Made by a program: the position numbers and the translations under genes
The notes under the pieces: generated by a model
Seen by the model: only the letters and a program-made list of their open reading frames with translations
Database searches by the model: none
What the model was told of the DNA's origin: nothing
Assembly: GCF_008831285.2 (NCBI RefSeq)
Contig: NC_045139.1
Location: 3,696,704-3,760,703, forward strand
Length of the DNA stretch: 64,000 bases
Reading direction: 5' to 3'
Source of the DNA: Nymphaea colorata
Lineage: Eukaryota; Streptophyta; Magnoliopsida; Nymphaeales; Nymphaeaceae
Part shown: positions 1 through 64,000 of the stretch, one piece after another
Position numbering within the stretch: position 1 is the first letter of the stretch
How the letters are laid out: every line of letters begins with the position of its first letter

Positions 1-66
1 CTGAACCTTTTCTTTCTTAAATATTAATTATATTATCATCTTACTGAAATTAATGTTGTTGAAAAG

Positions 67-498
67 GTGGACAGGTTGAAAGTTCTTGATGTCTCTAATT
101 GTTGGTATATCGAAGCCACACCTGATTTTGCTTGTACCCCTAAACTCGAAAAGTTATTCCTTGATGACTGCAGAAAGCTTCGTGAGGTTCACGAATCAAT
201 TTGTCGCCTTGAGAATTTGACCACCTTAAGTATGAGAAATTGTCAAGCTGTCGAAGAACTACCCCAGATGCATCGACGTTCCATTGCTAACCTTTCCAAA
301 CTTGAGGAACTCAATTTACAAGGTTGTCGAAGGCTTCAATCTCTTCCTCCGCTGCCGTCATCTTTAAAGACATTAATTCTGCAAGGATGCAAGCTGTTGA
401 AAGCTGTTCATGGGTTTCAACATTTGGAATCCATGGAACTATTAGACATGGATGGATGTGAAAAGATCAACTTTACATTGATGAGCAGCCTGTTTAAG
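67..498 (+). CDS. Locus A exon: LRR1b
   Basis: 144 codons of plant-type LRRs (repeated LxxLxxL with cysteine at the repeat turn, for example NLSKLEELNLQGC). The acceptor AG ends at 66 and the donor after 498 leads straight into a (CT)n tract, as at the equivalent borders of loci B and C. The exon is phase 0 at both ends. It is closest to the LRR1b exon of locus C (31349-31777), including the flanking intron, so A and C are recent paralogues. Confidence 0.8.
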
Positions 499-571
499 GT
501 CTCTCTCTCTCTCTCTCTCTTTCACATATATTTTTAGTAGACACATTCATGCTAATAAGAAATCATTGCAG

Positions 572-1536
572 GGAAAGACTTTTAGACATTTAGAGGAGTT
601 AAGCGCTTCCGCAAGTAAAACTCTGACTGAGGATGAAAATTTCTCTTTTATAGTTCCACTTGATTCACCAAGTAACCCATTGCTTCTACAGCAGTTGCAT
701 TGTTATGGGGATGGCAGCAAATCTGGCAGTCTACCTAATATTTACATTAAGGTCTGCGTTAAGGATATGGAAGACAATCTAGTAATCTATGAGACTATAT
801 TTAGCGGTTATCGTGACGTTGACAACGACATCAGTGGGCAATGCAGTTGGTGCTATACTGTTTCTTCTTCAGAATACGATGATATAAACATTTGCCCTGA
901 GCTCTATCGGCCTTGTTCAATATGTGTGTCTACGGTCGATAACTTCCCTCTAATAAGGGTTGATATTCTGCTTAGAAGTGCCCGCAGATGGACCAGAAAT
1001 TATTCAGAAGTGATTCCTGTTGGTGAGAATATAACAAATTCAAGGAGGATCTCTGCCGAGCAAAACCAGCCATTGCCATCAATGTTGTCAGCTGAATATT
1101 TTACATTTGAGTTTGATGTATTGTTCAGATATGTAGAAGAGGATATTCCTACCAAATTTATAAACAACCTATACAAGGCCCTACAACAGCATGGCATCTG
1201 CATATTTAAAGGTGAAGATGCTGAAAGTAAAGGGGAAGAATATTTGCTTAACTGCATTGAAAGATCGGCCATCTGCATACCCATCTTCTCGAAGCGCTTT
1301 CCTCAGTCAAAGTGGCACCTTAAGTCGGTTGCCAAGATGGTAGAATTTAGAAAGTTTATCATACCTGTATACTTTCAAGTCCGTCCTTTAGATATCAGAG
1401 ATCAAAAGGAAGAGTTTGGAACATATTTCTCGCGTCACAAAAATGAAGATCGAAGAGAGATTGTAGAAGATTGGAGAAAAGCATTGGAAGTTGTTGTTAG
1501 ACGATGCCATCACCAATTTATCTACAAAACAAGCAG
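572..1536 (+). CDS. Locus A exon: post-LRR domain plus degenerate TIR2
   Basis: One exon encodes about 170 residues of beta-rich post-LRR sequence and then a TIR-like domain (about 1105-1536) starting FEFDVLFRY. The TIR fold is recognisable from the alternating strands, SKRFPQSKWHL and IIPVYFQVRPLDI. The usual SFRGxDTR motif is lost. The codon where plant TIR NADases carry the catalytic Glu (WCLxE) is Ser here (1325-1327). The exon ends in phase 2 at a GT donor (1537), matching the NB2 acceptor at 2961. Confidence 0.75.
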
Positions 1537-2960
<1,424 letters not shown>

Positions 2961-3939
2961 GTACATGGAAGAACTTATTACCGTCATATGCAATCGAATT
3001 TCAAGCATGCTAAACTCAGTTACATTCAGAATAACACCCCCCTCGTTTGGTGTAAAGGATGTGATAAGAATGTTGGAGAAAGATGGAGACAATGTTTGCA
3101 TGGTTGGAATCTGTGGACAAAGTGGAATGGGGAAGACGACAATTGCAAAAGCCATATATGACCAGCTTTCTCATGACTTTGTTGACAGTGCCTTCATCCC
3201 TTATGTTCGGGCCTTCGAGGAAAGGAAATGGCAGTTTCTAGGACAAAGGGTGCTCATAGTCTTTGATGATGTTGATGGACTTGACAACTTTCAAAGTCGC
3301 GAAACAATCGATCGAGATTTGTTTGGTAAAGGAAGCAAGATAATTGTCCTTGCAAAAGACCAAAAAGACCTCATCAGTTTTGGAGGGAAGGAGGACAACA
3401 TTTATTTTGCCCATGAGCTAAACAACATGCAATCACTTCGGTTCCTTAGTTACTATGCATTTAAAGGTAAGCAACCAACAGCTGAGATTGTTGAATTAGC
3501 AAGGAAGGTGACAGAATTTGTGGGAGGACTGCCATTAGGTCTTGCGGTACTTGGCTCACTCCTTTCGAGTATGAGAACCAAAGAAGAATGGAAAAGCATG
3601 TTGGAAAAATTATCAAGTGCTCCGAATGAAGGTATAGATAAGGTACTTAAAGTAAGCATGGATGCTCTACATCCTAATCAACTACAAATATTTTTTGACA
3701 TAATATGTCGTCTAATTGGGTGTGAAAAGGAGTATGCAACTTATGTGTGGGAGGATTGTGGGTATTCTCCAACTGATGCAATAAAAGTTCTTCAGCAAAG
3801 GGCTCTTATAAGCATCGATGAGATAGGCAGGTTCAGAATGAATGACGAAATTCGAGATATGTGCAGATCGATGGTTGAAAGTGGTGAACTCAAATTTTGG
3901 ATCGAGAATGGTTTACTGGTGGCCTTTCCTGATTGGGAG
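2961..3939 (+). CDS. Locus A exon: second NB-ARC (NB2)
   Basis: 326 codons after a phase-2 acceptor. In order: P-loop GQSGMGKTT, a shortened segment before kinase-2 VLIVFDDVD, RNBS-B with AKD in place of TTR(D), GGLPLGL, and one winged-helix domain ending in MND (3838-3846) instead of MHD. Locus B and C versions are about 90 residues longer because they carry two winged-helix domains. The nucleotide switch may still bind ATP, but the sensor arginine of RNBS-B is missing. The donor at 3940 is followed by intron sequence shared with locus D. Confidence 0.77.
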
Positions 3940-4578
3940 GTACGTATGAAATTGTTCCTGACAAATTCTATTTCACATTTTCAAAGTATTTGGGACCCTA
4001 ATCTGCATGAGATTACCGATTACCTTAGGCCTGGTCAAGGCCAAAAAGGTGGGTCTGGTAAGTCAAACATTTCTTATTTTGCAGTTGAAATTACGCGGCT
4101 TACTGCTGTCTCCTTCGCTTAATCCCTCTGTTGCCTCATAATTAATTGACCAATTCTGCCTACGCCTTATTTTATTTTAGTATCAACTTCTACTTTTTTG
4201 CATGTATTAGTCTTTGAGTTAAATTTATTGAATGAACTTTTAATAAAATGCATAGTACCTTAAGAAAATATACAAGTGAATGAACTGTAGAAGTGCATAG
4301 ACGTACTTTTGGTTCTTAGAAAAAAAAAAAGAAAAAGAAACCTCATTTGTGAAGCATGTGAAAATAGTGAGTAATTAGAAACTATACACAAACAAACAAA
4401 TTTCTTAAAATATATTTGTAAGTTGATGAGTTTCCTGTAGGTCTAATAAATTTGGAAGAACAGATTTCTTAAATAAATTTGTTGGTTGATGAATTTGTTA
4501 ACTCTGATAATTTTGAAATAATTATTTTAGACCTTCATAATTGATCGACAGTAATGCTTTCGCTCACTTTATGTACAG

Positions 4579-4871
4579 GACTGGTGGATCGAAGGTCTTC
4601 ATTCCGACTTTAGTTTGCATTCAAGGACTATACCGATTGAAGCAATGGGTGATCTAAGGGTGCTCCATCTTAGAAATTGCACTGTCAATCACAAAAGCCT
4701 ACAGCCTTTGAAGACTCTTAGATGGCTACGGATGGAAAGGTGTGATGTGGATAGCTGGATATTCGAAGACGGAGGCATCCTTGAGAAACTTTTGTCCTCC
4801 AACTGCACGAATGTGACATGATAAGTCTGGGTAAGGAAGACGTGACCAGTGCAGGCAATAAGCATCAAGAG
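4579..4871 (+). pseudogene. Locus A exon: LRR2a with 1-bp deletion
   Basis: The acceptor after 4578 and donor at 4872 match loci B, C and D. The sequence encodes LRRs (EAMGDLRVLHLRNC). Compared with locus C (GAGAAACTTCTCGTCC) and locus D, locus A reads GAGAAACTTTTGTCC with one base missing. The frame then stops at 4819-4821, about 17 codons before the donor. Confidence 0.72.
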
Positions 4872-5161
4872 GTAAGAGTAGGGTTGTACAACCACTCGAC
4901 CAAACTCAATAAAAGTCCTTCAATCTAGTTTTTTTTTTTTTTTTTTTTTTTGTAATTTTCAAAAGTAAAACCAAGGAAAGTGGTCAAGTCCAATAAAGAG
5001 TTGGTAAACGTGAGCTTAAGCAAGTCGAGCTAGAATTGAGAGTCTATTGACTCAAGGTCAAGCTAACCTTGTACAGGTTGACTCGAGGTGGGCAAGATAT
5101 CAGTCGAGCAAAGTCAAGCTGACCGAGTTCGAGCACAACCCAACTCATGTACAAGAGGTCA

Positions 5162-5213
<52 letters not shown>

Positions 5214-5273
5214 AAATTAGTGCTTATTTGCATTCCATTTCTCTGACTGTAGCAAAAAAATTTTATTCTGTAG

Positions 5274-5888
5274 GTCTTCAAGAAACTGAAGGTCCTAGAG
5301 ATCATATGTTGTAGTGATGTTTATATGGCATCTCAGGATTTCTCACTCATGCCGAACCTAGTGAAGCTGGTGATTGATTTTCCATGGACTTTTGATCAAA
5401 TTCCCATGTCAGTTTGGAGGTTTGGGAAGCTCGAATACCTGAGAATTACAGGGGCAATGGAAAAACTATCCAGTAGTATCAGTAACTTGAGTTCCCTTCA
5501 AACCCTTGACCTTGGAGGATCCTATCAGCTTTATGAATTGCCAAAAGATTTAGGGGATTTGGCAGCCCTAAGAAAACTCATCCTTTGCGACTGTGCATTG
5601 TTTGAGATTCCTAGTTCTGTGGTGCAACTAAACCATCTAAGGACCCTTAACGTCAGTGGCTGTTGGAGTCTTCTCTGTCTGCCACAACTTCCGTCATCTT
5701 TGATCATTCTTGATGCCTCTGAGTGTACCGATTTGAGACAGGTTGCAGATATTTCAAGCCTAAAAGATCTAAGGACTTTGAATCTTGACAGATGTGATGA
5801 ACTTGAAGGTGTACCTGGCCTACAAAATTTAAAATCCCTAACATTTTTAAAGCTGCCATTTCATATTAGTCAGAGCGAGAACCTCTAG
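5274..5888 (+). CDS. Locus A exon: terminal LRR2b
   Basis: 204 codons plus stop, open throughout, starting VFKKLKVLEI after a TAG acceptor and ending HISQSENL. It carries about eight LRRs with NLSSLQTLDLGG and GDLAALRKLIL signatures. The upstream frameshift would put this exon out of frame. Its continued openness suggests the deletion is young, an assembly error, or bypassed by alternative splicing. A (TA)n run (about 5165-5209) lies in the preceding intron. Confidence 0.72.
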   Translation, partial: VFKKLKVLEIICCSDVYMASQDFSLMPNLVKLVIDFPWTFDQIPMSVWRFGKLEYLRITGAMEKLSSSISNLSSLQTLDLGGSYQLYELPKDLGDLAALRKLILCDCALFEIPSSVVQLNHLRTLNVSGCWSLLCLPQLPSSLIILDASECTDLRQVADISSLKDLRTLNLDRCDELEGVPGLQNLKSLTFLKLPFHISQSENL

Positions 5889-6760
5889 AGTAGAATCTTA
5901 CTGGGGGCAGTTGCTTAGTTGCTGGCTGGTTCATTTTAAATTGTTTCATTTTCAAAGACTTCCTAAGAGAAAGACTACTTTTTCCGTCACTTCTGTTTTC
6001 AGGCTTGAAATTTGGGTGGATTAATATGACGTTGCTTGGCTCCATGAACAACCCTCATTTCTGCCACAAATTCCACAATATTCTATGAATTAAGTTTGCC
6101 ACTATTTCAAAGAAGAAAATGAATTAGATGTTAGATTTATGTCCGAGACTGGTTCATCCTTCTTTATCTTGTTCCATTTAGATGGATTTGATGGTCTATT
6201 TTCTGGATAATAATGCATTTGAAGATGGAAATTTTTCACTTGGAAAAGGCTAGTCACGATGCAAACAAAAATGAAAAGTGCTACATTATGCTCGCCAACA
6301 AAGAGCAGTCAAAGAGGAAAACTTGCCAATTATTTAATAAACAATATACTTTGTCTTAGAAATTATTGAATGTATATATATATATATAAGCTTTGATTAA
6401 ATTTCTGTTCATTTGAGAAAAAAATTGTAGTTTGGATGTAGTATATATTGGATAAGAAAGCTGAATTACATAAAGTTTATCGTCCTTAAGTTAACACCAC
6501 TTTTATATATTTCACACTTTGGGTAAGAAATATTGCTTTTGTTGAAAAATTATAAGACCTTTATGTTTGCATTAAAAATGAAATAAAAAATAAAACAAGT
6601 TTGTAAGCTTTACTCCTTGACCAACCACATTTTAGATTGTTAGTAAAAGGGTAGAACACAAACGTAAAGTTCTCAATATAAAACTTCATTTATGAATTAG
6701 AGGAAATTAAAGAAGGAAAGGAGTAGGAAATTGGAAGTTCTGCTCCTCCCTGGACCACAT
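5889..6760 (+). other. 3' flank shared by all receptor copies
   Basis: No gene seen. This AT-rich segment is repeated with modest divergence after the stop codons of B (20916 on), B2 (25582 on), C (about 42958-43310) and D (51960-52800). It probably contains the 3' UTR and polyadenylation region. It also shows that the duplicated units include downstream DNA. Confidence 0.6.
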
Positions 6761-9700
6761 CGTAAACTTAAAAATTAAAAAAAAAAAAAAAACTATGCAA
6801 AGAAATTGTTTCTATGTTAGAAATTAAAGAAAATAAAAGATAGGAAGGAATTGATGAAAATGAAAAAAAAAATTATAAAAGTGCCTTCAAGTTTTGAGTA
6901 TCCTTTAAAAACGGACTCAACTTTGGAAATATTCTGCACGACCGCCTAACATTTGCAAATACGTTCACCATAGGAAATAAACTTTGTTTCAAATGATGTA
7001 CAGATTAAGACAACACCTTAGGAAAAACTCCATCGGCTTGATGAAAGCGGCAAAGCTGGCTTCTTCTGAGTGCGAGATGATCATCACTCTCGAACTCATT
7101 AGGTCCAGAAGGAGGCGAGCCCACATGGCCCTCGTACTCATGTTTCGCTTGTGAACTGCTTGCTTAACATACTACGCTGGTTTTCTCAAAGTACGAGAAG
7201 ATCACCACTCTCGAAAGGAGGCGAGTCTCACATGGCCGTTGTACTCATGTTTGCCTTGCAGACTGCTTGCTTAACATGCTACTCACGTTTATCGGCATAC
7301 GATAACACTTCAATATGCATAAATATATCATTTACCTTCTTCAATTATGTAACCAATCCCTTCCCAACTCTTCAATTGTTATGGAAGATTGTTTCATCAG
7401 GATGTCAGCCTTCCTACTTGGCCCTAGGGTTATCCACACACAAGCAGAGTCGAGCTCAAGTTGGGCCAGCTCAAGGTTGACTCTAAGAAAACTTGACTTT
7501 GAGCTCCGTTGAACTCAAGTCCAGCCAGTTCCATGGAACTTTGATTCCGTACATTCCATATCCCATGCATACCTATGTCACAAATGTACTTGTCTTATGA
7601 TGATTATATCCTTTATGCTTTTGTTAAAGAGAACAATCCGCCACCTATTTTACCATACTAAATCATCCAATAGTAGCAATAATTTATATGACCGTCGCTC
7701 AACAATGACATTTTTTCTTTTCATTATTAGGGTTAAACCCCGTTTTAGACATTTTGCCTCTAAAATGTTATTCAAGGCATGTTTGAATGATGGTCAACAC
7801 TGGATTTTGTGAAAATTTTATGGGCTGATCTAAGATCCCTTTCGTGTGGGTTTACAATGTAAAGAAACACTGATTTTACTTCTAACTTGGAAAGTAAGAT
7901 TTGAGATCCTCATTTTTATGGCGAAGAACCTCATATTTGAGATCAGTTGGAAGGGCGTGACTTTTGATCCATGGATCTGACATTCTCAATGACCTTGATG
8001 TCAAATTTACGGTTATCAAACGACCCTAAGGGTGTGAATAACTAGATTTCTCCCTCATATTTTGGTAAAAAACGTCGTTCTGGTTTGGTCACGTAAACAT
8101 ACAAACAATGTTTCAATAATTGGTTAGACAATTGTTAGTAAAACGCATCCAAATCTGAGAAAACACCAAAGAAGAAAGAGGGACTGGGCAGCCGGAAATC
8201 CACCACAACTCTCCCCGCCGGTATTACGAAGCAGGAAAACGAAGAACAAAAAAAAAGGGGGGGAAAAAGGCAATCGAAGAGTCCCAATTCTAATTCCAGT
8301 TCTCAACTTAAACCGATCAAAAAAGTGAATTAAGAAAAAGCTGATCGACAGAAGCAGCTCGATGATGGAACCAACAAATCAATAACCCTTTTCTCTCTCT
8401 CTTTATATTACAAATAGTTCTCAGACGATTAATCTCCCTACTTTTCCTTCCCCTTCTTTCTATCTCCCTTTCCTCAATCAACGGCCCGTTTCCTCTTATT
8501 GTTGCTTCGACCAGTTTCTTTGCTATTGTAACGTTTTTCTCCTTATCAGACATTATAACGTTATATACACAGCGAACTTTTCTGTTCCCAATTATGATAC
8601 ATTGGCCTTCGATGTCAAAATGATGCAATATTATTTTACTTGCACATTGATACTTCTTTTCCTACTACTTTTACATATACGTGCACCTTAATGTTTGAAA
8701 CTTAGATTAAAGAGCGCCTCTTAACAGGAAATTTCTAGCTCCACTGCTGTACAGCCAAATAGTGAAAGAGGTAGCGAAATAGGTGAAACTTTGTCCTAGG
8801 CAATACAGGGTTGGACAGATTCTGACCATTAAATTATTGAAACTACTCCAGCTTATCTGTTGACTGCCATCAATTTGAAGGTGCTAAATCCAGCTTATCA
8901 AGTTAGGCAGCCAAATCTGGGTCGGTTAAAAAAAACTGTTAATTGCCTTATTTTCTTGAAGTTGTTTGCAAAATAAATGGAGAACAAAAGGATCTTGGAG
9001 AAAGATTGAATAGTAATCTTGATTTTCTCATATTCCTCTTTAATTGGTTTAACTCGTTTAATTTCTACTCAGCTCGTTGATTGCTACTCTCATTATATTT
9101 CGGTATTCGTTATGTAGTCCAGCCGAGTCCAGTTCTTACAACTAGAACTCGAATCGTTTTACATTTTGGACATATATTTGAACTGAGCTCGACTCGATTA
9201 ACTTTTAAATAAGTCAACCTCAAGTCGAGTTCACCAAGTTCAGAAAGTTTTTAGTTTTTTTTGGTTGTTCTTTTTAAGTTACCTTTGCATGTTAAAAGGC
9301 TCTCGCTCGCTGGACGGATTTTTCAGTAAAACACATTTCTCTCTCTCTCCTTCTTCGACTCTGCATTCTCTTCATCCATGCTTGCCAACTCCCTGACCAA
9401 GCATAAATCGAGATCTACTCTTAAAAATCCAAAATATGTTTTCCTAACAAGTTGGACTCATATTTAAATTTATTTCAACAACTAATTAAATTTGTCTTTC
9501 TAAAACAAGCTTGTCCAAAAGCAGGATCACTAAGCAGAGCATAAAGTAGATTCAGATGTAGAAAATACCATTTAAAAGTAAAAGAGTGTAAAAATGCGAG
9601 TTTTGTTGTAAACCGAGCAAAGCGTATTTGACATATCCTTTAAAAACCCTCATTTTAAAATTTAAACCATGCAAACTTCTTAAAGCTTCAGCGTAAAGGT

Positions 9701-10739
9701 CACAAGCCTCATGGTACAATCAGTTTTCTGAAAATATACAAATTATGGTAAAAACATGGGTTGTTTTGTAAATTAATTAATAAGGACATAACGACTTCAC
9801 CATCAAACGAAGCCCTCATTCCCGTCTGTCCTCACTCTCTCCTCTCATATTTCAGACTTAGGCTGCATTAAAGGTGTATTTTGGGCGATCCTAGTTAAAC
9901 AAATTAAAGATCCCAGTAACATGAATTTAATACATGTTAAAAACCTTGAATTTAAGGTCGGATGAAGAAGGTCCGATTTTAAATTCATAAAAATTTGAAA
10001 GCCTAAAGATCTCCGATTTAAAACAAACACAAATATAATTCATAGATTTGCATTGACATCTCTCTCTCTCAAACTTTAGGCAAAGCCGGCTTCTAACATT
10101 CATGCTCACGTTTGACAGAGTTAGATGTAGCATTATCTTCTTACTTTAATAGCTTTAATCCGAAAGCAGTTTCTAGGGAATTTCTTTTAAAAGTTGAGTA
10201 CCTATTTGTCGGTGCTTAAAGTTGAGTGCTAATTTATTATTAGTCTAAAAGTTAGATAGTTTTTTGTGTTTTTCTTAATCGTAGAGTGGATGGGATGTGT
10301 GGCAGTTGTACCAATTGTTGATTATCCTAACTAGTGCACACTAATTAAGCGTCATGCCTTACCTCACCTTTGGCTAATTATTGAACATGATTAATTATAA
10401 TGGCAAGGAAAGCAATCCTACATCCGACTCTTACCAGATTGCATTTTATCTGTATTATTAATATGGGAATTAGTGTCAAATGGTTGGCTGAAACACTAGG
10501 CGGGGAAATAAGCCATCCACACGTTTTAGTTAGTAATTTAGTAACCTATAATTGTCACAAATTTGATTATGTAGTAAAGTTATAATATTTAAAAAATTAT
10601 TTATAGATTATGTTAATAAGTTTTCTGAAAAGACTCCCTTAACATTAGATTTCTTTTATTTAACCACCTGTTTAAATGAAAAAAAAAAGGAACTAAAGAA
10701 ATTTCTCTTATTTTATTAACTCGATCACTTCCTTATTTT
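6761..10739. other. Intergenic spacer between loci A and B
   Basis: No convincing gene; the short open frames have no recognisable domains. A segment near 7110-7175 is repeated about 105 bp later (7215-7280), and a related block recurs downstream of B2 near 26500-26720, marking the duplication. Degenerate GAGCTCGACTC-type words occur at 7440-7530 and 9120-9240. The interval 10540-10740 is related to 43840-43990. Confidence 0.5.
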
Positions 10740-11027
10740 GCTCAAAGGTCGTCTCACTTCATCTGCTGTTGCTGCTCAAAGCTCGAAGAGAGCCTCCCTT
10801 TGATCTCCTGTGGTGAACGATTTTCCCCGCTTCCCTCTCTGTGTTCCGCGGGGACTGGCCTTTTACATAGTGGGATCATCTTCGTGCACCCTTTGGAGAT
10901 TGATTTGGAGATCACTGCTTAGGACTGTCTAAACTTGCAGGTTTTTGGGGCGACTTGTGAGAAGCGTCTTAGGGTACTTTGGAAACAAGAGGTTTTTTCT
11001 AATTGCTTTCATCGTGTGGGGAGGAAG
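10740..11027 (+). promoter_or_regulatory. Probable leader/promoter-proximal region of locus B
   Basis: Base composition changes from AT-rich spacer to C/T-rich and more GC-rich DNA just before the locus B start codon, as expected for a plant 5' leader. There is no in-frame ATG with a better claim than 11028. No firm TATA box or other element could be assigned. Confidence 0.3.
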
Positions 11028-11575
11028 ATGTCCCTATATTCTTCAAATAGAAAGAGGACTAGGGAGGACGAAGCAGGGCCTTCTAGTGCTGCATCGTCTT
11101 CTAATGGTGGTGGCTTTGATTTCGACGTGTTTTTGAGCTTCAGGGGGAAGGACACAAGGGGCCGCTTCACTAGCCATCTTTATAAGGAGCTGAACCAGCG
11201 GGGCATATCTGCCTTCATCGACAGTGAGGGCCTGCGGAAGGGTGAAAAAATAAGCGAGCTCTTCCCATACATGGAAGCAACCCAGGTTTTTGTGCCTGTG
11301 TTGTCCAAGAACTACGCCGAGTCTAAATGGTGTCTACTGGAGGCTGCCAAGATGTTGGAACTTCACAAAGCTGATGAGGAGAATAGGTGGATTATACCTG
11401 TCTTCCTTGATGTTGCTCCTTCTGACATCAAAGATGATAGTGGATCCTTACAAGCTTCTATTACAGAATGCCAGAAGAAAAGTAAATTAGACAAGGAAAA
11501 GGCAGAAAAGTATAGATGTGTCTTGAGAACCCTTGGGCAAATTGCTGGATATAGTCTCATAACTGATGCAAACGG
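11028..11575 (+). CDS. Locus B exon 1: TIR1 domain
   Basis: The start is the ATG at 11028 (context GAAGATGTCC), giving a short Ser/Arg-rich leader. The TIR domain begins FDFDVFLSFRGKDTR. SKNYAESKWCLLEAAKM contains the expected catalytic Glu (codon 11340-11342, residue 105), and IIPVFLDVAPSDIKDD follows. This is a normal TIR of NADase type. The exon ends in phase 2 before GTACGA. Its frame continues upstream to 10935 without a stop, but 11028 gives the more usual leader length. Confidence 0.88.
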
Positions 11576-14500
11576 GTACGATGAGTATGCGCGAGCACTA
11601 TCGACGCAGAAGCATCAATACCTTATTCTTTTGCTTCCAATCCGACGGTCTTCAATAATACCGTGCGATTGCTTTATGACTTTATCATATAAAATATTGT
11701 TGTCTCCATTACGCAGAAGCATCAATACCTTATTCTTTTGCTTCCAATCCGACGGTCTACAATAATACCGTGCGATTGTTTTATGACTTTCTCATATACA
11801 ATATTGTTGTCTCCATTGAGCTTTTTGTTCTTTCATTGATTCATTATGTTTTCTCTAGTTAGTACCTCATTATTTGGTGCCATAAATAGCTTATGGCAAC
11901 CTGCAGGGATGAAGCAAAATTCTGCACCATGATATGTGATCGGATTTCTGGCATATTGAAGCGGATACCATTTGGTATGCAACCTATTGGGATTGATTAT
12001 CAAATAAATGAGGTGATGAACATGTTGGATGGAGAACCGAATGGCATTTCCGTAGTTGGAATTTGTGGAAAAGGTGGTATCGGGAAGACAACGATTGCAA
12101 TGACCATCTTCGATAAGCTCTCTCGAGAATTTAGATATAGCAGCTTTATCTCAGATGTCAGGGAAACAGCGAAGGAGCACAAGGACCTTCGCTGGCTACA
12201 AGCCAAGCTTATCTCTGATATCTCAAACGAGAAAAGTGTAACCATAGACATGGTTGACAGAGGGATTGGAAAAATAAGAGAAAAACTTGGACACAGGACG
12301 GTCCTCATAGTTCTGGATGATATTGATGACGCTGAACAACTTGATGCATTAATAGGTGACCAAGTACATATGAAACGAGAGCATTTGTTCGGCGCAGGAA
12401 GTAAGATCATTGTCACTACAAGAAGCAGGGATGTACTGATTGCTCATGGTTTCAGTATATATTGTCCCAAGGAGCTAGAATATCAACAATCACTTAAATT
12501 GTTTTGCCTTCATGCATTTAAGGTTAAGCCACCAACATCGGAGTTTCTTGACTTATCAGAGAAGATTGTCAAAGTTGCAGGGGGTTTGCCATTAGCTCTG
12601 AAAGTGTTTGGGTCACATTTTTGCTCATTAAATGGAGTTAAAAAAGTATGGGAGGTTGAGTTGGGAAAACTGCAAAAACATTCACATAAAAAGGTTATTA
12701 AAAGACTGAAAATAAGCTACGATGGATTGGATTTTTCAGAGAAGTATGCATTCTTAGATATAGCATGTTTCCTCATTGGGTCAACTAAACAGCAAGCATT
12801 ATGCATGTGGGAAGAATGCTATGCTGCAGATAGTGCAATTAATGTTCTCGAAAGCAAGTCGCTTATCAGTATCGATGTTGACAATAAGATCAGAATGCAT
12901 GATCAAATTCAAGATATGGGAAGATGGATAGTAAAAAATGCAGGAAATCTCAATCCTTACATGTACAGTAGACTTTGGGAAAGGGAGGACGTGTACAAGG
13001 TACTAAAGGTTGCCAAGGTATGGCCTGATTTTTTTCTGATTTTGTTTCGGTCATAGCATTGACCTTGTAACTAATATTGTGACTCTTGGTAAGCTGAGGC
13101 AATAAAGGAGTAATCTTAGTTTATTGATGTCAATTTGGTCTAACTCCACAATTTGGTCCAAGGTCATTTATCAATTATCAAGCCTTGAACTAAACCATTT
13201 ACCTTGTGATTAGCACATTATTTCCAACATTTATTTTACTAAATTCAACTCATAGTGTTATTCAGCAAACTCTTGGAGTCTTGTTTAGTTTGTCTTCACA
13301 TGTTCTACTTTTAACTTTTTGCCATTATATGTTGACCACCATAGGAAGGTTAATCAAATTCTAAGGCAATAGTTTCTCTATGGTTTTTTGCATAATTTTG
13401 TCTCAACAGCATTATGATTATGTCTTGTTTGCTTAGATATAAGGTCCTTATTGAATTTAATGTCGTTTTACACCATGAGATGTAAAGGGATTCCTATGGA
13501 CAGTTCAGTGTAATGTTCAAATGTTGAGATGGACTCTGTGACCAAGTATTTTCTCCAAGTTAGCTTGTATTGACTCGAAAAACCAAACATTTTTGCATAG
13601 TTTGGTGCCTGATTTTTATGATTTATCTTTTGTTTTCACATTCTTTTTCCATCGTAGATAGGGACATATGACTCTTCCAAAACATTTTTTGAGAATCTGA
13701 TTTTGCCTTTTATTTGACAGACTTATGTTACAATTATTCTGATTAATAGATGCTCTCAACAAGAACCCTTGTTATGTATTTACTGACGAATGTAAACAGA
13801 ACATCCCACCTTCCACAGGTCAGGATTGGACAATACTCTCTTATAATTTTGTTCAATCATTCTAGGACCTTAAAACTAAAACTTGCATGCCTCAGCATTG
13901 CTTAACATTCAATTAATGATTATATTATACATATACACACACACACACATACACACAAACACACACACATATACATGCACACATGTATATACAAGTTTCT
14001 ACATATATATATATGTATTGTCTGCTGATAACGTCATGAAAGACGGAATTGTTAAAGATACCAAATTGCTTGTCTAACAAAGTCTTGTTTTTTTCTATAG
14101 AGAAATAATTCAGTGGAAGGTATTGTTCTCAATACAGAAGAGGAATGTGGTACTGATTTGGTCGGCACTAAAGCATTTAAGGACATGTCCAACTTAAGAT
14201 TACTGCGTCTCAATTTTGTTAGCTTCCAGGAGTTTGACATTACTGACTTTCCTGAAGGACTAAAATGGCTAGAATGGAAGGGATGTGAGATGGAGACTCT
14301 GTTTTTTGATCATAGGTTTAACAACCTTGTTATCCTTAATCTATCACGAAGCAACATCATGCAACTACAATGGGGACAAAAGGTTAGATTGCTAACACAA
14401 GTTGCCACTCCTTTGACTTTAAAATTTAGGTTGCATATCTTAACCTTACTATAATAGTTTTTGCCAGCAGTTTTATAGACTGAAGGTCCTTGATCTTTCA

Positions 14501-14921
14501 TACTGTTCGTATCTTGAACGTACACCCAACTTCGACTGCATCCCCCAACTGGAGAAATTGCTCCTTGATGGCTGCAATGCATTGAATGATATTGATACGT
14601 CCATTTGCCTTCTTAGAAACTTAAACATCCTAAGTATGAGGGATTGTGCATCTCTGGAGGAGCTGCCCAACCATATCGGATTGCAACAAAAAGGGCAAAG
14701 TTCAATGTCTAACATGTCCAAGCTTGAGGAACTCAATCTGCAAGGTTGTGAACAGCTTCAATGTCTTCCTCGACTTCCATCATCTTTGAAAAGACTGCTT
14801 CTGCAAGGATGTAAGAAGTTGAAAATTGTTCATGGATTTGAAAATTTGAAATCGATAGAACTATTAAACATGGATGGATGCGAAGGAATCAACTATTTTT
14901 TCACGTGCAAACTATATCAGG

Positions 14922-14969
<48 letters not shown>

Positions 14970-17900
14970 TCACATGCTAATAAGAAATCATTGCAGGGGA
15001 ATACCTTCACACATTTAGAGGAGTTGAGCATTTCAGGAATTAACACCATGAGTGACGGCGAAAACTACTCTTTTGCAGTTCCACTTTGTTTAAGTAGTCC
15101 ATTACTTCTAGAGAATTTGCAGTGTTATGGGGGTTCGGGCAATCTATGCAATGGCTACATTAAAGTGTGTCTAAAGGATATGGAAGACAATCAAGCATTC
15201 TATGAGACCATACTCAGCATCTACCGTGACATTGACAAAGAAACTGATGATGTTTTGTGCTACACTGTTTCTTTTCCAAAATGTGATGATATAAATTTAT
15301 TCATCGGCCTTTCTGCACCTTGTTTAATATGTGTGTCTACGATCGATAACTTCCCTCTAGAAAGGGTTCATATTCTGCTTAAAAGCGCTAACAAATGGAG
15401 TGGAAAGTATTCTAAAGTGATTCATGTAGATGAGAGTTCTGCAAATTCATGGAGGATTTCCACCAAGCAAAGCCAACTTTTACCGTCAATTCCGTTACAA
15501 GTATCAGAGTCTACATCCGAAAATTATACATTCGGGTTCGATGTGTTGGTCAGCTTTACAAAGGTAGATATTGTCCCAAATTTCGTGGACAGTCTATGCA
15601 AGGCCCTACAAGCCCATGGCATCCTCATATTTAATGGGGAAGATGATGAGAGCAAGGGGGTCAAAGTTGAGGAAATGCTTAAACGCATCAACAAACTGCC
15701 CATCTGCATACCCATCTTCTCGAAGTGCTTTTCTCAATCAAAGTGGTGCCTTAGTTCAGTTGCCAAGATGGTAGAATATAAAAAGTTGATTTTACCTGTA
15801 TACTTTCAGGTGGCTCCTTTAGATATTGGACGTCAGAGAGGAGACTTTGGAACATATTTTTCAAAACATGATGATGAAAAAAGAGAAATTGTGGAAGGTT
15901 GGAGAAAAGCATTGGAAGTTATAGTTACACAATGCAATCACCAACTTATCTACGAAACAAAGAGGTCTGTTTCTCTCTCCCTCGTTCCTCAATACCTTCT
16001 TCGACATATCCTGTCGAAATTAATTTCAATGGTTTACTGTAATAATTCATATAATTGATGATACGCTTGTATACTAAATAAGAAACTAAACGTAATTAGT
16101 TAGACGATAAGTGAAGTTTTGGTCATGTCATTCTTGCAAGACAATTTACGAACCCATTTCTTGTAACCAGGTCAAGTCACTGTTCATGTCTTCATGGAGG
16201 AGGGTTTTGTAGTTGACACACACAAGAAAGAGAGAGAGTCATGCCTTGGCAGATTATATTTGAGGAGGTGCAAACCCATGATTGACAGATTAAATTTATG
16301 TTGCCCAATGTTCTTGAGATATCCACCCTCACGCTTGAAATTTCAATAGAAGGCTGGTCTGGGGTGTGCATAGCTGCAATATACCCTAGTTTAAACGTAA
16401 CTACAACACAACATAGCATAAAAAAAAGTCTTCGCGAAACTTCTTTTTACGCTGTAAGGCAAAGGATGACTTCAGGAAAAATAGGTGGAACCCCACGACC
16501 ATACTTGTTTTCCAGAAAATGTAGCCTTTGCAGCTCTAACACAGGTCAACTGGTTTTGGCACTTGATTTCAGGACGTATGGGTTAGTGAAATTTCAGTGA
16601 GATGAGGATAAAAGCAAATGTTTTTATTCTTCCTGTTTCCTCAGTCCCCAACAAATGTTGTACTCGTTTGCTGTGTATACATACTTGTTTTTTTTTTCTA
16701 TTTTAAATTACATTTTGTTGATTTTTAAATATAAAAATTGTGTAATGTATATGCTTATGTAGTGTATGGACTGATGCTAAAGAGCACTAATTGCTATTAT
16801 TCAATGCAACACTACTTTAGAAGGTGATGGGTCTTGCTCAATGCTTCTTTGGAATGGTTGAATTTGCTTTTATTCAATGCAACACTATCTTTTGGTAATC
16901 GTTCCTATCCTAATCAACTTTTAAGGTGCGTCCCATCAAATTTTCCCAACCGTGAAAAGCCATTTATTATATCCACGAAAAATTCAAAGTAAAAAGACAA
17001 TTCACCATTGAATCAATAAAAGGACAATAAATGATTTTTTAAAAATGTACAAACAGTGCCTTGCTAAAGTAAATTGTTGATAAGATTAAAGAGAGAGAGA
17101 GAGAGTGTGTGTGTGTATGTGCTTTTTGTGCCCCTAGCGGACTGGGTGAGTGATTTTCATGGGGAGTGATTTACGAAAGAAAGGATGTTTATTACTCATT
17201 GGTAACATCTGAAAACTTAATATAACTTTGGAACTGATAAAAAATGTTATAAAAATTCTTTCATTGTAAAAGAGTTATGAAAAAGTAGCTAGTTTAATTT
17301 GTCATACTACATTTCCTTTCTCCTTGTTGATTTCCATGTCTATTTTTCACGTCAGGTATACGGAAGAAATTATCTCCATCATACGTGATCGGATTTCTAG
17401 CATGTTAAACTCTATTGGATCCAGAGTACGTACTATCCTGATGGATCCTCGTGCAAACGGTGTGATGACACTGTTGGGGAAAAAAACTGACGGTGTTTGC
17501 ATGGTTGGAATCTATGGACAAAGTGGAATCGGGAAGACGACAATTGCAAAAGCTGTATATGAGCAACTATCTCATAAATTTGACGGCAGTGCCTTCATCC
17601 TTGATGTTGGGGCCCTTGCTAGAACGGGCGAGCTTATGTCACCAAAAGGAAAGGCACGGCAGTTTGGACGACAGAAAAAAGTGCTTATAGTCTTTGACAA
17701 TGTTGATGGACTTGATGCATTTGAAAGTGACCAAATATTTGATCGAGCATTGTTTGGTGAAGGAAGCAAGATAATTATCATAGCAAAGGACAAAAAGGAA
17801 CTCACTAGTTGTGGACTGCAGGAGGTCAACATTTATTTTGCCTGCGAGCTGAACAACACGCAATCACTTCGATTGCTTGGGTACCATGCATTTAAAGGTA

Positions 17901-20900
17901 AGCAACCAACAGCTGAGATTGTTGAATTAGCAAGGAAGGTGACAGAATTTGCTGGAGGATTGCCATTAGCTCTTGTGGTACTTGGCTCACTCCTTTCGAG
18001 TATGAGAACCAAAGAAGAATGGGAAAGCATGTTGGAAAAATTATCAAGTGCTCCGGGTGAAGGTTTAGATAAAGTACTTAAAGTAAGCATGGATGCTCTA
18101 CATCCTCATCAACAACAAGTATTTTTTGACATAGCATGTCTAAAAGAGTGTGCACCTTCACTATGGAAGGACATTGGACACTATCCAGGCAATACCATCA
18201 AATTTCTTGAAGAGAGGTGTCTCATTAGCCTTGATGCTCAAGACGGACCTAGGATGCACGACCCCATCCGAGATTGGGGTCGAAGATGGATAGCACAAGA
18301 AGGCTACAAGTGCTCGACGCCGGCCATGAACATTTTTGGGTTGGATCTTCAGCAGCAGAATATATTTTTGGACATAGCATGTTATCTCATTGGCCGTGAA
18401 GAGGAGTATGCAACTTATATGTGGGAGGATTGTGGGTACTCTCCAACCGATGCAATCAAAGTTCTTCAGGACAGGTGTCTTATAAGGATCGATGAGGATG
18501 GCAGGTTCAAGATGAAAGACTACATTCGAAATATGGGCAGATCGATGGTTGAAAAAGGTGAACTCAGTCCTTGTATGTATGGCAGAATTTGGAACGAGAA
18601 TTTGCCAGAGAGTCTTCGGGATTGGGAGGTATGCATGAATTGTCTTCCACATTTTCAAAATATTTGGGAACCTAACCTGCAGTTGATTGCACAATGCTTT
18701 AGGCCTAACAGCTTGGGTTGGGTGTGATCTATATATATATATAGCCCACATCTTTTGAACAGTTTCATCAATACGCTTATACATATGACCTTGGTCCCAG
18801 AGGATCTGATTGACTCAGATTGTATATAGATAGCCCACATTTTTTGAACAGTTTCATCAATACGCATATACACACGACCTTGGTCCCAGATGATCTGATT
18901 GACTCAGATTGTTGGGCAATTGACTCGAACAAGTGGTGACTCTAAATAAGGAAGAATACTATTTCTACGTAAAATACTATATGCGGGTAGTTCAACCGTG
19001 ATCTGAATTGGGGAAAAGGAGATAGAGTCTGGTTATTGACCAAAATGATGAAGTGGCAAATGCAATGGTACTGTGGGGCTTGGTCAGATCAGTTGTGGAT
19101 CTGATCCCTTCCCCTAGCTATGGTAAGTCTATTTTATTTATGTGAACTTTTTCTTTTTAATTTACATGTATTTCAAATTAGTCTTTGAGTTAAATTTCGA
19201 ATGTAGTCTTTCACCTTGAGAAACGATTCAAGTGAATGAACTGTAGAACTACACTCATTTGTGAAGTATGTGAAAATGGTGAGTAATTGGTAACTAAACA
19301 CAAAATTACAGAATTCTTAAATATATTTGTCGGTTGTTGAGTCTCCTATAGGTCTAATAAATTTGAGAGAACAGATTTCTTACATAAAATTTATTGGTTA
19401 ATGAATTTGTCAATTACCTGTAAGTCTGATACTTTTGAAAAACAATCATTTTAGACTTTCCTAATTGATATGAAGTAATTCTTTTCGCTTGATATATAGG
19501 GCTGGAGCAATGATCAGATCGAAGGTATTAATGCTCTCCTTAGTTGGCATTTGAGGGCTGTTAGGATTGAAGCAATGGGCAATGTAAGAGTGGCCCATCT
19601 TATACGTTGCTATTTCCTTCAGCCACAGCCTTTAAAGAATCTCAGATGGCTACGGATGGAAATGTGTGTTGTTGATAGCTGGTTATTGAATGACGGAGGC
19701 ATCCTTGAGAATCTTGTTGTCCTGCAACTGCATTACTGTCGCATGTGGTCGCGGGGTGAGGAAGACGTGGTCGTTGCAAGCAATAAACGTCAAGTGGTAA
19801 GGGTAGAGATGTACAATGAGTCATGAACTCGGGCTGGACTTGAACCCACTGGGTGAAGCTCCACTTGAGTCAGAGCTCAACCAAAAATTGGAGTTTATAA
19901 TTACTAGTCATTCGAGTTGCATGAACTCACGTCCATCAAACTTGAGCACACTTGTTTAATTTAGGTCTTTTTTTTTCCCAATTTTCAAACTTAAAACCAA
20001 GGAAAGAGGTCAAATCACATGCACATTAAATGAGTCCAAGGACTCGGTCTACTGAGTGGAAGTCAAGCTGACCTTGTACAGATCAACTCAAGCTCGGGCT
20101 TGAGCTGAACAAGATAGATATGAGTTAAGTTCAGTCGAGCTGACCAAGCTCGAACTCCACTAAGCTCGTGTACAGCTCGAGATAAGGGCGTCAGCATGTC
20201 TCTTTCTATCTCTCTCGCTTTCTCTCTCTATCTATCTGTAAATTAACACTTATTCGCATTATATTTTCTTTGACAATAGCAAAAAATTTTGATTCTGCAG
20301 GTCTTCAAGAAACTGAAGGTTCTAGAGATCTTAGGTTGTCAACGTGTGTCTCTTGATTTCTCACTCATGCCGAGCATATTGAAACTGGTGATTGAGGAGT
20401 CGCGGGAATTTGATGAAACTCCCAAGACGATTGCGGGCCTTAGTAAGCTCAAATACTTGAGAATTACAGACTGTCAGGGACTGAAGAAACTATCCAGCAG
20501 TGTCAGTAACTTGAGTTCCCTTGAAACCCTTCAGCTTGGAGGATGCCGAAAGCTTCAAAAGTTGCCAGAATGTCTGGGGGATTTGGCAGCCTTAGGAGAA
20601 CTCATCCTTTCAGGCTGTCAGTCATTAGAAAAAATTTATAATTCCATAATCAAACTAAACCGTCTACATACCATCGACATCAGTGGCTGTCGGTCTCTTC
20701 CATATCTTCCACAACTTCCATCCTCTTTGATCACTCTTGATGCCTCTGGGTGTACCAATTTGAGACAGGTCGCAGATATGTCAAGCCTAAAAGATCTAAA
20801 GACTTTGAATCTAGATGGATGTGATGTACTTCAAGACTTACCTGGCCTACACAATTTAAAATCCCTAACATTTTTAAAGCTGCCATTTCATATTAGTCAG

Positions 20901-20915
20901 AGGGAGAAGCTGTAA
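11028..20915 (+). CDS. Locus B: complete double TNL receptor (TIR-NB-LRR-TIR-NB-LRR), 8 exons
   Basis: Exons 11028-11575, 11907-13017, 14101-14382, 14471-14920, 14997-15964, 17356-18628, 19500-19796 and 20301-20915 join at GT/AG sites to 5544 nt, predicting 1847 aa with no internal stop. Domains by residue: TIR1 about 28-180, NB1 183-553, LRR1 554-797, post-LRR domain about 798-975, TIR2 about 978-1120, NB2 1120-1544, LRR2 1545-1847. The first half has the expected catalytic motifs (TIR Glu105, P-loop, TTR, MHD). The second TIR has Ser1051 at the catalytic Glu position, and NB2 has a duplicated winged helix. TNLs are intracellular immune receptors whose oligomerised TIRs cleave NAD+. Most family members have one TIR-NB-LRR set and are roughly 1000-1300 aa, so this is unusually long. 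The alternative is two adjacent genes split between TIR2 and NB2. Confidence 0.75.
11576..11906 (+). other. Locus B intron 1 with 107-bp tandem duplication
   Basis: A sequence beginning ACGCAGAAGCATCAATACC at 11604 is repeated at 11711 (period 107 bp) with few differences. The TIR1 frame reads through part of it and would end at 11765 if the intron were retained, giving a TIR-only product. Confidence 0.6.
11907..13017 (+). CDS. Locus B exon 2: NB-ARC 1
   Basis: 370 codons plus the first base completing a phase-2 junction. Canonical TNL NB-ARC: P-loop GKGGIGKTT (about 12067-12093), kinase-2 VLIVLDDID (12301-12327), RNBS-B GSKIIVTTRSRD (about 12400), GGLPLAL (about 12579), FLDIACFLIG, and MHD (12895-12903). 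All switch residues are present, so it should bind and exchange nucleotide. I placed the donor at AAG/GTATGG (13018), which leaves the usual spacing to VEGIVL in the next exon. Confidence 0.87.
13018..14100 (+). other. Locus B intron 2
   Basis: A 1.08 kb AT-rich intron with no gene seen. It contains a (CA)n-rich stretch (about 13937-13985) and a short (TA)n. The acceptor TTTTTTCTATAG is strong. Confidence 0.55.
14101..14382 (+). CDS. Locus B exon 3: LRR1a
   Basis: 94 codons, phase 0 at both ends. It begins RNNSVEGIVLN, the conserved NB-ARC to LRR linker of TNLs, then AFKDMSNLRLLRLN and later WLEWKGC and NLVILNLSRSNI. The small separate first LRR exon is normal in plant TNL genes. Confidence 0.83.
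14471..14920 (+). CDS. Locus B exon 4: LRR1b
   Basis: 150 codons of LRRs (LKVLDLSYC, NLNILSMRDC, KLEELNLQGC, SLKRLLLQGC). The acceptor is a CAGCAG tandem, so the exon may start 3 bases earlier in some transcripts. The donor is followed directly by (CT)n and (CA)n. Confidence 0.83.
14997..15964 (+). CDS. Locus B exon 5: post-LRR domain plus catalytically dead TIR2
   Basis: The first ~175 residues are beta-rich sequence without a leucine repeat, in the position where many TNLs carry a C-JID/post-LRR domain, though no C-JID signature was recognised. From about 15538 a TIR-like domain follows (FGFDVLVSFTKVDI, then IPIFSKCFSQSKWCL, then LILPVYFQVAPLDI). The codon aligned with the catalytic Glu is TCA, Ser1051 (15756-15758). 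The RG of SFRG is replaced. The exon ends TAC GAA ACA AAG AG in phase 2, exactly like TIR1 to NB1. If the next intron were retained the frame would stop at 16058. Confidence 0.8.
15965..17355 (+). other. Locus B intron 5 (between the two receptor halves)
   Basis: A 1.39 kb AT-rich intron with no TIR or other exon recognisable. It contains a (GA)n/(GT)n tract (about 17092-17120). An in-frame ATG at 17336 lies just before the NB2 acceptor. No promoter-like change in composition was seen, but transcription starting here cannot be ruled out. Confidence 0.5.
17356..18628 (+). CDS. Locus B exon 6: NB-ARC 2 with duplicated winged helix
   Basis: 424 codons after one phase-completing base. P-loop GQSGIGKTT is intact. 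Kinase-2 reads VLIVFDNVD. RNBS-B reads GSKIIIIAKDKKEL, so the TTR arginine is missing. The segment between RNBS-A and kinase-2 is much shorter than in NB1. Two winged-helix segments follow in tandem: FFDIAC (about 18128) to RMHD (18253-18261), and FLDIACYLIG (about 18367) to KMKD (18512-18520). A second copy of this subdomain is unusual for an NLR. Locus C shares it; loci A and D do not. Confidence 0.8.
18629..19499 (+). other. Locus B intron 6 with 89-bp duplication
   Basis: Contains a short (TA)n and a block starting AGCCCACATCTTTTGAAC at 18743, repeated at 18832 (period 89 bp). The same block flanks the microsatellite in B2 near 22564. No gene seen. Confidence 0.55.
19500..19796 (+). CDS. 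Locus B exon 7: LRR2a
   Basis: 99 codons, phase 0 both ends, after the acceptor GATATATAG. It contains EAMGNVRVAHLIRC, NLRWLRMEMC and NLVVLQLHYC. Frame is intact where locus A has lost a base. Confidence 0.77.
20301..20915 (+). CDS. Locus B exon 8: terminal LRR2b
   Basis: 204 codons and TAA. Begins VFKKLKVLEILGC and has about eight LRRs (SNLSSLETLQLGGC, GDLAALGELILSGC, LKDLKTLNLDGC), ending KLPFHISQREKL. No domain follows the second LRR. The matching ends of A and D show this is the native C-terminus. Confidence 0.82.
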   Translation, partial: VFKKLKVLEILGCQRVSLDFSLMPSILKLVIEESREFDETPKTIAGLSKLKYLRITDCQGLKKLSSSVSNLSSLETLQLGGCRKLQKLPECLGDLAALGELILSGCQSLEKIYNSIIKLNRLHTIDISGCRSLPYLPQLPSSLITLDASGCTNLRQVADMSSLKDLKTLNLDGCDVLQDLPGLHNLKSLTFLKLPFHISQREKL

Positions 20916-22415
20916 AGTAGAATCTTTTATTAGAGACAGTTGCTTAGTTGCTGGCTGGTTTATTTTTCATTTGTTTCATTTTCAGAGACTTCCTAAGAGA
21001 AGAACTACTTTTTCCATCACTTCTGTTTTCAGGCTTGAAATTTAGGTGGATTAATATGAGATTACTTGACTCCATGATCTCCTGCCACTGATTCTATATT
21101 TCTTTCTTTGAATTAAGTTTGTCTCGTTAATCAAGAAGCAAATGAACTAGATGTTAGATTTAAGTCCGAGAATGGTTCAATCTTCTTTATCTTGTCCCGG
21201 TCAGATGGATTGATGGTTTATTTTATGGATAACGTATTTGAAACTGAAAGCTTTTCACATGGAAAAAGCTAGTCACGATGCAAACATGCCAACAAACACA
21301 AAAAAAAAGAAAAGAAAAAAACAATGCTACATCATGCCTGCCAACAAAGAACAGTCACAGAGGAAAATTTGTCAATTATTTAGTAAAAAGTACATTTTAT
21401 TCGAAATTACTGAATATATAAAATCTTAATTAATGATGTTAATTTGAGAAAAAATAGTCGGCTGACATTGTAATTTAGTGAAGGTGTATGTTGAAGAAGA
21501 AAGATCAATTAGTTAAAGTTCATCGTCTTTAGGTGAGCATAAATTTATTCTAGACCCTTCTATATTCCACACCTTTCATATGAAGTATCGCTGTTTTTGA
21601 AAAGTATGAAATGTAACTATTTTGTCATTATATTTCAGCATTGATTATATAATCGAGCCCAGTCAAGTTTTTACAAGTTGAGCTCAACTCTTGAGCATAC
21701 ATTTGAACTTGAGATTGACTCATCTATAAACAAGACGAGCTCAAGTTGAGTTTTAGCAAGTTTGAGTTGAACCCGAGTTGGCTTCATTCGTTACACAGCT
21801 CTAATAAGCCCTGCAACATCTAGGAAGCAGGAAGAAATATGCTGCTGGTTTGCTGTGTTACATGTTTTTTTCTATTTTAAATTACCTCTTATTGATTTTT
21901 AAATGCAAAAAATTACGTAAAAGCGTTTGTAGCATATAGAATGATGCTGGAGAGTACTAATTGCCATTATTCAATGGAACACAATTTTAGAAGGTGGTGG
22001 GATCTTGCTCATTGCTACTTTGGAATGGTTGAATTTGCTTTAATTCTAAATGTACGTAGGTGAAGAGAATTTCCAGGTCATCATCTTTTCAAAGGTGCTC
22101 ATTTTGAAAAAAAAAATGCTTTATCCCATCAATTTTTCTCAACCACGAAAAAACTATTTATGCTACCCACGGCAAATTCAAAGTAAAAAAATAAATCACC
22201 ATTGAATCAATAAAAGGAAAATAAATTATTCTTAAAAAATGTGGCTATCCATGGTGATTGATCAAGACTGGATTTTAGAGGGAGAGGGAGAAAACGGAAG
22301 CGAGAAATATGAAAGTTATGAAAAACTAGCTAGTTTAATTTGTCATACTACATTCCCTTTCTCCTTGTCGATTTATTTTCCCTGATTTCTCAGTAGCCAC
22401 TATTTTTTACTTCAG
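20916..22415. other. Spacer after locus B, including duplicated intron sequence
   Basis: 20916-21430 is the shared receptor 3' flank. From about 21850 the sequence is homologous to locus B intron 5 (about 16650 on), so the B2 duplication breakpoint lies near 21830-21850, inside or next to GAGCTCAAG-type repeats (21660-21790). No gene seen. Confidence 0.5.
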
Positions 22416-22450
22416 GTATATGGAAGAACTAATTAGGATCATACGTAGTC

Positions 22451-22566
<116 letters not shown>

Positions 22567-23566
22567 CATATCTTTTCAACACTTCCATCAATATGCATAT
22601 ACGAATACCTTGGTTCCTTGCGATTTGAGTGACTCAGATTGCTGGGTGACTCAAACAAGTGTATACTCGATCTGAGTTTGCCAAAGGAGAAAAGAGCCAG
22701 GTTATTGACCAAAATAATAGAGAGGCAAATGCAATACTACTGTGGGACTTGGCCAGATCAGTTGTGGATCTGATCCCCTTTCGTAGCTATTGTAAGTCAA
22801 ATTTTTCCTATTTTCCAATTGAAAGTACATGGCTAGCTGCTGCCTCCTTCGGTTAATCCCTACATTCTCTCATAAGTACTTGACCAATTCTTCCGACGCA
22901 TTATATTTTATTTATATCCCCTTTTTCTTTTTTACATGTAATTCGAATTAGTCATTGAGTTAAATTTATTGATTGAACTTTTTAATAAAATGACACAGTA
23001 CCTTAAGAAAAGTTACAAGTGATTGAACTGTACAACTGTGTAGAAATATTTTTGAAATAAACTATGCTAATTTGTGAAGTATGTGAAAATGGTGAGTAAT
23101 TGGTTGCTAGACACAAAAGAATAGATTCTTAAATATCTTTGTTGGTTGATGAGTTTCCTATAGGTCTAATAAATTTGAAAGAACAGATGTCTTAAATAAA
23201 TTTGTTGGTTGATGAATTTGTCTGTTACCTGTAAATCATATAATTTTGAAACAATTATCTTAGACCTCCTAATTGATCTAAATTAATTCTTTTTGCTTAC
23301 TTGATATACAGGGCTGTAGCAATGATCAGATAGAAGGTATTAATGTTCTGTTTATTGGGCATCCAAGGCCCATGCGCATTGAAGCAATGGGTAATTTAAG
23401 GGCGCTCCATCTTACAAATTGCTATTTCCAAAACAATTGTCTACAGCCTCTGAAGAATCCGAGATGGCTACGGATGGAAGGGTGTGATGTGGATAGCTGG
23501 ATATTTAAAGACAGAAGCATCCTTGAAAAACTTCGTCCTCCAACTTCACTCCTGTCAAGTGCTGCC

Positions 23567-24578
23567 TGATAAAGAGTAAATCAGCAACACCAGAATTTAG
23601 GGATATCCAAAATAAGAATGTGCTGAAAATCAAGGAGATCGTTAAAGACATTGAGGATGAGAATGCACTCAATGGAAAGACAAAAATCAAGGAACTGTTG
23701 AGGAAGAGGTTGATGATGAAAACTCAGGAAAGGCAAAAATCAAGGAACCGTTTTCTAGATAATGAATGAATGTCTTGTAACAGCTCCTTAAAATAAGGAG
23801 TTATCTCAGCTGTAATGCCTATATGAGAGATTGGCATACTTTAACAATTTAAAGGCCAATGGTCTTCCGTGGGTAAAAAGAATATGCTCCACGTTAATCT
23901 CCTAAGTTTTTTTCTGTTATTGCTTTATGTTTTTCAACATAGTATCAGAGCCACGTTACTTGACGAAGAAGAATGAAGCCCATAGATGGTATGCAGACGA
24001 CCAAAGAGATCGCTACCTTCTTCACCAAAGCTAGAACTCGATCCTGTGAACAAAATCTTCAGGAATCAAACTTGAGATTTCTGAATTGCTGCCACAGCAT
24101 GATCTGCCTAACAAAGTTGCCGATATTTGTGCGAAAGCCTTATCCAGATCCGCCACCGAAAATCTTGGAGGCAAACTGGGTGTCGTTTACCCACCACTCA
24201 GTTTGAGGGGGCATGATAAAGAGTAAATGAGCAAGAGGAGAATTTAAGGATATCCAAAATAAGAATGTGCTGAAAATCAAGGATGAGAATGCACTCAATG
24301 GAAAGTCAAAAATCAAGGAACCGTTGAGGAAGAGGAAGACGTTGATGATGAAAACTCAGGAAAGGCAAAAATCAAGGAACCGTTTTCTAGATAATGAATG
24401 TCTCGTAACAGCTCCTTAAAATAAGGAGTTACCTCAGCTGTAATGTCTATATAATGCCTATATAAAAGATTGACATACTTTAACAATTTTAAGGCCAATG
24501 GCCTTCTATAGGTAAAGAAAATATGCTCCACGTTAATCTCCTAAGTTTTTTTCTGTTATTGCTTTATGTTTTTCAACA
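23567..24578 (+). mobile_element. Short Copia-derived LTR element, complete, with 5-bp TSD
   Basis: Two direct LTRs, 23567-23939 and 24214-24578 (373 and 365 bp), both begin TGATAAAGAG and end TTTTTCAACA (TG...CA). CTGCC flanks both ends (23562-23566 and 24579-24583), a 5-bp target duplication. Right after the 5' LTR is TAGTATCAGAGCCA, a near match to the primer-binding site complementary to initiator Met-tRNA. A polypurine tract (GAGGGGGCA) precedes the 3' LTR. The 274-bp interior retains only the tail of a Copia polyprotein (SATENLGGKLGVV, PPLSLRG). It is a non-autonomous deletion derivative of TRIM-like size, inserted in the B2 LRR2a exon. Confidence 0.88.
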
Positions 24579-25581
24579 CTGCCATTGGGTAAGCAAGCAA
24601 TACACATCAAGAGGTAAGGTAGCGCTATTCAACAAGTCGAGCCAACACGAGCTCCACTAGCTCCACTCAACCCCACTTGGCTAAGCTTGGTTTGAGTTCG
24701 GCTCGAGTTTATAAATGAGTGGAGTTGAAGTTACCTGAACGCGACTCAATTAAACTCCAGTAAACTGGTTTAATTTAGGTTGTCTAACCAAGGAAAGAAG
24801 TCAAATCGCATGGAGATTGGGTGAACTAGATTAAACGAGCCAAAGTCGAACTAGCTCTCTGTCTAACGAGTCAAGCTCAAACTGACCTTGTACAGGGGCC
24901 AGCACGTGTCTCTCACTCTCGCTCTGTGTCTCTTTCTAGATTAATGCTTTTCCGCAGTTTGTTTCTCTGACCATAGCAAAATATTTTAATTATGCAGGTC
25001 TTCAAGAAACTGAAAGTTCTAGAGATCTTGGGTTGTCAACATGTTGAAATTGGTTCCCTTGATTTGTCACTCATGTCGAACCTAGTGAAGCTGCTGATTG
25101 ATGAATCATGGGAATTTGATGAAATTCCCAAGTCGATTTGGGGGCTCAGGAAGCTTGAGTACTTGAGAATTACAGACTGTTGGCTACTGGGAAAACTATC
25201 CAGCAGTATCAGTAACTTGAGTTCCCCTTCAAACCCTTGACCTTGGAGGGTGAGGATTGCTTTCAAAGTTGCCTGAAGGTTTGGAGGATTTGGCAGCCCT
25301 AAGAGAGCTCCTCCTTCGCTACTGTCTGTCATTGAAAGAGATTCCATGATCTAAGGACCCTTATCCTCTGTAGCTGTAGGAGCCTTCATTGTTTGGCGCA
25401 ACTTCCATCATCTTTGATCACCCTTGATGTCTTTAGGTGTATCAATTTGAGACAGGTCGCAGGTATTTCAAACCTACAAGATGTAAAGACTTTGAATTTA
25501 TTTGGATGTGATGAACTTCAAGTTGTAACACTTCATTTTTAAAGCTGCCATTTCATTTTAAATGAGAGGGAGAAGCCTTAG

Positions 25582-27816
25582 AGTAGAATCTTATTAGGGG
25601 CAGTTGCTTAGTCTTTGACTGGTTCATTTTTGTTATTTTATTTTCGAACGCTTCCTAAATGATGGACTACTTTCCCCGTACTTTTGTTTTCAGGCTTGAA
25701 ATTTGGGTGAATTAATCAGCGCTTGAGCTCATGATCAGCGCTTATTTCTGCCACTAATTCTACATAATTCTATGTATTAAGTTTGCTTCTGTTTCAAAGA
25801 ACAAAAGTATTAGATGTTAGATTTATAACTGAGATTGGTAGAGCCTTCTTTATCTTGTTCCATTTGGATGGATTTAATGGTTTATTTTCTGGATAATGTA
25901 TTTGAAAGTGAGTTTTTCACACGAAAAATATAGTCACGATGGAAACATGCAAAAAACACGAAAAATGCTACATTATGCTCACCAAGAAGGAGCAGTCAAA
26001 GAAGAAAATTTGCCAATTATTTAATAAATGATATACTTTTTTTTTCAGAAATTATTGAACATTTAAATTTTTGAAGTAAATTACCGTTAATTTGAGGAAA
26101 AAATTGTTAGCTCAAATTGTAATTTAGTAATAGTATATCTTGAAAAAGAAAGATTAATTAGTTCAAGTTTATTGACTTTAAGTGAAAGAACTTTTATATA
26201 TTTCACACTTTTCGTAAGGGATATTGCTTTTGTTAAAAAATTATAAGAACTTTATTTTTGCATTAAAAAGAAATATATAAAAAAAAAACAACCTCCACCC
26301 TCTGCTTTTTAAATTGTAAGTTAAATGGCAGGCCGCAAATGAAAAGGTCTTGATATAGAACTTCATTTTCGAATTTAGAGGAAATTAAAAAAGCAAAAAA
26401 GTAGGAAATTGGAAGCACTGCTCCTCCCTGGGCCACATCGTAAATTCAAAAAGTAAAAAAATAAAAAATTTAATGCAAAAACTTCATTTCTACGTTAGGC
26501 CCAGAAGGAGGGGAGCCCCACATGGCCGTCGCACTCATGTTTGGCTTGTGAACTGCTTGCTGAACCTACTACTTACGTTTATCGGCATATATTAGCTGAT
26601 AATAACATCAGTATTCATAAATATATCCTTTCTCTTCTTCAATTAGGTGACCAATCCATTCCTAACTCTTCAATTATTATGGAAAATTGTTTCGTCAGGA
26701 TATGAACCTCCTTCGCTGGCCCTAGAGCTACACACCAGCCAAGTCGAGATCCAGTTGGGCCAGCTCAAACTCGACTTGAGTCAGAAAACTCAAGTCAAGC
26801 TCTATCAAACAGGATTGAGCTCGACTCGACGATATTGCGAGTCGCTTATAGCTAAGCTCTAGCCAAATCTTGAGTCATGCATGACGGAACTGAGTTCGAG
26901 TTTTCTAAAGTACATGAAAATGATGCAGGAATAAGGATACAAATACATCGGATCTGTTCAGGAAGTTTAGCCTTTAATTACAAACTCGATTTAGATTCAG
27001 AGTGCGATATCCAAGTAAATCAGATAAAACCTGACTCGTTTGCAATATAAAAGACAGATCTTATGCTAGCTGGATCCATATTCATTTTTTGGAAAGGGTC
27101 AGAATTTAGTCGAATTTGGAGTGTGACGTGAATCCGAAACCATTACACAGCTATGCAGGAAGGAATCCAAGGCTTCTTTAATACTTAAACAGATCAGCTG
27201 TTTCGTGTGACATCAATCCAGTGTGAATGACACGATTAAAGCCATTTGTGAATACTGGGGAGAGAGAGAGAGAGAGAGGCAGAGGACATTAGATTTACCT
27301 TTTCACATAATGGGTACAATATTTCTTATGATCCCTTCGTAAAACAATTTTAAGAAGTGGTTCTAGTACATAAATCACCGAGTTACCAAAACCATAAAAA
27401 AAGATCAGCCATAATTGCCAAGTACGAAATTTGTTATTTTATTTGTTATAATTACACTAAGAAACTGCTGAGAATGGAACCTTAGAGCTATACAAAGACA
27501 CTGCCCTTTCATGCACTCTCTACAATTCCATAATAAACAACCCGCAAAACTTATATGATAACCATGATGGAGACCCATATCTGAATTCGAAATATGGAAC
27601 CTCAAAAGAAAGAAGAAAACAATAGATATTGACCCGCCTCAATTTGATCCAATTCAGACTTGCGGCGCTATTATTGGCAGAGTGTGCTATTTGAGTTCCA
27701 CACTTTTCTTTTGATTGTTTAAGTTTTGGATCTAATCCAACATTCGTTCAGCGTTAGGATTCGTTTGTCTGCTTCGAGCTAGAATTTTAGCTTAGCCTTT
27801 ATGAGTTTTGGGAATC
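25582..27816. other. Spacer between B2 and the locus C upstream region
   Basis: 25582 to about 26860 repeats the 3' flank of locus A (compare 26500-26720 with 7100-7400). GAGCTCGACTC-like words occur near 26740-26860, and a (GA)n run at about 27258-27280. No gene recognised. 27420-27560 reappears in diverged form near 44000-44090. Confidence 0.5.
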
Positions 27817-28786
27817 TTATTTGTTCCCTTGAATAACTTTCTTTAGACTAATATCTTTTTGGGAGCTGACCGCGTTTTTAAAATATGTGCTAGCCATTAC
27901 ACACTTCCGTGCATAATTTTTAATGCACACAAGGTGTGCACATAACGTGCACACAACGAGCTTGGTAGTGGGCATGACACTTTTGACAATTCGTAGTGGG
28001 CGTGACTTCTCATATATAATGGAGTCGTGCCCTGCTGACAATATAAGAGGTAGAATATTAACTGGGCCCCCACCCACTCTCGCCCAATATTTAGTTAGGC
28101 ATTTTTTAAAAGAAATATGCTATTAATGCAAAATTAAAAAATAAAAATAAAAATTCGAACTTGGCGTGCAGATTTGATATTATCCTAGACCATCTCCATA
28201 TATGTTGATCCTATAAATATAGTTATGGACTACTCAAATTCATAAAAAATAGCCACTTCCCAACGATGGCGGGGAGGGCTGTCTGGCCCACCAGCGTCGG
28301 AGAATGGCGTTGACGGCCCGTCGATGGAAAGAGTTAAAGGACAAGGAAAGTTAAGAGAGGGAGGATCCGGGAGAGGGAAACCAAAAAAAGGATATAAAAA
28401 ATGAATAGCTTTAGAGTCGTCCATTTTTAGATTGGATGGCCCAAATCAAATGTTTATTTGATAAATATCTCTTAGAGTTATGGTTGACTTATATATATAC
28501 ATATTTATATATTTATTCTCCCGGTTTTTCCTCCATTCGATCATCAGGTTCTGGTGAATAGAGCCGGTCCTGTCCTGTACCGCGAGGCATCTTGTGTCCC
28601 CAAGGTTATCCTGTCCCTCTGTGAATGATCTCTGTGAATCACTTATAGCTAATTCAACGCAATTACACACAAGTATAAAGGCAAGTACCTAGGAGAAAAC
28701 CTGCAAATTCTAACAGTTGTTTGATTGTGGTTTCTTGTTCCAGTGGACAACGCTCTTCAATTTGAAGCCCAACTTCAAGGGAAGTA
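27817..28786 (+). promoter_or_regulatory. Upstream region of locus C, duplicated in front of locus D
   Basis: About 800 bp here (27817-28620) is closely similar to 46440-47270 upstream of locus D, including GTGGGCATGAC-type repeats, a short TA run and GGTTCTGGTGAATAGAGCCGG. Its conservation in front of two receptor units suggests a promoter and 5' leader. No specific TATA box is assigned, and the retained similarity could simply reflect recent duplication. Confidence 0.4.
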
Positions 28787-42844
<14,058 letters not shown>

Positions 42845-45800
42845 AAGATCTATGGACTTTGAATCTAGATGGATGTGATGTACTTGAAGACATACCTGGC
42901 CTACAAAATTTAAATTCCCTAACATTTTAGAGTTACCATTTCATATAAGTCGGAGGGAGAGGCTCTAGAGTAGAATCTTATTAGGGACAGTTGCTTAGTC
43001 ACTGGCTGGTTCATTTTTCATTGTTTCATTTTCAGAGACTTCCTAAGAGAAGGACTACTTTTTCCATCACTTCTGTTTTCAGGCTTGAAATTTGGGTGGA
43101 TTAGTATGACGTTGCTTGACTCCATGATCAACGCTCATTTCTGCCACTAATTCCACATTATTCTACGAATTCAGTTTGCTTTTGTTTCAAAGAAGGAAAT
43201 GAATTAGATGTTAGATTTATGTCTGAGATTGGTTCAACCTTCTTTATCATGTTCCATTTAGATGGATTTGATGGTCTTTTTTTCTGGATAATAATGTATT
43301 TTGAATAGCACTTAATTGTTTTTCGCGCTTTCTTTTATTTTCCTTATTCTGCCAAAATAAAAAAAACGTAGATCCGGTTTTGATCTCTAAAATTATGGAG
43401 GAAAAAAGTTTGGATGTGGTTTCGGGATATTTTAGTTTTTATTACTTTACCAAATTCTATTCACTTTGATTTGTATAGCTGCACATAATGCATCTACCAA
43501 GGCCAAGCATAGTTGTCTCTTACCATCGTGGGATAATTTCATCAATGGCAGTATAATGCAATACCAGTTCTTAAGAACTCAAAAGTTGAATGCGTGCTTC
43601 TTCATTATAAATAATACGTCAACGCTAGGAGATTTCGATTTCCATGTTTTATTGACGTACAAAGTTGGAAATATTGGTTTCTAACGTGCATCAGAAACGT
43701 TAAAAACGAATATTTGAATCGCATCGTTATGAATATCGATACATGTCGACCCATTGGAAAATTGTGGACCGATTCCACCGGGACGCCTAATGCGGGCTCC
43801 TTTCCATCCAACGATTTCAGTAAAGCATGATTATGCCGTAAAGTAAAACTATTTAAAAATTATTTATAGATTATATAAAGCAAGTTTTCTGAAAAGACGC
43901 CCTTAAGTTTCGATTTCTTTTATTTAACCGCCTGTTTAAATTGAAAAAAAAAACTAAAGAAATTTCTATTATTTTTATTAACTCGTTCATTTCCTTATTT
44001 TTATTTGTTATAATTACACTAAGAATGGAACCTTAGAGCTATACAAAGACACCGCGCTTTCATGCACTCCCTACAATCTCATAACAAATAACTTGCTTGG
44101 ATTATATAATGTTATCGTTTTATTTATTTATTTTTAAGTTTAAAAGCACTTTGCAATTTTGCAAACGAAGGGCGCAGCACAGCCATTTCCTTCAAAATTT
44201 TTTGGTTTCTAGGGCAACACGGCTCTTTCCTTCAATTTTTTTTACTAGTATTTTGGTTACTAGTCTTAAGGAACAATCTATCTTGAAATCAGGCTCCTAT
44301 GTTATAAATAAAAGAAACATCATCTGCCTGGGAATTGCAAATGCAGTCTTTGCATTTGTACATATAATATATATATATATAGGTTCAAATGCTATATATG
44401 CTTAACGAGAATCCCATCATAAATAAAATAGTGATTTTTGGTTACATGCACAAGTCGGATCGGATGCCCTTTGTTTATGCATTAGATTTGAAAAGAAAAA
44501 AAATGGCATCGAATGTGATTCTGTAAAATTAATTAGATCCAAATCTATGATTCCCAGATCCAGCTCCAGGCTGAGACATGAGCCATTTGCAATTCGGATC
44601 TCAGATCCGAGGGGATTTGAACTCCACGATAGTTTTATGAAATAGATTTCAGCATCCACTCCTAATGTGGATCTCAAATCCATGATGTAGTATAAAAGTC
44701 ATGGATTTGAAATTCGACGGGGTAGGGGTTAGACTTCAAAACAGTGGATCTCAAATGCGCCGTAATCAAACGCGACCTCACCTAATGGAAAAATAGGTCA
44801 AAATAAATTTGAAAAATACTTTACGTTTTAGATTTTATTAATGGACGTGGGTTACCAATACAGTAGGCATATGCAATCTTGAAGTAGCTTTTGATTTTCG
44901 AATTTTCTGGATATTTGAACAAGCTGGACAAGAAATATTAAGAAAAAACAAAAGATATTATAAAAAGCAGAAAATAATCTCATCCATTATAAACAAAAAG
45001 CAAGAAATGTTGTCATTCATTTTCAAATCTCAACTTTAAAAGGAAAAGAACATGCAAAAAGTGTATGTTTGTAGATGAGATGTCTTGAGAATGAAGTTTA
45101 TATAAAAAAGTACAAAAACAAAAGTATCCCAAAATTTGGTTATATTAAAAAGAAAACAAAAAACAAAAACATTACCGCTAAATCATTTGTTTCCAATAAA
45201 TTGAAAGGGAGCCTATATGAAGGTAATGCTTGAGATTTCCAGGACGGCGGAAAAAAAAAAAGTTTGCATCATTATTCTGGTAATGAGATTAGCCTTCCTA
45301 CGCATCTAGATTCTGTTCAGGCAATGGTTTTATTTTTTACCATATTTAAAAGTACTTTTTTTTAGCCCGCATTCGATGTTCGCCTATATTATACAATTTG
45401 ATTTATGAAACGAGCATTGATGTCTACTTCTTACACGAGCGAACCGGGAAATAGCGTCAGTGAATAGGTGTCCATACCAGATTGGGCGTTCAAATGACCG
45501 GAATACCCTCAAAATGAAAAGATTAAAACAATCCTCATGATGACAAAATGGGGAAAATCCGTGACCACAATTCTGAGTACGCTTCAGCGCCACGGCACGA
45601 ATTAATAAACCTAAGTAAAAAAATTGGTAAATATGTATATATACATATATCGATTATGTAAAAAAATTTTAAATATGTTGTTAGAAAAAAGTTGGTAATT
45701 GCTTGCAACTCTCTGCTTTCTAATTGAAAATTAAGTTGCCATTTTATTTTTCTAAATTCCTTCACATTGCCTATTCACTTTTACAAGTTGATGCTCTTGT

Positions 45801-46439
45801 AATTAATATGTAACTGTCATTTTATAATAGTGAAATAAATAGCATCATCTTTCGAGCAAAGTAATGAGCCGTTTGGCAGGAGTAACATATTGTTGTTGTT
45901 CAATGTGTCTGCCCTAAAAACAAGACAGATTTATAAAACAGTGTATTACTGTCATTTTTTTGAGGTAAATTCATAAAATAGTGTGTTATTGTTGTCAAAC
46001 GACCTCTAAATTGAAGCAGTCTTGAATCTGCCCGAATTTTGTTTTATGAATATGTCACCGGATTGTCAGCATGAATTATGTACATCACATTTCCTTTCTG
46101 TTTCAATGAAGGCAAGGGGGCTAACCCCAAGCAAGCTTTTCATCTCAATGTAAATCATCTCCTTCTATTTTAAAATGCAGCAAGCTTTTCATTTCAATGT
46201 AAATCATCTCGTTCTATTTTAAAATGCAGCAAGCTTTTCATTTATTTACTTTTTCAATAAATGCCAGTATGCATCACGTCATTGGCAACGTGTATACACA
46301 AAAAAAGAAAATAAATAAAAAGAAAAGGAGTTGAGATATATTGTGGATTTTTCAAAAAGAAATATCATGTTTGGACTATAATTTTTTTGATCACCTTTTT
46401 CTGTGTGTCATGGCAAGGAGCTTTTCTTTTTTAGTCACA
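42845..46439. other. Spacer after locus C
   Basis: 42845 to about 42969 is the out-of-frame tail of LRR2b, then the shared 3' flank to about 43310. 43840-43990 resembles 10560-10740 (upstream of B), and 44000-44090 resembles 27430-27560 (upstream of C). A 49-bp unit beginning GCAAGCTTTTCAT is tandemly repeated about 2.3 times at 46132-46240. No gene recognised. Confidence 0.5.
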
Positions 46440-47270
46440 GGAACATTCTAACCATTACACACTTCCCCGCATAATTTTTAATGCACAGAAGGTATGCACA
46501 TAACGTGCTTGGTAGTGGGCATGACTACTTCTCATGTGAAGTGGAGCCAGTGCATTTTTGACAATTCGTAGTGGGCGTGACTTCTCATGTAAATAGTGGA
46601 GTCGTGCACTGCTGACGATACAAGAGAGGAGGAGAAACATTGGCAATGACACTATGGGCTGATATTTGGAAACTGGTAAAGACGTGCATAATATTAACTC
46701 GGCCCCCACCCACCCCCTTCCAATATTTAGTTAGGCATTTTGAAAAAGAAACATGTTTTTTAATGCAAAATTTAAAAAAAATAAAAGTTCGAACTTGGCG
46801 TGCAGATCTGATATCATCCTTATTTTTTTCAAGATTTTTCATTTATTAAGAATAGTTAGGGACTATTCCAATTTATAAAAACATGGCTCCTTAATGACAT
46901 GAGGAAAAGTAAATGAAAACAAGGAGAGAGTTGAGGAACAGGAAAGGTGGCCGCCGGTGCCATTTCCCAACGAGGGCGGGGAGGGACACCGGGCCTCCAC
47001 TATTCCGACAGACGGCTGGCTGGTCCACCAGCGTCGGGGAATGGCGTTGAGGAAGGAAAAGGAAAGTCGAGAGAGAGAAACCGTAAAAAAATAAAAAAAA
47101 AAATGTATATATAAAGTTATAAAGTTATGGTTGACTTATATATATATATATATATATATATATTCTCTCAGTTTTTCCTCCTTCCGACCTAAAGGTTCTG
47201 GTGAATAGAGCCGGTCCAGTCCTGTCCGGCGAGGCCTCCTGTGCCCCCAAGGTTACCCTCTCCCTCTCTC
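46440..47270 (+). promoter_or_regulatory. Copy of the locus C upstream region, in front of locus D
   Basis: Shares the order and wording of 27817-28620: GCATAATTTTTAATGCACA, GTGGGCATGAC repeats, a TA run and GGTTCTGGTGAATAGAGCCGG. In locus C this leads to the TIR1 start. Here the TIR1-to-TIR2 exons are absent and intron 5-like sequence begins near 47640. Confidence 0.42.
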
Positions 47271-47645
47271 ATGCCATTGTCTTCTCAATTGTTCTTTTTA
47301 TTCTTGTTTCTATTAAAGATCTTGTGAAATAACCTGAGTTTTTATCTTGCCTTCCAAGGATCGAGGTTTCTGATTTTTTTTTTTCTAAATACTTTTGCAG
47401 GGTACTTGACAGAGGAGGCTCTCTGCAAGGTTGCCTACCCACCGCCGCCAAGCTACCTCGGCAGGGTTATGATTATGAATCCCTGAGCCTATCTCTGCGA
47501 AGGTGTGAATAACGAAGACGAGCTTAAACTGCTCAAGCTTTCTTTCTGACGCGATTTATCGAGTCGATCTCCGGTCGACCTTGTGAAACTTGACTTGAGC
47601 TTGAGTCCAGCATTGCATGGGTCGAGCCGAGCTCGACCTCGACTT

Positions 47646-48092
47646 ACTCTACACATTGTTGCACATATTTGAAGATATGCTTGCATATTACATGATAAAA
47701 ACTACATACAATTAAGTTGGTTAAACAATGAAGAAATTTACGTCATGTCACATTTTTCAAGACAAAATTATGAACTCTTTTCTGTGTGCATGTCAAGTCA
47801 AAGTTCACACCTATTTTCATGTAAGGGCTACGGGCCTGGTGTCCACCTTCACCATTGAAATTTGCAGAGGACGGTGAAGGTTCTGTAAAGTGAAATTTAA
47901 AAGACAAAATTCTTTCATAAATTTGATATATATTTTTTATTTCAATAAATTACTTTTTATTAATTTTCTGGATGCTAAAAATAAATAATGTGCCTATGAG
48001 GTGTATATACAGGTGCTGGAGAACATTTAATGTGATCTTTGTGCCAAACTACTTAGAGGGCGGTTTATTCTAGCTTAGTGCAACTTTGTATT

Positions 48093-48147
<55 letters not shown>

Positions 48148-48288
48148 TTTTTATTAATTTTCTGGATGCTAAAAATAAATAATGTGCCTATGAGGTGTAT
48201 ATACAGGTGCTGGAGAACATTTAATGTGATCTTTGTGCCAAACTACTTAGAGGGCGGTTTATTCTAGCTTAGTGCAACTTTGTATTGG

Positions 48289-48370
<82 letters not shown>

Positions 48371-51300
48371 TCTTGACTCTAGATGTAGTATATATCTAGA
48401 AACGAGATAACTTCAAATTTGAATAGTTTAATTTAAGATTGAATGGTCCAGAGTTTTAAGTCTTTCCCTTCCTTCCTCTCCTCCATTCTCCCCAATCGGT
48501 CTTTTAGATTCATTCCTAACCCTCTCAAAAAGAGTTTGAACTCACTACATTTCTTATTTAACTTCATCAATGTTGCCGATGGCTAGTTGATTGGGAGAAG
48601 GCTGCCTATTTGTAAGTGGAAAGACAAATTCTCCCTTGAATTAATAAAAAATAATTCATCTTTAAAAGAACCGAAAAAGCAATTTTTTATAATAAATTAC
48701 CAACTTGCCCATGGTGATGGAGAGAGAGAGAGAGAGGAGAGAACTTGGAGAAGTGGAGAGTGGGGCCTAAGACCCGGCAGTATCAGCCTAAAAAATGGTT
48801 ACTTCAATTTTAACCAACAGCCTTCAATACTATCTGGATAGTATTCTCCAATAATTGAACTGACGACATGCATAACATGTTACTCAGCCTGACCAGTTGC
48901 ACTATCCATCATTTGGTGTGTGTATGAGAGAGAGAGAGAGAGAGAGGTTCGTGTTTCATTAATGTGCTTAGTGGTTAATTTGCTTGGACAGTAGCGTACA
49001 AAAGAAAGAATATTGTGTATAGTTGACATAAAAAAATTAATATATGTAATAATGTAAAGCTGGGAAATGATAAAAAGAATATTCACAAAGAATGTTGCGA
49101 AAATTCTCTACTGTATAGCAAAGAAATTTACTTAATCTTAGGATAAGGGATATGAAAACCCAGTTTAGCTTTCATAATACATGTGTTTCCTCTCCATTCA
49201 TTCTCAATTCCCATTGGCTATGACATGCACTCCGCTATGTACTTTTCACTTCAGGTACGTGGAGGAACTTATTACCGTCATATGCAATCGGATTTCAAGC
49301 ATGCTAAACTCAGTTACATTCAGAATGACACCCCCTTGGTTTGGTGTAAAGGATGTGATCAGAATATTGGAGAAAGATAGAGGCCATGTTTGCGTGGTCG
49401 GAATCTATGGACAAAGTGGAATCGGGAAGACTACAATTGCAAAAGCCATATATGACCAACTATCTCATGAATTTGATGGCAGTGCCTTCATCTCTTATGT
49501 TCGTGCCTTCGAGGAAAGGAAATGTCAGTTTAAACGACAAAGAGCACTTATAGTCTTTGATGATGTTGATGGACGTGATGAATTTGAAAGTGGTGAAATA
49601 TTTGATCCAAATTTGTTTGGTAAAGGAAGCAAGATAATTGTCACTGCAAAAGACAAAGGAGACCTCATCCGTTATGGAGTGAAGAAGAAGAACATTTATT
49701 TTGCCCACGAGCTAAACAACATGCAGTCACTACAGTTGCTTGGTTACTATGCTTTTAAAGGTAAGCAACCAACAACTGAGATTGTTGAATTAGCAAGGAA
49801 GGTGACAGAATTGGCTGGAGGGCTGCCATTAAGTCTTGCGGTACTTGGCTCACTCCTTTCGACTATGGGAACCAAAGAAGAATGGGAAAGCATGTTGGAA
49901 AAATTATCAAGTGGTCGGGGTGAAGGTATAGATAAAGTACTTAAAGTAAGCATGGATGCTCTCCATCCTAATCAACTAGAAATATTTTTTGACATAGCAT
50001 TGCATCTAATTGGGTGTGAAAAGGAGTATGCAACTTATATGTGGGAGGATTGTGGGCACTCTACAACCGACACGATCGACGTTCTTCAGCAACGGTGTCT
50101 TATAAGCATCGATGAGAAAGGCAGGTTCAGGATGCATGACCAAATTCGAGATATGTGCGGGTCGATGGTTGAAAAGGGCGAACTCAAAATCTCTAAAGAG
50201 AATGGTTTAGTGGTGGCCTTTCCTGGTGATTGGCGGGTACGTATGAAATAGTTTCTGACAAATTCTATTTCACATTTTCAAAGTATTTGGGAACCTAATG
50301 TGCATGAGATTACCCATTACCTTCGGCTTGGTCAAGGCCAAAAAGGTGGGTCTGGTATGTCACATATTTTGTATTTTGCAGTTGAAAGTACATGGCTAAC
50401 TGCTGTCTCCTTGGCTTAATCCCTCTATTGCCTCATTAGTAGTTGACCAATTCTGCCCACACCTTATTTTATTTACTATGAACCTTTTTTTTTTGCATGT
50501 ATTAGTATTTGAGTGAAATTTATTGAATGAACTTTTAATAAAATGGCATAGTACCTCAAGAAGATACAAGTGAATGAACTGCATAGACGTACTTTTGATT
50601 CTTTGAAAAAGAAAAAAAAAATCATTTGTGAAGCATGTCAAAATGGTGAGTAATTAGATACTAAACACGAAAGAACAAATTTCTTAAATAGAGTTGTGAG
50701 TTGATGAGCTTACTGTCGGTCTAGTAGATTTGAAAGAACACATTTTTTAAATAAATTTGGTGGTTGATGAATTTGTCAGTTACCTGTAAGTCTGATAATT
50801 TTGAAATAATCATTTTAGACCTTCATAACTGATCTAAAGTATTGCTTTGGCTCACTTTATGAACAGGACTGGCAGATCGATGGTCTTCTTTGTCGCTTTA
50901 GGTGGCCTACACGGATTGAAGCAATGGGTACACAGATTGAAGCAATGGGCAATCTAAGGATGCTCCATCTTACAAATTGCGTTGTCGAGCACAATAGCCT
51001 ACAGCTTTTGAAGAATCTTAGATGGCTACGGATGGAAAGGTGTGGGGAGTCCAGCCCGAAAGTAATTAACGACGGAGGCATCCTTGAGAAACTTCTTGTC
51101 CTCCAACTGCACGAATGTGAGATGCCAAGGCTGGTTAAGCAATTCATGACCACTGCACGCAATAACCATCAAGAGGTAAGAGTAGGGTTGTACAACCACT
51201 ACTCACCAAGTTCGAGCAGAACTGGGGTCAACACATCTCTCTCTCTCTCTCTCTAAATTAATGCTTATTTGCATCCCGTTTCTCTGACCGTAGCAAAAAA

Positions 51301-51959
51301 AATTTATTCTGTAGGTCTTCAAGAAACTGAAGGTCGTAGAGATAACAGGTTATTTTGCACTGACATGTCATGATTTCTCACTCATGCCGAGCCTAGTGAA
51401 GCTGGTGATTGAGTATCCATGGAATTTTGATCACACTCCCAAGCCGATTTTGGGAAATTTTGAACAAATTCCTAAGTCGATATGGGGGCTTGGGAAGCTC
51501 GAATACTTGAGAATTAGAGGTGGGGAAATGAAGAAACTATCCAGTAGTATCAGTAACTTGAGTTCCCTTCAAACCCTTGACCTTGAAGGATCCTCTTGCC
51601 TTTTAGAATTGCCAAAAGAGTTGGGGGATTTGGCAGCCCTAAGAGAACTCATCCTTAGCAGCTGTGCATTGTTTGAGATTCCTAGTTCTGTGGTGCAACT
51701 TAACCATCTAAGGACCCTTATCATCAATGACTGTACGAGCCTTCATTGTTTGCCGCAACTTCCATCCTCTTTGATCACTCTTGATGCCTCTGGGTGTACC
51801 AATTTGAGACAGATCGCAGATATTTCAAGCCTAAAAGATCTAAGGAGTTTGAATGTTGATAAATGTGTTGTACTTCAAGACGTACCAGGCCTACAAAAAT
51901 TAAAATCCCTAACATTTTTAAAGCTGCCATTTCATATTAGTCAGAGGGAGAAGCTCTAG
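47646..51959 (+). CDS. Locus D: NB2-LRR2 half receptor, exons intact
   Basis: Similarity to the other loci begins around 47646, just inside the TIR2-NB2 intron, so TIR2 and everything before it is missing. Exons NB2 (49255-50236), LRR2a (50867-51175) and LRR2b (51315-51959) are open and splice in frame to about 644 codons. The frame also extends upstream of the NB2 acceptor to an ATG at 49181, which could serve as a start (MCFLSIHSQFPLAM). It could act as a stand-alone NB-LRR, a truncated regulator, or a silent duplicate. The C-like upstream DNA at 46440-47270 may drive it. Boundary and expression are inferred. Confidence 0.62.
47951..48366. repeat. 195-bp tandem duplication with (TA)n tracts, upstream of locus D
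   Basis: A block from TTTTTATTAATTTTCTGG to TTGTATTGG (47951-48098) is repeated at about 48146-48290, each copy followed by a (TA)n run (about 48099-48147 and 48290-48366). Loci A and C have one copy or a remnant in intron 5. No coding content. Confidence 0.75.
49255..50236 (+). CDS. Locus D exon: NB-ARC with single winged helix
   Basis: 327 codons after one phase-completing base. P-loop GQSGIGKTT, kinase-2 ALIVFDDVD, RNBS-B GSKIIVTAKDKGDL (TTR lost), GGLPLSL, one winged helix with FFDIALHLIG and a normal MHD (50132-50140). About 97 residues shorter than NB2 of locus B because one winged helix is absent, as in locus A. Of all the NB2 copies, this is the only one with a single domain and an intact MHD. 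Confidence 0.79.
50867..51175 (+). CDS. Locus D exon: LRR2a
   Basis: 103 codons, phase 0 both ends. A short internal duplication (EAMGTQIEAMGNL) adds six residues relative to locus A. NLRWLRMERC and LLVLQLHEC are conserved, and the frame is intact where A and B2 are shifted. Confidence 0.79.
51315..51959 (+). CDS. Locus D exon: terminal LRR2b
   Basis: 214 codons and TAG, starting VFKKLKVVEI and ending KLPFHISQREKL. It has an insertion relative to A (a second PKSIWGLGKL-like segment near 51440-51480), and the rest follows the common LRR pattern. The stop position matches A and B, supporting the native C-terminus. Confidence 0.82.
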   Translation, partial: VFKKLKVVEITGYFALTCHDFSLMPSLVKLVIEYPWNFDHTPKPILGNFEQIPKSIWGLGKLEYLRIRGGEMKKLSSSISNLSSLQTLDLEGSSCLLELPKELGDLAALRELILSSCALFEIPSSVVQLNHLRTLIINDCTSLHCLPQLPSSLITLDASGCTNLRQIADISSLKDLRSLNVDKCVVLQDVPGLQKLKSLTFLKLPFHISQREKL

Positions 51960-54900
51960 AGTAGAATCTTATTAGGGACAGTTGCTTAGTCGTTGGCTGG
52001 TTCATTTTTCATTGTTCCGGTTTCAAAGACTCCATAAGAGAAGGACTACTTTTTCCATCACTTCTGTTTTCAGGCTTGAAATTTGTGTGGATTAATATGA
52101 CATTGCTTGACTCCATGATCAGCACTCATTTCTGCCACTAATTCCACACTATTCTATGAATTAAGATTGCCTCTGTTTCAAAGAAGAAAATGAATTAGAT
52201 GTTAAATTTATGTCTGAGATTGGTTCAACCTTCTTTATCTAGTTCCATTTAGATGGATTTGATCGTTTCCTGAATAATAATGTATTTGAAAGTGGAAGTT
52301 TTTCACTTGGAAAAGGCTTGCCACGATGCAAACATGCCAACAAAAATGAAAAGTGCTACATTATGCTCGCCAACCACGAGCGGTCAAAGAGGAAAAATTG
52401 CCAATTACTTAATAAATTATATACTTTTTCTTAGAAATTATTGAATATATATATATATATATAAGCTTTAATTAAATTTATGTTCATTTGATAAAAAATT
52501 TGTAATTTAGTTGTAGTACATATCGATCAATTAGATAAGTTTATCGTCCTTAAGTTAACACAACTTTTATATATTTCACGCTTTTCGTAAGAAATATTCC
52601 TTTTCGTTAAAAAATTATAAGAACTTTATTTTTGCATTAAAAATGGAATAAAAAATAAAACAAATTTGTAAGCTTTACTCTTTGACCAACCACCTTTTAT
52701 ATTGTTAGCAAAATGGTAGGCCACAAACAAAAAGATCGGAATATAAAACTTCATTTACGAATTAGAGGAAATTAAAAAAGGAAAGGAGTAGGAAATTGGA
52801 AGTTAGATATAAGCACAATTTCAAAATACTGCATTTTGAAAGTGAATTAATATAGAAAGTTTTGCGAGATGACCATGCTGACAAAAATATTACAATAGTT
52901 TTAGAAATTCAAGAACGCTTTTATGTTTTAAACAAGCAAATGGGCGCCCACGTGCAATCGTAAGCTTGGTGTAGTCTTAAAATATTATTACTGCTCTCAA
53001 ATCGCTGCAAATTGAGCTTAATTATGTTCAATTTAGGTAAGGAAAATATCTAATTTGGTCAAATATTTACTTTGAAACGTTCCCCTAATCTTGTATTATT
53101 TTATAGAGATGTTTGGTGGTTACGGCAAAGCATTATCACATGGAAGCAAGAGAACACCTTCTAGATGGGGTTCTAGATGGGGCTGAGCAAGGAATTTTTG
53201 TTGTAGAAATTGAACTATAGTTTCAAAATTTTAATAAGAGTTGAAATATAATTTTTCAAAATTTATATAAGTTAAACTAAATTTTGGGCAGCACAATTAA
53301 ATGTTTTAGCAATAATATGCCCACAAGTTTTCAATATCACAGAAAGGTACACTTTGAATTTTTCTATGGTTATGTGGTTATAAGAGGGCGTACGCACACG
53401 GTTAAATGTTAAATGAGTGAAAACTTGTCGTGAAAAAACATGGTAAACGTAGTTTTGACTTTTTAATAGTTTCCACGAGTAACTTTTGGGCAATATTAAA
53501 GGAAAAATGAAGGTTCGCCTGGCTAATTTAGAGATTAACAAACCATAGCTCATGATAAAGTATAGTGGAAACTATATATTAATATGTGTAATAGAAAGGG
53601 TCAATTTAAACCAACAAACGTTAAATTCGTTGCCATCGTGGATATTTGGGTTAGTTTATCTTTCAATAGCTTAAGATTTAATTGAACGAGGTTGTTTCCA
53701 ACCACAAGACCAAAACTTAGACCAAAACTTAGGTTTGATTTCATAATATCACAAGGGTAGTTGGTATAGTGTTGAATATTGTCATACTTTTGTGCATGGT
53801 AATGTTTCAAAATTTCAATTTTTTTCAGCTTAGTTCTGTTGATAAATTTATCTCTGTGGAATAAATTAAAACTCAAAACGAGTAAAGTTGAGATTATAAT
53901 ATTTGGGAATGCATTATACGATGTGTCTCTGAAATTGTCCGGAGTGAGTCCTGTATGTACATGGAGATTTTGCCGCTTAGCACGACACAGTTAAAAGGGG
54001 ATGGAGGAGGGTTCTATAGGATTAATCTTCCCACTCATCCAGAAAAACAAATTAATGAGCAATCATAAACTCAAATACATAATCACAAACTCAAATGCAT
54101 GCAAACATCTAAAGTTACGCACGCATCTAAACAAATGTGCAACCTCTCTTTCCAAATGTCAAAAGCAAAGCAGCCCCTAGCTGCGACAAAACTAACACTA
54201 TAATCAAAGCCGTAAGCCGTAAGTTTGTCTAAATCTCCTAGCAATGAGTCTAGCTAGCAAGCTTTGTATCTTTTTAAAGAACCATCTCTGTTATATTCTC
54301 TCTCTCTCTCTCTCTCTCTCTTCTATAATTGCATAGACACGATAATGGCATCTTCTGCATAAAATAATTAAAAAGCTGATCTGCTCCCCAGTCTTTTGCC
54401 CCTGCAAAAATGGAACTTCCTTGCACACATTTTAAATCTCTCACTTGCTTTTTGTTTCGTTGCCAACAAGTTAGATAGAGGAGCATCAGTTTCAATTCTC
54501 AGCTTGGGGTATATACATATTAATATATAATTGCTTAGATCAGAAAACCAAAAAAAAGAGGAGAGACGTAGACACTCTTGTTTTTGTCTGTAATTTAATT
54601 TGTCTATCTGTAATCTCCATTAATAGCTCCCTTAACTCAGGCCTAAGACCAAATCCGGTCTGGCGGGTCTTCGTTCAAGCACGTTCAAGCAGACCCGGTC
54701 TGACCTGTTGTTTACCCGACCTAATGTCGGGTATGATTTTTATCTTTTGAGTCACATGAAACTTCAACTTTTTTATAATTTTTCAGTTAAAAAGTGTGTT
54801 GTTTTTGCCCTATATGATTAAAGTAAACTCTTATTCTTGTCAAAGGAAGTAAGTCTTGCATCAGTAAGATAAAATAGAAAAAACTGAAGCTCTTAGATTA

Positions 54901-55769
54901 CATGTGCTGTTTTTGCTTACTTAAATATTCATTTCCATCTACCACATGCATTTATGCTCCCCTTGCCATTTACCTCATAAACACATGAACTTGGCAGTTT
55001 TAAAATGGTAATTTATATTCTACTTTATAATCCATAATTCGGGCAGCTGAATTCTCTCGTTGCTTATTAATAAAATGATCTATCTAAAACGGAACCAAGA
55101 CATGGGTAAAGGGTAGAAAAATAAAATCTAAAAAAGCACGATGATTTCTGTCACTATTGAGAAAAGCCAATAGAGAATAAAAACAGAAGGGTTGGTGAAT
55201 AGATAATTCGGCAATATCCCAGACAACTTTTAAGTCTTCGCGTTTTAATGCAACGTGAGACGTGAGTTGGGGCCAGGGCCCCCCTGGCTCCACCTCTGGT
55301 GTCGTGGAGAAGTCGAAGTCTTTTCCTAACCCTTGTCCTGGGGTTTTGGACCTACTTGAAGGAAGAGACTGGGTAGCTGTGATGCCACCGTATACTATGT
55401 AGGCAAATGCATAGCATCTATGAGAATCAAACCGATTTACATGCAAATGCAAACGAATAAGCCACGTAAGGAAGGGGGGAACAATGGGCTCCACACAATG
55501 AACAATGGCTTCCATCTGATTGATTCTCCTCTCGGTTCTTTAATTTGCTTGGAACGTCCTTTGGGGTCTAAGTGCCTTAGGACGGCCCTTTTAAATCTTC
55601 CAAACAAAGCTGTCCAAGGTGGGGTGGGGTGGGTGCGTCTGGTAGCTCATGAATTGACGGTAGGAGACCACCACCACCACCACAATTGAAGGTGCACCTC
55701 CACTGAGCGGTCGTTCACGTGCTGGCTCTGGTTTTGTTGTTGTAGGTTCACACCACATCCTCACTCAAA
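51960..55769. other. Spacer after locus D
   Basis: 51960-52800 is the shared receptor 3' flank; similarity ends near 52805. The rest is AT-rich with no recognisable gene. Notable tracts are (CT)n at about 54297-54322, GC-richer DNA at 54640-54730 and 55260-55345, and a (CAC)n run at 55669-55683. Short open frames here have no domain I can name. Confidence 0.5.
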
Positions 55770-56086
55770 AGCAGATTCTGAGACCATGAGCAGTTTGATA
55801 AGGAAAGTAGAAGAACAGGGACGATGAGAGGAATAGACCTTTTTTTCATTCTCTATTCCTCTCATCGTTCTATGAAATTCTACCATGGTGGATCTCTTAT
55901 TCACTGATCCTTTGTCTCTAATACCATGATAAGGAACGTAGAAGAACAGGGAAGATGAAAGAATTTCATAGAAGAACAGGGACGATGAGAGGAATACGAT
56001 ATACATTTTGTCATTCTCTATTCTTCTCATCGTCCCTGTTCTTCTACGTTCCTTATCAAACTGCTCATCGTCTCAGAATCTACTAC
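55770..56086. mobile_element. Fold-back / MITE-like inverted-repeat element
   Basis: The left arm (55770-55835: AGATTCTGAGAC, CAGTTTGATAAGGAA, AGAACAGGGACGATGAGAG) is the near-perfect reverse complement of the right arm (about 56020-56086). Arms are ~65 bp and total length ~317 bp. The interior holds further direct and inverted partial copies of GAAGAACAGGGACGATGAGAG (near 55935-56000). No coding capacity. No target duplication was settled. Confidence 0.7.
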
Positions 56087-56392
56087 CCCAAAGAACTAGA
56101 ATATCATCAGTTACTTAAATTATTTCGCCATCATGCCTTTAAGCTGTAGACCGCCAACATCGGAGTTTCTTGACTTGACTTATTAGAGAAGGTTGTCAAA
56201 GTTGCAGGGAGTCGCCATTAGCCCTCAAAGTGTTTGGGTCACATTTTTCTGCAAAAAATAGGGGGATAAACAAGTTTGGGAGGTTGAGTTGGGAAAACTG
56301 TAAAAACATTCACATCAAAAGGTTATTCAAAGGGTGAAAATAAGCTACGATGGATTGGATTTTTCGCAGAAGTATGTATTTTTAAATGTAGG
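56080..56392 (+). pseudogene. NB-ARC 1 relic
   Basis: In several frames this matches the RNBS-C to winged-helix part of NB1 in locus B (12460-12770): YYPKELEYHQLLKLF, HHAFKL, VVKVAG, KISYDGLDFSQKYVF. Stops and small deletions (near 56148, 56180 and 56205) break it. It ends abruptly where the 1.24 kb tandem array begins. The left end meets the fold-back element. It shows that another TNL once stood here. Confidence 0.8.
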
Positions 56393-56882
56393 TGTTTTAG
56401 TTTTCATGATGGTGATTTGGTTTCTCGTTCTGCGCTGTTTTGTGCGATTGAAGAGTTTGTTTGCTACGGTGTGTTTCCCCTTTTCTTCAGTCCAGGGGTT
56501 TCTCATCGCTCAGCAATTTTTGTCCCAGAAACGACGGTTCAGGATTGTTCTCAACAAAGTGACATTGCAGTGTTATGTACTCATTCTTCTTGTGTCCTTT
56601 GCTTCCCAAAAAAAGGCTTACGTGATTCTTGTTGTTGCGGCCACTGTGTTCAGGGCATTGTCTTATATGCCCAAAAATGGCGGCGTTGTTTCACTTACAG
56701 TGATAAATTGTGTTCTTTTTTTAAAAGTTGCAGTTGCTCTTTTGTTGGTTATTCTGATAGCATGGGGTCTTACGCATCGATTGATGGTGGAGTTATGTTT
56801 CTCCTTTTTACACCATTGGTCAAAAATTTTAAAATATGAAGAAGAAGAAAGCGTTGAAGCATGTCATTACCATGCAGTCTAA
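56334..56882 (+). other. Chimeric open frame: NB-ARC relic joined to array unit
   Basis: 182 codons open across the junction at about 56393. The first ~20 residues are NB-ARC (KISYDGLDFSQKYVFL), the remainder the array frame without its N-terminus. There is no ATG at the left edge, so translation as such is doubtful. It marks the breakpoint precisely. Confidence 0.6.
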
Positions 56883-57521
56883 TGTAATAACAGTCTAAGT
56901 GAGAAAAATTTCAACCATCAACCAGCAAAGTTAGTTTACTTTTGTTTTGGAATGTGTGGCTACTCTTGAGCAACAAAAATTGCATGATAATCCATGTTTT
57001 ATTGTGTTACTGAGCATTAAATTCATATTTTAAAGTGTTAAGTAGGTAATTTTTGTATATGGCGAATCCTTATCTGTTCATTATACAATTGCAAGTATGG
57101 TCACCTCAACAAAGTTTGAACGAAAAGTAGAAACCGAACTTTCATTCATTATGTTATTCGTTTCGATGATTTCCTAGTCAATTATTTTGCTCCGAAATTT
57201 TGGACAGATTCATGGAACACTACGCTATAATGTTCTACGGATGTACTTAAGTTTCTAGCAAACATTCACACATAGGAGGAATACGTAAAATTTTTAGCAA
57301 ACACTCCTACGCATGTATAGGAGTATGTAATGACTCAAATACCCTTCATAAAATGGAAAAGAAGGGTTTTAAAAACGTTAAAAGGAGATCATAAAGAATA
57401 AAAAGACTAGAAAGTACACGACATTATCAAAAATTTCTAAAATGTCTCAATCCCTCTGTAAATATCTTGTTATTTGTGGCTTGTTTGCATTTGTGGTTGT
57501 CTTTTGTTTTTAGTTTTGGCA

Positions 57522-58001
57522 ATGGCGACTTTGTCTTCTTTTTCTTCATCTGTTGGGGCTTTCTACGATCACCTATCGCCTCACTTTATGTTGCTTTTGT
57601 GTTATTCGATATTTGGTATTTTAGTTTTCGTGATGGTGATTTGGTTTCGCATTCTGCGCTCTTTTGTGCGATTGAAGAGTTTGTTTGCTACGGTGTGTTT
57701 TCCCTTTTCTTCAGTCCAGGACGTTTCAGTTGGGTTTCTCATTGCTCAACAATTTTTGTCCCACAAAAGGCGGTTCAGGATTGTTCTCAACAAAGTGACA
57801 TTGCAGTGTCATGTACTCATTATTCTTTTGTCCTTTGCTTCCCAGAAAAAGGCTTACGTGATTTTTGTTGTTGCAGCCACTGTGTTCAGGGCAATGTCTT
57901 CTATGCCCAAGAATGGCGGCGTTGTTTCACTTACAGTGATAAATTGTGTTCTTTTTTTGAAAGTTGCAGTCGCTCTTTTGTTGATTATTCTGATAGCATG
58001 A
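57522..58001 (+). pseudogene. Array unit 2 frame, truncated by TGA
   Basis: Starts at ATG (GGCAATGGCG) like the intact units but stops after 159 codons, where a TGG of the other units is TGA (57999-58001). The remaining ~38 codons continue in frame after it. The upstream part is colinear with the 198-aa product. Confidence 0.5.
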
Positions 58002-58309
58002 GGTCTTATGCATCGATTGATGGTGGAGTTATGTTTCTCCTTTTTACACCATTGGTCAAAAATTTTAAAACATGAAGAAGAAGAAAGCATTGAAGCAGGT
58101 CATTACCATGGAGTCTAATGTAATGACAGTCTAAGTGAGAAAAAATTTCAACCATCAACCAGCAAAGTTAGTTTACTTTTGTTTTGGATTGTGTCGCTAC
58201 TCTTGAGCAACAAAAATTGCATGATAATCCATGTTTGATTGTGTTACTGAGCATTAAATTCATATTTTAAAGTGTTAAGTATGTAATTTTTGTATATGGC
58301 GAATCCTTA

Positions 58310-58925
58310 TATGTTCATTATACAATTGCAAGTATGGTCACCTCAACAAAGTTTGAACGAAAAGTAGAAACCGAACTTCCATTCATTATGTTATTCGTTT
58401 CGATGATTTCCTAGTCAATTATTTTGCTCCGAAATTTTGGTCAGATTCATGGAACACTACGCTACAATGTTCTACGGATGTACTTAAGTTTCTAGCAAAC
58501 ATTCATACATAGGAGGAATACGTAAAATTTTTAACAAACACTCCTACGCATGTATAGGAGTATGTAATGACCCAAATACCCTTCATAAAATGGAAAAAAA
58601 TGGTTTTAAAAACGTTATCTGTTCATTATACAATTGCAAGTATGGTCACCTCAACAAAGTTTGAACGAAAAGTAGAAACCGAACTTCCATTCATTATGTT
58701 ATTCGTTTCGATGATTTCCTAGTCAATTATTTTGCTCCGAAATTTTGGACAGATTCATGGAACACTACGCTATAATGTTCTACGGATGTACTTAAGTTTT
58801 TAGCAAACATTCACACATAGGAGGAATACGTAAAATTTTTAGCAAACACTCCTACGCATGTATAGGAGTATGTAATGACTCAAATACCCTTCATAAAATG
58901 GAAAAGAAGGGTTTTAAAAACGTTA
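58310..58925. repeat. 308-bp tandem duplication inside array unit 2
   Basis: The segment beginning (A/C)TGTTCATTATACAATTGC near 58311 is repeated from about 58619. This accounts for the 1544-bp unit (1236 + 308). Both copies are in the non-coding AT-rich part. Confidence 0.85.
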
Positions 58926-59066
58926 AAAGGAGATCATAAAGAATAAAAAGACTAGAAAGTACACGACATTATCAAAAATTTCTAAAATGTCTCAATCCCT
59001 CTGTAAATATCTTGTTATTTGTGGCTTGTTTGCATTTGTGGTTGTCTTTTGTTTTTAGTTTTGGCA

Positions 59067-59661
59067 ATGGCGACTTTGTCTTCTTTTTCTTCATCTGTTG
59101 GGGCTTTCTACGATCACCTATCGCCTCACTTCATGGTGTTTTTGTGTTATTCGATATTTGGTATTTTAGTTTTCGTGATGGTGATTTGGTTTCGCGTTCT
59201 GCGCTCTTTTGTGCTATTGAAGAGTTTGTTTGCTACGGTGAGTTTCTCCTTTTCTTCAGTCCAAGACGTTTCAGTTGGGTTTCTCATCGCTCAGCAATTT
59301 TTGTCCCACAAAAGGTGGTTCAAGAATGTTATCAACAAAGTGACATTGCAGTGTCATGTACTCATTATTTTTTGTCCTTTGCTTCCCAGAAAAAGGCTTA
59401 CGTGATTTTTGTTGTTGCGGCCACTGTGTTCAGGGCAATGTCTTCTATGCCCAAGAATGGCGGCGTTGTTACACTTACAGTGATAAATTGTGTTTTTTTT
59501 TTAAAGTTGCAGTCACTCTTTTGTTGGTTATTCTGATAGCATGGGGTCTTACGCATCGATTGATGGTGGAGTTATGTTTTTCCTTTTTACACCATTGGTC
59601 AAAAATTTTAAAATATGAAGAAGAAGAAAGCGTTGAAGCAGGTCATTACCATGGAGTCTAA
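59067..59661 (+). pseudogene. Array unit 3 frame with compensating frameshifts
   Basis: The frame from ATG 59067 shifts near 59371 (a base missing relative to ATTCTTGTGTCC) and ends at 59405. The original amino-acid series continues in another frame, and a second indel in a T-run near 59490-59505 restores it up to GHYHGV at 59661. Confidence 0.5.
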
Positions 59662-60299
59662 TATAATGACAGTCTAAGTGAGACAAATTTCAACCATCAA
59701 CCAGCAAAGTTAGTTTACTTTTGTTTTGGAATGTGTGGCTACTCTTGAGCAACAAAAATTGAATGATAATCCATGTTTGATTGTGTTACTGAGCATTAAA
59801 TTCATATTTTAAAGTGTTAAGTACGTAATTTTTGTATACGGCGAATCCTTATCTGTTCATTATACAATTGCAAGTATGGTCACCTCAACAAAGTTTGAAC
59901 GAAAAGTAGAAACCGAACTTCCCTTCATTATGTTATTCGTTTCGATGATTTCCTAGTCAATTATTTTGCTCCGAAATTTTGGTCAGATTCATGGAACACT
60001 ACGCTACAATGTTCTACGGATGTACTTAAGTTTCTAGCAAACATTCATACATAGGAGAAATACGTAAAATTTTTAACAAACACTCTTACGCATGTATAGG
60101 AGTATGTAATGACCCAAATACCCTTCATAAAATGGAAAAGAAGGGTTTTAAAAACGTTAAAAGGAGATCATAAAGAATAAAAAGACTAAAAAGTACACGA
60201 CATTATCAAAATTTCTAAAATGTCTCAATCCCTCTGTAAATATCTTGTTATTTGTGGCTTGTTTGCATTTGTGGTTGTCTTTTGTTTTTAGCTTTGGTA

Positions 60300-60896
60300 A
60301 TGGCGACTTTGTCTTCTTTTTCTTCATCTGTTGGGGCTTTCTACGATCACCTATCGCCTCACTTGATGGTGTTTTTGTGTTATTCGATATTTGGTATTTT
60401 AGTTTTCGTGATGGTGATTTGGTTTCGCGTTCTGCGCTCTTTTGTGCGATTGAAGAGTTTGTTTGCTACGGTGTGTTTCCCTTTTTTTTCAGCCCATGAC
60501 GTTTCAGTTGGGTTTCTCATCGCTCAGCAATTTTTGTCCCAGAAACGACGGTTCAGAATTGTTCTCAACAAAGTGACATTGCAGTGTTATGTACTCATTA
60601 TTCTTGTGTCCTTTGCTTCCCAGGAAAAGGCTTACGTGATTCTTGTTGTTGCGGTCACTGTGTTCAGGGCAATGTCTTCTATGCTCAAGAATGGCGGCGT
60701 TGTTTCACTTACAGTGATAAATTGTGTTCTTTTTTTAAAAGTTGCAGTCGCTCTTTTGTTGGTTATTCTGATAGCATGGGGTCATACGCATCGATTGATG
60801 GTGGAGTTATGTTTTTCCTTTTTACACCATTGGTCAAAAATTTTAAAATATGAAGAAAAAGAAAGCGTTGAAGCAGGTCATTACCATGGAGTCTAA
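60300..60896 (+). CDS. Array unit 4: predicted 198-aa hydrophobic protein
   Basis: First ATG after an in-frame TAA (60237-60239), in the good plant context GTAATGGCG. The protein begins MATLSSFSSSVGAFYDHLSP. A strong hydrophobic segment lies at about residues 21-41, others at about 93-120 and 133-160, with basic loops between and an acidic tail (EKESVEAGHYHGV). This suggests a small multi-pass membrane protein. I do not recognise the family. The three intact units keep this frame, while the two other long frames are broken in most units. It could instead be non-coding satellite that happens to be open. Confidence 0.42.
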   Translation: MATLSSFSSSVGAFYDHLSPHLMVFLCYSIFGILVFVMVIWFRVLRSFVRLKSLFATVCFPFFSAHDVSVGFLIAQQFLSQKRRFRIVLNKVTLQCYVLIILVSFASQEKAYVILVVAVTVFRAMSSMLKNGGVVSLTVINCVLFLKVAVALLLVILIAWGHTHRLMVELCFSFLHHWSKILKYEEKESVEAGHYHGV

Positions 60897-61535
60897 TATA
60901 ATGACAGTCTAAGTGAAAAAAATTTCAACCATCAACCAGCAAAGTTAGTTTACTTTTGTTTTGGAATGTGTGGCTACTCTTGAGCAACAAAAATAGAATG
61001 ATAATCCATGTTTGATTGTGTTACTAAGCATTAAATTCATATTCTAAAGTGTTAAGTAGGTAATTTTTGTATTCGGCGAATCCTTATCTGTTCATTATAC
61101 AATTGCAAGTATGGTCACCTCAACAAAGTTTGAACGAAAAGTAGAAACCGAACTTCCCTTCATTATGTTATTCGTTTCGATGATTTCCCAGTCAATTATT
61201 TTGCTCCGAAATTTTGGTCAGATTCATGGAACACTACGCTACAATGTTCTACGGATGTACTTAAGTTTCTAGCAAACATTCATACATAGGAGGAATACGT
61301 AAAATTTTTAACAAACACTCCTACGCATGTATAGGAGTATGTAATGACCCAAATACCCTTCATAAAATGGAAAAGAAGGGTTTTAAAAACGTTAAAAGGA
61401 GATCATAAAGAATAAAAAGACTAGAAAGTACACGACATTATCAAAAATTTCTAAAATGTCTCAATCCCTCTGTAAATATCTTGTTATTTGTGGCTTGTTT
61501 GCATTTGTGGTTGTCTTTTGTTTTTAGTTTTGGTA

Positions 61536-62132
61536 ATGGCGACTTTGTCTTCTTTTTCTTCATCTATTGGGGCTTTCTACGATCACCTATCGCCTCACTT
61601 GATGGTGTTTTTGTGTTATTCGATATTTGGTATTTTAGTTTTCGTGATGGTGCTTTGGTTTCGCGTTCTACGCTCTTTTGTGCGATTGAAGAGTTTGTTT
61701 GCTACGGTGTGTTTCCCTTTTTCTTCAGTCCATGACGTTTCAGTTGGGTTTCTCATCGCTCAGCAATTTTTGTTCCAGAAACGACGGTTCAGAATTGTTC
61801 TCAACAAAGTGACGTTGCAGTGTTATGTACTCATTATTCTTGTGTCATTTGCTTCCCAGAAAAAGGCTTACGTGGTTCTTGTTGTTGCGGCCACTGTGTT
61901 CAGGGCAATGTCTTCTATGCTCAAGAATGGCGGCGTTGTTTCACTTACAGTGATAAATTCTGTTCTCTTTTTAAAAGTTGCAGTCGCTCTTTTGTTGGTT
62001 ATTGTGATAGCATGGGGTCATACGCATCGATTGATGGTGGAGTTATGTTTTTCCTTTTTACACCGTTGGTCAAAAATTTTAAAATACGAAGAAGAAGAAA
62101 GCGTTGAAGCAGGTCATTACCATGAAGTCTAA
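61536..62132 (+). CDS. Array unit 5: predicted 198-aa hydrophobic protein
   Basis: Same length, start context and tail as unit 4 (ending GHYHEV). Differences from unit 4 are scattered substitutions, including amino-acid changes, with no indels inside the frame. Family unrecognised. Confidence 0.42.
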   Translation: MATLSSFSSSIGAFYDHLSPHLMVFLCYSIFGILVFVMVLWFRVLRSFVRLKSLFATVCFPFSSVHDVSVGFLIAQQFLFQKRRFRIVLNKVTLQCYVLIILVSFASQKKAYVVLVVAATVFRAMSSMLKNGGVVSLTVINSVLFLKVAVALLLVIVIAWGHTHRLMVELCFSFLHRWSKILKYEEEESVEAGHYHEV

Positions 62133-62771
62133 TGTAATGACAGTCCAAGTCAGAAAAATTCCAACCATCAACCATCAAAGTTAGTTTACTTTTGTTTTGG
62201 AATGTGTGGCTACTCTTGAGCAACAAAAATTGAATGATAATCCATGTTTGATTGTGTTACTGAGCATTAAATTCATATTTTAAAGTGTTAAGTAGGTAAT
62301 TTTTGTATATAGCGAATCCTTATATGTTCATTATACAATTGCAAGTATGGTCACCTCAACAAAGTTTGAACGAAAAGTAGAAACCGAACTTCCCTTCATT
62401 ATGTTATTCGTTTCGATGATTTCCTAGTCAATTATTTTGCTCTGAAATTTTGGTCAGATTCATGGAACACTACGCTACAATGTTCTACGGATGTACTTAA
62501 GTTTCTAGCAAACATTCACACATACGAAGAATACGTAAAATTTTTAGCAAACACTCCTACGCATGTATAGGAGTATGTATTGACTCAAATACCCTTCATA
62601 AAATGGAAAAGAAGGGTTTTAAAAATGTTAAAAGGAGATCATAAAGAATAAAAAGACTAGAAAGTACACGACATTATCAAAAATTTCTAAAATGTCTCAA
62701 TCCCTCTGTAAATATCTTGTTATTTGTGGCTTGTTTGCATTTGTGGTTGTCTTTTGTTTTTAGTTTTGGTA

Positions 62772-63368
62772 ATGGCGACTTTGTCTTCTTTTTCTTCATC
62801 TGTTGGGGCTTTCTACGATCACCTATCGCCTCACTTGATGGTGTTTTTGTGTTATTCGATATTTGGTATTTTAGTTTTCGTGATGGTGATTTGGTTTCGC
62901 GTTCTACGCTCTTTTGTGCGATTGAAGAGTTTGTTTGCTACGGTGTGTTTCCCTTTTTCTTCAGTCCATGACGTTTCAGTTGGGTTTCTCATCGCTCAGC
63001 AATTTTTGTCTCAGAAACGACGGTTCATGATTGTTCTCAACAAAGTAACATTGCAGTGTTATGTACTCATTATTCTTGTGTCCTTTGATTCCCAGAAAAA
63101 GGCTTACGTGATTCTTGTTGTTGCGGCCACTGTGTTCAGGGCAATGTCTTCTATGCCCAAGAATGGCGGCGTTGTTTCACTTACAGTGATAAATTATGTT
63201 CTTTTTTTAAAAGTTGCAGTCGCTCTTTTGTTGGTTATTCTGATAGCATGGGGTCTTACACATCGATTCATGGTGGAGTTATGTTTTTCCTTTTTACACC
63301 ATTGGTCAAAAATTTTAAAATATGAAGAAGAAGAAAGCGTTGAAGCAGGTCATTACCATGGAGTCTAA
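62772..63368 (+). CDS. Array unit 6: predicted 198-aa hydrophobic protein
   Basis: Same length and layout, ending GHYHGV. Together with units 4 and 5 this gives three intact adjacent copies. Several substitutions change amino acids (for example ASQ to DSQ), so strong purifying selection is not obvious by eye. Confidence 0.42.
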   Translation: MATLSSFSSSVGAFYDHLSPHLMVFLCYSIFGILVFVMVIWFRVLRSFVRLKSLFATVCFPFSSVHDVSVGFLIAQQFLSQKRRFMIVLNKVTLQCYVLIILVSFDSQKKAYVILVVAATVFRAMSSMPKNGGVVSLTVINYVLFLKVAVALLLVILIAWGLTHRFMVELCFSFLHHWSKILKYEEEESVEAGHYHGV

Positions 63369-64000
63369 TGTAATGACAGTCTAAGTGAGAAAAATTTCAA
63401 CCATCAACCAGCAAAGTTAGTTTACTTTTGTTTTGGAATGTGTGGCTACTCTTGAGCAACAAAAATTGAATGATAATCCATGTTTGATTGTGTTACTGAG
63501 CATTAAATTCATATTTTAAAGTGTTAAGTTGGTAATTTTTGTATACGGCGAATCCTTATATGTTCATTATACAATTGCAAGTATGGTCACCTCAACAAAG
63601 TTTGAACGAAAAGTAGAAACTGAACTTCCCTTCATTACGTTATTCGTTTCGATGATTTCCTAGTCAATTATTTTGCTCCGAAATTTTGGTCAGATTCATG
63701 GAACACTACGCTACAATGTTCTACGGATGTACTTAAGTTTTTAGCAAACATTCATACATTGGAGGAATACGTAAAATTTTTAACAAACACTCCTACGCAT
63801 GTATAGGAGTATGTAATGACCCAAATACCCTTCACAAAATGGAAAATAAGGGTTTTAAAAACATTAAAAGGAGATCATAAAGAATAAAAAGACTAGAAAG
63901 TACACGACAGTATCAAAAATTTCTAAAATGTCTCAATCCCTCTGTAAATATCTTATTATTTGTGGCTTGTTTGCATTTGTCGTTGTCATTTGTTTTAAGT

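Follow-up and report, generated by a model that had tools for sequence, protein, structure and literature searches.

Does the locus at 11028-20915 of the 64,000-nucleotide stretch of Nymphaea colorata DNA analysed here (the window; NC_045139.1, positions 3,696,704 to 3,760,703) encode two complete TIR-NB-LRR (TNL) receptors in one chain, and if so, what might such a protein do? We put at a little under even, roughly 45%, the probability that this locus (B) specifies one chain whose two TNL units act as a sensor/executor pair in cis, a reading that rests on sequence. As originally predicted, its eight exons, all on the forward strand, fit together at GT/AG borders whose phases agree, to give 5544 nt and 1847 aa free of internal stops, and the continuous frame encodes TIR-NB-LRR-(post-LRR)-TIR-NB-LRR. 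Exon 1 (11028..11575) carries TIR1, with its catalytic glutamate in place (SKWCLLEAAKM), and exon 2 (11907..13017) carries NB1, made up of an NB-ARC domain and a winged helix; alternative donors lie at 12999 and 13008, the former giving 1841 aa. LRR1 starts in exon 3 (14101..14382) and continues in exon 4 (14471..14920). The open exon 5 then encodes both a post-LRR region (14997..15524), beta-rich in a low-confidence model and without a Pfam match, and TIR2 (15525..15964). Intron 5 (15965..17355, phase 2) separates TIR2 from NB2 in exon 6 (17356..18628), and LRR2 starts in exon 7 (19500..19796) and ends with the stop codon in exon 8 (20301..20915).

Both halves present TIR, NB-ARC and LRR in the order that defines the TNL family. 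Pfam, applied to all exons but 7 and 8, recovers TIR1 (2e-30), NB1 (2e-26), the winged helix (2e-12) and one LRR family above cut-off from the front half, and TIR2 (3e-16), NB2 (1e-19) and two winged-helix matches in exon 6 from the back half; LRR2 was recognised by eye and by the similarity of exon 8 to exon 4. Families above cut-off in the scanned exons were confined to TIR, NB/P-loop NTPase, winged-helix and LRR, and C-JID (PF20160) found no match there. A phase-2 intron between TIR and NB is the norm of the plant TNL family. With exons joined in silico, both TIR-NB junctions of B have this phase, which bears out the original prediction, and so do both junctions of locus C. The spacing of 396-412 residues from NB1 to TIR2 corresponds to LRR1 plus the post-LRR region. 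The structure model of exon 5 is poor (mean pLDDT 41, strands predicted at residues 23-130), and a fold search with it returned nothing at E < 0.001, the top rows being chains from viral capsids and elsewhere, and a single TIR. For exon 6 (model pLDDT 71), ROQ1 (E 4e-16) and RPP1 (7e-16) head the Foldseek matches; the model, since the TM-scores are 0.44-0.45 and the rmsd is ~15, supports the identity of an NB-ARC domain but not its arrangement.

The neighbouring loci, also on the forward strand, show how far this layout is shared. Locus C (28787..42844) retains all eight exons, with a probable element in intron 5, and the predicted repeat of the arrangement is reproduced at 5763 nt and 1920 aa; its last exon, however, carries a 26-bp tandem duplication which shifts the frame, so that C ends short of the end of B. 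Locus A (67..5888) shares the 3' part with B as had been claimed, having exons 4-8 within the window and exon 3 just upstream, but its exon 7 is frameshifted near 4794. No TIR1 or NB1 of A was found in the 39 kb upstream, save two very short exon 2 matches on the reverse strand near -8.5 kb (E 7e-4). Locus D (49255..51959) consists of exons 6-8 only (NB2-LRR2; 644 aa, open), and between B and C lies a remnant of exons 7-8 with a broken frame (23312..25575). The winged helix of NB2 is doubled in B and C and single in A and D. Among the four loci B alone is a complete double TNL; two full TNL sets in one frame are found in B and C, by in silico joining, and in a model from Victoria cruziana (P0002). 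In the latter, the T-N-(396 residues)-T-N order recurs with 49% identity over the query region, the kind of recurrence for which a search of related genomes had been suggested, although the Victoria and N. thermarum models were possibly guided by N. colorata proteins and may not be independent. Chance or an annotation accident was rejected as the principal reading on two grounds: A, B and C each have the post-LRR region and TIR2 in a single open exon, and the layout recurs in the Victoria model.

It is improbable that the fusion is merely a by-product of tandem duplication in a decaying cluster, with no function of its own, although the damage to A and C, the missing front of A and the broken remnant would all be expected in that case, as would a dN/dS near 1 in LRR2 (intervals include 1 in nine of nine comparisons). 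A rough neutral simulation gave means of 11.0 (B), 8.0 (C) and 5.9 (D) stops in exons 6-8, and of 9.3 in exon 5 of B, whereas these frames are observed open, that of C up to its early end. Decay is further opposed by the same layout in the Victoria model and by the constraint on TIR2, for which dN/dS is 0.38 (B-C) and 0.45 (A-B) with intervals below 1, and 0.80 (A-C) with an interval that includes 1; purifying selection thus acts on TIR2 in two of three comparisons.

The origin of the two units is clearest for the NB domains. In the NB tree the rows of these two domains come together in a single group (100/99), apart from 18 other NB rows, a grouping that holds if the root falls among those 18, so that the predicted head-to-tail origin stands on the same proviso. 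Since the nearest relative of NB1 is NB2 and vice versa, one TNL was duplicated head to tail before the Nymphaea-Victoria split. In the TIR tree, TIR2 forms a group of its own (100/99), and TIR1 and TIR2 fall within a cluster of 18 rows from water lilies (83/91), the position of TIR1 against TIR2 not being fixed; two further water-lily rows group with eudicots. Both trees are without any grape row. A fusion of two unrelated TNLs was rejected on the strength of the NB tree. An ancestral double TNL common with legumes or other eudicots is unsupported, given the water-lily group that holds TIR1 and TIR2 and the grouping of NB1 with NB2. The front-half tree proved poor, four of the five rows collapsing into a single open fork and a long branch leading to B, and we therefore relied on dS and block identity instead. 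Between B and C, dS is 1.2-2.4 in exons 1-4 and 0.25-0.32 in exons 6-8; the halves thus differ in synonymous age, and we conclude that they were exchanged between loci.

The same dS values, which point to separate histories of the two halves, also suit a quite unlikely alternative in which the locus yields two products, a TNLT that ends in read-through after exon 5 and an NL from exons 6-8, either as two units or as alternative ends. The NCBI protein for C (P0122, 972 aa) is indeed a TNLT, skipping exon 4 and terminating just beyond TIR2, D is an open NL lacking exons 1-5, and in-frame ATGs lie a short way upstream of exon 6; the early end of the C model and the solitary NB2-LRR2 of D also count against a cis pair. 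Against two products, TIR2 continues into NB2 in five of the seven family models recognised among the matches listed (P0001, P0002, P0003, P0121 and P0123), the junction being crossed in P0123 of N. thermarum, in P0002 and P0003 of Victoria and in the models of A and B. Moreover, the frame upstream of exon 6 is not kept between B and A/C/D. In favour of the single chain, the exon 5 donor (A, B and C) and the exon 6 acceptor (A-D) each mark a fall in similarity among loci, and 29 nt upstream of that acceptor in A, C and D are missing from B. The original prediction had named transcripts that always end after TIR2 and others starting before NB2, with none across the 15964/17356 junction, as the pattern that would tell against it; the predicted models are divided, C following that pattern and A and B spanning the junction. 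The 1847-aa protein of B matches at every residue P0001, which NCBI predicts for N. colorata under the name 'RUN1-like isoform X2'. This label would imply a further isoform; the best 120 of 365 protein matches, in which P0001 stands for three member sequences, include no second isoform of B. The other protein searches covered the best 120 of 254 matches and 20 matches from 7991 scored candidates, and TIR2-type exons elsewhere in the genome were judged from an NB2 search (99 of 384 scored) and a Pfam TIR search (150 of 256 scored).

For the single chain that we favour, the central observation is an asymmetry between the TIRs. At the catalytic glutamate position, set by alignment to L6, all eight TIR2 rows (seven distinct copies, among the matches listed) have serine, and the remaining 157 TIR rows have Glu (149), another residue (4) or a gap (4). 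All seven distinct TIR2 copies found have also lost the R and G of FRG, both of which TIR1 retains. TIR2 has therefore probably lost NADase activity. Two full receptor units head to tail, of which the second has lost its enzyme residue in every copy examined, make the locus look like a fused receptor pair rather than an annotation accident. Outside this family, Glu-less and Glu-keeping TIRs occur together in 8 of the 58 search-returned proteins with at least two TIRs, and 3 of the 164 single-TIR proteins in that set are Glu-less, so that a state of one live and one dead TIR may recur in other multi-TIR proteins. TIR2 has S, N or K in place of the His in the 'SH' pair of alpha-A, whereas CHS3-CSA1 is described as requiring the AE interface in both partners (PMC11298796), a point that counts against a cis pair.

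The nucleotide-binding domains differ too. P-loops can be read from the translations of both NB1 (GKGGIGKTT) and NB2 (GQSGIGKTT), and NB2 also retains kinase 2 and GLPL, but its TTR has become (I/L/T)AK and its MHD is variable, on which account NB2 may not switch. These changes also count against a cis pair, as do the dN/dS intervals that reach 1 for LRR2, TIR2 (A-C) and NB2 (B-C, 1.01). It is accordingly conceivable, but unlikely, that the second half is no switch but an integrated module (a decoy, scaffold or brake), of the sort borne by other NLRs, on one working front TNL. Such a module would account for the lost TIR2 residues, the eroded motifs, the doubled winged helix of B and C and the fact that, between B and C, NB2 and LRR2 are less constrained than TIR1, NB1 and LRR1, and has precedents in lists of paired NLRs, which include melon Prv (a C-terminal NB) and RPP2A (an extra TIR-NB). 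It fits less well with an NB2 that keeps three of its motifs together with an LRR, and whose dN/dS in five of six comparisons lies below 1 with an interval that leaves 1 out.

Comparison with known systems places the cis pair more precisely. The architecture is less novel than was claimed, for a TNLTNL class with the same domain order in one predicted protein is catalogued for grape, Brassica and sunflower (PMC3782705, PMC4008172, PMC6115920). The passages concerned give entries only (one gene in sunflower), with neither cross-genus conservation nor catalytic status, whereas the water-lily form is a lineage in two genera with a catalytic loss common to TIR2. The closest functional likeness is to CHS3-CSA1 and RRS1-RPS4, where two TNLs both have P-loops and one TIR only has the Glu: RPS4/RRS1 is an asymmetric pair in which RRS1 lacks it, and CHS3-CSA1 cell death requires the CSA1 Glu and the P-loops of both (PMC11298796). 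B likewise has the Glu in one TIR only and a P-loop sequence in both units, but those pairs are two linked genes, head to head, and B is one chain, head to tail, from one duplicated TNL. The proposed 'cis version of a paired-NLR system' is thus upheld as far as an RPS4/RRS1-like asymmetry goes; for two equivalent switches in one chain we find no support, given TIR2 and NB2 as they are. A missing Glu is in turn no proof of a sensor role, since a N. benthamiana TNL lacking it is reported still to give resistance (PMC12856790). RPP2A-type TNTNLs also have two TIR-NB sets in one protein, the extra one N-terminal, and RPP2A/RPP2B is a working pair (PMC3782705, PMC9528088, PMC4246468); they have no LRR between NB1 and TIR2, where the water-lily spacer contains LRRs. 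Long double TNLs from other plants also occur among the matches: Gastrolobium P0005, Punica P0147 and Linum P0201, for example, are database models that share the TIR-NB, gap (>400 residues), TIR-NB order, kinship being examined for the first TIR of P0005 only; the Glu-less TIR of the Punica protein is the first, not the second as in water lily. N. thermarum P0125 and P0145 and N. colorata P0148 (models) have two TIR-NB sets with <100 residues from first NB to second TIR and no readable Glu-less TIR; P0125, the one of these placed in the trees, sits apart from both the TIR2 and the NB2 group.

How might a covalent pair work? One TNL would have been duplicated head to tail and then fused before Nymphaea and Victoria diverged, with a single open exon for the post-LRR region and TIR2 and, as in the front half, a TIR-NB intron in phase 2, which links TIR2 to NB2. 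If B gives one transcript, TIR1-NB1, in which the enzyme residue and the canonical motifs of the nucleotide switch are retained, could be the executor, and TIR2-NB2-LRR2, with its NADase residue lost and its NB2-LRR2 diverged, the sensor or regulator. At rest the second unit would hold back the first, until a pathogen effector on an LRR or post-LRR surface lifted the restraint. Two chains might then dimerise, bringing together four TIRs, two of them catalytic, in an oligomer like the dimer of heterodimers proposed for CHS3-CSA1, except that here the covalent linkage would lock in both the pairing and the 1:1 dosage. Taken whole, the account of an NLR pair made permanent by fusion, with a live TIR1 and a dead TIR2, dating from before the Nymphaea-Victoria split, acting as a dimer of chains and exchanging modules among loci, is possible but on balance doubtful.

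Double TNLs are commonly listed as oddities and are readily mistaken for fused gene models. To the known TNLTNL class the water-lily locus adds recurrence in Victoria, the descent of NB1 and NB2 as sisters, the catalytic loss in TIR2 and the exchange of halves. A pan-NLRome study left open whether one NLR with an integrated domain is both sensor and executor (PMC6709784). With a lineage in two genera in which one TIR has kept its catalytic residue and the other has lost it, a single NLR as both sensor and executor becomes a testable idea, and structural work is offered a natural covalent pair.

The eight exons of locus B (11028-20915) can be joined at GT/AG borders without a stop, as the original prediction had it, and the predicted protein is identical to P0001, an NCBI prediction of 1847 aa from Nymphaea colorata named 'RUN1-like isoform X2'. 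The exon ends fall in phases 2, 0, 0, 0, 2, 0, 0, 0, so that the TIR2-NB2 junction does share its phase with the TIR1-NB1 junction, as had also been claimed. Pfam assigns TIR1, an NB-ARC domain, a winged helix and LRRs to the front half, TIR2 to the later portion of exon 5, and an NB-ARC domain with two winged-helix stretches to exon 6; judged by eye, exons 7-8 look like LRRs, and exon 8 is similar to exon 4. Tandem duplications of 107 bp (intron 1, 11604-11817) and 89 bp (intron 6, 18734-18912) also lie within the locus. The catalytic residue of plant TIR domains is a glutamate. HMMER aligns SKWCLLEAAKML of TIR1 and SKWCLSSVAKMV of TIR2 with the same stretch of flax L6, SKWCLMELAEIV, in which we take the aligned glutamate position to be the catalytic site. 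In 165 TIR rows, collected from the two initial protein searches with locus C added and not a census, this position is E in 149, S in eight, V in two, K and R in one each and a gap in four. All eight serines belong to TIR2 rows, and these represent seven distinct copies because P0122, the NCBI model of locus C, and locus C itself are one. The corresponding counts for 302 search-matched rows are E 277, S 12, Q, V and R two each, K and M one each, and a gap in five, with four of the 12 serines in first TIRs of Salix viminalis. Two further motifs are degraded in the TIR2 rows: FRG is without its R and G, and the 'SH' pair in alpha-A without its H. Judged by sequence, TIR2 would have lost catalysis.

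The second NB domain is altered in other ways. Alignment shows that NB2 retains the P-loop, kinase 2 and GLPL, that TTR has become (I/L/T)AK, and that MHD is variable (A has MND, B MHD or MKD, C INN or MDD, and D MHD). Pfam finds two winged helices in NB2 of B and C, A and D have one, and both Victoria proteins read as having two, judging from their sequence and split NB matches. One winged helix has gone from the same place in exon 6 of A (2961-3939) and D (49255-50236), and the simplest reading would be loss via exchange between the repeats. Known TNL pairs offer a comparison. According to the CHS3-CSA1 study (PMC11298796), cell death requires the CSA1 glutamate and both P-loops, the AE interface is required in both partners, a dimer of heterodimers is the likely form of the complex, and RRS1 is without the catalytic glutamate. 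Set beside these pairs, as there described, locus B displays the same kind of asymmetry, but in one predicted chain. The idea that it is a cis version of a paired-NLR system gains support from this likeness; against it stand the loss of the 'SH' histidine from TIR2 and the erosion of NB2. These two features are the main weakness of the cis pair, and they would instead favour a second half that serves as a module that regulates and is not a switch. Given the pair-like asymmetry within one chain, we favour by analogy the cis pair, in which TIR1-NB1 would act as executor.

A search for the same architecture in relatives had been suggested, and database models provide it: P0002 of Victoria cruziana (1907 aa) reads T-N-T-N, with 396 residues separating NB1 from TIR2, and P0003 of the same species is a partial copy of it. 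In Nymphaea thermarum, P0123 has NB1, then TIR2, then the start of NB2, and P0124 has a TIR2 piece followed by a winged helix and LRR2. Among the matches listed, TIR2 is joined to NB2 in five of seven family models (P0001, P0002, P0003, P0123 and P0121, the NCBI model of locus A); P0122 stops after TIR2, and P0124 joins its TIR2 piece to the later part. This count leaves out P0125 and P0145 of N. thermarum and P0148 of N. colorata, which have two TIR-NB sets with a short gap between them and in which no readable TIR without the glutamate was found. A TNLTNL-like protein apart from this family is Gastrolobium bilobum P0005; the match to its second TIR is split in two, leaving the catalytic region uncovered, and this may be a model error. 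The junction itself was considered by comparing the loci. Similarity among A, B and C drops right after the exon 5 donor, and that among all four loci climbs where exon 6 begins; B is 29 nt shorter than A, C and D upstream of this acceptor, so that the frame is not kept there. The pattern supports an intron before NB2 and not a conserved upstream start, the joining of both ends being predicted. In a simple neutral simulation, with a substitution level of about half the pairwise dS chosen by hand, the number of stops expected in exons 6-8 averaged 11.0 for B, 8.0 for C and 5.9 for D, and that in exon 5 of B averaged 9.3; stop-free runs amounted to 0.25% for D and 0 of 2000 for exon 5 of B and for exons 6-8 of B and of C, the last open only as far as its early end.

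Selection differs along the gene. In the front, dN/dS is 0.13 for TIR1, 0.39 for NB1 and 0.17-0.38 for LRR1 (exon 3 of LRR1 between A and C gives 0.67, with an interval that spans 1). Exon 5 yields 0.41-0.51 for the post-LRR part and 0.38 and 0.45 for TIR2, for which A-C gives 0.80 and an interval again spanning 1. Values for NB2 are 0.58-0.72, with 1 outside the interval in five of six comparisons (the B-C interval extends to 1.01), and those for LRR2 are 0.74-1.36, with 1 inside the interval in 9/9; such high values would be compatible with either diversifying or relaxed selection on a surface. Between B and C, dS is 2.41 (near saturation) for TIR1, 1.18 (0.87-1.69) for NB1 and 1.45 and 1.53 for LRR1, but 0.69 and 0.63 for exon 5, 0.25 (0.18-0.33) for NB2 and 0.32 and 0.29 for LRR2; front and back therefore differ in age in these loci. 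Identity in NB1 is 61% for C-Victoria, 45% for B-Victoria and 44% for B-C, and in NB2 68% for B-C, 54% for B-Victoria and 51% for C-Victoria. Either the back half was homogenised or the front was swapped. The proposed head-to-tail origin gains support from an NB tree (28 rows, midpoint drawing) in which the six NB2 rows join the NB1 rows of B, C, Victoria and N. thermarum in a group set against 18 others, eudicot and other water-lily TNLs, at 100/99; within the group, support is 100/100 for NB2 rows and 91/87 for NB1 rows. With the root taken among those 18 rows, NB1 and NB2 would be sisters. A TIR tree of 35 rows clusters the six TIR2 rows together (100/99) at the end of a long stem, nested in 18 water-lily rows (83/91), with two further water-lily rows among eudicots, and leaves the position of TIR1 relative to TIR2 open. 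These groupings fit one TNL having been duplicated head to tail before the Nymphaea/Victoria split.

Among the best 99 of 384 candidates, at least four strong genome-wide matches to the NB2 exon were found, all within the window, with identities to the locus B exon of 100% (B), 69% (A), 68% (C) and 68% (D); in the same 99, the next match by score has 38% identity and lower-placed short stretches reach 53%. At locus A (67-5888), TIR1 and NB1 were not found in 39 kb upstream, where the sole traces of exon 2 are two very short reverse-strand matches at about -8.5 kb (E 7e-4). P0121 (929 aa) begins in exon 4, crosses from exon 5 into exon 6 and omits exon 7, which at this locus carries a frameshift. 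Locus C (28787-42844) does repeat the arrangement of B, with all eight exons (1920 aa), the last ending early through a 26-bp duplication. P0122 (972 aa) skips exon 4, ends by read-through of the exon 5 donor and stops before a putative retroelement in intron 5, judged by eye from reading frames: long minus-strand frames at 34725-38644 resemble a non-LTR retroelement endonuclease and reverse transcriptase. LRR2 of C contains a tandem repeat (42138-42651; 135-bp unit, 3.8 copies). Locus D (49255-51959) consists of exons 6-8 alone in an open frame of 644 aa, and 23312-25575 holds a disrupted remnant of exons 7-8. In the stretch 56063-63850, an NB1-like fragment resembling the front of B (56063-56390; 50-58% identity, two frames) heads a tandem array with a unit of about 1,236 bp; most copies agree at 94-99%, one stretch at 72%. 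Another front half thus seems to have been fragmented in this stretch. Beyond the window, in its numbering, exon 8-like stretches on the plus strand at 74899-75784 (in L018; 52-54% identity, two frames) read as an additional LRR2 remnant, and ordered TIR, NB and LRR matches on the minus strand at about 87.3-91.4 kb (in L019; more than one frame) read as another TNL downstream of the cluster.

The double-TNL layout is already known, because TNLTNL proteins are catalogued elsewhere and the locus B protein is already an NCBI prediction; a review and catalogues list them in grape, Brassica and sunflower (PMC3782705, PMC4008172, PMC6115920). Among the titles and abstracts listed in literature searches, none dealt with this water-lily gene, and the water-lily genome paper has a single TNL mention, in a legend on NLR expansion. 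What is new here is a double TNL with catalytic asymmetry common to two genera, Nymphaea and Victoria. We also surveyed the glutamate in 235 proteins, in sets drawn from searches with the water-lily double-TNL gene (nine rows of that family were excluded, and four lacked a readable residue). One TIR without the glutamate and another with it occur together in 8/58 multi-TIR proteins (P0004, P0026, P0147, P0168, P0169, P0173, P0189 and P0225, all of other plants), against 3/164 single-TIR proteins without it (Fisher P 0.0012); four of the eight are from Salix viminalis, so the cases are not independent. In these other plants the loss affects the first TIR (and the third too in Arachis P0004), in water lilies the second. 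The recurrence in multi-TIR proteins of one TIR without the glutamate alongside another that has it is a hint of a wider pattern.
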